A program made the position numbers and the translations under genes. 64,000 nucleotides of DNA from Micavibrio sp. (lineage in GTDB: Bacteria; Pseudomonadota; Alphaproteobacteria; Micavibrionales; UBA9664), in assembly GCA_002699085.1 (NCBI GenBank), contig PAAR01000016.1, positions 62,001-126,000 on the forward strand, in the 5' to 3' direction. The notes under the pieces are model-generated. The model worked only from the letters and a program-made list of their open reading frames with translations, was not told the origin of the DNA and did no database searches. Below, in pieces: positions 1 to 64,000 of this stretch. The stretch's first letter is position 1, and each line of letters opens with the position of its first letter.

Positions 1-2
1 AA

Positions 3-2246
3 ATGAACCGCTTTAATAATGTAATTTTAGAGATTGAACGCACTATCGCCGCATCCGGCTTTTTGGATGGTGTGACACAAGGTTACCGCACCCTTAACAA
101 AACACTCGAAGACCCTGCGGTCGTGGATGCCGCGCGAGAATTAGGGCAAACATTAGGCTCTGCCATTGCAACAGCAGCGGAAGGCCTTGCGTTTCTGATA
201 GAAAATGCCGATTTGGCTGTCACGGCACTTGGAGTACTGGTGATTGCCCGCACAGTTGCGGGTGCGGTAACGCTTCTCAATGCATCCATTGCAAGTAATG
301 CAGGATTGATTGTCGGCCTTCACATGGCCAACAGCATTTCCACTGCCTTTGCCATCCGTCTTGTGGCGGTGGAAGCGGCAACCAAACTGGCAACATTGGC
401 GATGGTGGGATTTCGTTCTGCCTTAATGTTGGTGGGTGGCCCCGTGGGGCTGGCCGTATTGGCTGGTATTGCCGTTTTGAAACTCGCATCCGGTCATGAT
501 GCCGCAGCAAAAGCCGCCCGTGATCACGCCGAAGAATTAAAGGAGATCAAAGAAGAACTTGGCAAAACCGCCGAAGCCGCATCGGATTTAAGCGAGGCAT
601 TGAGTGAAAGTGAGAGCGTTTACCGTTTTACCAAGCAGCTGGAAACAGCCAAAGAAAATATCATCGATCTGCAAAAAGAATTAAAGTTCGGCGGCATAGG
701 TGGGTTTTGGGATCAATTTAGCCGTTTTGGCAAACCTCTTCAGAACGACCTTTACCAAATTCGCCAAGCCTTCAATCAGGGCAAGTTATCGGCGACGGAG
801 TATTCCGAAGCGTTATTCAAGCTGGCAACCAAATATCCTGACTTCGGTGAACAAGCTGAGGAAGTACAACGCCAAGTTTTTGCGTTACTGGCGGCAGAAC
901 GTGCCGCTAAAAAAGCCGCCGCCGCGCTGGATGAATTGCGGAATCCAAAAACCAAGAATGCTGCGCCAGATGCTCCAACGCCATCTGCCCCAGCAGAGGT
1001 GATCCCTGAATTATCGGACGCCGATAAAAAACGGATTACAGATCGCATCACGGAATTGCACGCAGAAGAACAAGCGCTTCAACGCTTAAATGCTGCACGC
1101 AATCAAGGCGAAACGGCAGTACGCCGTGCCATGATTGCCAATGAACAGGATCAGGCATTGCGTCGCTTGGGGCTGGATGTCACAGGCGCACAAAGTGATG
1201 AGCAAAAAGAATATGCCCAGCAGATTAAATCGCTGGTGGGTGATATCTATCAATTACAAGAAGCGGATAAAAGTTACCAAGACACCATCCGTGAAAATAA
1301 TAAGTTAGCGCAAGAACGTGAACGGCTGGTTGAAGATGTCCGCCAAAAATATGATGCGCTGGATACGTCTTTATCGGCGGCAATTAAACGTGCAGGTGAA
1401 TGGCGCAGTGAAGCTTTAACAGGTCTTGATAGCACCAAGGCGGGCTATGCTGATTTTGCCGCGCAGGTGGATGCGGTTTATAACGATATGATCGCCAAAG
1501 CTCGTGATGAGGATTTGCAAAATTCGAAACGCTGGGAAGACGGCATTAAACGCGGTTTGCAAAGCGTTATAGATGAAGCCGATGATATGGCGAGCAAAGC
1601 CGAGCGCGGTGTCACCTCTATGTTTAAAAGCATGGAAGATGCGCTGGTTAGTTTTGTTACAACGGGTAAGCTGGATTTTAAATCCATGGCTGATTCCATC
1701 ATCGCCGATATGGTGCGGATGCAAATCCAGTCCAGTATCACAAAACCACTGGCGGGTGCGCTGGGTGGTTTTCTGGGTGATATTGCAGGCTCAATCTTTG
1801 GTGCGCCTGCGGGCGCTGGCACGGCCTCCACAGCCACTGCTCACACTGGTGGTGTGATTGGCAACGACACTTTACGCATGCGCTCTGTCAATCCTGCGGT
1901 GTTTACAGGTGCGCCTCGTTTTCACACTGGCGGTATTGTCGGCAATGAAGTGCCGATTATCGCCAAACAAGGTGAAGCCGTCTTTACGCCAGGGCAGATG
2001 AAACTGCTGGGCGGAGCGCTGCAATCTAAGCCGAATGTGAATGTGTCGGTGCGTGTTGAAAACAATGCCAGCAATGCTCAGGCCAGAGCCGATGTTAGCC
2101 GTGACAGTGCAGGCAATATGGATTTGAAAATCATCATCGAGGAGATAGAAGGCAATTTATCGCGCAATATCGGACGTGGTGAAGGTCTAGCGCCAACGTT
2201 GGAGCGTCGCTACGGGCTTAACCCTGCGGCTGGGAGTTATAGGTAA
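3..2246 (+). CDS. phage tail tape measure protein (probably truncated at window edge)
   Basis: Long helical/Ala-rich protein; C-terminal 'GVTSMFKSMEDALVSFVTTGKLDFKSMADSIIADMVRMQIQSSITKPLAGALGGF' matches the lambda-type tape measure C-terminal pattern; followed by tail genes. Confidence 0.9.
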   Translation: MNRFNNVILEIERTIAASGFLDGVTQGYRTLNKTLEDPAVVDAARELGQTLGSAIATAAEGLAFLIENADLAVTALGVLVIARTVAGAVTLLNASIASNAGLIVGLHMANSISTAFAIRLVAVEAATKLATLAMVGFRSALMLVGGPVGLAVLAGIAVLKLASGHDAAAKAARDHAEELKEIKEELGKTAEAASDLSEALSESESVYRFTKQLETAKENIIDLQKELKFGGIGGFWDQFSRFGKPLQNDLYQIRQAFNQGKLSATEYSEALFKLATKYPDFGEQAEEVQRQVFALLAAERAAKKAAAALDELRNPKTKNAAPDAPTPSAPAEVIPELSDADKKRITDRITELHAEEQALQRLNAARNQGETAVRRAMIANEQDQALRRLGLDVTGAQSDEQKEYAQQIKSLVGDIYQLQEADKSYQDTIRENNKLAQERERLVEDVRQKYDALDTSLSAAIKRAGEWRSEALTGLDSTKAGYADFAAQVDAVYNDMIAKARDEDLQNSKRWEDGIKRGLQSVIDEADDMASKAERGVTSMFKSMEDALVSFVTTGKLDFKSMADSIIADMVRMQIQSSITKPLAGALGGFLGDIAGSIFGAPAGAGTASTATAHTGGVIGNDTLRMRSVNPAVFTGAPRFHTGGIVGNEVPIIAKQGEAVFTPGQMKLLGGALQSKPNVNVSVRVENNASNAQARADVSRDSAGNMDLKIIIEEIEGNLSRNIGRGEGLAPTLERRYGLNPAAGSYR

Positions 2247-2729
2247 ATGAGTGATATCACATGGCCATCAACATTGCCGTTACCAACGGTGCAAGGATAT
2301 GGCGTTCAGCCCGGCGAAGCGATTTTACGCACCGAGATGGAGGCAGGCCTTGCTCGTCAACGACGACGTTTTACCGATGTGCCGACGAAAGTATCTGTGC
2401 GCTGGATTATGCGGCGAGACCAATATGCCATTTTTGAAGGCTGGTATCGCTGGCATGCCCGTGAGGGGGCGAGCTGGTTTGCTATAACGCTTCTGGGTGG
2501 TCTTGGTCTTTTGGAGCAAGAAGCACGATTTACACGGCAGTTTTCATCACGGCTTTTGGCGGGTGGGACGCTTTGGGAGATTACATCGGAACTGGAAATT
2601 CGTGAACGGCCTGTTCTGGATGAAGGCTTGTTGAATTTGCTCCTCAGCGAAGATGCTCAAGGCATTATAACCGCTGGTGAAAACTTACATATTCTTGTGC
2701 ATCAGACTTTGCCGCTCCACCTTTATTAA
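2247..2729 (+). CDS. phage minor tail protein, hypothetical
   Basis: Starts 1 nt after the tape measure stop; syntenic with tail genes; 'RWIMRRDQYAIFEGWYRWHAREGASWFAI'. Confidence 0.6.
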   Translation: MSDITWPSTLPLPTVQGYGVQPGEAILRTEMEAGLARQRRRFTDVPTKVSVRWIMRRDQYAIFEGWYRWHAREGASWFAITLLGGLGLLEQEARFTRQFSSRLLAGGTLWEITSELEIRERPVLDEGLLNLLLSEDAQGIITAGENLHILVHQTLPLHLY

Positions 2730-2753
2730 CCACTTAACCAAAAGGAAGACATT

Positions 2754-3284
2754 ATGACCTTGCAGACCGATCTGCAGGATGCGGTGGCGCGTGTCCAAAC
2801 GGACAGCCAGCTCCTGCACAACATTGTCCACGGCGATGACCAGACAGAAGTGCCAACCGACGGCGGTAATGTCAAAAGTGCCGCCAAAGCTATCAAGGAT
2901 ATTGAGGATGGCATACAGGCCGGACTAACCGACCTTGGCGCATCAGCTGATCAGTTGAACAACGCTGTATCACAAACCGAAACCTATCGGGATGAAGCGC
3001 AATCTTCTGCCCAGTCAGCCTTGCAAACAGCCAATGCCCTTAATTTGCCAACCAACATTAACGGTCAGGCGGGAAAACTTCTGGCGGTCAAACAAGCTGA
3101 AGACGGGTTTGAGGTGATTGAATCCGTCGGGGTGTTTTACGGTCTGCGCGCCGATGGTTCAAAGCTCACGGCCATCACAGGGCAAGGCACATACAACGCC
3201 AATGATTTTGACACATGGTTCATCACGCTGCCAGGGGTGGATTTCAACATTAACGAGGATGGCCACCTCATTATCAATATTTAA
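2754..3284 (+). CDS. phage tail-fibre-associated hypothetical protein
   Basis: ORF with RBS, coiled-coil-like N-terminus, located between minor tail and tail fibre genes. Confidence 0.5.
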   Translation: MTLQTDLQDAVARVQTDSQLLHNIVHGDDQTEVPTDGGNVKSAAKAIKDIEDGIQAGLTDLGASADQLNNAVSQTETYRDEAQSSAQSALQTANALNLPTNINGQAGKLLAVKQAEDGFEVIESVGVFYGLRADGSKLTAITGQGTYNANDFDTWFITLPGVDFNINEDGHLIINI

Positions 3285-3300
3285 GAAGGAGGCAAATTAA

Positions 3301-4965
3301 ATGACACAGATCGATTTAGGCAATATCCGCATTAACTGGCGCGGAGCCTATAACAGCGCTGGCAATTACGTGCGCCATGATGCCGTTTCATACCAAGGCT
3401 CAAGTTATATCGTCAAACGGACAGTGTCCGCCGTCACCCCCGTTCAAGGCGATGATTGGGATTTGATGGCAGCAGGTACGGATCAGCTTTCCCAAGAAGG
3501 TGATTTGCTGATCCATAATGGTGCTATTCCTGTTCGTCTTGCCCGTGGCGGTAATGCTCAAGTCTTGCAGATGGTGGGCAATCAACCTGCTTGGCGGGAT
3601 CAATCGCTCGATCCGTCCCGCCGTGTTTGGAAACTTGCCAAGGTGAACGGCATGGGCGGTTGGTACACGCGTGTTTATCTCATGGCTGATGGCACGATCA
3701 AAGCCTGTGGTTATGGCGGGAATTATTCCAATGGGGATTCCAATGGCTCGCATATTTACACGCCAAAGCGTGTGGCAACGGATGATCCGGATGTACGGTT
3801 TGTGGATGTGTTCTCAGGCGGCATGCAGCATTATGCCTTAACCGCCGATGGCGAAGTTTGGTCATGGGGGTTTAACAATTACGGACAGCTAGGACATGGC
3901 AATACCATTAATTTAGCGGTGGCCAAGCGTATTGAGTATTTTGTTCAAAACAATATCCAGATCGCCAAAGTTATCCCCGGTCGCCCGAATTATTACGACC
4001 ATGCCTGCACTTATTTCTTAACCACTGATGGCCGCGTTTATGCCTGCGGGATTAACAGTAACGGCAATCTTGGCAACGGAACATCCGCAAATCAATATAC
4101 GCCTATTCGCTGCGGGGCGCTGACCAATATTGTCGATGTCGCCACATCTGGTCTGCCCCATACGACATATGCCGTGCAAGATGACGGATCGCTCTGGGTT
4201 TGGGGCTATAATGGATATGGACAGCTCGGCCTTGGGGATACGACCAATCGGGAAACCCCCATTTTGCATCCCGCCTTTAATAATGTGATCAAGGCGTTGC
4301 CATCTTGCGGGTATAACACCGCTGGCTCTGGCCCGACAGGTTCCGGTCTTGTCTTATTAAGTGACGGTACATTATGGAGCGCTGGATATAACGGCAATGG
4401 CGCATTGGGGTTGGGCGATACAACGCAACGGACAAGTTTCACACAAATTATGCTACCCGCCGTTACCTTCACAGATATTTTTGTGGGCGATGGTCGCTAT
4501 GCAAGCGGTGGGGGCATTACCAATCAGGGTGATGTTTACCTCTGGGGGTATAACGCCTACGGCCAGTTGGGAACGGACAACACAACCAACCAACTCTCCC
4601 CGCAAAAACCAGCAGGAAGCTTCCAAGGTAATGTGACAAAGGCCGCCTTTGGCGGTGGGTGCAGCTATGAGGGCTGTATCCTGCAAGCAGGCAATGATCT
4701 ATGGGGCGCTGGGTATTCCGGCAATGCCAATCTGGGGATTAACAGCTTTGCCGCCACCAATAATACATTCCAACGCGTGCTTGGGCAGTCCGGCGTGATC
4801 GAGGACTGGAATTGTTATGGCCAAGGTACAGCCTCATGGGGGCTGGGCGTTTTGTATGACGACGGGCGCGTGGATGCTTGTGGTGACAATAACTCCTACG
4901 GCGAAACAGGCACACAAGTCGGCAATCTGCATGACGTAGCAACATTAACCAATGTCATTTTCTAG
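3301..4965 (+). CDS. tail-fibre-like protein with RCC1 beta-propeller repeats
   Basis: Repeated 'ALTADGEVWSWGFNNYGQLGHGNT', 'VQDDGSLWVWGYNGYGQLGLGDTTNRETP', 'VYLWGYNAYGQLGTDNTTNQLSP' = RCC1 repeats; N-terminus resembles tail-fibre attachment modules ('WRGAYNSAGNYVRHDAVSYQGSSYIVK'). Confidence 0.85.
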   Translation: MTQIDLGNIRINWRGAYNSAGNYVRHDAVSYQGSSYIVKRTVSAVTPVQGDDWDLMAAGTDQLSQEGDLLIHNGAIPVRLARGGNAQVLQMVGNQPAWRDQSLDPSRRVWKLAKVNGMGGWYTRVYLMADGTIKACGYGGNYSNGDSNGSHIYTPKRVATDDPDVRFVDVFSGGMQHYALTADGEVWSWGFNNYGQLGHGNTINLAVAKRIEYFVQNNIQIAKVIPGRPNYYDHACTYFLTTDGRVYACGINSNGNLGNGTSANQYTPIRCGALTNIVDVATSGLPHTTYAVQDDGSLWVWGYNGYGQLGLGDTTNRETPILHPAFNNVIKALPSCGYNTAGSGPTGSGLVLLSDGTLWSAGYNGNGALGLGDTTQRTSFTQIMLPAVTFTDIFVGDGRYASGGGITNQGDVYLWGYNAYGQLGTDNTTNQLSPQKPAGSFQGNVTKAAFGGGCSYEGCILQAGNDLWGAGYSGNANLGINSFAATNNTFQRVLGQSGVIEDWNCYGQGTASWGLGVLYDDGRVDACGDNNSYGETGTQVGNLHDVATLTNVIF

Positions 4966-4974
4966 GAGGCTTTT

Positions 4975-5433
4975 ATGAACCTAAAATCTTATTTGCAGAC
5001 CCGCGCGCCGGTTTTTACCGAAAGTGAAATCGCGCCCATCCATCTGGCGGATCTGAACGGACGGCATTATTACGCTTTTGCCGAAGATGTCACCCCGCCA
5101 TCGGGTGGCAAGGCTGTGCCTGATAACAAGCTGAAGGACGTTATTTCAAACAGCCAGTTGATCCGCCAGATTAAGGAAGAGGCTGGTCGACGTATTACGG
5201 ACATTGCGCCCGTGTGGAAACAGCAAAATGCGTTGGCAGATTTGTATCTGTTGGGTGATCGCACCGACCTGACCGAAGCCGAACAAGAAACGCTTACCAA
5301 AGCGCAAGATTTGCTGGCACAGGTGCAAGTGTTGCGTCAGCGTTCAAACGCCATCGAAGCCTCATTCTTAAACGGTGTGGCGGTGGATTATCTGACCGAT
5401 AAAGCTTGGGGGGAGTCTGAGGATGCCGAATAA
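4975..5433 (+). CDS. phage hypothetical protein (tail-fibre assembly-like)
   Basis: Intact ORF in tail operon. Confidence 0.5.
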   Translation: MNLKSYLQTRAPVFTESEIAPIHLADLNGRHYYAFAEDVTPPSGGKAVPDNKLKDVISNSQLIRQIKEEAGRRITDIAPVWKQQNALADLYLLGDRTDLTEAEQETLTKAQDLLAQVQVLRQRSNAIEASFLNGVAVDYLTDKAWGESEDAE

Positions 5434-5965
5434 TGCTTTATCAGAAGCCTTGCGTGAAGCCTATGCCTCTGCACCCAGTGACGTCGTAATTTTGCACACG
5501 CTGGAGCTGCGCCATCCGTCCTTTATCGATGATGATAACCAGCCGATGGCCATTCGCGTGGTGCGGGATAATCAGAATTTGACCGCCCGCATGGAAGCGA
5601 CAGCCCCGCTCAATGCCGGTGAGATGGTCGAATTTATCGCCATGGGGTTTGATCTGGAATTACCCCCTGTTGATACTGCGCCTGTGCCAGAAATTTCCAT
5701 CACGCTGGATAATGTCAGCCGTGAGATCGTGACGCATTTGGATCGGGCAGCAGAAAGCCAAGATAAAATCGAAATCACTTACCGCCCGTATTTGTCAGAT
5801 GATTTGGAAGGGCCGCAAATGGACCCGCCATTTACGCTAGTATTAACGGAGGTCAGTGCTGATGCTTCTCGTGTGACCGGTAAGGCCCGCATGCTCGATG
5901 TCGGGAATAAAGCCTTCCCATCAGAAACTTATAACGCTTTACGTTTTGCAGGGCTGACGCGATGA
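5423..5965 (+). CDS. DUF1833 family phage tail protein
   Basis: 'HTLELRHPSFIDDDNQPMAIRVVRDNQNLTARME...PEISITLDNVSREIV' typical of DUF1833; overlaps neighbouring tail genes. Confidence 0.8.
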   Translation: MPNNALSEALREAYASAPSDVVILHTLELRHPSFIDDDNQPMAIRVVRDNQNLTARMEATAPLNAGEMVEFIAMGFDLELPPVDTAPVPEISITLDNVSREIVTHLDRAAESQDKIEITYRPYLSDDLEGPQMDPPFTLVLTEVSADASRVTGKARMLDVGNKAFPSETYNALRFAGLTR

Positions 5966-6366
5966 CACATTGGGCAACAGACTATATCGGCAAGCCGTGG
6001 GTTGTCGCATCGGACGGGCCTGAGGCTTATGACTGCTGGGGCTTGGTGGTGGCGATCCATAAACGCCTTTATGAGCGGGATTTAACCATTATCCCTGTGC
6101 AGGAAAACAACCTGCGTCAGCTGATTAAAACCATTGATGCCCATCCGGAGCGGGCAAATTGGGATGTGGTGCATAAACCGATGGAAGGTGACATTGCCCT
6201 GATGCGTCAATCTCGCCATCCGATCCATGTCGGGATCTGGCTCGATATTGACGGCGGCGGAATGCTCCATTGCATGCAAGGCGCAGGCGTTGTGTTTCAA
6301 AATCTGCATAGCCTGTCTCTCACAGGCTGGAAAATCGAAAATTATTATCGCTACATTGGGGAATAA
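5962..6366 (+). CDS. NlpC/P60-type tail assembly peptidase
   Basis: 'YIGKPWVVASDGPEAYDCWGLVVAIHKRLY' catalytic Cys context and 'HPIHVGIWLD' His context. Confidence 0.85.
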   Translation: MTHWATDYIGKPWVVASDGPEAYDCWGLVVAIHKRLYERDLTIIPVQENNLRQLIKTIDAHPERANWDVVHKPMEGDIALMRQSRHPIHVGIWLDIDGGGMLHCMQGAGVVFQNLHSLSLTGWKIENYYRYIGE

Positions 6367-6368
6367 CC

Positions 6369-8624
6369 ATGGCGCAAATTGCCATTCATCATAATCCGTT
6401 TCATCTGCATCAAAATGTTGATCTGTTTGAACCGAATGTCGGGCAAACCGTGCGTGGATGGTTGGACGACCATGGAATCGTAGAATTCTCAAAGCCAACT
6501 TTATGCCTTGTGGATGGCGAGCCTGTTTTGCGGAAAGACTGGCCGCTGGTGGTGATTACCAAAGATACGGTGGTTAGCTTTATCGCTTTACCGCAAGGCG
6601 GTGGTGGTGGCAGTAAAATTCTACGCACAGTTCTAACCATTGCCGTGATGGTGGCCGCTCCTTATGCGGGTGCAGTACTGGCAGGAACGCTGGGTGTCAC
6701 TAGTGCGATTGGAACATCATTATTAACGGCAGGGATAGCTCTCGCTGGATCGGCGCTGGTCAATGCGCTTATTCCGCCACCGATGCCAAGCTCTGCCATC
6801 AGCAATTATAATGCGACCAGTCCCAGCCCGACATATTCTCTGCAGGCACAAGGTAACCAAGCCCGTCTTGGTGAGCCGATCCCTGTTGTGTATGGGCGGC
6901 ATGTTGTTTATCCCGATTTTGGGGCAACGCCTTATGCAGAGTTCGTGAATAATGACCAGTTTTTATTCCAGCTCCATGTCATCGGTCAGGGCGAATACGA
7001 TATTGAAGCCATCCGCATTGAAGATACGCCGATCAGCTCTTTTGATGAGATTGAGTACGAAATCATCCAGCCCGGTGGGAACGTAACACTCTTTGATACC
7101 GATGTTGTAACTGCGCCTGAAATCGCAGGACAAGAGCTTCTTTCTACTGGTGACGGTGGGGATTGGGTTGGGCCGTTTGTTGCCAATCCATCTGAAACCC
7201 TGACAACGCTTTTGGCGCTGGATATGATCCTGCCAAAAGGTTTGTATTACGCCAATGACAGTGGCGGTCTCAATAACCGCACGGCTTCATGGGATATTGA
7301 AGCGCGTTTGATTGATGATGACGGCTTGGCGCTGGGCGGTTGGTTTAATCTCGGCTCAGAAACCATCACAGACAACACCAACACCGCTATTCGAAACACT
7401 TATAAATACCCTGTGCCTGCCGGACGCTATGAAGTGCGCGCTATTCGCACCAATGCCAAGGATATGTCAGCTCGTGCAGGAAGTGATCTCAACTGGAATG
7501 CGCTCAAAGCTCATCTGGTCCACGATGATGATTTTGGCAATGTCACGCTGCTGGCCATGAAAATGCGTGCAACGGATAATCTATCGCAACGCTCATCACG
7601 AATGGTGAATTGCATCGTCACCCGTAAATTGCCGATTTGGGATAGCGTGGCCGGCTGGTCTGCACCGCAAGCCACACGATCCATTGCATGGGCGTGCGCC
7701 GATATCCTCAAAAGCAGCTATGGCGCAAAACTGGAAGACAGCCGTATCGATTTGCAGGCACTGGTGACCTTGGAGGCAATATGGAGCACACGCGGGGATA
7801 CATTTAACGGCGTGTTCGACCGCAAACTCACTGTGTGGGATGCGTTATCACAAGTGGCTCGCTGTGGCCGTGCCGTTGCATTCTTACAGGGCGGACTGGT
7901 GCGGTTTGTGCGGGACGAGCCAAAAACCCTTCCTGTGGCATTGTTCTCACCTCGTAATATCGTCAAAGGCAGTTTCAAAATCGATTATGTGATGCCGGGG
8001 GAAGATACTGCGGACAGTGTCACGGTTGAATTCTTCAACGAAAAAACATGGAAACCCGATGAGGTGACAGTCAGCCTGCCAGATAGCAGTGCCGACCAAC
8101 CTGCGACCGTTTCGCTCTTCGGCAGTACAGACAAAAACCATGCCATTCGAGAAGGCCTCTATATGGCCGCCGCCAATCGCTATCGCAGACGGATGGTGAG
8201 TTTCAAAACGGAGCTGGAAGGTTTGATCCCGACCTATGGCGATTTGATCGCCATATCCCATGATATGCCGCGCTGGGGCGAAGCCGGTGATATTACTGCC
8301 TATGAGTATCCATATTTAAACTTGTCAGAGGGCGTGAGTTTTACTGAAGGTGATAGCCATTACATCGTGCTGCGTAAAAAAGACGGATCGGTTAGTGGGC
8401 CGTGGCTGGTCACCGCAGGTGCAAATCAACGACAAGTCATGCTGGGCGAAGAATTGGACTTCACACCCTACACAGGTAGTGAGAAAGAGCGCACGCATTT
8501 TGCCTTCGGTATCGGTGAACAATGGGGAGTCCTTGCCCGTGTGACCGCCGTCAAACCGCGCGGTGATCTGGTCGAGATTGCCAGCGTTGTCGAAAACCCT
8601 CTGGTCCATACAGCGGATCAATAA
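6369..8624 (+). CDS. phage tail tip / host specificity protein (TipJ/gpJ-like)
   Basis: 'QARLGEPIPVVYGRHVVYPDFGATPYAEFVNNDQFLFQLHVIGQGEYDIEAIRIEDTPI' is the TipJ-family signature; hydrophobic N-terminal segment; position after NlpC/P60. Confidence 0.9.
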   Translation: MAQIAIHHNPFHLHQNVDLFEPNVGQTVRGWLDDHGIVEFSKPTLCLVDGEPVLRKDWPLVVITKDTVVSFIALPQGGGGGSKILRTVLTIAVMVAAPYAGAVLAGTLGVTSAIGTSLLTAGIALAGSALVNALIPPPMPSSAISNYNATSPSPTYSLQAQGNQARLGEPIPVVYGRHVVYPDFGATPYAEFVNNDQFLFQLHVIGQGEYDIEAIRIEDTPISSFDEIEYEIIQPGGNVTLFDTDVVTAPEIAGQELLSTGDGGDWVGPFVANPSETLTTLLALDMILPKGLYYANDSGGLNNRTASWDIEARLIDDDGLALGGWFNLGSETITDNTNTAIRNTYKYPVPAGRYEVRAIRTNAKDMSARAGSDLNWNALKAHLVHDDDFGNVTLLAMKMRATDNLSQRSSRMVNCIVTRKLPIWDSVAGWSAPQATRSIAWACADILKSSYGAKLEDSRIDLQALVTLEAIWSTRGDTFNGVFDRKLTVWDALSQVARCGRAVAFLQGGLVRFVRDEPKTLPVALFSPRNIVKGSFKIDYVMPGEDTADSVTVEFFNEKTWKPDEVTVSLPDSSADQPATVSLFGSTDKNHAIREGLYMAAANRYRRRMVSFKTELEGLIPTYGDLIAISHDMPRWGEAGDITAYEYPYLNLSEGVSFTEGDSHYIVLRKKDGSVSGPWLVTAGANQRQVMLGEELDFTPYTGSEKERTHFAFGIGEQWGVLARVTAVKPRGDLVEIASVVENPLVHTADQ

Positions 8625-8654
8625 TTTTAATCAAAAACTACAGGAGTAAAAAAC

Positions 8655-8918
8655 ATGTCCCTTGCTGAATGGGGCCTGCTGTTTGGCGTGCTTGCCAACA
8701 GCATCGGCCTTTTAATTGCGCTGGTTAAAATCGTCGCGTGGATTTCATCACACATCGCCACGGTCAACGAGCGCCTCAATAACCTCGAAAACCAAGTCAA
8801 TAACGACATCACCGGTCGTAAAGTCGTCGGTGAAATGCGTCAGGACATCGCTGTCATCAAAACCCAGATCACCGATATTCGAGACGATCTGAAGGCGATG
8901 CGTACCCCAATCAATTAA
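8655..8918 (+). CDS. small phage membrane protein (lysis-cassette accessory)
   Basis: N-terminal TM helix followed by coiled coil; next to holin and endolysin. Confidence 0.5.
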   Translation: MSLAEWGLLFGVLANSIGLLIALVKIVAWISSHIATVNERLNNLENQVNNDITGRKVVGEMRQDIAVIKTQITDIRDDLKAMRTPIN

Positions 8919-8954
8919 CCAACCACCACCCAAAACCATGAAAGGAAAAATATC

Positions 8955-9434
8955 ATGCTGACATTACTTGGAAGCCTGCTGGGCTTTTTATCATCCGCGT
9001 TTCCGGATTTCTTAAAACTTTGGCGCGACCATTCAGACCGTAAACACGAACTGGCTATACTGGATCGGCAAATGGAGGCACAACGCCAAGGCCACACACA
9101 ACGCCTCGAAGAAATACAGGTGCAGGCCGATATTGCCGAAAGCAACGCGCTATACAGCCACGCAAGCCAACCCAGTGGCGTGAAATGGGTCGAGGCTCTG
9201 CGGGCATCGGTGCGTCCGATTATCACCTATGCGTTTTTTATTCTGTTCGCCACAGTGAAAACCGCCGCTCTGTTCAAGCTATTGGATCAGGGTGTCGGAA
9301 TTACCGATGGACTGATTGCTGTGTGGGATGGCGAAACACAGGCATTATTTGCTGCAGTCATGTCCTTCTGGTTTGGTCAGCGCGCCTTGGCGAAATTTCG
9401 TTATCACGGCCCTTCGGGTCGCTCAAATCCTTGA
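8955..9434 (+). CDS. phage holin, 3TM family-like
   Basis: Charged coiled-coil N-terminus then 'WVEALRASVRPIITYAFFILFATVKTAALFKLLDQGV...LFAAVMSFWFGQRALAKF', resembling GTA/phage 3TM holins. Confidence 0.75.
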   Translation: MLTLLGSLLGFLSSAFPDFLKLWRDHSDRKHELAILDRQMEAQRQGHTQRLEEIQVQADIAESNALYSHASQPSGVKWVEALRASVRPIITYAFFILFATVKTAALFKLLDQGVGITDGLIAVWDGETQALFAAVMSFWFGQRALAKFRYHGPSGRSNP

Positions 9435-9522
9435 TAAATAGCATCTTATTCACTTGATAAGCTTCGGGAAAGAAGCGTTACTGTTACTCACAAAAAGCAA
9501 TTGAAAACAAGGATATAGAACA

Positions 9523-9816
9523 ATGAGCAAACTATTTTACAAGGCGATGATCGAAGACATTCAAAACGATAAATGCACCGATGCAGAGCTGGAGGCTCTG
9601 CTCGATGCTTTTGAATATACGGTCAAGAAAATGGCCCCCACGCTGGCTCGAAAATCTTGGTATGCGATGGAGGATTACGCCACATCCAAGCAGCGCGGCA
9701 TCGACCGTTTTAATTTGACGCTGGAGCGCAAGGATGTCCTCGGGCAAGAGCAATGGCACGGCGCATTTGAATACGGCAGTAAAAAACTCAAAATCATAGG
9801 AACATTGGAAAAATGA
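9523..9816 (+). CDS. phage hypothetical protein
   Basis: ORF between holin and endolysin, 4-nt overlap with endolysin start. Confidence 0.5.
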   Translation: MSKLFYKAMIEDIQNDKCTDAELEALLDAFEYTVKKMAPTLARKSWYAMEDYATSKQRGIDRFNLTLERKDVLGQEQWHGAFEYGSKKLKIIGTLEK

Positions 9817-10268
9817 GACATATCACTCAAAATGGAATTGACCTAATCAAACGGTTCGAGGGCTTCTCTCGGACCGTTTATTTTTGCCCTGCTGGTTATC
9901 CGACCATAGGCTACGGCCATGTAGTCAAGCCACATGAGGATTTCTCAGCAGGCATTGATGAAGCACAGGCAGAAGAGCTGTTACGCCAAGATGCTATTAT
10001 CGCCGAGCGTGCTGTTTTGCGTCTGATTAATGTACCACTCACAGACGGTCAATTTGATGCGCTGGTATCATTCACCTATAATCTGGGCGGCGGGGCGCTT
10101 CAACGCTCTACACTGCGCCGTAAAATCAACCACGAAGAACACGCCGATGTACCAGAGCAATTCATGCGCTGGGTTTGGGCGGGTGGCCGGAAATTGAAAG
10201 GGCTTGTTCGCCGGAGAGAGGCGGAAGTTAAACTTTATATTTATCAATGTTTACAACTTGAAGGGTAA
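9813..10268 (+). CDS. phage endolysin, GH24-type lysozyme
   Basis: 'GIDLIKRFEGFSRTVYFCPAGYPTIGYGHV' and 'LTDGQFDALVSFTYNLGGGALQRSTLRRKIN' match T4-lysozyme-like family. Confidence 0.93.
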   Translation: MRHITQNGIDLIKRFEGFSRTVYFCPAGYPTIGYGHVVKPHEDFSAGIDEAQAEELLRQDAIIAERAVLRLINVPLTDGQFDALVSFTYNLGGGALQRSTLRRKINHEEHADVPEQFMRWVWAGGRKLKGLVRRREAEVKLYIYQCLQLEG

Positions 10269-13200
10269 CCTCTCCAATGGGCAAAATAGCCTCTGTTTCT
10301 TCATTTTTTTGACAACCTAATAAGGCGCGTCCGATCGCTGAATGCTGAGCTATTGTACCAGAATCTGGATTACCATGAGTTGGTACAATTTGCACAGATC
10401 GTTTTTCTTTTTTACCATCATCTTTGACCATGAAATAAGTGACGTTATCGTAAAGCTCGACCACGTTGCCTTTGGAAACCGAGCCTTGTTCTGCGTCCTC
10501 AAATAAATCTTCTGGCTCATCATCCTTTTCTTCCGGTGTGAAATCATGCTCAATAACTACACTCTTTTCAGCGGTTTTCTTTATTTCATCGCTGTCTAGA
10601 AGCTCTTGGATGTAGTTTTTGAGCTTTTCAAACTCCTGCACAGGGTTGGAGAACCAGTCGGTCGACCATATGCGGTATATGCGCCAACCCAGTCCCTCAA
10701 GTACCTGCTGGCGGATAACATCACGCTCACGTGCGGATTTTGAAGAGTGGTAAGTCGCACCGTCGCACTCAACGCCCATAAGATAGCCGTAAGGGTATTT
10801 CGGATGTTTCACGCCAAGATCAATACGGTATCCGGCCACCCCGACTTGCGGGTGGACTTCACAACCTATACTTTCCAGCTTTTCTTTAACCCAGACCTCA
10901 AAATCGCTGTCCGGTATTTCATCGCGATCGCGTTGACCTTCATCTATTATGCCTTTAGCAGCATAGGCCAAAAAGCCCCTTAAGGCGCGTATGCCTTCAG
11001 AAGATGTATCGCTGACCTTAATATCTTCCGGTTTCAGAGACGTGAATATGACCATATTTTTCTTCGCGCGTGAAAACAGCACATTTAATCGTCTATAGCC
11101 CCCAGCACGGTTTATAGGGCCGAAACGCTGCATAACAGTGCCGTTTTTGTCTGGGCCGTACACGGTGGAAATAAAGATCGCGTCACGCTCATCCCCTTGG
11201 ACACTTTCGAGGTTCTTTACAAAGAAGGATTCCAGCGTGCCTTGCCATTTGGCCTTATAGTTGGCCGCATGCGGATACTCGATAAATGCGCGATCCATCT
11301 CAATTTCAATTAGATCCTTCTGCACTTGGTTCATGGTGGCAATCCCAAGGCTTCTATCCGGATGCTTCCGCATAAAGTCCAGGGCGGCTTTTACGACCGC
11401 CTCAACCTCATCCATGTTTGAATTAGCCGCATATGTGCCACCGACATATTCCAGCCGTACACCCAGCTCATTGGGGTTTTTGACGGGAGACGGGAATAAT
11501 ACAAGGCTCTGGTCATAGAAATGGTAGTTTGAGAACGCAATCAGGCTCTCGTGCTGTGAGCGATAATGGCGGCTCAAAATACGGGATGGCCTGAAGGACG
11601 ATAAAGCTATATCCATGATGGCCTCGGAAGTAAAATCTTCCTCGACTTCGTCATCATCTTTCCCTGCAGATTGGAAAAATGAGGTCGGTGGGAGCTGCTG
11701 GGGATCCCCGACAACGACAATCTGGTCTGCACGCGCAACACCGCCCAGCGCATCTTCGGGGCGCATCTGCGAGGCTTCGTCGATGACTATAAGATCGAAT
11801 TTGAATTTACCTGGCTCAAGATATTGCGCCACGGTCAAAGGCGACATGAGGAAGCACGGTTTAATCTTTTGGATCGACTGGCCGGCACGCTTCATAAGCG
11901 CCCTGATCGGGACGTGGCAGCGTTGTTTGTTGATCTCATTGTGCAGCAGCGCACCTTCCGTCCAAGTGCTTTTTCTGCCGCGTCCATTGCCAGCCATGGG
12001 CTTGGCGGTATTGAGCTTATTGCAAAGCTCTTGCTGCTGAAGCTCCAGTATTTCCTGATCAAGTTCTTTAATTCTGGCTCTCGCTTGTTCGAGGCTCATA
12101 CCACTGGTTTTTGAAATTACCGGATTACGCTGGTAAATCTCACGCGCCACGGCACTATAAACCATGTATTCAAAGGCCATGGGCAGTGTATCAAAGTCGA
12201 TCTTTTCCTGATCGTAAATTTGAAGCAACGGCCCCTTAATTGTATCGGCAGCTTTTGCGTAGTGTCCATTGAGGCCAACCCATTGATTGAGGGCATCCGG
12301 CTTGCTTAAAGCTTGCGATAATTGATTGACGAGATCGCCCAGATCTATATCCAGCCAGTAATTTTCATCTGAAGGAGAGCCGAAGCTGATATTGGCGTGG
12401 CCATCGACTTCTGTCGCAATGCCCGTTGTATCGTTGATCGTATCGGTTACAGCTTCCAGTTGGGCTTTAAAGCTCTTCCATGTTTTTGAAAAATCCTTGT
12501 TTAAGAACAGGTCAAAGCCGTTCTCCAGCTCCGGTATAGCCAGACAATCGCCTATAAAGCGCGCAGTTGCGTCAATGTCTTCAATATCGGTTTCGGCGCC
12601 TTCGTAAGCATTGCCGAAAAACTTTTTAACGACACTGTCTTGATCGGCGGCATCGCGTGCTTCCTTGGCATTCTGCAAGCGCGGAAGATCTTCGGCGATA
12701 TGGGCAAAGGTGATTGCCTCGCCGGAGGCCGTGTTTTGAAGCTGATTTTTGAGCGTATTCAGCTTTTCTGCTTTCTCCATCAGGCCGTCCAGGTATTTTT
12801 TGACGGGAGTGTCGGGCGCAACATCGCCTTTAATGTCCGCTATTTTGCTTTTCAGCGCGACAAAACGATCATCGTTTGCCAGATCCCTCACGGAATCCAG
12901 CTCCTCCATATCGCCCTTTAAAAGCCATTGGCGGACATTTCGGGAAAACTCATCGCCGGACGCATAGCGTTTACGGACGCTGGAAGCCCATTCATTAATC
13001 TGCTGGAGCTTTTTAAAGTCGGTCTGGATGCCGTTAAACGAGGATCCGCAGATCGTCTGGAGCTGGTTGTCCTGCTCGATCTTTTCTTTTTCTTCCTTAT
13101 TATCGGCGATCGCACGCAGTACGTTGGCGGATTTTTCCGGATCAAATTTGGCCTTTTGTTTCGAGGCCAGTGTGACGACTTTTTTCGCCTGACGGTAGGA

Positions 13201-15741
13201 TGAATCAAAAATAGCGAAAAATCCGGCGTTATCCAGCGCAGCAGCGTGCATACGGATCTCGTACGGCTTCCCCATCATCGAGAGGTCATAGCGCTGCTCC
13301 TGATCCTCCAAGTTTGCCTGAATGCGCTCCTGCGTGTCGGCAGCAGCCTTTAGGCGCGGCGCGTTGGTTTCATCGATAATATCGTTTGTGCGGAAGAGCA
13401 AATAATCACGAGGCACGGAGGCGATATAATCCGGCACCTCGGCCAGCGCATAAATCTTGTCCAGATCCTCGTTTTTTGATACGCCAAATCGTTCGCCAAT
13501 GCTGAGAAGCGTTTTGAGGTTTTTGTCCCACAGTTTCAGCTCTTCTTCCAAATCTTTGACATGCGCCCGTATGTCGAGCGCGGTCATATTATCGGCTTCC
13601 ATCTCCTTCGCGGCCAGTGTGTGCGCTTCGATCTCTTTGAGATTATCAATGGCGGCAGACGCGTTCTGCATGGACTGGATTTCTTTTAAGGCCGATCTGT
13701 AAACGTGGATGTGCTCGACAAAAGCCGCAAGCGCAGCCGCTTTTCCCTTGTCCCCCAGATCCGCTATAAAATCCTCGTTCAATGTGCTGGTGTCGTAATC
13801 AATAAGATCATCGAGATAATCGTAAAACGCATTGATGTCCTGGGTGGTATTGCCGATCGAGAGATCGAACGCCTTATTGAAGGCTTCCAGATCTGACTGG
13901 ATTTTCGCCAGCCCATCTCTCCATTTTTCAATCAGCAGCTTTAATTCGTCCTGCTGGAACGGGTTTAGATCGGCATTGCCGACAAAGCCCCATGGGTGCT
14001 TGCCGTTTTTGGATTCTGCATCGACCTGCTTTTTGAGGGTAGCTATGGTTTCCAGCTCGTCGGTATGACCGCTTAATTCGCTGGCGGACAAATCGGCCTG
14101 TTCAAACGGTATTTTACACTGGCTGATAATCGAGAGCAAATTGCCAATGCGGTCTTTGCGGAGCTGTGCGCCCCACAGATAATCATGGATGGGCTTGTTC
14201 TGTCTGCCGAAGCTGGAATTCAGTGCGCTGATGTATTCCGTGATGTGATCTCTGTGCCGTTTGAAGTCCTGCATCTTTGAAGCAAGATAACCGCCGTTCC
14301 CGCGTGCAGAGCGCAGTTTTAAACGCTCTTCTATGGATTTTAACACCTCGGTCTTTTTGGCCTTTGTGGAGTGCAGTTCTAGGCAATACGGCCCTAAATT
14401 CGCATCACTTAAACGCTCATGCACCACGTTCAAAGCAGCCATTTTCTCAGCCAAAAACAGCACGGACTTATCCGCCGCAAGCGCGTTGGCGATGATATTC
14501 GTGATTGTTTGCGATTTTCCTGTCCCTGGCGGCCCTTTAATGGCCATGTTATTGCCCTTCATCACATCGACCAAGGCACTGTGCTGTGAAGCGTCAGCGG
14601 AGGTGATAAGCAATGGCACGACTTCCTCGACTTCGGGCGTGTCGATATCGTAATCCTCAGCATGATCACCGCTAGGCTCACTCTCGGATCCGGCAAACAG
14701 ACTTTGCACGATCTCATTGGTGGATACATCAGTCTCACCAGGCCATTTTTTGGAGCTGAGATCATAGAACATAACCAGCCGTGCAAAACGAAAGCGGCCT
14801 ATAGTGATAAATCGGCGGATCTTCCATTTTTCTTTTTTCGGGACTTTGGCTTCCTGAATAAGCTCGTCCACTTTCCGCATGTAATCTTCCGGCCCGTCCT
14901 CTCCGGTAAATTCCGGCAGCTCTATGCCGAAATCATTGCGGAGGCGTTCCGACAAAGACAGATTGATCTCTGGCTCTTCTCCGGTGGCTTCCACGCGGTA
15001 GGTGTATCCTTCGCGGGATTGCTTCTTTTCAATTTCGAGCTGAAGCAATAATAAGGGCGAAACGCATTTCTTGTCCGAATTGGCGGACTCATACCATTCC
15101 AAAAAGCCGAACGCCGCATAGAGGGTATTTACACCGGATTCCTCAATATCCGTCCGGACATAGGAATTCAGACCGCTCAGTTTTCGGCTCATCTCTTCGG
15201 GCTTCAAAAGCGTCTGGATGAATTTATCCGTGTGCCGCTCGGCATCCTCCTGATTTTCAGGTGTTGGCTCCGGCATTTCATAGCTGGGGTCAAGATGGTG
15301 CTTTTTGGCGACTTCGGCGTTGGTCAGGCTTTTCTGCTCTTTCCATACAGGCAATTTTAACTCTTCGCGGATCTTGTTGCGAAGCTCACGCTCGATTTGC
15401 TTGATTTTGTCCAGCGCACCTTCTTCATCCTCGTCCACGGAATCAATGGCCTCGATATACTTTTCATCGGTCAATTTGGCCTGTTCAAGATGGCGCATGA
15501 ATTCAGGTGTTTTTTCATCCGGCGGGATCTGGTCTTCCTCCGGCAACGCCAAAAACGTCAGCTTTTTGCCATCTAAAAATTCGCCATAAAGAAAGTCGGG
15601 CAATTCGTCGATCACGCGAATATGCTGGCGCGATCTTTCGCTGTGATTAAAGGATATCAGGCTGTTCCTGCGAGAGGTATCAAGGAGCTTTGCTCTATAT
15701 TTTTCAATGCATTCTTTTACAAAATTCATGTCAGTTGTCAT
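10228..15741 (-). CDS. DUF4011-type SF1 helicase with Vsr/MTES_1575-like PD-(D/E)XK nuclease and GreA/GreB-C-like C-terminus
   Basis: Walker A 'AIKGPPGTGKSQTITNIIANALA', Walker B 'FDLIVIDEASQMRPEDALG', SF1 motif 'VVVGDPQQLPPTSF', nuclease 'GYRIDLGVKHPKYPYGYLMGVECDGATYHSSKSARERDVIRQQVLEGLGWRIYRIWSTDWF', tail 'GTIAQHSAIGRALLGCQKNEETEAILPIGEVTLQVVNI' resembling GreA/B C-domain. Start at 15741 (MTTDMNF) preferred over 15780 because of GGGGAGAT RBS. Confidence 0.85.
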   Translation of the reverse strand: MTTDMNFVKECIEKYRAKLLDTSRRNSLISFNHSERSRQHIRVIDELPDFLYGEFLDGKKLTFLALPEEDQIPPDEKTPEFMRHLEQAKLTDEKYIEAIDSVDEDEEGALDKIKQIERELRNKIREELKLPVWKEQKSLTNAEVAKKHHLDPSYEMPEPTPENQEDAERHTDKFIQTLLKPEEMSRKLSGLNSYVRTDIEESGVNTLYAAFGFLEWYESANSDKKCVSPLLLLQLEIEKKQSREGYTYRVEATGEEPEINLSLSERLRNDFGIELPEFTGEDGPEDYMRKVDELIQEAKVPKKEKWKIRRFITIGRFRFARLVMFYDLSSKKWPGETDVSTNEIVQSLFAGSESEPSGDHAEDYDIDTPEVEEVVPLLITSADASQHSALVDVMKGNNMAIKGPPGTGKSQTITNIIANALAADKSVLFLAEKMAALNVVHERLSDANLGPYCLELHSTKAKKTEVLKSIEERLKLRSARGNGGYLASKMQDFKRHRDHITEYISALNSSFGRQNKPIHDYLWGAQLRKDRIGNLLSIISQCKIPFEQADLSASELSGHTDELETIATLKKQVDAESKNGKHPWGFVGNADLNPFQQDELKLLIEKWRDGLAKIQSDLEAFNKAFDLSIGNTTQDINAFYDYLDDLIDYDTSTLNEDFIADLGDKGKAAALAAFVEHIHVYRSALKEIQSMQNASAAIDNLKEIEAHTLAAKEMEADNMTALDIRAHVKDLEEELKLWDKNLKTLLSIGERFGVSKNEDLDKIYALAEVPDYIASVPRDYLLFRTNDIIDETNAPRLKAAADTQERIQANLEDQEQRYDLSMMGKPYEIRMHAAALDNAGFFAIFDSSYRQAKKVVTLASKQKAKFDPEKSANVLRAIADNKEEKEKIEQDNQLQTICGSSFNGIQTDFKKLQQINEWASSVRKRYASGDEFSRNVRQWLLKGDMEELDSVRDLANDDRFVALKSKIADIKGDVAPDTPVKKYLDGLMEKAEKLNTLKNQLQNTASGEAITFAHIAEDLPRLQNAKEARDAADQDSVVKKFFGNAYEGAETDIEDIDATARFIGDCLAIPELENGFDLFLNKDFSKTWKSFKAQLEAVTDTINDTTGIATEVDGHANISFGSPSDENYWLDIDLGDLVNQLSQALSKPDALNQWVGLNGHYAKAADTIKGPLLQIYDQEKIDFDTLPMAFEYMVYSAVAREIYQRNPVISKTSGMSLEQARARIKELDQEILELQQQELCNKLNTAKPMAGNGRGRKSTWTEGALLHNEINKQRCHVPIRALMKRAGQSIQKIKPCFLMSPLTVAQYLEPGKFKFDLIVIDEASQMRPEDALGGVARADQIVVVGDPQQLPPTSFFQSAGKDDDEVEEDFTSEAIMDIALSSFRPSRILSRHYRSQHESLIAFSNYHFYDQSLVLFPSPVKNPNELGVRLEYVGGTYAANSNMDEVEAVVKAALDFMRKHPDRSLGIATMNQVQKDLIEIEMDRAFIEYPHAANYKAKWQGTLESFFVKNLESVQGDERDAIFISTVYGPDKNGTVMQRFGPINRAGGYRRLNVLFSRAKKNMVIFTSLKPEDIKVSDTSSEGIRALRGFLAYAAKGIIDEGQRDRDEIPDSDFEVWVKEKLESIGCEVHPQVGVAGYRIDLGVKHPKYPYGYLMGVECDGATYHSSKSARERDVIRQQVLEGLGWRIYRIWSTDWFSNPVQEFEKLKNYIQELLDSDEIKKTAEKSVVIEHDFTPEEKDDEPEDLFEDAEQGSVSKGNVVELYDNVTYFMVKDDGKKEKRSVQIVPTHGNPDSGTIAQHSAIGRALLGCQKNEETEAILPIGEVTLQVVNIDKYKV

Positions 15742-15745
15742 TGCA

Positions 15746-16900
15746 CTATCTCCCCACAACTTCCTGTCTAACTGGATCATAGCGGTAATTTACAATGTCT
15801 CCATTCAGCACAAAATTTATTGTTTGTTCTATAATTTCTAATGGTGCGATAAACCATTCACGAGGAGTATGGCGCTGACCTTTCTCGTCGAAAATATCAA
15901 TATTAAGGCAGGATGATCCAAAAAACGTATGAAGCAATTGCTCTAGTTTTTGAGGGTTCATATTATAGCACTGATAGGCTTCTACGATATGCACCGGTGC
16001 CATGAGATAAGTAGGTTCATTTGCTGCATTTTTGATGCGCTGCTCCACAGGTATGGTTGAAAAGCCAATTTTATATAGGTTTTCTACTTCATTAATTTCA
16101 GGCCTATCACTTAATGAGCGTAATACATAAATAAAGCCCGTTTCTTTATCTTCGTCGGGGATGTCGCTAAAACCATCGAGTAAATGATCTTCATGTTCGG
16201 TAACTCGGCGGCCATCTTTATAGAGTTCGGCTGATAGAGAGCGTAACAACATGTCAGATTCTGTGCCGTTTTCAAAAATACAGCGCAATCTGGCATTCTT
16301 TTTACCATTATTTATTTCAACCTCACCAACCTCAGCGACATAGAGCAATATCCCTTTGAGAACGAAAAAATATCCTTTTTGAATTTGTTGCTCATTCTTG
16401 AATGGCCACAATTTCCGTTTGCCTGAGGACAGGTCAGCCTGGCACTGAATAAATTTAGCTTCAAATGCTTCAAAGTCCTTACAAGGCTTACGACTTGCAA
16501 CATAATCTGGCATAGTCGTCTCTTTTGAAACATGACGAAGGGTAAAAATCTCTTCAGCGTCATTACCCAATATTCCCAAATCGTCATCGTCAAAGATATC
16601 ATCAATAGAGGTGATTTCTTTTCGGGGAACACTGAGTAAGCCATGTTCATCCAGATAAGCTAATGCTTGCATTTTGTCATTGCTCTCACGAATGCCTTTG
16701 AGGCGAGCGTATAACTGATGCTCTTGAATGCCTTTACCACTTTGAGGTTCTCGACCATTTTCTGAGACGAACTGATTGATTTGAGTAAAGGATGCAATCA
16801 GACGCTCATCTGCGGTTGCAACAGCAGACTGTTTAGGCTTCACATTCAAAAGCCCTAAATCATCATCTTCTATAAGCTTCAATAAATCGTCTTTATCCAC
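15746..16900 (-). CDS. T5orf172-type GIY-YIG nuclease family protein
   Basis: 'GFIYVLRSLSDRPEINEVENLYKIGFSTIPVEQRIKNAANEPTYL...VHIVEAYQC...LEQLLHTFFGSSCLNIDI...HTPREWFIAPL' typical of T5orf172/MUG113. Confidence 0.85.
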   Translation of the reverse strand: MDKDDLLKLIEDDDLGLLNVKPKQSAVATADERLIASFTQINQFVSENGREPQSGKGIQEHQLYARLKGIRESNDKMQALAYLDEHGLLSVPRKEITSIDDIFDDDDLGILGNDAEEIFTLRHVSKETTMPDYVASRKPCKDFEAFEAKFIQCQADLSSGKRKLWPFKNEQQIQKGYFFVLKGILLYVAEVGEVEINNGKKNARLRCIFENGTESDMLLRSLSAELYKDGRRVTEHEDHLLDGFSDIPDEDKETGFIYVLRSLSDRPEINEVENLYKIGFSTIPVEQRIKNAANEPTYLMAPVHIVEAYQCYNMNPQKLEQLLHTFFGSSCLNIDIFDEKGQRHTPREWFIAPLEIIEQTINFVLNGDIVNYRYDPVRQEVVGR

Positions 16901-16911
16901 GAAATTACACC

Positions 16912-18831
16912 TTATAAATTCTGTTGACGGCGCTGGTTTTGAATATAAATCAACGCTTCAGCAAGTCGTCTTTCTAATGGATCGACAGAGTTAATATTAG
17001 GTTGCTGCCCATTATTGTTCTGAACAAAACTTTTAATCTTTGGCCACAAAAGCATGGCTTCTTCATCGGTCATTTGAATGCGTGTGGCTTCGATAGCTTC
17101 TTGAATGACACGAAATACCTGGGCTGTTACGGATTTGGATAGAATTTCAAAGGCCGCTTGGAATGGATTAATGCTATCAATCAAATCAACATGCAGGTCA
17201 TCGATATTTACAAACTTTCCAGCCATACGAATAAAGCGCTTATCACCTGTTTCTTTGATTTCGCCATTCTTAATGACGGAATCAACAACCACATGCTGGC
17301 GGACTTCTTCGACTTCCGCATCTGATAATTCAGGATATTTAATTTTAATAATTTTCGGGATCATAATTTTGTTAATCACTTCCGGATCAACATTTCCTGG
17401 AAGAGCTTTGATCATTTTGTCATCCTGAAGAATGCTTGCTTTAAGATCGTTCAAATCAGATTCAACGATCTCTTTCACACGCTTCGATGATGGTTCTTTA
17501 AAACCACGGATTTTGATCTCGCCAGGCTTGGCTTCATCGTCATCTGAAAGTTTAGTTTTGAATTTGAAATTAGGGGCGAGAACTTGCTCCATCAAAAGCG
17601 AACAGGTAATAGCCTTCAGCATATTATTCACGGATAAAGTAACCAGTTCATCTTCTGCATCGGGCTGGGCGATCAGATTGGTAAACTGAGCATGCGTTTT
17701 ATTATCGCTGTCACGGGTGCAACGTCCTATAATCTGGATGACTTCCGTTAATGAGCCTCTGTAGCCGACCGTCAAGGCATGTTCACAATATGGCCAATCA
17801 AAACCTTCCTTTGCCATGCCAAGCGCAATAATCAAATCAATATCATCTGCCGATTTAATGTTACGGAGGTATTCTTGCACGCGATCTCGCTGATATTCCT
17901 CTACCAGATTGGCAACTTTTAAGATTTTGCCGTCTTTATGTCGTTTTAAGTAGATAATGCCTGTTTGAGAATCCTGATAATCAACTTCACCGAGGATACC
18001 TAATATCGTATCGACCTCTTCATATTTCTCTTTTGTGGATTCACCAGAGTTCACGCTGGGAATATGCAAGATGGTCTTTTTATCTGTATCCAAAACTTCA
18101 GCAATCGCGCTGGTGTATCGACCTTGGTAAAAGTGATATCCGATGCCCAGAGATTTAAGATGAGTGTAGCCATTCAGCTGCTCATAGTAATTGTATGTCA
18201 CCTTTGAGAACTTCTCTTCGTCCTCAGGAAGGAGAACAGGCTTACCATCACCACGGAAATATGATCCCGTCATGGCAACAACGTGAGCGCTGGATTTCGT
18301 CATAATTGAGTGCAAAAGCGTTCCCAAGCGGCTGGTTTCTTTATCGGCAGACACATGGTGAAATTCGTCAATCGCCAAAAGGCAGTTATCAAACTTGCTC
18401 TCATCAATTTGTTCAAAAGCAAATCTGAGCGTTGCATGGGTGCAGATCAGGATTTTTTCATTACTATCCATGAAGCGCATAAATGCATCGACTTTGCTTT
18501 TATCGCCACCGGGCGTACATAGGTTATAATTTTCCTTAGGTTCCCAGTTTGCAAAAAAGCCATGGGACTTAAGGTCAGTTGTGCCAAATGATCCACCGAT
18601 GGATTTTTCAGGTACGGCCACAATCACTTTTTTTAAGCCTTGATTGATCAGCTTATCTAAAGCGATAAACATCAACGCACGAGATTTACCGGATGCGGGT
18701 GGCGCTTTCAAAAGCAAATATTGTGCATCACGGGCGGAGTAAGCACGCTCTTGCATCTCCCGCATACCCATTGAATTGGTTTTTGTACTTTCCCCTGTCT
18801 GGGCATATGTGACGTCGACGATATTTGGCAT
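16912..18831 (-). CDS. DEAD/DEAH-box (SF2) helicase, restriction-subunit-like
   Basis: Walker A 'LLLKAPPASGKSRALMFIAL', DEFH box 'CLLAIDEFHHVSADKETSRL', motif III 'AMTGSYFRG', motif VI-like 'EVIQIIGRCTRDSD'. Confidence 0.88.
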   Translation of the reverse strand: MPNIVDVTYAQTGESTKTNSMGMREMQERAYSARDAQYLLLKAPPASGKSRALMFIALDKLINQGLKKVIVAVPEKSIGGSFGTTDLKSHGFFANWEPKENYNLCTPGGDKSKVDAFMRFMDSNEKILICTHATLRFAFEQIDESKFDNCLLAIDEFHHVSADKETSRLGTLLHSIMTKSSAHVVAMTGSYFRGDGKPVLLPEDEEKFSKVTYNYYEQLNGYTHLKSLGIGYHFYQGRYTSAIAEVLDTDKKTILHIPSVNSGESTKEKYEEVDTILGILGEVDYQDSQTGIIYLKRHKDGKILKVANLVEEYQRDRVQEYLRNIKSADDIDLIIALGMAKEGFDWPYCEHALTVGYRGSLTEVIQIIGRCTRDSDNKTHAQFTNLIAQPDAEDELVTLSVNNMLKAITCSLLMEQVLAPNFKFKTKLSDDDEAKPGEIKIRGFKEPSSKRVKEIVESDLNDLKASILQDDKMIKALPGNVDPEVINKIMIPKIIKIKYPELSDAEVEEVRQHVVVDSVIKNGEIKETGDKRFIRMAGKFVNIDDLHVDLIDSINPFQAAFEILSKSVTAQVFRVIQEAIEATRIQMTDEEAMLLWPKIKSFVQNNNGQQPNINSVDPLERRLAEALIYIQNQRRQQNL

Positions 18832-19406
18832 TATTTATTTCCAGTATTATTGTTTTGTGACTGAGGGGTGGGCTTTACCGCCTCGGCTGGTTTGTTTTGG
18901 CTAACAGTAGTTTTGGGCGGCACAAAAGATTTTTGTTCTGTTACCTTGGCTTGCGGCGGTGTGAATGAATTTTGTAATTCTTTTAGATTCTTGTTTTCTG
19001 TCATGCTGACCTCCTTTTGAATTATTGCTGTAAACATTGATATTGTAATTACACATATCCCGCCTATAAAAAGCCACTCTCTCCAGATATCTAGAGTCCG
19101 TGCCTTGTTGAAGAGTATTTCTCCATCTTCAACAGCGGCTTTTGTTGTCTCCATGCTTTTGTCACAACCATCTCTTGCCGATTTCAACGAGAGTATTTGT
19201 AAGAGAATAACGCCTAAGAAAAGCACAAGAGAAAATGCGAGTAGTAACGATACAGAAAAGCTATGCTCATTTGAGCTTAGAGCATTAAATAAAAAAGGTA
19301 TTGCCAGTGTAGAAATGCCAAAAATGGCCTTATTCAGGAAACTCTGGTTTTCTTTGTAAAGCTCCATCATTAGTTCGTTATATGCTTCACGTTTTTTATC
19401 ACTCAC
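18831..19406 (-). CDS. small membrane protein of defence operon, hypothetical
   Basis: Predicted TM segments 'FLNKAIFGISTLAIPFLFNAL', 'SVSLLLAFSLVLFLGVILLQIL', 'WLFIGGICVITISMFTAI'; overlaps both neighbours by 1-4 nt. Confidence 0.7.
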   Translation of the reverse strand: MSDKKREAYNELMMELYKENQSFLNKAIFGISTLAIPFLFNALSSNEHSFSVSLLLAFSLVLFLGVILLQILSLKSARDGCDKSMETTKAAVEDGEILFNKARTLDIWREWLFIGGICVITISMFTAIIQKEVSMTENKNLKELQNSFTPPQAKVTEQKSFVPPKTTVSQNKPAEAVKPTPQSQNNNTGNK

Positions 19407-22066
19407 AGCAGACCCCCTGATTTTTCTTTGGCGGTCATGTCTTCGTAGAGTTTGAAGAGGTATTCGAGGCGTTCTTCATCACTGGTGAATGGTTTGGAGC
19501 GGTAGCAACGCTCAACCGCAAGGTCGAGGTGGTGGTGAGCCTCTCTTAACCCATCTGGCATTTTGTCGGGGTCATACAGTTCCGCCATTGTTTTTTCGGA
19601 ATGTTTTTCACGCTCTTCCAACACATTGTAAACATGCGTGGTGATCGTTTCTTTTTGCTTTTCTGTAAGATCAGGGACGGGAAACGTATTGTAGCACATT
19701 TCAGCGGAATAACTTATTCCAGTCCCAAGTCTACCAGATACTGCTTTTACCCAGAGCATGTGGGATTTAGAGGCAATCAATCCAAAAATAAATATGGGGC
19801 AGTCAAAAATTACACTAGCTTTACTTGTGACAATATTGTTTTTGTCTAAAAAACCTACTGGTATATATTCTCGATTTTCTGATGATACTATAGGTATAAG
19901 AAATTGATATTCTTTAGGTTGTTTAATTGTTACGAAACGATAAGGAACATTAGCAAACGATCTCTCAACAGAATTCCCATCAACTCTTTTTAATCTTACT
20001 TTTTCAACCCTCTCGGCTATTTCAGGTATATTTAATGCGTCATTTAGTTCTTTTTCAGTAATCCAAATGCACCACCGCTCTATACTATTAATAAACTCGT
20101 TTGCTCCGAACAGGCGCTTTAGATATGAATCTACTCTAGGATTTTGATGTCTTAAGCTCTTTGCTTCATCGGAAGTGAGCATTAAATATCCTCCCTCTCT
20201 GGGCTGATTACCAAGGATCATCTTTGGAAAAAATTTTGAGATAGGTTTAGATTGCTTACTAATTATTAAATTGGGACCGCTTACTAAGTAAGGGTTGATA
20301 TTTTGAACTGTGGAAATTGTACCATTATCGTAAATACGCTTTTGATAATTACAACTTTTATGCATAAGTCCAATAATTGTACATGTTACACCGGCATTGT
20401 GTTTAGCATTGTTACTCCATTTAAATGCCGAGTAACAAAAACATATTTCGACGTCTTGAGATAAAATTTTGGGCCATAGCATATCGACTTGAGTGCCTTG
20501 GCATATTGAGTTTGTAGTTACAAATCCGGAACGAATAGAGTTATTGATATACCTAGCCGCCAGATAAAACCAACATGAGATATAGTCTAGTTTTTTATAA
20601 TTTGGCTGGCCAGTGAATACGTAATCTAAATCACCTCTGTGGTCGTCAGTATGGTTTTTTTGTCCAGCATAAGGGGGGTTACCCAAAACGTAAATTTCGG
20701 CATCAGTGTCTTTTGGACAAACATCTTCCCATGGAATACGGGTGGCATTGCCACATACGATATTGCCACCTTCTTTTAACGGCAGGGTTGGATTGGTTTG
20801 ACCAAAGACCTCCTCGAATTTCACGTTCATTTGATGCTCGGCCAGCCATAGGGAAAGAATGGCAACCTCATGCGCGAAATCATCCAGCTCTATCCCGTAG
20901 AATTGTGAGAGCTGAATGCGTGAGAATGGCAGTGATGGGTTGTCGGTTATTTCCTGAATGCGCTGGAATATCTCCATTTCCAGTTCGCGGATTTCTTTAT
21001 AAGCAATAATCAGGAAATTACCCGAACCACAGGCCGGGTCAAAAATGCGAAGCTTTTCAAGGCGGGCGAGAAGCTGTTCCAGTTTTTTCTGGTTATCGTA
21101 ATGTTTATCAAACTCTTCACGCAGTTCATTCAGGAAAAGCGGCTCAATCACTTTCATGATGTTTGGTACGGAGGTGTAATGCTGCCCCATACTGCTGCGC
21201 TGGTCTTTATGAACCACAGCCTGGAACATTGAGCCGAAAATATCTGGGTTAATCGTCGCCCAGTCTAACTCACCACATTCAATGATCATGCGGCGTGCTT
21301 TGCGGGAGAATTTTGGTGCAAAATATCTGTCACCGAACAAGCCGCCATTCACGTATGGGAATTTTGAGAGGTAATCAGGGTAGTTCGAATGATCGGCGGT
21401 ATTCAGCACCTCAAACAGTTTGTTCAGGTAATCGTCAAGATCACTGCCGTCTTCTTGCGTGTGTGAGCTGATGGCATTGGTAAAGGCGTTATCTTTGAAA
21501 ATGCCAGTGTCTTCAGCAAAGAAGCAAAACAACAAACGTGAAAGGAAGATGTTCAGCCCATGTAAATCTTCCTTTGTTTCAAAGGCATTACCTTGCAAGA
21601 TTTCGTCATAGATTTTCGCCATTTTCTCGGCGGCTTTGACATCGGCCTCTTGCTCGTTGTAATGGGTGTTTTTCTCAATTTTTGCCCATGGCCCGAAAAA
21701 GAATGGATGCTTGTTCAGCTCTTCGATTTTTATATCGAGCGTATCGTCTGTTTTTGTATCAATGGCCAGTAAGGTTTTGTAATCCGTCACTACAATAAAG
21801 CGTGGGTCATGACGGTGGGTTGCATCATCATTTTTTAGGCTGTCAATTAGGCTATGCAGATCTTGTTCCTGTGTTTCTTGAAAGAACAATTTGCGCTTAA
21901 GAATAATCTGACCGCCTTTTTTGGAAAGGTTACGGTTTCCTTTTTTAAGGAGCGTAACGGTCGTTTTAGGCGTGCCATAAGCCAAAAGAAGATCGTAAAC
22001 AAACTCCTGAGGTGAAATGTTTTTCACCAACTCTGAAAGATTTTTTTCGATCTGCGCGATGTTCAT
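19403..22066 (-). CDS. MmeI-like class I SAM-dependent N6-adenine DNA methyltransferase
   Basis: Motif I 'IFDPACGSGNFLIIAYKEIRELEMEI', motif IV 'YVLGNPPYAG', MmeI-like helical spacer 'LFCFFAEDTGIFKDNAFTNAISSHTQEDGSDLDDYLNKLFEVLN', TRD-like C-terminal half. Confidence 0.92.
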   Translation of the reverse strand: MNIAQIEKNLSELVKNISPQEFVYDLLLAYGTPKTTVTLLKKGNRNLSKKGGQIILKRKLFFQETQEQDLHSLIDSLKNDDATHRHDPRFIVVTDYKTLLAIDTKTDDTLDIKIEELNKHPFFFGPWAKIEKNTHYNEQEADVKAAEKMAKIYDEILQGNAFETKEDLHGLNIFLSRLLFCFFAEDTGIFKDNAFTNAISSHTQEDGSDLDDYLNKLFEVLNTADHSNYPDYLSKFPYVNGGLFGDRYFAPKFSRKARRMIIECGELDWATINPDIFGSMFQAVVHKDQRSSMGQHYTSVPNIMKVIEPLFLNELREEFDKHYDNQKKLEQLLARLEKLRIFDPACGSGNFLIIAYKEIRELEMEIFQRIQEITDNPSLPFSRIQLSQFYGIELDDFAHEVAILSLWLAEHQMNVKFEEVFGQTNPTLPLKEGGNIVCGNATRIPWEDVCPKDTDAEIYVLGNPPYAGQKNHTDDHRGDLDYVFTGQPNYKKLDYISCWFYLAARYINNSIRSGFVTTNSICQGTQVDMLWPKILSQDVEICFCYSAFKWSNNAKHNAGVTCTIIGLMHKSCNYQKRIYDNGTISTVQNINPYLVSGPNLIISKQSKPISKFFPKMILGNQPREGGYLMLTSDEAKSLRHQNPRVDSYLKRLFGANEFINSIERWCIWITEKELNDALNIPEIAERVEKVRLKRVDGNSVERSFANVPYRFVTIKQPKEYQFLIPIVSSENREYIPVGFLDKNNIVTSKASVIFDCPIFIFGLIASKSHMLWVKAVSGRLGTGISYSAEMCYNTFPVPDLTEKQKETITTHVYNVLEEREKHSEKTMAELYDPDKMPDGLREAHHHLDLAVERCYRSKPFTSDEERLEYLFKLYEDMTAKEKSGGLL

Positions 22067-22069
22067 ATT

Positions 22070-22273
22070 TTAATCTTCCTTTTGATTCTGTGCTGTTGAG
22101 GCTTCAGATTGACGCTTTATCCACGCATCAATTTCTCCTTTTTTAAAGCGCCATGCACTGCCAACTTTAAAGCCAGGAACCTTGCCCTCTGACGCAAATC
22201 GATACGCTGTCTTCTCAGCGATCTTTAAATAATCAGCGAGTTCTTTAACCGTCATAATATCGTCGTTAGGCAT
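22070..22273 (-). CDS. excisionase/MerR-like helix-turn-helix DNA-binding protein
   Basis: 'MTVKELADYLKIAEKTAYRFASEGKVPGFKVGSAWRFKKGEIDAWIKRQ' typical HTH_17; start at 22273 with AAGGAC RBS; 3 nt before MTase. Confidence 0.85.
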   Translation of the reverse strand: MPNDDIMTVKELADYLKIAEKTAYRFASEGKVPGFKVGSAWRFKKGEIDAWIKRQSEASTAQNQKED

Positions 22274-22428
22274 AATTGGCTGTCCTTTAAGGTTATGATG
22301 ATAGAAAATAATTGAAATGGGATGAAAAGACAAGTAGTATTCAGGCATAATTTAAGTAGCTTTGCTTACTTTCGACCCAAAGCTGGCGTTGAAAACGGCT
22401 ATAGAATATATTTTTTAAGGGATTTTTT

Positions 22429-22668
22429 ATGACGGGCTTTACTTTAGATGAAACGAAAAAATTCTCTGAAAACTGCACAATTTTTTTAGAAAGCGTGAAA
22501 GATATTGATCCCGAAATGACCAAAATCCTTGAAGCAAACTGGGACAAGCTTCTTGCCGTCGTCCGTGCGGGAGAAAGGGACACCAAAGCACGCACAACAT
22601 TCAATGAAGCAATTTTAACAGCTTTGAATCTACATCTTGCAGAAAAATTAGAAACGGAGATAGAATAA
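22429..22668 (+). CDS. small hypothetical protein coupled to SMC-like ATPase
   Basis: 79 aa ORF with stop/start overlap (TAATG) to downstream ATPase. Confidence 0.6.
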   Translation: MTGFTLDETKKFSENCTIFLESVKDIDPEMTKILEANWDKLLAVVRAGERDTKARTTFNEAILTALNLHLAEKLETEIE

Positions 22669-25166
22669 TGTCTCGTTACTTTTTGAAAAGATTGAGAATC
22701 GAAGGTTTCCGAGGCGTCAACAATCAGGGCAACCCACTCGATATCAGTTTTAAGTCAGATGCCGTAAACTCCGTTTTTGCTGTAAACGGAATAGGAAAGA
22801 GCTCGATATTTGAATCACTCTATTACATCATTAGTGGAACGATTCCCAAGCTTGACGACCTTAAGGCTCATGAGCGTCCTCAGGATTACTACTGCAACCG
22901 ATTTCATTCTGGTAATAAGGCCGTTATCGAGGTTGAGTTGGAGCCTGATGACGGCGGTTCGGTTGTGTCTATCAAGGTGGAGCGCGACGGTGCTGGAAAT
23001 CGGACGGTCACTAGCCCCAGCGGTCACACCGATCCCGAAGGTTTTCTTGAGACCCTAAACGAAGCCTTCGCACTCCTTGATTACCGTACCTTTTCTCGCT
23101 TCATCGAAGAGTCGCCACTAGAGCGTGGTCGAACATTCTCTGCCCTTCTCGGGCTTTCGAAATACTCAGACTGCCGTCAAGCGTTGCAGGTTGTCTCTGA
23201 TACGCGCGCAATGAATACGGATCTTGATTTGAAGGTTTTGGCGACGCAAATCGCAGGGACGCAGCGCGCCGTACAGCAAGCCTTAGCTGCGCTCCGATCC
23301 AATTTCGATAAGGTCACGGGAAAACCGCTCGAAGATGTCGACAAACTGGATCAGTACGCTACCGAGGTTTCTGAAGCACTAGGCAATGTTGAACTTCTCA
23401 AGGAGCACTTAGACGGCAAGGCGCTGAATGATATAGATTTTGATGCTATAAAAGAAGCAATCAAAACGGCGGAAGGTGGCGAAAAGCGCAAAGAGCTTGA
23501 AGCGGCCATTTCGGATATCACTGCGCTGGAAGCTCTCAGAGCTCACGACCCGCAAGCGATTTGCATAGAACAGAAAAAGATCAAGACGCTTATCGCAGAG
23601 AGAGATGTATTGCTGGCCGCTACTCGCGGCGATTTGTTTGAAAAGCTCTATTCAGCGGCACAGGATGTGGTTGGAAGTGATGTCTGGGCAAATGATAACA
23701 AGTGCCCGCTCTGCGAAAGTAGTTTCGAAAAATCCATAAGCGCGCACATCACGCACCAGCTTAGTCAGTACGCAGAAACGGCAGCCAAGGCAAAACAGCT
23801 TGACGAGCTATGGGAAGGTTCAGCATGGCGAGACTGCCTGTCAGGTCATGAGATTGCAAAGGTTCTTGGTGTTGATACTGTCGATAGAATCCTTTCGCGC
23901 TTGGATACCCGTATGAAATCTGGCGAAGTCACCGAAGCCGAAGTGACTGATGCGGTTACACGTACATGCGAGCTTATGACGCTTGTTCCCAAGCTGCTGG
24001 AAAAGGCGGTGGAAAGGAAAACAAAACTTGAAGCTGAGCTTCCAGCATCTCTTGTCCAACTTACCGAGCAGGTGGAGTATGGTCGCCAGTTCAAAGACGC
24101 GTTATTAAGCTATCAACACAGTCAAACAGAGGAGGCTGAACAGCAAGCCCGCTTAGATATTCGTGAGCGATGGAAAACCTTTATCTCGAAAGCCTCTTCC
24201 AAATTTTCTGCTGCTGAAGCTTCGCTTTCCAAGGCCAAAATCAATGACATCGATGCCGAATATAAATCCATGTACAAGGACATCATGCAAGTTGGCGACG
24301 TTGTGCCTGATCTACAGCGCGCCGATGACAAAGAAGACTTGAATGTTGAACTCAGTGATTTTCATGGACAGCGGAAGTTGTCCGCCCGTGCCCTACTGTC
24401 CGAGAGTTACCGCAATGCACTCGCGATATCCGTCTTTCTAGCGGCGGCGATGAAGCATTCTGGTGCACCGCGCTTTGTTGTACTCGATGATGTAACATCT
24501 AGTTTCGATGCAGGACATCAGTTTTATTTGATGGAGTTAATCAGGACCAAGTTACAGCATACGCAGAATAACAATGGTCTGCAGTTCATCATCTTGAGCC
24601 ATGATGGGCTACTTGAGAAATACTTCGATACAAAGGGCGGAACGGGAGACTGGCATCATAATAAACTGCAGGGCTCTCCTCCCATGGGGGATATTCTGCA
24701 TCAGTCACAGGGAGCAGACCGCTTAAAGCTGCGTGTCAAGAATCTTCTATCTGCTGGGCAAATCAGTGAGGCTGAGCCGATTGTCCGTCAGTATCTGGAG
24801 TATAAGCTTCAGCAAATTATACGTAAGGTTAATATTCCTGTCCCGCTTGATTTTGCAATCAAAGATACAAACAAAATGGTAAGCAATTGTCTTGATGCGA
24901 TCAAAGTGGCGATTGATCTACATCAAAGGGCAGGCACGCTTGTACTGGAAGCAAAACAGGTTCAGGATGTGTTAAACTCCCATATTCCGATAATTGTCAG
25001 CAATTGGGTGAGCCACTATGCGACGGGAGGAAGTAGCAGTTTTTCTGCACCCGTTCTCAATGGGGTCATTACTTCAATCGAAGATATGTCTGAGTGTTTC
25101 AAATATGATGATACGTCTTCATCACCAGTGGCACGGCGTTGGTATAGATCACTTTCAGATAAGTAA
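22668..25166 (+). CDS. SMC/RecF-like AAA ATPase with CxxC hook
   Basis: 'IEGFRGVNNQGNPLDISFKSDAVNSVFAVNGIGKSSIFESLYY' Walker A, coiled coils around 'NDNKCPLCESSFE', Walker B/D-loop 'FVVLDDVTSSFDAG', H-loop 'FIILSHDG'. Confidence 0.88.
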   Translation: MSRYFLKRLRIEGFRGVNNQGNPLDISFKSDAVNSVFAVNGIGKSSIFESLYYIISGTIPKLDDLKAHERPQDYYCNRFHSGNKAVIEVELEPDDGGSVVSIKVERDGAGNRTVTSPSGHTDPEGFLETLNEAFALLDYRTFSRFIEESPLERGRTFSALLGLSKYSDCRQALQVVSDTRAMNTDLDLKVLATQIAGTQRAVQQALAALRSNFDKVTGKPLEDVDKLDQYATEVSEALGNVELLKEHLDGKALNDIDFDAIKEAIKTAEGGEKRKELEAAISDITALEALRAHDPQAICIEQKKIKTLIAERDVLLAATRGDLFEKLYSAAQDVVGSDVWANDNKCPLCESSFEKSISAHITHQLSQYAETAAKAKQLDELWEGSAWRDCLSGHEIAKVLGVDTVDRILSRLDTRMKSGEVTEAEVTDAVTRTCELMTLVPKLLEKAVERKTKLEAELPASLVQLTEQVEYGRQFKDALLSYQHSQTEEAEQQARLDIRERWKTFISKASSKFSAAEASLSKAKINDIDAEYKSMYKDIMQVGDVVPDLQRADDKEDLNVELSDFHGQRKLSARALLSESYRNALAISVFLAAAMKHSGAPRFVVLDDVTSSFDAGHQFYLMELIRTKLQHTQNNNGLQFIILSHDGLLEKYFDTKGGTGDWHHNKLQGSPPMGDILHQSQGADRLKLRVKNLLSAGQISEAEPIVRQYLEYKLQQIIRKVNIPVPLDFAIKDTNKMVSNCLDAIKVAIDLHQRAGTLVLEAKQVQDVLNSHIPIIVSNWVSHYATGGSSSFSAPVLNGVITSIEDMSECFKYDDTSSSPVARRWYRSLSDK

Positions 25167-25252
25167 GCAAACATAATTGAAGTTGTTTAATTAGAGTCTC
25201 AAAGTTTCCAAGTTAAATGGAATAAGTACCAGGTTTTAGAAGGATAAAAATA

Positions 25253-25867
25253 ATGAAAATATCTGCCGCAAAAGAATATGGTAAATCGTCATTAATAGAG
25301 GCTAACTGGAATCTTGACCTTCCTAATAGCGCAAGAATAGCAGCAATTATTACCTATTCGGGTACTTTAGAATATTATATAGAGCGTGCAGTATGGAGAT
25401 TAAAGGGAGTTATCCCTAAGGGTGTTCGCCCAGAAACTGATGGAAAAGCAATCTCTAAGCTCATATCTGACCTGGAAGAATGTTCTGGTGATTTGAGTAA
25501 TCAAGCTGAAATAGATTTTATTAAATTATGGTGTAGTGCTGCACGTTCCGGATTTATAATAAGAAATAATATTGCTCATGGTGTTGCAGGAAAGATTGGA
25601 GATACCCTAGTATATATGCGTAATCCACGCTGGCATGGGGAAGAGAGAAAGCGAGATTTTGGTGATTTTTGGGCCGAAGAGCATACTTTGGATATGGTTT
25701 GCGACTCCCTGTCTGTATTGTTGAGAATAATCATAAAAATAGAAGCCGGAGAAGAAAAGTTATCGCATATAGCTTCCTCTCTTGCTTTAAAAGCCTTACG
25801 AGAAGCCAGGTCAATTTTGGGAGAATTTAGCAGCCAGGGTTACAATCCGTCTTTTGAGAAATACTAG
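25253..25867 (+). CDS. HEPN-like protein (candidate RNase)
   Basis: All-helical-looking 204 aa protein with 'GFIIRNNIAHGVAG' = Rx4H HEPN motif. Confidence 0.55.
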   Translation: MKISAAKEYGKSSLIEANWNLDLPNSARIAAIITYSGTLEYYIERAVWRLKGVIPKGVRPETDGKAISKLISDLEECSGDLSNQAEIDFIKLWCSAARSGFIIRNNIAHGVAGKIGDTLVYMRNPRWHGEERKRDFGDFWAEEHTLDMVCDSLSVLLRIIIKIEAGEEKLSHIASSLALKALREARSILGEFSSQGYNPSFEKY

Positions 25868-26013
25868 AAGACACTCTTTTATAAAGATAATCATTTAGAG
25901 TGTTCGTTTCGGTGTAACGCATACACACATAACCAGATACATAGATACTTTAATAAGGCAGTAAGGCATAAAATAAGCCAAAGTGCCTTTTGGAAACTAG
26001 ATACAAATATCAT

Positions 26014-26042
26014 AAAAGCCCCATCACAAGGGGCTTTTCTTT
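26014..26042 (+). terminator. Rho-independent terminator
   Basis: Perfect 9-bp stem aaaagcccc/ggggctttt with 7-nt loop followed by ctttatttt. Confidence 0.75.
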
Positions 26043-26255
26043 ATTTTGCCCGCTCTCAGGGTACTAATACTACCGAAATCAGATCCATTTTAAAGATTTT
26101 CATTTTTCTTTCGTCGTTTTCGACACATTTCGCAGACCTATTCGATACAGGCAAAAATGAAAGGAAATTATGAAATGTCGAAAGAGAAGAAATACAGAGA
26201 AAACAACTTGATAAATAATGGTTCTGAAGCGTGTATGCCTTCAGGAGGTAGCTTA

Positions 26256-26726
26256 ATGAAAGAAGATCAGACATGGCAGTTTTTATCGCAATTACTTGCT
26301 GATAGCCAGCCCCAGAGCATGGATTTGTATCTGGTACGGCAATATGCACGCCTTCGCCTGTGTGATGTGGATTTGCTGCGCGCAGAATATAAGCACATCT
26401 TTAAGAAGTCCTGTCCGCACAATCTCTACCGAGAGGCCATAATCAGCCGATTGATGGATCATTACACCAAAGGCGAACCAAACGATAAACCTCTGGCAAA
26501 AGCATGCCAAGGCTCAAACACAAAGTTCCAAGATGGCACGATCATCACAAAGAGATACAAAGGCGAGGATCATATCATCGAATGTATCAATGGTGAGTTT
26601 TCTTACCAGAATATCAAATTCAAGAACATCACGGCGGTGGCTCGTCATATTTCTCAAACCAATTGTTCGGGCGTCCGGTTTTTCAAATCAAAGACCACCA
26701 TTACGCATGGAGGCGCTGATGAGTAA
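26256..26726 (+). CDS. DUF2924-like protein (paralogue 1)
   Basis: 'GTIITKRYKGEDHIIECINGEFSYQNIKFKNITAVARHISQTNCSGVRFF' matches DUF2924 pattern; start placed at 26256 behind AGGAGG. Confidence 0.65.
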   Translation: MKEDQTWQFLSQLLADSQPQSMDLYLVRQYARLRLCDVDLLRAEYKHIFKKSCPHNLYREAIISRLMDHYTKGEPNDKPLAKACQGSNTKFQDGTIITKRYKGEDHIIECINGEFSYQNIKFKNITAVARHISQTNCSGVRFFKSKTTITHGGADE

Positions 26727-27306
26727 CGACAGATTAAGATTTAATTTGAGCCAATGGCTGGAAACGCTTCAGGGTTTTCAAGAACCACGCACGGAAGGTC
26801 AGGATGAAGATGATTTGTATCTGATCAAACAATATGCGCGACTGAGATTGTCCAGCATGAAACAAGTGCGCCATGATTATAAAATGGAATTCGGTGAAGA
26901 TTGCTCTATCAACTTTACCTTTGACCAAATTGTGATGAAAATCATGGAAAAATACCATGCGGAATCAAAAAAGCCGATTAATCCTGATATGCATTTGCCG
27001 CGACACATCCATCCTATCGACTTTAATAGTGATGCATTGAAAAATAGCTCAAGAGGCGCGATTACAAAACTTATCCCAGGAACCGTTCTTGAGCGAGAAT
27101 ATCACGGAGAGGTCTACGTGGTTTATTGCCGCCAAGGATATTACGAGTACAGCAGGCGCAAATATAGAACCCTGACAACCATCGCACGTGAGATTAGCGG
27201 CACATATTGTTCAGGGCCAAATTTTTTCAGTGTTAAAACGCGGATGTATATGTTGCCATCCAAGGATCTTTATCCTGAAAAGATGGAGTTTGTTGCGGAC
27301 GAATAG
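26719..27306 (+). CDS. DUF2924-like protein (paralogue 2)
   Basis: 'GTVLEREYHGEVYVVYCRQGYYEYSRRKYRTLTTIAREISGTYCSGPNFFSVK'; start at 26719 (MSNDRLRF), overlapping the first paralogue. Confidence 0.7.
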   Translation: MSNDRLRFNLSQWLETLQGFQEPRTEGQDEDDLYLIKQYARLRLSSMKQVRHDYKMEFGEDCSINFTFDQIVMKIMEKYHAESKKPINPDMHLPRHIHPIDFNSDALKNSSRGAITKLIPGTVLEREYHGEVYVVYCRQGYYEYSRRKYRTLTTIAREISGTYCSGPNFFSVKTRMYMLPSKDLYPEKMEFVADE

Positions 27307-27328
27307 AGAGAAAAAATTTTCTCTTTTG
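27307..27328 (+). terminator. putative terminator hairpin
   Basis: agagaaaaaattttctctttt inverted repeat with T-tract directly after DUF2924 stop. Confidence 0.5.
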
Positions 27329-27499
27329 ACCTCTTTATTTTGACGCTATGAAATAGAGGTATGCATCATTTTTTCGGCAGGGAAAATATCACGCATACAC
27401 AACCAATTACCTTTCCGACCAGATCCGATAAAGTCTCTAAGTTATTGATTTTAAAGTTATAAACAGGTTTTTTCTTCCGAGAAGATCCGAGAAGAATGC

Positions 27500-27524
27500 G
27501 GCTATTCCATATCTTTTTGCAGTA
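27500..27524 (+). repeat. candidate attL core direct repeat (25 bp)
   Basis: ggctattccatatctttttgcagta identical to 41483-41507; immediately upstream of integrase. Confidence 0.75.
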
Positions 27525-27580
27525 CGTTATGCAGTACAGACGGTTCAAGTTTTTTTTGTACCGCAAAAAAGGAGATAAAT

Positions 27581-28801
27581 ATGCCCAAACTTACTGCTAG
27601 CAAGCCTGAGCGTTTATTCAGTTCAGCAAAACCATCTAAAAAAGACTATAAAGTATATGATCAAAATGGCCTTTACCTGCTCGTCAGATCATCAGGGGTT
27701 ACAGTATGGCAGGTCTCATATACATTCAAAAGTAAACGAAATACATTCACTATTGGTAATTTTGGCCGTGCGGTTGGCTGCTGTAGCCTTGCTCAGGCCA
27801 GAATGAAGGCGCTAGAGGTCAAAGCAATGGCTAAAAGTGGTGTCGATCCAAATCAGGAAAAAAATAGTCTACTTCAAGAAGAAATGGCTTTAACAGAAAA
27901 CTGTTTTGAGACGATTGCTCGTGAATGGCATTCAAAAGGTACTTGGGTAAAAAAGCATGCCGCTAATATCCTTAGAAGTCTTGAGAGCGATGTCTTCCCT
28001 GATTTGGGTGATAAGTTAGTTACTGATATAAAGAAAAAAGATATTATCACTTTGTTGGATAAGGTTGAAGCTAGAGGTGCATTGGATGTAGCTAAACGTA
28101 TATCCCAGCGCATACAATCTATCTTTGACTATGCCGAGTATAAAGGCCTATGTGACTATAATCCTGCTACTAATACAGCTAAGTATATCAAATCGGTTGA
28201 AACGCGTCATAGGTCGTATTTTAAAGAAAATGAGATGGGTGAATATCTTTACAATTTAGATCAATATCAGGGTAGAACCTTTATTCGTTTGGGATTAGAG
28301 TTACTTGCTCATACGTTCTTACGACCAGGTGAATTAAGACAATTGCTCTGGGAATATGTAAATTTTGAAGCGCAGCAAATTGTTGTTCCAGCCATCGCTA
28401 TGAAAATGCGAAATGAGCATGTAGTGCCATTATCGCAGCATTGTATTAATATACTGGAAGAGATACAGCAAAAGATCCGTAAAAGTGATTGGGTTTTTCC
28501 AAGTGTTATTAGCGCCCATAAGCCTATAACAGATGCTACCCTGACGCGCGCATTGAGAATTATGGGGTATTCTGGTGAGGATGTTGTGCCGCATGGGTTT
28601 AGACATACCGCATCTACTATATTAAACACGTATGGTTTTAATAGAGACCATATTGAAAAGCAGCTTGCCCATAAGGACACAAATAAAATTCGTGCTGTAT
28701 ATAATCATTCCGATTACCTATCAGAGCGTGCTAAAATGATGCACTGGTATAGTGATCATTTAACAAAACTAAAACTAAATCATGAGAGGCAAAAGAAATG
28801 A
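27581..28801 (+). CDS. P4-type tyrosine recombinase/integrase (DUF4102 N-terminus)
   Basis: 'KDYKVYDQNGLYLLVRSSGVTVWQVSYTFKSKRNTFTIGNFGRAV.SLAQARMKALEVKAMAKSGVDPNQEK' and 'LAHTFLRPGELRQLLWEYV...VPHGFRHTASTILNTYGFNRDHIEKQLAHKDTNKIRAVYNHSDYL'. Confidence 0.95.
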   Translation: MPKLTASKPERLFSSAKPSKKDYKVYDQNGLYLLVRSSGVTVWQVSYTFKSKRNTFTIGNFGRAVGCCSLAQARMKALEVKAMAKSGVDPNQEKNSLLQEEMALTENCFETIAREWHSKGTWVKKHAANILRSLESDVFPDLGDKLVTDIKKKDIITLLDKVEARGALDVAKRISQRIQSIFDYAEYKGLCDYNPATNTAKYIKSVETRHRSYFKENEMGEYLYNLDQYQGRTFIRLGLELLAHTFLRPGELRQLLWEYVNFEAQQIVVPAIAMKMRNEHVVPLSQHCINILEEIQQKIRKSDWVFPSVISAHKPITDATLTRALRIMGYSGEDVVPHGFRHTASTILNTYGFNRDHIEKQLAHKDTNKIRAVYNHSDYLSERAKMMHWYSDHLTKLKLNHERQKK

Positions 28802-30590
28802 CAGATATCCATCCATACATTTCTCTAAAGAAGCGATGATTATGTGTGAGAATGAAAACTTGATGGGCGTGCTGTAAGTGCATTCTTATAAATGCCCCGG
28901 CTGCGTAAAGTGCATTTGTATCAAGGCTAGAGATAGGATCATCAACAACAATCAGGCTGTCTTTTATTTCAAAGGCTTTTTCTTCCATTTTTGAGATGAA
29001 ATAGCAGAATGCGATTGCTGTTTTTTCACCTTCACTCAAGTTCTTTGCAATCACATTATTGCGCTTGATCGAATATCCTTTTTCATTGGCGGTTAGAGTA
29101 ATATCCTTACGCCCTATGAAGGAAGCCAAGAGTTTATTGATGCGATCCAATGCAAAATAATGAGTGCTCAATGCGCCATCAAGCTTGTTATACCTTGTTT
29201 GCAGACCGTTCTTTGTGTTCTCTTCTTCCTCTTTTTTCTCTTCGAGAGCTTTTAACTCTTCATTTTGTTGCGTGAACATTTCGTATATTTCAGAAGCATA
29301 ATGCTTTTTAACCTTGTCCTTTGCCTCATTGACCTTTTTTTGGAAGTCCGTGCAATGCTGATTGTGTTTGGTTATGTGCTCATTTACTGCGTCCGCTGCG
29401 TCTTTTAACTCACCAAAAAGCGTTTTGCTTTGTGATGCGGCAGCTATATCAATCCCCGAAAAGCTCTGATTTTTCTTTTCCAGCATTGCGGCATGCAAAG
29501 CCATGAAGTTATTGATCAGTGCTGTTTTCTTCTGCGAAAAGACTTGTATCGTGCTTTTATATGCATCCCTGTACTCTGCAAAAAGGTTCAATGCATCTAC
29601 TGGATTTGTTTGTTTAACATCTGTGATGTAAGCCTCTATATCAGCACATGCCTGATCAATATCACTGATAAGATTTTTATATGCGGCATTGAAATACTGA
29701 TTTAGCTCTTCAATCCTTTCAGCACCTATATCAGACTTACAAAAAGCGCATTCTTGGCGCTCTTGATGTAAATCAAGTCCATCACTTACCCACTTCTTCA
29801 ATGCCGCGTTATTATCAAGTTCTTCAATCGCCTTTTTTGTTATTGTCCGGGCAGCGATTTCTTGAATGCGGGTAAGAAGACCATCAATAGCATGGGGCAA
29901 AGAAACGGAAAAAAGTGGCTGGTTTACATGATCATTCACACCTTTTGATGCACGGATCATATTATCTCTATCTATGTCTGATAACGTGAATGATGACCAA
30001 GCCGTCTGAAAATCTAAACTTTGTAATAGCTTGCTTATGCTTGCGCGGTTGAAACCTTTATCAGCAAGATTGTCACTGATGATTTTTGCTTGTGCGGAAA
30101 GTTGGGTATTTAATCTATCTTGTTTGTTTTTGTGGTCATTGTTTATTTTATCAAGGGCTTCTTCGCTTTCTTTTAGTTTTTCGGATACAGCTTCAAACTC
30201 TTTCAATGCATCGCCTTGCTCTTCACCAAGGTAATACACAGGCTTCGCCGTACCATCATCAACATTTAGGTTGTCTCTGACAAAATCACAGTTAAATACC
30301 CGTACTTTGTCTTCAAATCCTGTTAAGTTTTTATGATCTATGACTGCGTTATCGGACATTTTTAGTTTGAACGCAAAGTCCGTGGGTAGCTCTCCATCGT
30401 CATTATAAAATGCCGGATCAATATGACCTTTTTCAATAGACCGCAACAATCTGGAAATCGTGGTTTTACCTGAACCATTCCATCCATACATCAAGTTATA
30501 GCGGCCAAACTCCACTTGCCCCTTTGGAGCATCCTTGAAAACACCGCACGCTTTCAGTTCATCAATGTGTCGTATGAACGCTTCTGACAT
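28731..30590 (-). pseudogene. C-terminally truncated AAA_13 / PrrC-RloC-like ATPase
   Basis: 'YNLMYGWNGSGKTTISRLLRSIE', hook-like 'ECAFCKSDIG', 'NLSEGEKTAIAFCYFISKMEEK', 'SLIVVDDPISSLDTNALYAAGAFIR', 'FILTHNHRFFREMYGW'; the last ~25 residues are antisense translation of the integrase 3' end. Confidence 0.8.
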
Positions 30591-30713
30591 TTCGTCTTTC
30601 TTTCAGCTTACTTATACTGATATATTCCATTAAACTATTATTATATTCTACTTCTTTCTTATTATAGTATATTAAGTAATATAAAGACTCAATGAACAGA
30701 TAAAGCTTATAAA

Positions 30714-31619
30714 ATGGCAGCATTACCTTACACAATACGTATTTTTGTTCCTGATGGAGACCCTAAGGGCTTGCGCATTATCGACAAAATGAACTGGACA
30801 GGCACTGGTTTAGTTTTTCCGAGAGATAGCCTTGCCCAAGCACTTGTTAGGTCAGAGTTCTCAAAAGCCGGTATTTATATACTTGCAGGTCTATCGGAAG
30901 ATGAAGATGATCCACGAACAGTTATTTATATAGGCCAAACAGACGATTTAAAGGCTCGGTTAGTAATGCACGGTAAGGAAAAAGATTTTTGGAGTTGGGC
31001 CTGTGTTTTTATATCAACAAATGATGACCTTAACAGGGCTCATATAACATGGATAGAACATGAATTAGTGCGCCTTGCTAACAAATACGAACAAGCCATT
31101 GTCTGTAATTGTAATAATCCCTCTGAGCCAACACTTACTGAGGCAGAAAAGGCAGACACACGATCGTTTTTGTACGAAATGTTACAAATCATGCCTTTGG
31201 TGGGTTTGAATGCTTTTGAGGAACCAAAGGTTTATAATACAAAGTCGAGTATTTCAGATACAGTACAGAAATCTGTAATTGACACAATTATCGTTCCTGC
31301 AAAAGAAGATGGCTTTAATCGAGTTTTTTTAGGCAAGAAAGAGTGGTACGCAGTAAGAATCGGTGGCGGGGTATTAAATAGTATAAAATACATTGCTGCT
31401 TATCAGACAAAGCCAATTTCGGCTATCACACATTTTGCGCCAGTGGAAAAGATCATTTCTTATGGTGATACAGGTAAATATAAACTAATTTTCTCTGAAT
31501 CTGCAACAAAGATCAAACCTATATCTTATGGTGACTTACCATCGGGGGCAATGCAAGGCACAAGGTATACTAGCTTTGAAACACTAAAATCTGCAATAAA
31601 GATCAGTGAGCTATTTTAA
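30714..31619 (+). CDS. GIY-YIG nuclease family protein
   Basis: 'GIYILAGLSEDEDDPRTVIYIGQTDDLKARLVMHGKEKDFWSWACVFISTNDDLNRAHITWIEHELVRLAN'. Confidence 0.85.
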   Translation: MAALPYTIRIFVPDGDPKGLRIIDKMNWTGTGLVFPRDSLAQALVRSEFSKAGIYILAGLSEDEDDPRTVIYIGQTDDLKARLVMHGKEKDFWSWACVFISTNDDLNRAHITWIEHELVRLANKYEQAIVCNCNNPSEPTLTEAEKADTRSFLYEMLQIMPLVGLNAFEEPKVYNTKSSISDTVQKSVIDTIIVPAKEDGFNRVFLGKKEWYAVRIGGGVLNSIKYIAAYQTKPISAITHFAPVEKIISYGDTGKYKLIFSESATKIKPISYGDLPSGAMQGTRYTSFETLKSAIKISELF

Positions 31620-31641
31620 TTATTAAAGTATACAATATGAG

Positions 31642-32193
31642 GTGATTATGTGGGATTACTTATTAGATTTCTGGGCTGTAATTCAGGAGCAACCTACAGC
31701 ATCTATAGCTTTAATAACAGCTATGGCTGTTATTGTTCAAGCAGGCATGGCCTGGCTACAAAATATACAAAGTGTAAGGTCTTATCTCCATATAGATTTT
31801 CTTAAAAGTGTTGATGGTACAACATTACATGTTGTGCTAAAAAACTCAGGTCTTGGACCTGCAATTATTTTAGATTATTATATAGTGCACTCAGATAAAG
31901 AATATAGAGACCAACAGATTTTTGATCTTTTTAAAAGCACTTTTCCTAGTTGGAGCGCCAGAGTTTCTCGTCCAAACGATGCTCTTTCAGCAGGCGATAT
32001 TACAGAAGTTTTATCTGTCCCTGTGACAGAAGAAACGCAAGATGCTTTGCAAAGGGCTTTGGCTGAGCAGTTTGAGCTAATTGTAAAATATAAATCATTT
32101 ATACATTTCTCAATGTTCTCAAAAAAATATTCGAGTAGAATTCATGATTGGAAATCTTCTATATCAAGAACGCTTAATAGACCCCATAAATAA
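31642..32193 (+). CDS. membrane-anchored hypothetical protein
   Basis: N-terminal TM 'PTASIALITAMAVIVQAGMAWL' then soluble domain. Confidence 0.55.
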   Translation: MIMWDYLLDFWAVIQEQPTASIALITAMAVIVQAGMAWLQNIQSVRSYLHIDFLKSVDGTTLHVVLKNSGLGPAIILDYYIVHSDKEYRDQQIFDLFKSTFPSWSARVSRPNDALSAGDITEVLSVPVTEETQDALQRALAEQFELIVKYKSFIHFSMFSKKYSSRIHDWKSSISRTLNRPHK

Positions 32194-32234
32194 TAGCTAC
32201 GATATTTTTACAGTACATATTGCAGCATAAACTT

Positions 32235-32303
32235 TTTGTGCGGATCGTCTTTTCTCTATAAATCAAACGTTTAAAACGCAGTTTTGTTTTCTGGTTTAGT
32301 AAT
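32235..32303 (+). repeat. imperfect 69-bp direct repeat, left copy (flanks copper module)
   Basis: tttgtgcggatcgtcttttctctataaatcaaacgtttaaaacgcagttttgttttctggtttagtaat; 4 mismatches versus 41515-41583. Confidence 0.85.
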
Positions 32304-32390
32304 ATGGAATGTTAGTACTTAATATTACCTCACTTCATACGTAGGTAAAAAATAATTAACCTTTTGTGCAAAAGAGTATATATTAGTTAT

Positions 32391-32780
32391 ATGAAGCATT
32401 TTATTTTCAGTATGCTGTTCCTAGCAATGCTCACACCTGCTTTGGTGTGTTTTATGCCGTTTTGCCCTATGGAGGCTCAGGCTTCAAGCGTTAGTCAAGT
32501 AGAGCCATGCCACGCTGAAAAGACCGAAAAGACAGGTAACGATGCGTTAATGATGGTCTATGATTGCTTGAACGTAGACTTGTTTTATCAGGCAGGTGAT
32601 CAATTAACGCAGCCAGATCAACATCATATTGATATAGCGTATACGCCGTATGATATAAATGCATATTCTCCATCTCATCTTATTGACGTACAGACCATTC
32701 GAGGGCCGCCCTCCGATAGTTATCAATATGCGTCCTTACAGCCATCCATCATCCTTACTACGCAAAGATTCCGTATATAG
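32391..32780 (+). CDS. small secreted protein at head of copper operon, hypothetical
   Basis: Signal peptide followed by short Cys/His-containing region; immediately upstream of copper oxidase. Confidence 0.5.
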   Translation: MKHFIFSMLFLAMLTPALVCFMPFCPMEAQASSVSQVEPCHAEKTEKTGNDALMMVYDCLNVDLFYQAGDQLTQPDQHHIDIAYTPYDINAYSPSHLIDVQTIRGPPSDSYQYASLQPSIILTTQRFRI

Positions 32781-32832
32781 AAGTTGTACATTTCTATCGT
32801 TGTACAACTTAACTATATAAGGACTTTATTTT

Positions 32833-34623
32833 ATGAAATATATGCTATTTGGGCTTTTGCTCATGTTTATGCCTTTCCAGGTATTTGCGGGAGAATATAA
32901 CCTCACTATTGCCAAAGAACCTGTAAAAATTACGGGCAAAACAGTCAACAAAATAACTGTAAATGGTACTATCCCAGGACCAACGCTTCGTTTTAAAGAA
33001 GGTGAGGACGTTATTATTAATGTCACGAATACAATGAAAGAAGACACATCTGTGCATTGGCACGGTCTTCTTCTTCCAGGTGAGATGGACGGTGTTCCAG
33101 GATTTAACGGCTTTCCAGGTATTAAACCAGGCGAGACTTTTACCTATGAGTTCACTACCAGACAAAGCGGTACATATTGGTATCACGCACATTCTATGGG
33201 GCAAGAACAAGACGGTCATTATGGCTCAATTGTTATTACGCCAAAAAGCAAAGATCCTGTAAAAGCGGATAGAGATTATGTCGTTGTGCTATCAGATTTT
33301 CATGAAGAAGAATCCAGTAAAATCATGGCTAACTTAAAAATGTCGTCTGAATATTATCAATATGCAAGACGCACCATTGGCGATTTCTTTAGTGATGTAA
33401 AAGAACGAGGTTTTGGTAAGGCGTGGGATAATGCGAAGATGTGGGGTGGTATGCGTATGCTACCTACGGATATAGCGGATGTCACTGGCTATACCTTTCT
33501 TATCAATGGAAAACCACCAGAGCAAAATTGGACAGGTCTATTCAAACCTGGTGAGCGTGTGCGCTTGAGATTTATCAATGCGTCGGCCATGACATTTTTT
33601 GACGTTAGAATACCAGGCCTTAAAATGGAGATTGTTGCCTCAGACGGACAAAATGTTGAGCCCGTCTCGGTTGATGAATTTCGCTTTGGTGTTGCTGAAA
33701 CATATGATGTCGTCGTTAGCCCTACAGAGGATAAAGCATATACAATAGCAGCAGAGTCTATTGATCGCACAGGTTTTGCGATAGGGACATTAGCGCCACG
33801 TGAAGGGATGCAAGCCTCTATACCAGAGCCCAGAGAGCGTACTTTATTAACGATGGCTGATATGGGCATGGCACATAATATGGGTGCTATGGATCACTCA
33901 AAAATGAATGATATGTCAGGGATGGATCATACGGCTATGGGCCACTCTATGCAGAGGATGGATATGGGCGCTATGAACGCTGTTAAAAGTGGTTGGGCTA
34001 AGGCAGGTACACCTAAAGGTGATAAGGCGCTGTCTTATAGAGATTTGCGTTATAGAGGTATCCAAAGTGATACACGTGCCCCAGAACGTGAGATATTGGT
34101 TCGTTTGGGCGGTAATATGGAGAGGTATATTTGGACAATCAATGGCAAGAAATATGCTGATGCAGGACCTATGAAGCTCAAGTATGGTGAGCGTGTTAGG
34201 TTAAAATTTGTCAATGACACTATGATGGCGCATCCTATGCACTTACACGGTATGTTTGTTCAATTAGAAAATGGTCAACCAGCCGAGAAATTACCGAATA
34301 AACATACGGTGATTATACCGCCAGGAGATTCTTATTCTGTTTTGTTAACGGCGGATGAGGCTGGAGAATGGGCTTTCCATTGTCACCTGCTTTACCACAT
34401 GATGGCGGGTATGATGAACAAAGTCATTGTCGCTCAGCTAGATCCTTCGGAGATGCCAGCAGGGAAGAAGCTAACGCCATTAACTAAACATGAAACACCA
34501 CCTATGAAGTCAATGGAGCATATGGGACATGATATGTCAGGTATGGAAGGTATGGGCGATATGGAAGGTATGGACCATGAAATGAACAACTCAACGCAAG
34601 GAGACAACCATCATGCACATTAA
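32833..34623 (+). CDS. copA: CopA/PcoA-type multicopper oxidase
   Basis: 'SVHWHGLLLPGEMDGVPGFNGFPGIKPGETFTYEFTTRQSGTYWYHAHS', 'HPMHLHGMFVQLENG', 'WAFHCHLLYHMMAGM', Met-rich 'MDHSKMNDMSGMDHTAMGHSM'. Confidence 0.95.
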   Translation: MKYMLFGLLLMFMPFQVFAGEYNLTIAKEPVKITGKTVNKITVNGTIPGPTLRFKEGEDVIINVTNTMKEDTSVHWHGLLLPGEMDGVPGFNGFPGIKPGETFTYEFTTRQSGTYWYHAHSMGQEQDGHYGSIVITPKSKDPVKADRDYVVVLSDFHEEESSKIMANLKMSSEYYQYARRTIGDFFSDVKERGFGKAWDNAKMWGGMRMLPTDIADVTGYTFLINGKPPEQNWTGLFKPGERVRLRFINASAMTFFDVRIPGLKMEIVASDGQNVEPVSVDEFRFGVAETYDVVVSPTEDKAYTIAAESIDRTGFAIGTLAPREGMQASIPEPRERTLLTMADMGMAHNMGAMDHSKMNDMSGMDHTAMGHSMQRMDMGAMNAVKSGWAKAGTPKGDKALSYRDLRYRGIQSDTRAPEREILVRLGGNMERYIWTINGKKYADAGPMKLKYGERVRLKFVNDTMMAHPMHLHGMFVQLENGQPAEKLPNKHTVIIPPGDSYSVLLTADEAGEWAFHCHLLYHMMAGMMNKVIVAQLDPSEMPAGKKLTPLTKHETPPMKSMEHMGHDMSGMEGMGDMEGMDHEMNNSTQGDNHHAH

Positions 34624-35329
34624 ATCATATGCACTAACAATGCTTTTACTACTAGGGTTAGCTCATCCGTCATTTGCTGCCGACCCTAATGAGCATAAGC
34701 ATGGTGATGAAATATATCATAGCTTTAGATTAGAAACTGATTATGGGGCTGGTAAAACTGGCCCTGTGGCTAGTTGGGATTTAGACGGCTGGATTGGCAC
34801 AGATGAAAATAAGCTTTGGCTTAAATCTGAGGGTGAAAATACAGATGGCCAAACTGAACAAGCAGAGTTTTGGGCATTATATAGTCGTAATGTTGCAATG
34901 TTCTGGGACGTCCAGGCAGGTGTTCGCTACGATACTCAACCTGAATCTACAGGTTATGCTGTTTTAGGTGTTGAGGGTTTAGCCCCTTACTTCTTCGAAA
35001 CAGAAGCGCATCTATTCATTAGTGATGAGGGGGATGTGAGTGCAAGGCTGCGTGAAGAGAATGATTTTCTTGTAACGCAAAAGCTTATTTTACAGCCCTA
35101 TGCTGAGATTAATCTTTTTGCCCAAGATGTGCCTAAACAAGATGTTGGCGCAGGTATATCAACTGGCGAGATTGGATTGCAGACACGCTACGAAATGGCC
35201 AGAAAATTTGCACCGTATATTGATGTAAAATATGAGCAAAAATTTGGTGAGACATCTTCTATTGCAAAGAGGGCTGGCGAAGATAATAACAATTTTATTG
35301 CCGCAATAGGTTTGCGGTTAATGTTTTAA
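34613..35329 (+). CDS. copB: copper resistance protein B
   Basis: 'RLETDYGAGKTGPVASWDLDGWIGTDENKLWLKSEGE...VGAGISTGEIGLQTRYEMARKFAPYIDVKYEQKFG'. Confidence 0.93.
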   Translation: MHIKSYALTMLLLLGLAHPSFAADPNEHKHGDEIYHSFRLETDYGAGKTGPVASWDLDGWIGTDENKLWLKSEGENTDGQTEQAEFWALYSRNVAMFWDVQAGVRYDTQPESTGYAVLGVEGLAPYFFETEAHLFISDEGDVSARLREENDFLVTQKLILQPYAEINLFAQDVPKQDVGAGISTGEIGLQTRYEMARKFAPYIDVKYEQKFGETSSIAKRAGEDNNNFIAAIGLRLMF

Positions 35330-35339
35330 GGAAAAAAAG

Positions 35340-35882
35340 ATGGAAATAATACCAAATTGGCACCCAATTCTAGTGCATTTCACAGTCGCTTTATTAAGTA
35401 TATCAGCCTTATTATATTTAGCGGCCTATGTATTTAAGAAAGAGAAACTACTAATTGCTGCACGGTTGAATCTTTGGATTGGTGCAGCAATTACACTGGG
35501 CACATTAGCAGCAGGTCTTTATGCTTATTATACAGTGGCCCATGATGCGCTTTCACACTCTGCTATGACAGATCATAGAAATTGGGCTTTTGTAACAACG
35601 GGGTTTATAGTGATTATTGCTTTATGGTCCATATGGAAACACCGTGATGCTAAAACTATTGGCCTTCCTTTTGTCCTTATTTTTCTTACGGCAACGGCAA
35701 TTTTAGGGGTTACTGCTTATAAGGGAGCCGAGGTTGTTTATCGTCATGGAACGGGTGTCATGCGTATGCCAGAAGTCCATGGTGATGGAGGACATAGCAG
35801 TCACTCTCATGGTGAGAACAGCCATGAAACAAAAGAGATGCCTAGCGATATGCATGAAGAGCATGGGAGTCATGCTCATTAA
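35340..35882 (+). CDS. DUF2231-like membrane protein with His-rich tail
   Basis: 'NWHPILVHFTVALLSISALLYLAAYVF', 4 TM, C-terminal 'HGDGGHSSHSHGENSHETKEMPSDMHEEHGSHAH'. Confidence 0.75.
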   Translation: MEIIPNWHPILVHFTVALLSISALLYLAAYVFKKEKLLIAARLNLWIGAAITLGTLAAGLYAYYTVAHDALSHSAMTDHRNWAFVTTGFIVIIALWSIWKHRDAKTIGLPFVLIFLTATAILGVTAYKGAEVVYRHGTGVMRMPEVHGDGGHSSHSHGENSHETKEMPSDMHEEHGSHAH

Positions 35883-35910
35883 TTTAACTTAACAAAAAAG
35901 GACAAAAAAA

Positions 35911-36333
35911 ATGAAGAAACTTATTATCACATTATTTTTAATATTTATGTCGTTGCCAGCAATGGCACAGGATGCACATGAGCATGTTCACGCACATGAA
36001 TCTGGGCAAGTGCAATTAAAACAGATTGAAGGGCAATATGTTTGTATGGTTAATAATAAGAGCTATGACAGTCCGCAGATTGCTGTGGATGTTGAGGGTA
36101 AAACTTATTACGGCTGTTGCTCAATGTGTGAAGCACGGTTGAAAAAAGACCCTGCTATCCGTGTTGCTGTAGATCCTGTTAGTGGAAAAACAGTCGATAA
36201 AACAGAAGCTGTTATCGGTTCTGATGCAGAAAATAGCGTCTATTATTTTGAAAGTGTCGAGAACCTGAAAGCATTTAAGAGGAACGATCATATGTCTGAT
36301 CCGTTGGAACACATGGAGCATATGCAGCATTAA
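35911..36333 (+). CDS. periplasmic metal-binding (TRASH/YHS-like) protein
   Basis: Signal peptide, 'QYVCMVNNKSYDSPQIAVDVEGKTYYGCCSMCEARLKKDPAIRVAVDPVSGKTVDK'. Confidence 0.6.
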   Translation: MKKLIITLFLIFMSLPAMAQDAHEHVHAHESGQVQLKQIEGQYVCMVNNKSYDSPQIAVDVEGKTYYGCCSMCEARLKKDPAIRVAVDPVSGKTVDKTEAVIGSDAENSVYYFESVENLKAFKRNDHMSDPLEHMEHMQH

Positions 36334-36336
36334 ATT

Positions 36337-37635
36337 ATGGCTGAATACAAAAAAAACAGCCTGTCGCTGATTGGTGCCGTTTCTATGGGGACGGGCGTGA
36401 TGATTGGGGCGGGTATATTTGCATTGACTGGTCAAGTAGCAGAGCTAGCGCGTGAATGGTTTCCTTTGGCTTTCTTGGTTGCTGCAATCGTCGCTGGATT
36501 TAGTGCCTATTCTTACGTCAAAATGTCTAACGCCTACCCTTCGGCTGGTGGGATAGCTATGTTTTTGGAAAAGGCCTATGGCAAAGGCACGATAACTGCT
36601 GTCTGTGCGTTACTCATGTATTTCTCGATGGTTATTAGCGAAAGCTTAGTCGCTCGTACATTTGGTACATATACACTTCAACTCTTTGATGTGGGTAAGG
36701 ATAGTTGGTTAGTTCCGGCGCTCGGTGTCAGTCTTTTGCTGTTTGCATTTATTGTTAATATTTTAAGCAATAAGTTCATTCAGACTTTTTCATTTTTTAT
36801 GGCTTTTGTTAAAATAGGTGGTCTGGCATTGCTTGCTATTGGGGGATTATGGGCTTCTGGGTTTGATTTCGAAAGTATTTCAGTCGTGCCTCAGAATACA
36901 ACGTTCACTGGATTTTTAGGTGCGGTAGCACTTGGGATTCTTGCTTATAAAGGTTTTACCACTATTACCAATAGTGGTGGTGAAATTAAGAATCCATATA
37001 AAAATGTAGGTCGAGCGATCATTGTATCATTAGCGATATGTGTAGTGGTATATTTGCTTGTGGCGCTTGCTGTTGGCGGTAATTTGACTATTGATGAAAT
37101 TATTAATGCTAAGGATTATTCATTGGCTGAGGCTTCGCGGCCAGCTTTTGGAGAATACGGCTTGTGGATTACGGTCGGCTTTGCAATTGTTGCCACTGTG
37201 TCTGGTGTGATAGCAAGCGTATTTGCCGTTTCGCGGATGTTAGCAATGCTGACTGATATGAAGCTGGTGCCACATTCCCACTTCGGTATGCCAGGGGATA
37301 TTCAAAAACACACGCTAGTCTATACGATCGTCATTGCGATTTTGCTGACAGTTTTTTTTGATCTAAGCCGGATAGCTTCGCTCGGTGCCATCTTTTATAT
37401 TATTATGGACATTGCCATTCATTGGGGTGTATTACGCCATTTACGCAAAGAGATTAATGCAAATGCTTCCATTTTGATTACTGCCATTATTTTGGATGTG
37501 ATTGTGCTAAGTGCCTTTATTCTGGTTAAAGCACAGAGTGATATGTTAGTGATTTGGACAGCCATCGGTGGTCTAATTTTTGTATTCGTCGGAGAACGTA
37601 TTTTCCTTAAACACTATAAAGAAAAAAAGGATTAA
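36337..37635 (+). CDS. APC-superfamily amino acid permease
   Basis: 'SLIGAVSMGTGVMIGAGIFALTGQVAELAREWFPLAFLVAAIVAGFSAYSYVKMSNAYPSAGGIAMFLEKAYG'. Confidence 0.9.
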   Translation: MAEYKKNSLSLIGAVSMGTGVMIGAGIFALTGQVAELAREWFPLAFLVAAIVAGFSAYSYVKMSNAYPSAGGIAMFLEKAYGKGTITAVCALLMYFSMVISESLVARTFGTYTLQLFDVGKDSWLVPALGVSLLLFAFIVNILSNKFIQTFSFFMAFVKIGGLALLAIGGLWASGFDFESISVVPQNTTFTGFLGAVALGILAYKGFTTITNSGGEIKNPYKNVGRAIIVSLAICVVVYLLVALAVGGNLTIDEIINAKDYSLAEASRPAFGEYGLWITVGFAIVATVSGVIASVFAVSRMLAMLTDMKLVPHSHFGMPGDIQKHTLVYTIVIAILLTVFFDLSRIASLGAIFYIIMDIAIHWGVLRHLRKEINANASILITAIILDVIVLSAFILVKAQSDMLVIWTAIGGLIFVFVGERIFLKHYKEKKD

Positions 37636-37638
37636 ATT

Positions 37639-39813
37639 ATGACAGATTGTTGCCACAGCCATGAAGAGCCAGTCCCTTTGCCAAAGGGCGTTGACCCTAA
37701 TGATGTTACTTATATTTGCCCTATGCACCCCGAAGTGAGGCAACAAGGTCCAGGAAGTTGCCCTAAATGCGGCATGGCATTAGAGCCAGAAACAGCAACA
37801 AGTGATGAAGGTGAAAATCCTGAACTGGCTGATATGCGGAGACGGCTTATCGTTGCGTTCATACTGTCTCTACCTGTATTTTTATTAGAGATGGGTGGCC
37901 ATGTATTCAATATCCATTATTATATTAGCGGCACAGTATCTAACTGGATACAGCTTGTTTTAGCGACACCTGTCGTTTTATGGGCAGGTAAACCATTTTT
38001 TGAACGTGGGTGGGCATCCTTAAAATCCCGTAACTTAAATATGTTCACGCTTATCGCTATGGGAACGGGCGTAGCGTGGCTTTATAGTATTGTAGCAACA
38101 GTGACCCCGAGTATATTTCCCGAGACCTTTCGAGGAAGTGATGGTGTCCTAGCGGTATATTTTGAGTCAGCGGCCGTGATTACAGTTCTTGTTTTATTAG
38201 GGCAAGTTCTGGAACTTAAAGCCCGGGCACAAACAGGTGGTGCTATTCGTGCATTACTTGATTTAGCGCCTAAAACAGCACGTCGTCTTGATACAAATGG
38301 CGATGAGGAAGATGTACCACTTGATCAAATTAGAGTTGGCGATTTGTTGCGTGTGCGCCCCGGTGAGAAAGTACCCTTAGACGGCGTTGTGACCGAAGGT
38401 CAAAGTGCGGTCGATGAGTCGATGGTCACAGGCGAATCTATGGCAGTGATGAAAAAGGCTGGTGACAAAGTGATTGGTGCAACGATGAATCAGACAGGCA
38501 GCTTTGTGATGAAGGCGGAACGTGTAGGGGATGATACGATGTTGTCGCAGATCGTGCATATGGTTTCCGAAGCCCAGCGCAGTCGTGCGCCTATTCAAAA
38601 ACTATCCGATATAGTGGCGGGATGGTTTGTGCCTGTTGTTATATTATGTGCCATACTTTCTTTTGTTATATGGATGAGCGTTGGCCCTGAACCCGTATTT
38701 AGTTACGCGTTGATAGCCGCAGTCAGTGTGCTGATTATAGCATGTCCTTGTGCGCTTGGTCTTGCTACCCCTATGTCGATTATGGTTGGCGTTGGTAAGG
38801 GTGCACAGGCAGGTGTACTAATTAAAAATGCGGCAGCATTGGAGCGTATGGAAAAGATTGATACGTTGGTGATTGATAAGACAGGTACGCTGACGATGGG
38901 CAAGCCTACTGTGACGAAAATTATTGCGACTGATGGGTTTGAGGAAGAAGAACTATTAAAGCTTGCCGCATCATTGGAGCAGGGCAGCGAACATCCACTG
39001 GCGCACGCTATTGTTATGGCGGCGAAGAGTAAAAAATTGAAGTTGGTAGAAGCAAGTAATTTTGACTCACCTACGGGTAAAGGTGTTATTGGCAAAATAA
39101 AGAGACAAGAAGTAGCGCTAGGTAACAGTATGCTCATGGAAGAAATATCTATAGATGTAACTTCTCTATCTGTACAAGCCGATGAAATGCGCAGCGATGG
39201 TGCAACAGTGATCTTTATCGCCGTAGACGACAAAGCGGCGGGGCTACTTGCGATTGCTGATCCAATCAAAGAAACCACAGCAGAGGCCATTAAACAGCTT
39301 CAAGCACAAGGTATGCGGATTGTGATGTTGACAGGCGATAATCGTCGCACCGCCGAAGCTGTGGCCAAGAAACTCGGTATTAAAGAGATAGAAGCAGAAG
39401 TTTTGCCAGAAGATAAAGGCAAGATTGTCAAAAAATTACGTGACGAAGGGCGCATAGTTGCGATGGCTGGCGACGGCACCAATGATGCCCCCGCACTGGC
39501 CGCCGCTGATGTTGGTATTGCCATGGGAACGGGTACGGATGTAGCAATGGAAAGCGCAGGTGTTACATTGTTAAAAGGCGATCTGATTGGGATTGTACGC
39601 GCGCGAAAACTATCTGTGGCAACGATGAATAATATTCGCCAGAACCTTTTCTTTGCGTTTATTTACAATACGGCAGGAATTCCAATAGCAGCAGGCCTTC
39701 TTTACCCGTTCTTCGGTATTCTACTTTCTCCGATGATTGCAGCAGCGGCTATGTCATTATCTTCTGTGAGTGTGATTGCTAACGCTTTGCGGTTGCGTTT
39801 AAAATCTTTATAA
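37639..39813 (+). CDS. copper-translocating P1B-type ATPase
   Basis: '[26 protein letters not shown]' metal-binding N-terminus, '[34 protein letters not shown]', '[11 protein letters not shown]', '[26 protein letters not shown]'. Confidence 0.95.
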
Positions 39814-39943
39814 TAGTGCTGTCAGACTAACTTGAACACTTCTCTTAGTGACCTATACGTCAAGTTTCAAGCGACAAGGATTTCAGGGCTGGTTTTATAA
39901 TATTTAAAGGGATTTATTTTACTCATAAGGTGATCACAACAAA

Positions 39944-41113
39944 TTAATTTGATAAAGGTTCTGTTCCTTTGCTTAGAAGGGCTAGATATTGGTCATAGAC
40001 AAATACTTTGTGACGATCTTTACCAGTAACTTCTTTTGCAATACTAAGGCTCTCAAGAACAGTAAGGCTACGTAAGATTGTAGGTAAAGATAGTTTTGTT
40101 GTCTCTTTTATTTTTGTTGTTGTGGCTATCGGGTGTTGCTGTAAATACGCATGTATTGTAAGAACAGCGGCTGTCGATTTACCAGAGCTTGCAATTGCAT
40201 TGCGATCTTGTGTAAAAAGCGTGATAATGCATTGTGCTGTCTCTGTAGCTTGTTGTGCGGTTTCAATGACGCCTGTTAAGAAAAATTTGATCCATGCCTC
40301 CCAGTCCCCTGTTTCACGAACAGATTGCAAATGGCCATAATAGGCTTCACGGTTTGTTTTTAAATACAAACTTAAATATAGAAGAGGTTGTTTAAGGATA
40401 CCCTCAGTACATAATATAAAAGTAATAAGTAAGCGTCCCAAGCGCCCATTACCATCTAGAAATGGGTGAATTGTCTCAAATTGCACATGCGCTAGGGCCG
40501 CTTTAATCAAGATAGGTAGATGAATTGTTTCATCATGAAGGAATTTTTCTAAGTTATCTAAACCTTCCATTAGATATTCAGGTGGAGGCGGTACAAAACG
40601 TGCATTACCTGGTCGAGAACCACCAATCCAGTTTTGTGAGCTTCTAAATTCACCAGGTTGTTTACTACCACCGCGCGCATTATCCATTAATTTTTCATGA
40701 ATTTCTTTGATAAGGCGGAGTGAAAGTGGAAATTTTTTTACGCGCTCTAAGCCATAATGCATTGCAGAAACATAGCATGATACTTCGGTAACATCATCAA
40801 TCGGCGCTCCAGGTGCTTCATGAGTCTCGAAAAGCAGTAAATCAGAAAGAGAGGATTGTGTTCCTTCAATTTGTGAAGATAAGACGGCCTCTTTACGAAC
40901 ATACATGTATAAAAACAAAGAAGCGTCAGGTAATACCATACTCATGCCATCAAGACGACCTATGGCAGTATTGGCTTTATCTAAAAGAGGATAAAGCTCA
41001 GTCATGCCTAATGGTGGTTCTGGCGGCAATGGTTGAGGGATATATGCATTATAACTTTCTCCACCCACTGCTGAGCTTTTAATGTATCTACCAATTCTTT
41101 GTTTTTTATCCAT
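39944..41113 (-). CDS. Fic family AMPylase-like protein with C-terminal winged HTH
   Basis: 'HPFLDGNGRLGRLLI' Fic motif; 'SSQIEGTQSS' N-terminal inhibitory (S/T)xxxE(G/N) motif; C-terminal 'IKETTKLSLPTILRSLTVLESLSIAKEVTGKDRHKVFVYDQYLALL'. Confidence 0.93.
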   Translation of the reverse strand: MDKKQRIGRYIKSSAVGGESYNAYIPQPLPPEPPLGMTELYPLLDKANTAIGRLDGMSMVLPDASLFLYMYVRKEAVLSSQIEGTQSSLSDLLLFETHEAPGAPIDDVTEVSCYVSAMHYGLERVKKFPLSLRLIKEIHEKLMDNARGGSKQPGEFRSSQNWIGGSRPGNARFVPPPPEYLMEGLDNLEKFLHDETIHLPILIKAALAHVQFETIHPFLDGNGRLGRLLITFILCTEGILKQPLLYLSLYLKTNREAYYGHLQSVRETGDWEAWIKFFLTGVIETAQQATETAQCIITLFTQDRNAIASSGKSTAAVLTIHAYLQQHPIATTTKIKETTKLSLPTILRSLTVLESLSIAKEVTGKDRHKVFVYDQYLALLSKGTEPLSN

Positions 41114-41125
41114 ACTCTACTTTAT

Positions 41126-41220
41126 CTAACATATTTTGCTGTTTTTGTTAGTTGTTCTAGATTAACTAACATATATGAAAGTTGCAATAGTTTAACTAAC
41201 AAAAAATGCAGTAAATGTTA
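41126..41220. promoter_or_regulatory. operator-like repeat array upstream of fic gene
   Basis: Inverted arms CTAACATATTTTGCTGTTTTTGTTAGTT (41126-41153) / AACTAACAAAAAATGCAGTAAATGTTA (41194-41220), additional TTAACTAACA at 41162-41171. Confidence 0.6.
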
Positions 41221-41482
41221 CTTATTTCATTTTAGCTATCATTCATGGTAGCTGAATTTGGACGCAGGTAACATTACCTGTAGATAACTTTTTTACGGTA
41301 CAGAGTGCGGTACAGAGTATCATATATATCTAAATTATTTATATATAACAATGGGTTATGCGTTTATTTAGATTGCTACTCCCGCAACCAATTTTAGTTT
41401 ATTATCAGATATGCTGCGTGATTTAGTCCCGCATCGCCCTCCCTCAACCAGATCCCCTTCCGAGAAGATCTTATAAGGATGT

Positions 41483-41507
41483 GGCTATTCCATATCTTTT
41501 TGCAGTA
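41483..41507 (+). repeat. candidate attR core direct repeat (25 bp)
   Basis: Identical 25-mer to 27500-27524. Confidence 0.75.
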
Positions 41508-41514
41508 TAAGTTC

Positions 41515-41583
41515 TTTGTGCGGATCGTCTTTTCTTTATAAATCAAGCGTTTAAAACAGAGTTTTGTTTTCTGGTTTAGTAAT
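41515..41583 (+). repeat. imperfect 69-bp direct repeat, right copy
   Basis: tttgtgcggatcgtcttttctttataaatcaagcgtttaaaacagagttttgttttctggtttagtaat. Confidence 0.85.
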
Positions 41584-41717
41584 TTAAAATATTAGGAACA
41601 TTTTACTGTTATGAAATAATTATTTATCAAGTTCGCTTAATAAAAAGAAAATCTGTGGTTGACGCATAATATTTCTCCGTTAATGTTAAATTATTGAATT
41701 AGAGGGAGACTAAGTTT

Positions 41718-42362
41718 TTGTTCAAATTAGATAATATTATCGTTTGTGTGCCCACACTACTTTGGCTGGTGTTGTTGTCTGTGTCGGTTGTATTGGTTCT
41801 TGGCGCATGTTCGCCTGAAAAAAAATCAGATGAAATAATTCAAAAAACTATTGCAGGTAAAAAGCTATGTATTCCGGCATCATATTTGAATCGTGGGGAT
41901 GATCCTTCGACAGAAACTCTTTTATTAACAGTTATGTATCCTGATATGTCTCCACAAATCAAGACATGGAAAGAACTCAAGGAGACTAACGAATACTATA
42001 AAAGAATAGGGTTGATGCTGTCGCCTAAGACCCATAAAGATTCTATGAAGAAGATCGTGGAGGGCCAGTTGAAAAGTCCTGTTTTACCGCCTGTAGTGGG
42101 GGCGTTGGATAGTCTTGTTCATAGAACTCACCCTAAAGATTATAACGGGGCTGCGTTAGATTTGTATATGGATGAAATATCCTATGCATCTGTTATCAGC
42201 TGTACAATGAAAGAGACGGATTTTGATGTTCCTCAATGTACACAAAATTTTGATGATAATGATCTTATGTACAGAGCGTCGTACGAGAAAAAAATACTTA
42301 ACGAACAAAACAGTATTAGAGAGAAAATATTATTTTTTATTAATAGCTTAACATGTCAATAA
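41718..42362 (+). CDS. putative lipoprotein, hypothetical
   Basis: TTG start; signal peptide with 'VLVLGACS' lipobox. Confidence 0.55.
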   Translation: MFKLDNIIVCVPTLLWLVLLSVSVVLVLGACSPEKKSDEIIQKTIAGKKLCIPASYLNRGDDPSTETLLLTVMYPDMSPQIKTWKELKETNEYYKRIGLMLSPKTHKDSMKKIVEGQLKSPVLPPVVGALDSLVHRTHPKDYNGAALDLYMDEISYASVISCTMKETDFDVPQCTQNFDDNDLMYRASYEKKILNEQNSIREKILFFINSLTCQ

Positions 42363-42377
42363 AATGAGGGAATAAGC

Positions 42378-42602
42378 ATGGCATCTTTGAATTATAATAA
42401 TTTGCAGACGATTCAAAATATAACTTTTGAGGATTTTAAAGATGAGTATTTGGCAGGAAATAAGATCGCAGGCGCATATTATGCAGAACTTGAAGCTCAG
42501 GCTAGTTTAGCTGGTTTATCTAATGTGGTGTCTTATGCGCAACTAGCGCAGCAGGTACCAAAGGTCCAAGACATTATAGTAATAGTGTCTATGAAGGTTT
42601 AG
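42378..42602 (+). CDS. small hypothetical protein
   Basis: 74 aa ORF with RBS between lipoprotein and macro-domain genes. Confidence 0.4.
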   Translation: MASLNYNNLQTIQNITFEDFKDEYLAGNKIAGAYYAELEAQASLAGLSNVVSYAQLAQQVPKVQDIIVIVSMKV

Positions 42603-42611
42603 CCGCATAGG

Positions 42612-43508
42612 ATGCAGGATTTTAACCTTCATTATTTTTGGCACTCTGTAAGGACTTGGGCTTACTGGAAGTATGCCCTTTTTTCCTCGCACTCAAGGGC
42701 AACTTTTTTCTCGTGTTTGGGAGGAATTTGGTTATTGTTGGAAATGTTGACCTTCTTCCATCTTATAGACCAGTCGAATATTCCTCCGTATGGGATATTG
42801 TGGGCGGTAGGTTTGTCGATATTGATCGTGATTTTTACAAGAAGGCCAGTATCGAAAATATGTTATAAAATTCCCCACAAAGATATCACGATAGAAGTTG
42901 TTATCGGTGACCTGTTTTCTATGGAAGGACAAAAAATTATCAGCACCAATAATACTTTCGATACTGACATGGGAAGCGGCCTCATTGCAGCAAATAGCTT
43001 GCAAGGTCAGTTTGCCAATAAATATTTCCCCGGTAATGTCACAGAGTTGGATGAAAAAATAGAAGCAGCATTAAACGGCGTTGATTTTTCATCCGTAGAT
43101 AACCTGTTAAAAAAACACAAGAGATACGATATAGGTACTGCCGCAAAAATAATTTCCGGTAGAGAAAAATTTTATCTGTTGGCAATGGCAGAATTGAATG
43201 CAAACGGAACGGCTGATTCAGGAGGTTTGCCAAATATCAGAAGAGCTTTAGAAGGGTTGTGGAAATTTATTGCCTCTCACGGCGAAAATGATCCTATAAT
43301 TGTTCCTCTACTGGGAACTGGGCGGGGTAGAGTATCTACACCAAGAAAGAAAATGATCGAGATACATGCACAGTCATTTATTAATGCTTCAAAAGACAGA
43401 ATTTTTTCAAACAAGCTTATTATCGCCATATGGCCAGACGATGCGAAGAATTTTGAAATCAATCTTTTTGAAATAAAAGATTATTTGGTTCATTCTCTAG
43501 AATATTGA
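42612..43508 (+). CDS. TM-macro domain protein (ThsA-macro / DUF6430-like)
   Basis: Two N-terminal TM helices ('ATFFSCLGGIWLLLEMLTFFHLI', 'ILWAVGLSILIVIFT') followed by 'ITIEVVIGDLFSMEGQKIISTNNTFDTDMGSGLIAANSLQGQFANKYF' and 'IIVPLLGTGRGRVSTPRKKMIE' macro-type motifs. Confidence 0.75.
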   Translation: MQDFNLHYFWHSVRTWAYWKYALFSSHSRATFFSCLGGIWLLLEMLTFFHLIDQSNIPPYGILWAVGLSILIVIFTRRPVSKICYKIPHKDITIEVVIGDLFSMEGQKIISTNNTFDTDMGSGLIAANSLQGQFANKYFPGNVTELDEKIEAALNGVDFSSVDNLLKKHKRYDIGTAAKIISGREKFYLLAMAELNANGTADSGGLPNIRRALEGLWKFIASHGENDPIIVPLLGTGRGRVSTPRKKMIEIHAQSFINASKDRIFSNKLIIAIWPDDAKNFEINLFEIKDYLVHSLEY

Positions 43509-43705
43509 TTTTAAACAATAAAAATTCCCGTGAACGTCTAAAAGTTCGCCTCAAATACCAACCGAGCAACCAGATTCTCTTTTTGAAATTATAAAGCTTA
43601 GCTAGCGAATTAATTAATGTATTTAGAGTGCATATCTTTCACTTGACCAGAATCTAAATAATCCATAGCGTAAAATTTAATCATTACAGAGATAGAGATG
43701 GATAT

Positions 43706-44116
43706 ATGAAGAAACTTATTCTTGTGGCTCTTATTTTACTAACCGCAGCCTGTTCTGGCACCTTACAAGGGCAGATGCAGGGTGGTGAAGCTGTTACCTT
43801 TAATTATGAGGATACAGGGTTTGACAGCGGTACTTTGAGTGTTACTTTGCCCGATGGCGAGTTTTTCCAAGGAAAGTATGTTAATAAAAATAGTGATTCT
43901 TCTGGCAGCGCCCATGTCTTTGGAAGCGGTGGTTCGGCCACTGTTGTAACCAGTGAGACAGTGCGTTCAGGCATTATTGTTGCCACACTTTTTGGCAATA
44001 AGGGTCAAACGATGAAATGTTCTCTAACGCCTTCAAATGCATCCATGGGCATGGTCAGTTCTGGGGTGGGCGATTGTCTCGTCTCGGATGGCAGAAAAAT
44101 AGATGTAATTTTTTAA
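43706..44116 (+). CDS. putative lipoprotein
   Basis: 'MKKLILVALILLTAACSGTLQGQMQGGEAV' lipobox. Confidence 0.65.
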   Translation: MKKLILVALILLTAACSGTLQGQMQGGEAVTFNYEDTGFDSGTLSVTLPDGEFFQGKYVNKNSDSSGSAHVFGSGGSATVVTSETVRSGIIVATLFGNKGQTMKCSLTPSNASMGMVSSGVGDCLVSDGRKIDVIF

Positions 44117-44138
44117 TTTTCTTGATACTTCATAATAG

Positions 44139-44489
44139 TTGATGTTTTATAACATCATGGTCTCTAAGAAAAAACTGCTGTGTTTTTTTGTTTTGCAAGC
44201 TATGTTGGCGGCGCAGGTTCTTATTGCTCAACATGCAACTGTACATTTCTTCGAAGACAGCTACATAGGATACCACGAGCATACAGACCAAGGTCATCAC
44301 GATAAAGATAAGCAATGCGAGCTTTGTCTTTTTGTTAAAGGCTTTAATGACGCATTAATTAGTGTGCCACCTTTTATTTCTGTAATTTTGCTCCAGCACA
44401 ATTTTATCCCCTCTTTAGCCCAAGCTGTGAAGCACAAAACGCTATCTCTCGCTTATCTATCCCGTGCCCCGCCTGTTTTTCTTTTTTAA
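44139..44489 (+). CDS. small His-containing hypothetical protein upstream of ABC transporter
   Basis: Signal-like N-terminus, 'IGYHEHTDQGHHDKDKQCELCLF' potential metal ligands. Confidence 0.5.
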   Translation: MMFYNIMVSKKKLLCFFVLQAMLAAQVLIAQHATVHFFEDSYIGYHEHTDQGHHDKDKQCELCLFVKGFNDALISVPPFISVILLQHNFIPSLAQAVKHKTLSLAYLSRAPPVFLF

Positions 44490-44536
44490 ACACAACATCA
44501 CTTTATTCAATGTTTAAAAAAGAAAGGACATAGCTC

Positions 44537-45199
44537 ATGTCTTCATTATTACTTCAATGCAGAGGGCTGAGGCTTGAACGGCCTGGGTCACCTTTGCTCG
44601 AATTTCCAGATATATTTGTAAAACAAAACAGTAGAACCCTATTGCTTGGACCGTCAGGATCAGGAAAAACAACATTACTTTCCATGATTGCAGGGCTGTT
44701 AGAACCTACATATGGTGAGGTTCTTCTGGATGGAAAAGATTTTCACAAAATGCCTTCATCTGTGCGAGATCATATTCGTGGTAAACGTTTCGGTTTCATC
44801 TTTCAGACCCTTCATTTACTACCCTCACTCACATTGTACCAGAATATCGCATTAGCTTCCGATATGGCCGAAACCGAAATTGAAGAAGGACGGCTGGATA
44901 ACTTGTTGGATACACTTGGTCTTGCCGATAAAGCACATCGAAAACCAAATGCACTGAGCCAAGGTGAACAGCAACGTGGTGCAATTGCACGAGCAGTGCT
45001 GAATAAGCCCGCCATAATTCTGGCTGATGAACCTACTTCGGCACTGGATGACGAGAATGCCAAAACAGTAATTGACCTTATTATCAAGCAAGCGCAAGAC
45101 AGCGGGGCGGCTTTGATAATTTCTACACATGACACTCGTATTATTAATCAATTTGAAAATATAATCCGGCTTGATAGCCAGATAAAGGAGGCAGCATGA
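44537..45199 (+). CDS. ABC transporter ATP-binding protein (LolD/MacB-like)
   Basis: 'LLLGPSGSGKTTLLSMIAGLLEP', 'LSQGEQQRGAIARAVLNKPAIILADEPTSALD'. Confidence 0.93.
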   Translation: MSSLLLQCRGLRLERPGSPLLEFPDIFVKQNSRTLLLGPSGSGKTTLLSMIAGLLEPTYGEVLLDGKDFHKMPSSVRDHIRGKRFGFIFQTLHLLPSLTLYQNIALASDMAETEIEEGRLDNLLDTLGLADKAHRKPNALSQGEQQRGAIARAVLNKPAIILADEPTSALDDENAKTVIDLIIKQAQDSGAALIISTHDTRIINQFENIIRLDSQIKEAA

Positions 45200-46428
45200 A
45201 CGCCGTATCACTTGCCGTTGCGTCTATTCGATCCAGACCCTTGAATGCTATGCTGTGTATAGTTTCAGCTGTAGCTGGGATTGCTCTTTTATGTGCTGTG
45301 TCCCTGTTTTCACAAAGCGTAACATCGGGATTTGCCCGCAATGCTCAGGGTATAGATATTATTGCTGGGACTAAGGGTAGTCCTTTGCAGCTAGTTCTAT
45401 CATCAATTTATCATGCAGATATTCCTGCCGGAAATATTGACATGAAAGACTATGAAGCTCTGAAGCATAATCCACATATTCGCCAAGCTATTCCATTGGC
45501 ATTGGGCGATAATTATAAGGGGTTTCGTATGGTTGGTACAACCTCAGATTATTTGAAGCTCTATAAGGCTAAATTTAAGGACGGAAGAGCTTTTGCAGCG
45601 CCGTTTGAAACTGTAGCTGGCATCGATACGGGTTTGAAGGTTGGCGATAAGTTTGCTGTGTCACATGGATTTTCAGCTGATAGTGATGACGTCCATGACT
45701 TCAAACTCTACACGGTTACTGGTGTTCTGAAGCCTACGGGTACAGTGCTTGATAAACTTTTAACTACACAAGTTGAGAGTGTTCAAGAGTTGCATGCCGC
45801 TCATGAAGAGGATCATCATGCCCATGAGCATGATGAAAGCGAAGGAGAGGAAGAGGCTGAGATGGCATTAGCCCATCAGGTCACATCCGTTCTGTTGAAA
45901 GTCCGCAGTCCAGTCGATCTTATGAATTTGCCACGCCAGATTAATAGCCAGTCCAATATCATGGCTACTGTTCCATCTTATGAAATGGCACGCTTTATGA
46001 AAAGCCTTGGTATTGGTCGCCAATTGATCGTGGTTTTAGGGACAGGTTTTGTGATCTTATCTGCGCTCATATTACTTGCCTCACTGGCGTCTGGTCTTGC
46101 ATTGAGACGCTATGATCTTGCTGTTTTGCGTGTATTGGGAGCAAGCCCAACTCGCCTATCAGCAACTATCATAGCAGAGGGGTTGATTCTGAGCTGCGTA
46201 GGTTCAGTGATCGGGATTATTCTGGGTCACTTGGTCGCTTATACTGCAGTCATGTCGATTAGTGGTTTGCGTGGCGTCGTGCTACCAGAAACTTTACTTA
46301 TGTTGCAAACTATTGATGCAGGATTTTTAATGCTTGGCCTTGGTGCAGGATTACTCGCATCCTTTGTGCCATCTGTTTTGGCATCACGAACAGATATTGC
46401 AGGATTGCTGGCAAGAGGTTTGGCATGA
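45196..46428 (+). CDS. FtsX-like ABC permease with His-rich loop
   Basis: FtsX/MacB permease topology; insert 'HAAHEEDHHAHEHDESEGEEEAEMA'. Confidence 0.88.
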   Translation: MNAVSLAVASIRSRPLNAMLCIVSAVAGIALLCAVSLFSQSVTSGFARNAQGIDIIAGTKGSPLQLVLSSIYHADIPAGNIDMKDYEALKHNPHIRQAIPLALGDNYKGFRMVGTTSDYLKLYKAKFKDGRAFAAPFETVAGIDTGLKVGDKFAVSHGFSADSDDVHDFKLYTVTGVLKPTGTVLDKLLTTQVESVQELHAAHEEDHHAHEHDESEGEEEAEMALAHQVTSVLLKVRSPVDLMNLPRQINSQSNIMATVPSYEMARFMKSLGIGRQLIVVLGTGFVILSALILLASLASGLALRRYDLAVLRVLGASPTRLSATIIAEGLILSCVGSVIGIILGHLVAYTAVMSISGLRGVVLPETLLMLQTIDAGFLMLGLGAGLLASFVPSVLASRTDIAGLLARGLA

Positions 46429-46946
46429 GATTGCTACCTGCATTTTTTGTGTTTTTCATAGTGGCTTCACCCTTTTATGCTCTTGCCTTTGAGGAGAGTA
46501 GCGGTGAAGCCACCATGACCATCACGGATTATATTCAAGATTATGTGGACGTGCCGGAAGGCGCTGTAGACTGGAAAGTATTCGGCACAACCACAGAAAC
46601 GGAAGCGCATGCGAGAACCGAAGACGGATACGATAATCAATATAGCAAGCCGAATTTTCAGCCAGAGGTGAAAGCGCTGGACGGTAAAGAAATTATGGTT
46701 AAAGGCTATATGTTCCCTCTGGATGGAACTGAAGAACAGAAATTATTTTTGTTTGGTCCGTTCCCATTGACTTGCCCGTTCCAATATCATGTTGGGCCAC
46801 CACTGGTGATAGAAGTTCATGCAGATAAACATCCAGTTAAATTTGATTACGAACCTGTTGTTATTACCGGCACGCTTGAAGTGGTTCCTGATGATCCTGA
46901 ATATAGCGTTTTTTATAGGCTCAAAGATGCAAGACAGGTGAAGTGA
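46425..46946 (+). CDS. DUF3299-like periplasmic protein
   Basis: 'GKEIMVKGYMFPLDGTEEQKLFLFGPFPLTCPFQYHVGPPLVIEVHADKHPVKFDYEPVVITGTLEV'. Confidence 0.75.
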   Translation: MRLLPAFFVFFIVASPFYALAFEESSGEATMTITDYIQDYVDVPEGAVDWKVFGTTTETEAHARTEDGYDNQYSKPNFQPEVKALDGKEIMVKGYMFPLDGTEEQKLFLFGPFPLTCPFQYHVGPPLVIEVHADKHPVKFDYEPVVITGTLEVVPDDPEYSVFYRLKDARQVK

Positions 46947-47068
46947 GAAAGGGCGTAAACCAAATCCAATCAAATTATAAATTGTTTTTATTTCATATAT
47001 CATTGCCACAAAATCGTAAATGGATTAGGTCTATACATTCAATTTATGAGGCGTATATTTGATCCTGT

Positions 47069-48328
47069 ATGAGCAAAAAACAGCGTATTAAGAATCAAAA
47101 AATGGGTTTTAATGCTACATGGTCTATGGCTGTGGGCGGTATGGTCGGTGGTGGTATTTTTGCCACGCTAGGATTAGTGATTGAATTAGCTGGTGCTTAC
47201 GCCTGGCTGGCCTATTTAGTTGGTGGCATTGCCGCGCTTATTACAGGGGTTAGCTATCAATCATTAGCACGTCGTTTTGAAGAAGGTGGCGGTGTTTATA
47301 CATTTTTACGAGAAGTAAAACAAAAGACATTGGCAGTTGATATGGCTTGGCTGTTAATGGTTAGTTATATCCTGACGATTAGTGTTTATGCGTTCACCTT
47401 TGGTCATTACATGGAATATTTGTTGGGCTTTGGTCAAGGTATTATCGCCCGTATTGCTGCGGCTGTTATTATTATCAGCTTAACCGCTATAAATCTTCGT
47501 GGTGTATCAAGTGCTGCATGGGTCGAAATTGTAGCAGTATGGTTTAAATGTTTGATACTGGCGGGTCTATCTTTGATCGGCCTTTGGCACTTTAACCCAG
47601 ATGTTTTAGCCTATACCGAAGTGCAATATGCGCCTATTTTCGGGGTTGGTATTGGGGCGGCTGTTGTCTTTATGGCCTATGAAGGCTTTCAGCTTTTGGC
47701 CTATGATTATGAAGATATAAATGAGCCCAAGCGCACGCTCCCACTGGCGATAACCACGGCTATTGTCTTTGTTATTGTCCTTTATATTATCATCACATTG
47801 GGGACGGCGGCTTTAGTGGGCACAGAAGTGATCGTGCAAGATAAGGAAATTGCGCTGGCCAAAGCAGGGCAAGCGGCGATGGGGGTAGCAGGCATGATTA
47901 TCGTGTCTTTGGCGGCGGTGATGTCAACCGCTTCTGCAATTAACTCAACGCTTTTTGCTACGGCACGTCTGGCCAAACATGTGGCTGAGAAAAAGGATAT
48001 GCCGGCCTTTTTTGCCAAAGAAAACAAGCATAATGTGCCCAATCATTCATTGGTTCTATTGGGAGGTATAGCATTATTCTTTGCCATTATTGGTGATCTG
48101 GGGCAATTGGTTGAGGGTGCAAGTTTATTGTTCTTAATTATATTCACTATTGTGAACACGATTGCAGCAAGACATACAGACCATTACCGCACGCTCAAAT
48201 GGGCTGGGGCAGTGTTGTGTGGCAGTTTGGCTGCTTGCGGTGCTTATTACTTGGCCGTTAATCACATATGGGTGTTCGCCGCCATTATAGCAATCGCTAT
48301 AGCCGTGTTCATACGCAATAAGAAATGA
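47069..48328 (+). CDS. APC family amino acid permease
   Basis: 'MGFNATWSMAVGGMVGGGIFATLGLVIELAGAYAWLAYLVGGIAALITGVSY'. Confidence 0.88.
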   Translation: MSKKQRIKNQKMGFNATWSMAVGGMVGGGIFATLGLVIELAGAYAWLAYLVGGIAALITGVSYQSLARRFEEGGGVYTFLREVKQKTLAVDMAWLLMVSYILTISVYAFTFGHYMEYLLGFGQGIIARIAAAVIIISLTAINLRGVSSAAWVEIVAVWFKCLILAGLSLIGLWHFNPDVLAYTEVQYAPIFGVGIGAAVVFMAYEGFQLLAYDYEDINEPKRTLPLAITTAIVFVIVLYIIITLGTAALVGTEVIVQDKEIALAKAGQAAMGVAGMIIVSLAAVMSTASAINSTLFATARLAKHVAEKKDMPAFFAKENKHNVPNHSLVLLGGIALFFAIIGDLGQLVEGASLLFLIIFTIVNTIAARHTDHYRTLKWAGAVLCGSLAACGAYYLAVNHIWVFAAIIAIAIAVFIRNKK

Positions 48329-48342
48329 ACCTCGCTTTTTCG

Positions 48343-49422
48343 TTAAGCCGATTGCTTGGTTTTTTCAGTATCCAAAAACGGGTAATCTATATAGCCTTCT
48401 TTGCCGCCTTGGTAAAAGCTGCTGGTGTCTGGTTCATTGAGCGGCGCATCTTGGGCAAAGCGTTCAACAAGATCAGGATTAGCGATATATAGTTTTCCAA
48501 AAGCTATAGCATCAGCATCCCCTTTGTTTAAAAGTGCTTCGGCGCTATCTTTTGTAAAGCCTTCATTGGCAATGAGTGTGCCGCCAAATTTCTCTTTTAG
48601 AATAGGAGAAATGCTGTCCTCGGCTACATGTTCTCTGGTACAGATAAAGGCGATGCCTCGTTTTCCTAATTGCTCTGCCACATAAGAAAATGTTTCTAAA
48701 CGTTGACTATCACCAATGTCATGGCTGTCCATGCGAGGGGCTAAATGCATCCCTACACGGTTTTTATCCCATACTTGTAGTACAGCATCGGTGACTTCCA
48801 ACATGAAGCGCGCACGGTTTTCAATAGAGCCGCCATATTTATCATCACGCTTATTGGCACTGTCTTGTAAGAATTGATCGAGTAAATAGCCATTGGCACC
48901 GTGAATTTCAACGCCGTCAAAACCAGCTTTTTTAGCATTTTCTGCGCCTTTCTTAAAGGCGGCAATAATCTCAGTAATTTCATCTAAGCTCAGGGCACGT
49001 GGCGTGACATAGTCAACCATAGGGCGAACAAGGCTGACATGGCCTTTTGGTTGAATAGCGCTCGGCGCCACGGGTGTTTCACCATCTAAAAACATAGGGT
49101 GAGAAATACGGCCTACATGCCAAAGCTGAAGAAAAATACGTCCCCCTTTATTGTGAACAGCTTGAGTGACCTTTTTCCAGCCCTCTACTTGCTCATCTGA
49201 CCAAATTCCTGGGGTATTGGCATAGCCAGCTCCCATTTTTGTAACAATAGTGGCTTCTGTGATGATTAACCCTGCAGAGGCACGTTGTTCGTAATATTTG
49301 ACCATGAGATCATTAGGCACGCGGCCTTCATTATTGGCACGACTACGTGTGAGTGGTGACATGATAATACGGTTCGGCAGCTTTAAGTCGCCAATAGTGA
49401 TTGGTTCTAAAAGTTTAGACAT
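48343..49422 (-). CDS. nemA: Old Yellow Enzyme family alkene reductase (NemA-like)
   Basis: 'ITIGDLKLPNRIIMSPLTRSRA', 'LQLWHVGRISHP', 'GFDGVEIHGANGYLLDQFLQDSANKRDDKYGGSIENRARF'; start at 49422 (MSKLLEP). Confidence 0.9.
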   Translation of the reverse strand: MSKLLEPITIGDLKLPNRIIMSPLTRSRANNEGRVPNDLMVKYYEQRASAGLIITEATIVTKMGAGYANTPGIWSDEQVEGWKKVTQAVHNKGGRIFLQLWHVGRISHPMFLDGETPVAPSAIQPKGHVSLVRPMVDYVTPRALSLDEITEIIAAFKKGAENAKKAGFDGVEIHGANGYLLDQFLQDSANKRDDKYGGSIENRARFMLEVTDAVLQVWDKNRVGMHLAPRMDSHDIGDSQRLETFSYVAEQLGKRGIAFICTREHVAEDSISPILKEKFGGTLIANEGFTKDSAEALLNKGDADAIAFGKLYIANPDLVERFAQDAPLNEPDTSSFYQGGKEGYIDYPFLDTEKTKQSA

Positions 49423-49538
49423 ACGGATCCCTCTTTTTATAAAAATTTTGATAATAGCGTTGCTTGAAAATTTAAATAATACATTGCAGTGATATATCAA
49501 TAGGCGACTTGAAAAAGAGTTCTATATTTTGTTTTACC

Positions 49539-49583
49539 TTGACAAGATATAGTAAGCATGCTTATAATATATAAGCTTATATA
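49539..49583 (+). promoter_or_regulatory. sigma70-like promoter with overlapping palindromic operators
   Basis: TTGACA (49539-49544), 18-bp spacer, TATAAT (49563-49568); palindromes TAAGCATGCTTA (49553-49564) and TATATAAGCTTATATA (49568-49583) between divergent nemA-like and marR-like genes. Confidence 0.75.
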
Positions 49584-49608
49584 AATTCATAGATAAATAG
49601 ATTAAGAG

Positions 49609-50079
49609 ATGAAAAAACAACAAAACATCGAACTAAATCAACAAAACCTAGGCTTCTTGCTGCATGATGTGGCACGTCTATTGCGCCGTAATTTTGATCG
49701 ACGTGTTCAGACATTAGAGTTGACTCAAGCACAGTGGAAAGTTTTGATCTATCTCTCACGTAATGAAGGTATTAAGCAGGCACAATTGGCTGAATTTTTA
49801 GAAGTGCAGCCGATCAGTGTTGGTCGTCTTATTGATCGTATGGAAGCAGCTGAATGGGTGGTTAGAAAGCCTGACGCAACAGATCGACGTGCTTTTAATC
49901 TATATTTGACGGATAAGGCTGAACCAATTTTAAAGAAAATGCAGGAATATGGACGAGACGTACGTGAAGAAGCTTTAGCTGGCATATCTGCTAAAGGGCG
50001 TGACGAGTTATTAAAAAATTTGGCTGCCATGCGTCAAAATTTGGTTTCGATTTGCGGTACAGAAAATGAGGAAGCATAA
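49609..50079 (+). CDS. MarR family transcriptional regulator
   Basis: 'LTQAQWKVLIYLSRNEGIKQAQLAEFLEVQPISVGRLIDRMEAAEWVVRKPDATDRRAFNLYLTDKA'. Confidence 0.93.
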   Translation: MKKQQNIELNQQNLGFLLHDVARLLRRNFDRRVQTLELTQAQWKVLIYLSRNEGIKQAQLAEFLEVQPISVGRLIDRMEAAEWVVRKPDATDRRAFNLYLTDKAEPILKKMQEYGRDVREEALAGISAKGRDELLKNLAAMRQNLVSICGTENEEA

Positions 50080-50080
50080 A

Positions 50081-51139
50081 ATGTCAGATACACAGGACAA
50101 AGCAAAAGAGAAAAAATCATCGATACGCTCCTTTTTAATGATTGGTGGTGTTATTGTCGTCGTCATCGTTTGTGCTTGGTTTTATTTGGGTAGTGGACGT
50201 TATATAGAAACAGACAATGCTTATATAAAGGCAACCAAAACACTTATTACACCAGAAGTTTCTGGCATGATTACAGCCGTTTATATTGACGACAATCAAG
50301 CCGTTAAAAAAGGTGAGATACTTTTTGAAATAGATCCTGCCGTTTATAAAATTGCTTTGGACAAAGCGCTGGCTGATTTGAAAAATACATATGCTCAGAT
50401 AGAAACCTTAAAGGCGCAATATAGACAAAGACAAGCTGATCTTGCACGGGCAAAGGTTGAGGCTGATTTTGCCGTTAAGGAATTTGATAGACGTTATAAA
50501 TTAATTAAAAGTGGTGCAGTATCGCAATCAAAATTAGATGATACCTTGCGTGAGCGAGACACAACGGTAAAAACAGTTAATGTGTTGCAGGAAGAAAGTA
50601 ATGAGATATTAGCGTCTCTTGCTGGTGATGCGGATATAGATCCTATGCAACATCCATTGTATCAAATGGCACTTGCCGCTTTTCATCAAGCACAGCTTGA
50701 TTTAGATCATACAAAAGTTATAGCCCCTATTAATGGTATTATTGGAACAGCACCAAATATTGGCGAATACGCACGTGAGAGCGTGCCTCTTGTGAATATT
50801 GTATCGAGCGATAACGTATGGATAGAGGCAAATTACAAAGAAACAGAATTAACACATGTGAAAATAGGACAAAAAGTTTCTATTGATGTGGACACATATC
50901 CTGACCATGAATGGGTAGGCAAGGTCGAGAGCATAAGTCCAGCAACAGGCTCAGAGTTTTCTATTTTACCAGCACAAAATGCAACCGGTAATTGGGTGAA
51001 GGTTGTGCAACGAATTACCGTCCATATTTCTGTAGACCAACAGGAAGACAAAGAAGAATTCCCGCTGCGTACTGGGATGAGTACGAGAGTAAGTATTGAT
51101 ACTGAGGCCTATCCACACGCGATAAATTGGACATTCTAA
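50081..51139 (+). CDS. HlyD/EmrA-type membrane fusion protein
   Basis: 'YIETDNAYIKATKTLITPEVSGMITAVYIDDNQAVKKGEILFEIDP', 'IAPINGIIGTAPNIGEYA'. Confidence 0.92.
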   Translation: MSDTQDKAKEKKSSIRSFLMIGGVIVVVIVCAWFYLGSGRYIETDNAYIKATKTLITPEVSGMITAVYIDDNQAVKKGEILFEIDPAVYKIALDKALADLKNTYAQIETLKAQYRQRQADLARAKVEADFAVKEFDRRYKLIKSGAVSQSKLDDTLRERDTTVKTVNVLQEESNEILASLAGDADIDPMQHPLYQMALAAFHQAQLDLDHTKVIAPINGIIGTAPNIGEYARESVPLVNIVSSDNVWIEANYKETELTHVKIGQKVSIDVDTYPDHEWVGKVESISPATGSEFSILPAQNATGNWVKVVQRITVHISVDQQEDKEEFPLRTGMSTRVSIDTEAYPHAINWTF

Positions 51140-51143
51140 ACTC

Positions 51144-52688
51144 ATGGAAAATGCTTTCCAAAAAAGAATGATTACTGTCTCTATAATGCTTGCAACAATT
51201 ATGCAGGCGTTGGATACGACGATTGCCAATGTCGCTTTACCGCATATGCAAGGGGCTCTAAATGCGACACAAGAGCAGGCTACATGGATTTTAACATCTT
51301 ACATTGTTGCGGCAGCGATTATGACCGCCCCGACTGGTATTTTGGCAGCCCGATTGGGTCGGAAACGGCTTTTTCTCATCAGCATTGTCGGTTTTGTTAT
51401 ATCCTCTATATTATGTGGTGTTGCTACAAGTCTTAGTCAGATGGTGTTCTTTCGGCTTTTACAAGGGGTATTTGGTGCTGGGTTAGTACCTTTGTCTCAG
51501 GCTGTGTTACTTGATATAAACCCTCGTGAAAAGCATGGTCAAGCCATGGCAATGTGGGGAGTCGGTGTCATGTTAGGCCCTATTTTAGGCCCTACATTAG
51601 GGGGCTGGTTGACTGAATATTATAATTGGCGCTGGGTATTTTATATTAATGTGCCTATCGGCGTTGCTGCGTTTTTGGGTGTTTTAACCTTTATGTCTGA
51701 GACAGATAAAAAACCAGAGCGTAGGTTTGATGTGTTAGGCTTCATATTGCTTAGCTTGTTTATTGGCTCTTTACAAATGATGCTGGATCGTGGGCAAAGC
51801 CAAGAATGGTTTTCGTCAATAGAGGTGATTAGTGAGGCCGTGATCGCTGGTTTAGCTATTTATCTATTTCTTGTGCATATTCTTACTACTAAGAAGCATC
51901 CCTTTTTAGAGCCTGAAATGTTTAAAGATAGAAATTATGCATTAAGTCTGCTTTTTATTTTTGTTGTTGGTATTATTTTGCTTGCGAGTATGGCGTTGTT
52001 GCCGCCCTATTTACAAAGCCTGATGGGATACCCTGTATTGTTGACTGGCATGGTTTTAGCGCCAAGAGGAATTGGCACAATGGCGGCTATGATGATAGTG
52101 GGACGCTTAACCGATAAAATAGATGCCCGCTGGTTGATCTTCTTTGGAATGTCCTTAATCGCCTATTCCTTATATGATATGAGCTTATTTAACGCAGAAG
52201 TGCCAGTCTCTTTATTGGTGAAAACAGGGATTATACAGGGCTTTGGTATGGGGTTTGTTTTTGTGCCATTAAGTACATTGGCTTATGCAACATTATCCCC
52301 GCATTACCGTAATGATGCCGCAGCAATTTTTAGTCTTGTACGGAATATTGGGAGTAGTGTGGGTATTTCAATTGTGATTACTTTATTGGCACGCAATATC
52401 CAAATTAATCACGCTGATTTAGCAGCGCATATTATACCGTTTGGTAATGCAGGTAATTTACTTTCAGGCTATGCAGACGCAGCTTCAGGCACAAGTGGCA
52501 CCATGGCTTTAGCGATGATTGATGCAGAAGTTAATCGTCAAGCTGCGACAATTTCTTATCTTAATGACTTTTTACTGATGATGTATGTCGTTATTTTATC
52601 TATGCCAATGCTTTTCTTGCTTAAAAAAAGAGAAAAAACAATTACACCAGATCAGGGGCTTGATGATGTCGCTACAGCGGTTGAGTAA
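51144..52688 (+). CDS. DHA2-type MFS multidrug transporter (EmrB-like)
   Basis: 14-TM MFS; 'MQALDTTIANVALPHMQGALNATQEQATWILTSYIVAAAIMTAPTGILAARLGRKR'. Confidence 0.93.
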   Translation: MENAFQKRMITVSIMLATIMQALDTTIANVALPHMQGALNATQEQATWILTSYIVAAAIMTAPTGILAARLGRKRLFLISIVGFVISSILCGVATSLSQMVFFRLLQGVFGAGLVPLSQAVLLDINPREKHGQAMAMWGVGVMLGPILGPTLGGWLTEYYNWRWVFYINVPIGVAAFLGVLTFMSETDKKPERRFDVLGFILLSLFIGSLQMMLDRGQSQEWFSSIEVISEAVIAGLAIYLFLVHILTTKKHPFLEPEMFKDRNYALSLLFIFVVGIILLASMALLPPYLQSLMGYPVLLTGMVLAPRGIGTMAAMMIVGRLTDKIDARWLIFFGMSLIAYSLYDMSLFNAEVPVSLLVKTGIIQGFGMGFVFVPLSTLAYATLSPHYRNDAAAIFSLVRNIGSSVGISIVITLLARNIQINHADLAAHIIPFGNAGNLLSGYADAASGTSGTMALAMIDAEVNRQAATISYLNDFLLMMYVVILSMPMLFLLKKREKTITPDQGLDDVATAVE

Positions 52689-52916
52689 GTACATAGCTAA
52701 TATTTAATGTCATAGAGAACAGATTTCTAGCTGTTTCGTTTAAGGTGATAGTAGATATTTTTACGATCCATACATGTAAAGTAGTTTTACGAGGTGTTGA
52801 AAAAGTGGAGCAAGAGTTTTATGGAATACGTGTAACTCTTTGTTACTATTGAAGTCTATGTGCTATTTTGGCAGAATATCTCAGGCCTTAGAAAAAAGCT
52901 AAAAATAGAGAATAAC

Positions 52917-53444
52917 ATGTTGAAATATCAAAAGATCATTGTTGCCAGTATCATTGCTGCCGTTATCTTTGCCTTATTATATACTGTCCTATTATTTTCG
53001 TGGTTGGTGCCTGCGGATGTACCGATAACAGTAGAACATCGTGTGGAATTGGCCATCAAATGTCTGCTTGTACCGGTATTTATGCTTTTTCTTGGGATTG
53101 CCGCTATTGCTAATGCTCGTTTCTTTAGTAAAGCAGCAAACCCTATTGATTGCGAAGTCAGCAATCAAAAAATGAAAGTAGATCTTCATTATTTAACCAA
53201 TACGCAAGAGCAGCTTTTATTAATGTCGATCACTATGCTAGGCTTGTCTGTCTATCTTCCTCCTCATTATTTAATGTTATTGCCTATTTATAGTTCTCTT
53301 TTTGTGATTGGGCGAATTTGTTTTTGGATAGGCTATCGCATCAATCCATATTATCGGGCTTTTGGATTTGCTTTAACGGCTTATCCAACTTTTGCAGGTA
53401 TTTTTTATAATTTATATGCGCTTATTATCTCCTCTTTTGCTTGA
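52917..53444 (+). CDS. MAPEG family protein
   Basis: 4-TM, 'VEHRVELAIKCLLVPVFMLFLGIAAIANARF', 'SLFVIGRICFWIGYRINPYYRAFGFALTAYPT'. Confidence 0.75.
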   Translation: MLKYQKIIVASIIAAVIFALLYTVLLFSWLVPADVPITVEHRVELAIKCLLVPVFMLFLGIAAIANARFFSKAANPIDCEVSNQKMKVDLHYLTNTQEQLLLMSITMLGLSVYLPPHYLMLLPIYSSLFVIGRICFWIGYRINPYYRAFGFALTAYPTFAGIFYNLYALIISSFA

Positions 53445-53480
53445 TGAGGAACTTTTATAGCCTTTTTACGTATGTAATAC

Positions 53481-54419
53481 ATGGCATCTAAAGTAAAAGA
53501 GCAGAAAAAATTTAGTATTTATATCAATATATCTTCTGGTACAGCCCAAAGTTTAGGTGAAGAGGCTTTGCGCGCCAAAATCAAGCAAAGTTCGTTAGCA
53601 AATAGCCATCTTTATCTTTTGGAAGCGGAAACATTCTTTAAGATTATTAAGGATATATCGAAAAAAGATACGCCAATTTTAATTGGCGGCGGGGATGGGA
53701 CTATAAAATCTGCCGCCGAAATTTTAATGGAAAAAGATATTGCTTTCGGCGTATTGCCATTTGGTACAATGAATTTATTAGCACAGGATCTTAATGTACC
53801 ATTAAAACTGGAAGAAGCCTTAGAGGCTTATGCTGCAAAAACTGTTCATAAACAAATTGATGTTGGCTATGTGAATAATGCCGTATTTTTATGCTGCGCT
53901 GGTTTAGGTACAATGCCTGAAACATCTGTTTATCGTGAAGAACATAGAGGCGAAAGTGCACCTCTTTTAGTGCCGCAATTAATGGGCTATATGATGGAGG
54001 AAATGGATAAAATGGCACGTCGTCATTTAAAGATAAAAATAGATAACAACAAAAGACCGCTACGGACGAGTTGTTTGGTGATTTCTAATAACACTTATTC
54101 TGATACAACTGAATGGACGGCAAATAGTTTTAAACGCCAAAATTTGCAAGATGGTATTTTGGGGGTCTATGCTGCAAAACCTCGTAATTTTTGGGAAAAA
54201 CTAGCCTTTTTGTTACGTTTAAAAATTGGCGGTTGGCAAAAAGACCCCGTGATTAAGTCATGGACAGCCAAAAAAATTATGATTAATTCCCGACGTAAGA
54301 AGGAATTGGTATCGCTTGATGGTGAGGCCGTTGAACTTTCAACACCTTTAAGATTCTCGCTAGAAAATAAAAAACTGAAAATGCTTTTGCCTAAAATGAC
54401 AAAAGTAAAGGCAGCCTAA
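53481..54419 (+). CDS. diacylglycerol kinase family lipid kinase
   Basis: 'TPILIGGGDGTIKSAAEILMEKDIAFGVLPFGTMNLLAQDLNVP'. Confidence 0.92.
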   Translation: MASKVKEQKKFSIYINISSGTAQSLGEEALRAKIKQSSLANSHLYLLEAETFFKIIKDISKKDTPILIGGGDGTIKSAAEILMEKDIAFGVLPFGTMNLLAQDLNVPLKLEEALEAYAAKTVHKQIDVGYVNNAVFLCCAGLGTMPETSVYREEHRGESAPLLVPQLMGYMMEEMDKMARRHLKIKIDNNKRPLRTSCLVISNNTYSDTTEWTANSFKRQNLQDGILGVYAAKPRNFWEKLAFLLRLKIGGWQKDPVIKSWTAKKIMINSRRKKELVSLDGEAVELSTPLRFSLENKKLKMLLPKMTKVKAA

Positions 54420-54420
54420 A

Positions 54421-55230
54421 ATGACAAAAATAATTCATATATCCGACTTACATTTTGGTACGACTAAAGACATGACCATCAAATTGCTGCAGCAAAAAAT
54501 AAAGGAAATGCAGCCTGATTTAGTGGTGATTAGTGGTGATTTCACACAAGTATCTTCTAAGGATGAGTTCCGCATTGCGCAGCAATTCTTACAAGATATA
54601 GGCGTACCATTTTTTGCGGTTCCAGGTAATCACGATGTGCCACCTTATAACTTATATAAGAGATTTTTTGAGCCTTATAAACGCTATAAGCACTATATTA
54701 GTGAGATACTTAACCCGACCTTGGAGACAGAAGATTTTGCACTAGCGGGCATAAATTCTGCACGAAAATTTTTGTTACATTGGAATTGGGCTAATGGTGC
54801 CATCAATGCAAAACAACGAGAAAAAGTCAAAGAGTTCTATCAAAATACCTCACGCCATAAATGGCGCATTTGTATTTTCCATCACCCTATTCATAAAGTC
54901 GATGAGATGCCAATAGATGTTGCAGTCTTTGGCAAAGATGAGACTCTGCGTTTAATGCACGAAATGAAGGTTGATTTGGTTCTGACAGGTCATGTCCATC
55001 ATGCCTCTATAAATATGCGTGGTGATAACCATCATCAAACAGTCTATTTGAGTGCTTCGACTGCTTTGTCTTCACGGACGCGGGGCCAACAAAATGGCTT
55101 TAACGAAATTATATTGAATGATGAGGATATTCAAATCAAATGCCATGCTCTATGCAGCGATACTTTTGAAGAGCTCAGTAGCTATACTCATAAGCGCCAA
55201 AAAGCACAGACCGCTAAGGACTGTGCTTAA
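54421..55230 (+). CDS. metallophosphoesterase
   Basis: 'IIHISDLHFGT', 'LVVISGDFTQVSS', 'VPGNHDVP', 'LVLTGHVHHA'. Confidence 0.94.
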   Translation: MTKIIHISDLHFGTTKDMTIKLLQQKIKEMQPDLVVISGDFTQVSSKDEFRIAQQFLQDIGVPFFAVPGNHDVPPYNLYKRFFEPYKRYKHYISEILNPTLETEDFALAGINSARKFLLHWNWANGAINAKQREKVKEFYQNTSRHKWRICIFHHPIHKVDEMPIDVAVFGKDETLRLMHEMKVDLVLTGHVHHASINMRGDNHHQTVYLSASTALSSRTRGQQNGFNEIILNDEDIQIKCHALCSDTFEELSSYTHKRQKAQTAKDCA

Positions 55231-55265
55231 TAGGTTTTATAACAATATTTTAATCAGATACATGT

Positions 55266-55688
55266 TTATTGTGGTGTAGGGGTATTGAGAGCGCTGAGCG
55301 CACGTGCATAACCACTACAGTCAATAGCATCGAAATTATCTGGTGTTTTGAAGTGTGCTACAAGACGTTCTTCAACTTCTTTTGCTGTAAGTACAGAAAG
55401 CGTTCCCGGAAAGACGTTGAAAAAAGCGTTTTGTTGATTGGGCGAAGTAGAGCGTGCCTCTTCAGTTGTAACTGAGGCCATGAAATCTGGACTAACCAAC
55501 CCTAAAAAGCTAGCTTCTGAAATCTCTTTACCTGCTTCTTCTGTAGATAGACAATAAGCAATAGCTTCTTCAAGTGTAGCGTTGTTATCTGGGTTCTTTG
55601 TTTCAAGATTAGTTTCGGCATTTGCAGCCGATGCAGCCATAAGCGCAAGCAAAGAGATAGCTGTAGAATTAAGTGATAGTTTAAGCAT
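55266..55688 (-). CDS. secreted hypothetical protein
   Basis: Signal peptide 'LALMAASAANAE'. Confidence 0.55.
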   Translation of the reverse strand: MLKLSLNSTAISLLALMAASAANAETNLETKNPDNNATLEEAIAYCLSTEEAGKEISEASFLGLVSPDFMASVTTEEARSTSPNQQNAFFNVFPGTLSVLTAKEVEERLVAHFKTPDNFDAIDCSGYARALSALNTPTPQ

Positions 55689-55814
55689 GATAAAAAATCC
55701 TTTTTAAATAAAATAATTTATAAGTGAACATACTTTAGTTATGTAAAATTGTCAAGCTTTTTCTTTTATAATTAAATTAAGGATATTTTCTAGCGTCTTA
55801 GAAAGTGCAAGTAG

Positions 55815-56006
55815 CTAGGGGTTGCGTTTAGTAATAATATAAACAGCATGAATAATGCCAGGTACATAGCCTAAAAGGGTCAATAGTACATTTATCCAAA
55901 ACTGCTTAGTGATACCTTCTTGCATGGCAACGCCAATAGGTGGCAATACAATTGAAAGTAGAATGCGCCAAAAGTCTTTTTTATCTTCTGTTGTTGTGAC
56001 GGTCAT
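55815..56006 (-). CDS. YqaE/Pmp3-family small membrane protein
   Basis: 'ILLSIVLPPIGVAMQEGITKQFWINVLLTLLGYVPGIIHAVYII'. Confidence 0.9.
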   Translation of the reverse strand: MTVTTTEDKKDFWRILLSIVLPPIGVAMQEGITKQFWINVLLTLLGYVPGIIHAVYIITKRNP

Positions 56007-56067
56007 ATATTTTTCTCCAATATGAAAGCTGCCAGCTTTTTATAGCTAGCAGCGGTTTTTTCTATTT

Positions 56068-56271
56068 TTAAGCAGCGTGAGATTTTTCAAATTCTGCCAC
56101 TTGTTTTTCAGCTTCATCTTTAGCGATGCCATATTCTTCTTGGATCGCACCGACAAGTTTTTTTCGGTTGCCTTCTGTACGAGCAATATTATCGTTGGTT
56201 AATTTACCCCAACGTTTTTGGATGTCGCCTTGTAGCTGTTTAAAGTTACCTTTTAAAATATCAGTATTCAT
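56068..56271 (-). CDS. CsbD family stress protein
   Basis: 'MNTDILKGNFKQLQGDIQKRWGKLTNDNIARTEGNRKKLVGAIQEEYG'. Confidence 0.9.
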   Translation of the reverse strand: MNTDILKGNFKQLQGDIQKRWGKLTNDNIARTEGNRKKLVGAIQEEYGIAKDEAEKQVAEFEKSHAA

Positions 56272-56391
56272 AATGAACTCCTTTCTGATATGTGCCTGAC
56301 TAACGTAACTGTTCTTATGAAGTTCCATATTATTTATGGAACTAAAGATGGGTTGGTTTGTTGTTAAAGCAAACACAGAAAGGTTTTTATT

Positions 56392-56997
56392 ATGATTAAA
56401 TATTTAACATTATCAGTGGCAACAGTTGCATTACTTGCAGCAGCCCCAGCCGTTCAAGCTGAAACGGTAACAACGATTAAAACACAAACTCAAACAAACA
56501 CAAATACGATTGCACCAGTACCAGATGCTATTGTAACAACGAAGACGCATGAAGTAACAAAGACTATGCCAAATACAAATAAGGTAAACTTTGATGTCTT
56601 TGACGTGAATGGTGATGGTTCATTTTCAATGGCTGAAGTAGGAGAACGCCTATTCCATAGCTTTGATTTAGATAAAAATGGCAGCATTGATAATATTGAG
56701 TGGGATCAACGCTCGTTAATGACAATTGTGCCATCTGAAAGAGAAACATTTAAATTTGTTGATTATGATGGCGATGGCTTAACAGACAATACAACATATA
56801 CGTATGAGACTTTTTACAAGGCATCTGACTTGATTAAGTTCGATCAAAATGAAGATGGCTTGTCGCCGAAAGAGTTTATTGGCGTTGGATACCAAAAGCT
56901 GGATTTAGATGACAATAATTTGATTTCTTTGGATGAGTGGAAATCAGCATATCTCGAAAGTCGTCCGAAACACAACACGGAAGAAAATTATAATTAA
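56392..56997 (+). CDS. EF-hand domain protein
   Basis: Several EF-hand loops: 'DVNGDGSFSMAEV', 'DLDKNGSIDNIEW', 'DLDDNNLISLDEW'; signal peptide. Confidence 0.88.
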   Translation: MIKYLTLSVATVALLAAAPAVQAETVTTIKTQTQTNTNTIAPVPDAIVTTKTHEVTKTMPNTNKVNFDVFDVNGDGSFSMAEVGERLFHSFDLDKNGSIDNIEWDQRSLMTIVPSERETFKFVDYDGDGLTDNTTYTYETFYKASDLIKFDQNEDGLSPKEFIGVGYQKLDLDDNNLISLDEWKSAYLESRPKHNTEENYN

Positions 56998-57019
56998 TTT
57001 TTAGAAGGAAGGTGATGAA

Positions 57020-57259
57020 ATGGCCATCAAAATAGCTTTTTTAGCGTTTTCATTTGTGGCACTTATGCTTACTGCTGGTTGTGGTGATACTCAAGGTGAA
57101 CGCACTCTTAGTGGTGCAGGTATTGGTGCCGGTGTAGGTGCTGTTGGCGGTGCCTTAGTCGGTGGCAGTGCTACTACAGGGGCTGCCGTTGGTGCAGCGG
57201 TTGGTGGTGCTACAGGCGCTATGACCGATAAAGAGGATATCAATTTTGATGATGATTAA
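57020..57259 (+). CDS. glycine-zipper lipoprotein
   Basis: Lipobox 'LTAGCG' and 'GAGIGAGVGAVGGALVGGSATTGAAVGAAVGGATG'. Confidence 0.8.
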   Translation: MAIKIAFLAFSFVALMLTAGCGDTQGERTLSGAGIGAGVGAVGGALVGGSATTGAAVGAAVGGATGAMTDKEDINFDDD

Positions 57260-57283
57260 TTTATCGGCTTAAAATAATAAATT

Positions 57284-57317
57284 AAAAAAAGCCCTATCAT
57301 TTTGATGGGGCTTTTTG
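57284..57317. terminator. bidirectional Rho-independent terminator
   Basis: aaaaagccctatca tttt tgatggggcttttt between convergent genes. Confidence 0.8.
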
Positions 57318-59471
57318 TTGCGCTAATTTTTTCTTTATATCTATTTTTAATTCGTTCCAATTGATCGTTGCTATATAAGGTACAATAATTAGTGTTGCAA
57401 TCATCGCAAGACCCGCACCAAAAACAATTTCTAGGCCAAAACGTTGGCTTGGTGGAAAGTCAGAGAAGGCAAAGACAGAGAACCCAATCATAATAGTGAC
57501 AGCTGAGGTCAGGGCTGGCCAGCTTTGCTCATTAAGTCCTGCTTTCCATGATTTCCACTTATTCATACGAAGGCCTCTATCTTTGGCATAGCGTTTGGCA
57601 GCAATGGTTAAGTGAATCATTTCATCGACCGCCATACCAAGACATATATTGATGGCAGGAGAAGATATAATATCAATCGGGACACCGAACATACCAAGCG
57701 TACCGATGACGATCGCACTGACTACGATAATAGCCGCTGTGATGGCGGCTGTGGCAGGCCAGGAACGCGATAGATAAAAACTGATGAACATGAATAGGGT
57801 AATCAGTGTGAGCATGCCTGTGAGCATGCTTTTTGCTACAGAGGCAGATAATTCACCTTGTAAATAATAGGTGCCACCGATTTGTTTGAGTTCGAAACCG
57901 TTCTTTTCAGGGATAGTTTTGATTTCTTCTACAACAGAAAGGCGGTCCTTTTCTCGACCATTTTCACGCATACGCAGAAAGAATAATGCCTCGGTGCGAT
58001 CTTCATTAATAAAACTTCGGCCAATATGGTTGAATAAATCGCCAGAGAGAATGTTGACCAATGTTTTGAAAGGTAACAATTTCCCAAGCCAATGCTCATC
58101 ACCCTCAGCCAATATCACGGGCAAAGAAATAGCGGAGCCAACATCTGGGTGTTTAGCAAAAGCTTTTTGTAAATCCCACATCATGTCGTAGGATTCTTGA
58201 GTATCTAAGCGTTGCCCATTACGGCGCTTTACAACGACGAGCAAAGGATTGCTGCCGCCGTTTTCATCAACATAGTAAAGCCCTTGATATAGCTCAGAGT
58301 TTTTTTCGAAATATGTCAGTAGAGAAGGGTCTGTTTTAAGTTGTAAAATGCCGACAGCACCGAAAAGGACAGCTACTACAAGCATCGTTTTTGTTATCTT
58401 AGAGGCTAGTATTTTTGATACTGGGAATTGCTTAGCAATTTTAAAACTTAATTTGCTAGGGTTTAATTTAGAAAAGCGTAAGAAAGCGGGAAAAACAAAA
58501 TAGGCACAAATAATGGCGCAAAAGGTACCAATGCTGCCACCTATGCCTAATTGATTGAGCGGTTTTGCCTCAACAAAAATAAGGCTACCGAATCCTAAAA
58601 GTGTGGTGACCATTGCCCAGAAAGAGCCTGGTAAGGTGCGAGATAATGCGCTGCTAAGTGTGGCTTCTTTCTTATTCTTATTATTCGAGGCATGCCGCCA
58701 GTTGGACACAATAAAAATGATATGAGATTGTGTTAAAACAAAGACAATTGTTGCGAGATTGGCTGTAAGCAGGCCAATAGGTATGCCCATCATTTGCTGA
58801 ATAATCAGGGCTAACATAGAGGCTGTTGCACAAGCAATTGCAGCCCCTATAACCACTAAGAAAGAGCGGTAAATAAGGAACAAAACCATTGCACAAAGTA
58901 CCACAGCACTTAGTGTAAAGACTTTCATATCTTGCGTAAGATTTTGTCGTATTTGTTCGACAATATAAGGCAGTCCAGAGATGCTAATATTGAAATTATC
59001 GCTCTGTAGGTCTTTGGTGTAGTGCTCAATATTCTTAATGAGACGGGTATAGTTTTCGGTTTTGACAAAAACGACAATTGAGGATGATTTTTGTTTCTCT
59101 CCGATTAGAAGTCTCTTCCATAAAGGGTTATTTAGGGCTTCCTCAATATTTTTAGGGCCATGAGTAATGCTATTAACACTATCTACATCTGGTAATTCTT
59201 CTATTTGTGTGCTGAGCGTTTCAATTTTGGAGACGTAATTTTGCGCTTGGATATTTGGTGCAGCAATATTAAGGATAACTTGTTGAGCAAAAGGGAATTC
59301 TTGTTGTATCTGCTGATCTTTTTTAAAAATCTCACTGTCAGATGAAAAGAAGAAGTCAGGTGTAATTTTGGGGGAGAGATCTACAAAGTGGAGAAATACC
59401 CATAAAGTCGTTAAGACAAAAATGGGACTGATAAGCATCAAAACTTTATTAATGATATTTGTATGCTTCAT
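57297..59471 (-). CDS. MMPL/RND family transporter
   Basis: 12-TM RND architecture; 'AINICLGMAVDEMIHLTIAAKRY', 'LPGSFWAMVTTLLGFGSLIF'. Confidence 0.9.
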   Translation of the reverse strand: MKHTNIINKVLMLISPIFVLTTLWVFLHFVDLSPKITPDFFFSSDSEIFKKDQQIQQEFPFAQQVILNIAAPNIQAQNYVSKIETLSTQIEELPDVDSVNSITHGPKNIEEALNNPLWKRLLIGEKQKSSSIVVFVKTENYTRLIKNIEHYTKDLQSDNFNISISGLPYIVEQIRQNLTQDMKVFTLSAVVLCAMVLFLIYRSFLVVIGAAIACATASMLALIIQQMMGIPIGLLTANLATIVFVLTQSHIIFIVSNWRHASNNKNKKEATLSSALSRTLPGSFWAMVTTLLGFGSLIFVEAKPLNQLGIGGSIGTFCAIICAYFVFPAFLRFSKLNPSKLSFKIAKQFPVSKILASKITKTMLVVAVLFGAVGILQLKTDPSLLTYFEKNSELYQGLYYVDENGGSNPLLVVVKRRNGQRLDTQESYDMMWDLQKAFAKHPDVGSAISLPVILAEGDEHWLGKLLPFKTLVNILSGDLFNHIGRSFINEDRTEALFFLRMRENGREKDRLSVVEEIKTIPEKNGFELKQIGGTYYLQGELSASVAKSMLTGMLTLITLFMFISFYLSRSWPATAAITAAIIVVSAIVIGTLGMFGVPIDIISSPAINICLGMAVDEMIHLTIAAKRYAKDRGLRMNKWKSWKAGLNEQSWPALTSAVTIMIGFSVFAFSDFPPSQRFGLEIVFGAGLAMIATLIIVPYIATINWNELKIDIKKKLAQQKAPSK

Positions 59472-59601
59472 AAATGCCTTTCGATCATAAAGAAAGAGCC
59501 TTTAATAAGGCTCTAACTTTCTAAAATAAGAAATAGATTAGAATGATTACAGGGATAGGAATACCTAGAGCCCATAATAAAATACCGCGCATAATATCCT
59601 C

Positions 59602-59781
59602 CTATCTTGCATCTGTGTGATCGTCGATTTCATCACCGATTTCTTGTGATGTTTCACTGATGCCATCACTGATTTTTTCAATCGGTGATCTATTTTCTCG
59701 ATGATACTGCATAGCAATCACAATAAAGATACCGATCAGAACAACGGCAATAATCGTTAGTAAACCTTTTGAACTATTCAT
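59602..59781 (-). CDS. small membrane protein
   Basis: Single TM 'SSKGLLTIIAVVLIGIFIVIAMQYHRENRSP' with internal ATG start at 59781. Confidence 0.55.
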   Translation of the reverse strand: MNSSKGLLTIIAVVLIGIFIVIAMQYHRENRSPIEKISDGISETSQEIGDEIDDHTDAR

Positions 59782-59794
59782 GAGTATTCTCCTT

Positions 59795-60238
59795 TTATAA
59801 TAGTTTTTCACCCGCCATATAACCAGCAACCGCAGCCGCAATAACTGATGTGGTCGGATGCTCTTCTATGGGCTGTTTTAACGCATCTAAATTGTCATTT
59901 ACTAAATCTAATGCGTCATGCATTTTGTTGGCGATTTCATGCTTAATGCGTTTATATTTGTAGGCTTTATATAGTTTTATAATAGCAATAATAAGCCCGC
60001 ATATTGCAGATAGGCCAAGCATCACTGCTGATGTTAAAAGAAGTGCTATCGGCAAACTATAGAGTGTTTCAAGCCATAAAAAAGTACCCGCTAACATCGC
60101 GGCCAGAGCGAGAATGAGCAGCACAATCATGGTATATTTCAACCATGATGATGCTTTCATTTTATTATCGGTATGCAGGGCACTGCCGTATAATTCTTTA
60201 AGAATTGTTGCTTCCAGCACGCTTAAAATTGATCCCAT
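59795..60238 (-). CDS. YqjE/holin-superfamily-like membrane protein
   Basis: Two TM helices plus glycine-rich C-terminus; next to DUF883 gene. Confidence 0.6.
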   Translation of the reverse strand: MGSILSVLEATILKELYGSALHTDNKMKASSWLKYTMIVLLILALAAMLAGTFLWLETLYSLPIALLLTSAVMLGLSAICGLIIAIIKLYKAYKYKRIKHEIANKMHDALDLVNDNLDALKQPIEEHPTTSVIAAAVAGYMAGEKLL

Positions 60239-60240
60239 GA

Positions 60241-60522
60241 TTAGCGACGACCCAATAATATACTTGTAAGAACGCCCGCAGCAAATGCGATTGCAACAGA
60301 TTGTGCTGGTTTTGCTTTAACTTGCTTTTCAAGGTTTTTAAGCTGGCTTTTACCCATATCTTGAAGGTGGTCAGCTTGTTCGCTTACGACTTCTTTAAGA
60401 TGGCTCGCTTGTGTCGCACCATCTTTTTTTACGTGCTCAGCGAGTTTTATGGTGTCTTTCTTTAATGACGTAAGATCTTTCTTAATATCGTCTAATTCCG
60501 AATATTGTTTTACTTTAGGCAT
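60241..60522 (-). CDS. DUF883/YqjD-ElaB-like protein
   Basis: Helical N-terminus and C-terminal 'KPAQSVAIAFAAGVLTSILLGRR'. Confidence 0.8.
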   Translation of the reverse strand: MPKVKQYSELDDIKKDLTSLKKDTIKLAEHVKKDGATQASHLKEVVSEQADHLQDMGKSQLKNLEKQVKAKPAQSVAIAFAAGVLTSILLGRR

Positions 60523-60586
60523 ATAAATCTCCTTTTTATTTGTTTATATGTCTAAGTAACGAGTAATAGATGAGGTTAGTTCCTTA

Positions 60587-62404
60587 TTATTTCGATCCCT
60601 CTTCTTCTTTTTCTTTTTCAAAAAGTAAAACAATGTCGTCTTCTTTGGGGGTGATGCGGCTTTCTGGATCATGGCTATAAAAACTTAGTACGCCTGATTT
60701 GGAAATAATACCTATTAGCATACGATCATCTGACTCTTGTGGGATAATAAGCTCATCTTCTTTCTCACGTTTACCAACACGAGTTGTGCGGAAGCGCCAA
60801 CCTTCTTCAAAACGTGACCAGAGGCTATAGAGTGTCGTCTTGTTTGTTAAAAACGGTAAGCCTTGAACAGTATGAGAAATTTTACGTCGTTCTGGCATGT
60901 CTGAATCATCAGGGCTGATGCGGAAGACTCGTTCCATCCCAAACTCATAACCGAATTTTTCACAGACGAGAGCGTTATAGGCAGGGTTTGGTGTGAAAGC
61001 GAGAACAATATTATATTTATTAAACTCAAGTGTTAGTTCTGTTTCTTCAGACAGAAGTTCGCCATAAAAAACTGGGATATCGGCTAAGCGTGCTTTGCCA
61101 AGTGCAGTCCAATTGTTATCAACCAACATAACGGGCACGTTTCGTGATTTAAGTATTTCGGCAAGTTGAATAGACCAAGGATAAGCGCCAGCGATAATGA
61201 CGCCGTTGGTCTCACTGGTGGTAAGTTGAAGATTTTTTGCTAATGGCTTAATCATTAAAGAATGCAGCACCACTGAAATCACAACAACAGCGAAGGCGAT
61301 AGGAAGGATTTTAGCGCCATCAATAAAACCCGCGTCACTTAATAAGGGTCCTACAACACCAGCCATTGCAGCACAGACAACCCCCCTTGGTGCAATCAAG
61401 CCTGTCAGGACAATTTCATTACGTGTCATCTGTGTCCCTATAGAGCATATCAAGATGGTGATAGGACGAATAATAAAAAGCAACATGACAATGAATAAGA
61501 TGCTGCGCCAATCTAATTGCAATAAAACACTCACATCAAGATCGGCTGTTAGCAAAATGAATACGCCAGAGACAAGCAAAATGGTTATATTTTCCTTAAA
61601 GCGTTTAATGTCTTCAAGGCTGGCAGTATGAATATTGGTCAAAGTAACGCCTAAAATTGTTACGGCAATAAGCCCTGATTCATGTAGAAATTGATTACAG
61701 CTAAAAAACACTGTGAGTACTGTGGAAAATAAAAAGGGTGTTTTTAGATATTCAGGCATGTAGCCACGATCAAAAATACGCTTGATAAGATGCGCTAATA
61801 GGAAGCTGGCAACAACAATAATGCCCAGTGTTAAACCATTTTGCCAAAAAAAGTTAGTAATAGAATGGCCATGATCGCCAGCGACAAAAAATTCATAAGC
61901 AAGAATAGCAAAAATAACACCCAATGGGTCATTCACAATGCCTTCCCATTTTAAGATACTGCCAACACGTGAATTAAGACGCGCCTGTCTAAGCATCGGC
62001 ATAATAACGGTTGGACCAGTCACGACTAAGATACCGCCAATTGTTACAGCAACTGCCCATTCAAGACCTGCAACATAATGTGCAGCGCATGAAATTAAAA
62101 ACCACCCAATGGGTGCACCGAAGACAGTAACGTGGCGCACGGCATTGCTTGTTTCACGTAGATCTTTGAAATGAAGCTGTAAACTGCCTTCAAATAAGAT
62201 GATGGCGACGGCTGCAGCAATTGCTGGTTTTAAGAGGTCCCCCATCAAGATATCAGGTTGCACAATCCCTGTTACAGGGCCCAATAGAAAGCCTACACCT
62301 AGTAGGAAAATAATGGATGGAATATGGAGTTTCCACGCAGACCATTGTGCCACAATACTGGCAATAGCAATAATCATGATTTGAATGGAAAGAAAATCAC
62401 CCAT
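60587..62404 (-). CDS. CPA1-type Na+/H+ antiporter with TrkA-N-like cytosolic domain
   Basis: 'LFEGSLQLHFKDLRE', 'KWEGIVNDPLGVIFAILAYE', 'GLIAPRGVVCAAMAGVVGPLL', C-terminal 'GVIIAGAYPWSIQLAEILKSRNVPVMLVDNN'. Confidence 0.92.
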   Translation of the reverse strand: MGDFLSIQIMIIAIASIVAQWSAWKLHIPSIIFLLGVGFLLGPVTGIVQPDILMGDLLKPAIAAAVAIILFEGSLQLHFKDLRETSNAVRHVTVFGAPIGWFLISCAAHYVAGLEWAVAVTIGGILVVTGPTVIMPMLRQARLNSRVGSILKWEGIVNDPLGVIFAILAYEFFVAGDHGHSITNFFWQNGLTLGIIVVASFLLAHLIKRIFDRGYMPEYLKTPFLFSTVLTVFFSCNQFLHESGLIAVTILGVTLTNIHTASLEDIKRFKENITILLVSGVFILLTADLDVSVLLQLDWRSILFIVMLLFIIRPITILICSIGTQMTRNEIVLTGLIAPRGVVCAAMAGVVGPLLSDAGFIDGAKILPIAFAVVVISVVLHSLMIKPLAKNLQLTTSETNGVIIAGAYPWSIQLAEILKSRNVPVMLVDNNWTALGKARLADIPVFYGELLSEETELTLEFNKYNIVLAFTPNPAYNALVCEKFGYEFGMERVFRISPDDSDMPERRKISHTVQGLPFLTNKTTLYSLWSRFEEGWRFRTTRVGKREKEDELIIPQESDDRMLIGIISKSGVLSFYSHDPESRITPKEDDIVLLFEKEKEEEGSK

Positions 62405-62547
62405 AAATTTTATCCTTATTGTTTCTAGGTCAAAATAGCATAATTGCGACAGAAGAACAGTAAGCTATTTATAAAGCATACATTGACCATTATAAAAAAG
62501 CGTCTATATCGACCTTTTACAGTTAAATATTAGGAAAGGTTAAACCC

Positions 62548-62919
62548 ATGTCTAAAAAATTCATTTTACCCGCCTTGGTCGCAGTGTTTTCAACGTTAGT
62601 ACTCGTTAGTGCAGCCAACGCCCAATATACGGGGCCACAAGGTGAGGCAGTTATCACAACTGTTGGTGCTATTCTCGAAAAGCCACAGGACGATCAGGCC
62701 GTAACATTGCGTGGTTATCTTGTTCAAAAATTAGACCAAGATGACAAATATATATTCTCAGATACGACCGGCAAAATTTCAGTTGAAATTGATGAAGACG
62801 ATTTTAAAGGTCAGGCCGTTAATGAAAAAACACATGTTCAGCTTTCTGGTGAGGTCGATAAAGATCTTATTGGTGACCCAGAGGTCGATGTCGAGCATGT
62901 GACTATTATCACAGAATAA
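62548..62919 (+). CDS. YgiW/YdeI-family OB-fold stress protein
   Basis: 'QYTGPQGEAVITTVGAILEKPQDDQAVTLRGYLVQKLDQDDKYIFSDTTGKISVEIDEDDF'. Confidence 0.92.
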   Translation: MSKKFILPALVAVFSTLVLVSAANAQYTGPQGEAVITTVGAILEKPQDDQAVTLRGYLVQKLDQDDKYIFSDTTGKISVEIDEDDFKGQAVNEKTHVQLSGEVDKDLIGDPEVDVEHVTIITE

Positions 62920-62933
62920 GGTATAAAAGGGGA

Positions 62934-63434
62934 ATGATAAGGATTCCCCTTTTTTATATTGCTCTCATATCACTTTTGACATTGAGTGGTTGCGCTGGCT
63001 TTGCAGGCCGTATAGCGTCACCGAGTGCTTATGGCCAGTATCACTTATCGCCAACCCAATGTGTGCCCTATGCTAGAGCGAAATCAGGCATACAGATATA
63101 TGGTGATGCATATACATGGTGGCAGCAAGCTTCATCAAGAGGCTATCAGCGTGGGCAAGCACCACGGCAGGGGGCTATATTATCTTTATCTCAAACGTCG
63201 AAACTACGTTATGGTCATTTAGCTGTCGTTAAAAAGATCAAAGCATCACGTGAAATTACCGTCACGCATAGTAATTGGGGTGATGGTCCAGTCAGCCGCC
63301 GCATGGTCTACAAATCAATGAAGGTGAAGGACATATCACCGAATAATGATTGGACGATGGTTAAGTTCTGGAATCCTGAAATTGATGCTTATGGCTTACC
63401 ATATAAAGCGGATGGTTTTATATATGCCGATTGA
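62934..63434 (+). CDS. CHAP domain lipoprotein
   Basis: 'LLTLSGCAG' lipobox, 'TQCVPYARAKSGIQIYGDAYTWWQQA', 'LRYGHLAVVKKI', 'ITVTHSNWG'. Confidence 0.85.
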   Translation: MIRIPLFYIALISLLTLSGCAGFAGRIASPSAYGQYHLSPTQCVPYARAKSGIQIYGDAYTWWQQASSRGYQRGQAPRQGAILSLSQTSKLRYGHLAVVKKIKASREITVTHSNWGDGPVSRRMVYKSMKVKDISPNNDWTMVKFWNPEIDAYGLPYKADGFIYAD

Positions 63435-63435
63435 T

Positions 63436-64000
63436 TTATTGAAACACAGAGATAAGCGAGCGTGTCAGGTTATTGGCTTGTGAAAGACCTGCAATAGATG
63501 CTTCTGTCAGTACACGTGAGTTTGTTAGCTTTGTTTGCTCTTCCGCTAAATTTACGTCTAGGATTGCTGAGGTGACTGCTTTTGTTTGTTCTATATTGCT
63601 TGCTAAAATCTGATCTCTAAAGCCAAAACGTGATTGTAATGCACCGACATTGCTGCGATAGGATGACAATGTATTAATAGCATTGTTCACAGCATCTAGC
63701 GCCGCTAATGCATCCGCATTTGTCCCAACAGATGAGCCATTTGTTCCAAGGGCTGTTGTGCTAACGTCAATAGCACTGAGATCAGCAGCGATTATATCTG
63801 TGCCTTGTGTTCCCACTAAAACATCTTGGTTAAATGAGCCGTCTAATAAATTTGAGCCGTTGAATGTGATACTATCCCGAATAGAATCTATTTCAGCGTT
63901 TAATTGTTGAAACTCATTATTAATGGCGATGCGGGCATTGTCATCAACTGTGCCAGAAGAGGCTTGGGCTGCTAATACTGCTTGGCGTTCTAAAATATCG
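63436..64000 (-). CDS. flagellin, C-terminal part (runs off window)
   Basis: Reverse-strand reading through the window end gives 'DILERQAVLAAQASSGTVDDNARIAINNEFQQLNAEIDSIRDSITFNGSNLLDGSF' and C-terminal 'LSSYRSNVGALQSRFGFRDQILASNIEQTKAVTSAILDVNLAEEQTKLTNSRVLTEASIAGLSQANNLTRSLISVFQ'. Confidence 0.93.
   Translation of the reverse strand, partial: DILERQAVLAAQASSGTVDDNARIAINNEFQQLNAEIDSIRDSITFNGSNLLDGSFNQDVLVGTQGTDIIAADLSAIDVSTTALGTNGSSVGTNADALAALDAVNNAINTLSSYRSNVGALQSRFGFRDQILASNIEQTKAVTSAILDVNLAEEQTKLTNSRVLTEASIAGLSQANNLTRSLISVFQ

Follow-up and report, generated by a model that had tools for sequence, protein, structure and literature searches.

The closest described relatives of the gene analysed here are the anti-phage protein Hhe, in which a DUF4011 domain, an SF1 helicase and a nuclease follow one another, and the family captured by the PADLOC candidate profile PDC-S37. 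Its C-terminal tail leads to another group of proteins, the Gre family, whose characterised Gre-C members GreA/GreB, Gfh1, Rv3788 and Rnk bind RNA polymerase (RNAP) according to a review (PMC4598747). A precedent for an SF1-type NTPase that reaches RNAP via a Gre-like arm is HelD of Bacillus subtilis, which has long arms and recycles RNAP (PMC7749165). Sather et al. 2023, considered as a possible Hhe paper, was set aside, being cited in connection with Swi2/Snf2 helicase classification.

In Micavibrio sp. the Hhe domain order is found in a single gene of the window, i.e. the whole 64,000-nucleotide stretch of DNA that was analysed, where it lies behind prophage tail genes and tail-to-tail with an endolysin gene. 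The features are as follows:

3..10268 (+): prophage tail and lysis genes (tape measure, tail J, endolysin), from PHROGs; the endolysin is also the neighbour in L004, a relative in another species
10228..15741 (-): DUF4011 / SF1 helicase / MTES_1575 nuclease / Gre-C protein, 1837 aa from ATG 15741
14941..15690 (-): DUF4011, residues 31-280 (Pfam PF13195, E 1.2e-35)
14254..14595 (-): first RecA-like part of the SF1 helicase, AAA_11, Walker A GPPGTGKS (Pfam PF13086 and motif)
11041..11583 (-): second RecA-like part of the SF1 helicase, AAA_12 (Pfam PF13087)
10612..10902 (-): REase_MTES_1575 (Vsr/DUF559-like) nuclease, residues 1627-1723 (PF18741, E 1.1e-35; Foldseek match to I-Bth0305I)
10468..10611 (-): acidic linker, predicted disordered (pLDDT <50 over residues 120-159 of a 237-aa model)
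10243..10467 (-): GreA/GreB C-terminal domain, residues 1772-1846 (PF01272 above cut-off; AlphaFold2 pLDDT 90.1; Foldseek)
15746..22604 (-): lower-GC cassette of a GIY-YIG nuclease (T5orf172), DEAD helicase, membrane protein, MmeI-type methyltransferase, MAD1-like HTH protein and small ORF

The open frame in the ORF listing spans 10228..15780 (-) and encodes 1850 aa, the frame in which residues are numbered throughout, but ATG 15741 is the likelier start since it lies four bases past the stop of the upstream gene and has a GGGGAG ribosome-binding-like site; it also agrees with the end coordinate in the preliminary description. The helicase and the nuclease both retain intact motifs (GPPGTGKS, DEAS, GDPQQLPP, QGDE, RRLNVLFSRA and RIDL..VECDGATYH). 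The helicase had been called giant, and this size is usual for the family, as Hhe profiles run to ~1800-1900 aa. PDC-S37 is the best PADLOC profile at 1236 bits, followed by Hhe at 904 bits, while the NCBIfam Hhe model NF042953 scores 1339.2 bits over residues 25-1754 and misses its curated cut-off of 2000 bits; judged by its sequence, it is related to Hhe but divergent. The Klebsiella Hhe is ~50% identical to it over the second helicase part and the nuclease but ends in an unrelated helical tail, whereas the Micavibrio protein ends in Gre-C. The PDC-S37 match stops short of this tail, which is matched by none of the PADLOC models.

The C-terminal tail is a Gre-C domain, as indicated by profile, predicted fold and recurrence in relatives. 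PF01272 matches the full protein with 33.9 bits (E 3.2e-8) against a curated Pfam cut-off of 26.9 bits, the tail scanned alone with 41.0 bits (E 1.9e-10), and 12 of 12 homologous tails. A profile of the 12 tails found E. coli GreA (1GRJ, E 3.6e-8) as its best match in the PDB, followed by Gfh1 and Rnk. AlphaFold2 was run on five tails, with pLDDT ranging from 49.6 to 90.1, and the best model (pLDDT 90.1, pTM 0.77) retrieved only Gre-family proteins (GreA, Gfh1, GreB, Rnk) as its first 14 PDB chains in Foldseek (E 5e-7 to 1e-3); the next match was unrelated (E 0.06), and the query-normalised TM score against GreA was 0.82. This tail-only model supplemented a weak 237-aa model that included the nuclease (pLDDT 64.2), although the latter also ranked Gre proteins first and the homing nuclease I-Bth0305I, which we take to be Vsr-like, after them, with the nuclease region matching at E 0.015. 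The preliminary description had likened the tail to the GreA/GreB C-terminal domain and the nuclease to Vsr; the former reading is borne out by profile search and structure prediction alike, and the latter is a fair one in view of Pfam (REase_MTES_1575) and Foldseek. Recruitment to transcribing RNAP, which it also suggested, is plausible. The N-terminal coiled coil of Gre factors, with its acidic tip, had no match in the protein (Pfam GreA_GreB_N, E<=1) and its place before the Gre-C domain is taken by the disordered linker, which makes stimulation of transcript cleavage by this protein unlikely.

The fusion is not confined to Micavibrio. Thirteen fused cases were found, located on chromosomes, on viral contigs and on one Rhizobium plasmid. 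The preliminary description took absence of the tail from all homologues, or failure of profile or structure prediction to recover the Gre-C fold, as grounds against its reading; neither was observed. Fused tails occur in L004, which is 87% identical to the Micavibrio protein over residues 806-1849, in L008, in L018 (the Rhizobium plasmid, where the gene stands alone), on viral contigs L021, L023 and L025 and in genomes G509, G541, G653, G614, G483 and G610; in the last (L047) the gene is seemingly broken, with a Gre-bearing 192-aa frame that begins within the nuclease. In the alphaproteobacteria, 7 of 385 genomes carry a fused tail; these score 68-110 bits, whereas no ordinary GreA exceeds 63. 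Nuclease-type relatives were present in 46 of 399 Pseudomonadota genomes, and among the matches examined there (18 weaker ones were left out) a fused tail was seen only in the Micavibrio gene, together with one separate ORF. The Gre-C ORF at L104:2534-2842 is separate and overlaps a DUF3320-type helicase gene at its 3' end; this split version of the fusion belongs elsewhere in the tree. In L044 the Gre-C tail is followed by DUF3320 and in L041 by a RAMA/DUF4357-like stretch that falls below the cut-off. A search of viral contigs with the tail region of the Micavibrio gene gave no match, tail-only profile patterns had insufficient conservation, and a phylum-wide PF01272 scan returned only ordinary-length frames among the matches listed and is uninformative on fusions. 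No mention of the Gre-C fusion was found in the open-access literature searched, a scope outside which most subscription journals fall, and the architecture may already be listed in protein databases.

When 74 relatives were compared in a tree based on the nuclease and the second helicase part, all 11 placeable fused rows fell in one 24-row branch (support 100/100), which also includes tail-less and other-tailed members; a minimum of three changes is required. A second, smaller tree puts the Klebsiella Hhe branch close to the Gre-tailed L023 and L025, though support for this is modest. Of the 74 rows in the first tree, 44 have DUF3320 in the C-terminal slot, and the Gre-C tail is absent from L003 (78% identity), where the gene ends before the domain, and from L005 (55% identity). 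A decayed tail in L003 was considered and rejected: a few residues after the stop are alike by eye, but blastn found only the linker. Within L152-L155 the slot holds the helical tail of Klebsiella Hhe or, in the Sphingomonas/Qipengyuania plasmid members L154/L155, a tail with the motif LDGIEW; neither tail matches Gre-C or DUF3320. Since the slot may hold Gre-C, DUF3320 or the helical Hhe tail, or may be empty, Gre-C is a swappable module in a variable C-terminal position. Between the Micavibrio gene and L004, dN/dS is ~0.16 for the tail, 0.015 for the nuclease and 0.058 overall, values that are rough as dS exceeds 1 and is near saturation; the tail is therefore constrained by purifying selection, while being the fastest-changing folded part measured.

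The base composition of the gene (GC/GC3 0.488/0.551) matches that of the phage genes, and in L004 the gene adjoins the same endolysin with the junction kept; the helicase is therefore read as prophage cargo, and the adjacent cassette (GC 0.38-0.42, GC3 0.345-0.42), although transcribed in the same direction, as probably a separate arrival. Plasmids of Proteus and Rhodococcus have the methyltransferase-DEAD-GIY-YIG core of this cassette but no DUF4011 gene with it, and the helicase of those copies is ~67% identical to that of the cassette. By eye, the MmeI-type methyltransferase has seemingly lost its N-terminal nuclease motif, and cutting may therefore fall to the GIY-YIG protein. Also within the cassette, a membrane protein at 18831-19406 (-) has a sub-threshold match to ZIP transporters, and the two plasmid copies have no such gene between the methyltransferase and the DEAD helicase; beside the methyltransferase, an HTH protein at 22070-22348 (-) scores above the NCBIfam cut-off of MAD1, which belongs to the MADS defence system. 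In the tail region, an RCC1-like repeat protein at 3301-4965 (+) matches PHROGs families that bear the name 'regulator of chromosome condensation'. The stretch 22668-30590, which separates the cassette from copper-resistance genes, encodes an SbcC-like ATPase, DUF2924 proteins, a phage integrase (27581-28801) and an AAA_13 protein, and there may be further defence-like genes at this end of the element.

Residues of the type that contact RNAP were compared between the tails and 30 GreAs from the searched genomes. In the GreAs S121 was kept in 28, S124 in 28, P125 in 30, R128 in 29 and K133 in 26 (E. coli numbers), as opposed to 0, 4, 10, 2 (plus 2 Lys) and 0 of the 13 fused tails, a contrast that is if anything understated, as the GreA set consists mostly of those best matching the tail profile. 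The S124 position holds Glu or Arg in 5 of the 13 tails, with Glu in three. Several near-invariant GreA residues are likewise replaced in the Micavibrio tail: S121, P125 and K133 are lost, and the positions of S124 and R128 are kept. In GreA, S121P binds RNAP poorly and S124L retains binding (PMC7527559), while S127E of the M. tuberculosis Gre factor, aligned to E. coli S124 via the mutagenic primer, abolishes it (PMC3132773). Unlike these positions, fold and core residues are conserved over the 13 diverged tails.

From its family and its prophage location we infer that the protein may act in anti-phage defence, and the explanation that is offered, at about even odds, is that of a prophage-carried, Hhe-related anti-phage effector with a swappable Gre-C docking module whose most likely partner is RNAP or transcription complexes. 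The SF1 helicase motor would travel along DNA and the MTES_1575 (Vsr-like) nuclease would cut it, while the Gre-C-fold domain, held on a flexible acidic linker, would serve as the swappable docking module. Its partner would most likely be RNAP, or transcription complexes on invading DNA, and docking would bring the helicase-nuclease to phage genomes under active transcription and load it there, such that superinfecting phages are excluded. The likeness to HelD is one of mode only, and homology of its arm to the tail is not claimed. To our knowledge, HelD has no nuclease.

RNAP as the partner is the least certain step of this explanation and is held tentatively, somewhat short of an even chance. 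The residue evidence is mixed, and docking of the Micavibrio tail on RNAP is correspondingly put at slightly below even: it is doubtful because S121, S124, R128 and K133 are mostly replaced in the tails, and plausible because characterised Gre-C proteins bind RNAP and one Rnk-like sequence in the set also lacks the Ser at S124, the Arg and the Lys, i.e. three of four residues. The same observations bear on a tentative alternative, to which roughly one chance in three is given: that the Gre-C fold has been kept but repurposed for a partner other than RNAP, for example a phage protein, with the tail as sensor, or the protein itself, with the tail in auto-inhibition. The loss of contact-type residues against a conserved fold, the fast evolution of the tail and the unrelated modules that share its slot (DUF3320, the Klebsiella helical tail, LDGIEW) would all suit a repurposed domain, although RNAP binding by GreA/B, Gfh1, Rv3788 and Rnk, and the similarly depleted Rnk-like sequence, argue against it.

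That the tail is an evolutionary leftover of little function, helicase and nuclease being enough, is very improbable: its absence from L003 and L005 would fit, but purifying selection relative to L004, the confident predicted fold, the core residues conserved over 13 diverged tails and the split arrangement of L104, with Gre-C on its own ORF at the end of a DUF3320 relative, all speak against it. Hardly more probable is membership of the gene in a multi-gene restriction system with the MmeI-type methyltransferase, DEAD helicase and GIY-YIG nuclease. The shared strand and an ATG only four bases after the GIY-YIG stop would invite such a reading, yet the plasmid cassettes do without the DUF4011 gene, GC3 differs (0.551 vs 0.345-0.42), relatives such as L018 stand alone, and a search of G034, the incomplete genome containing L004, did not turn up the DEAD helicase. 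A single operon with the cassette was set aside in view of base composition and of the plasmid cassettes that lack the DUF4011 helicase.

How Hhe-type single-protein defences discriminate phage from host DNA is a question on which the Gre-C module bears, and its recurrence suggests recognition or loading through the transcription machinery, with a modular C-terminal slot that allows tails to be swapped. It is possible, if somewhat doubtful, that this Hhe-like branch uses Gre-C to ride on, or be called to, RNAP, so that the nuclease attacks DNA under transcription. If true, prophages, plasmids and chromosomes would all carry an immune nuclease that is directed by transcription.
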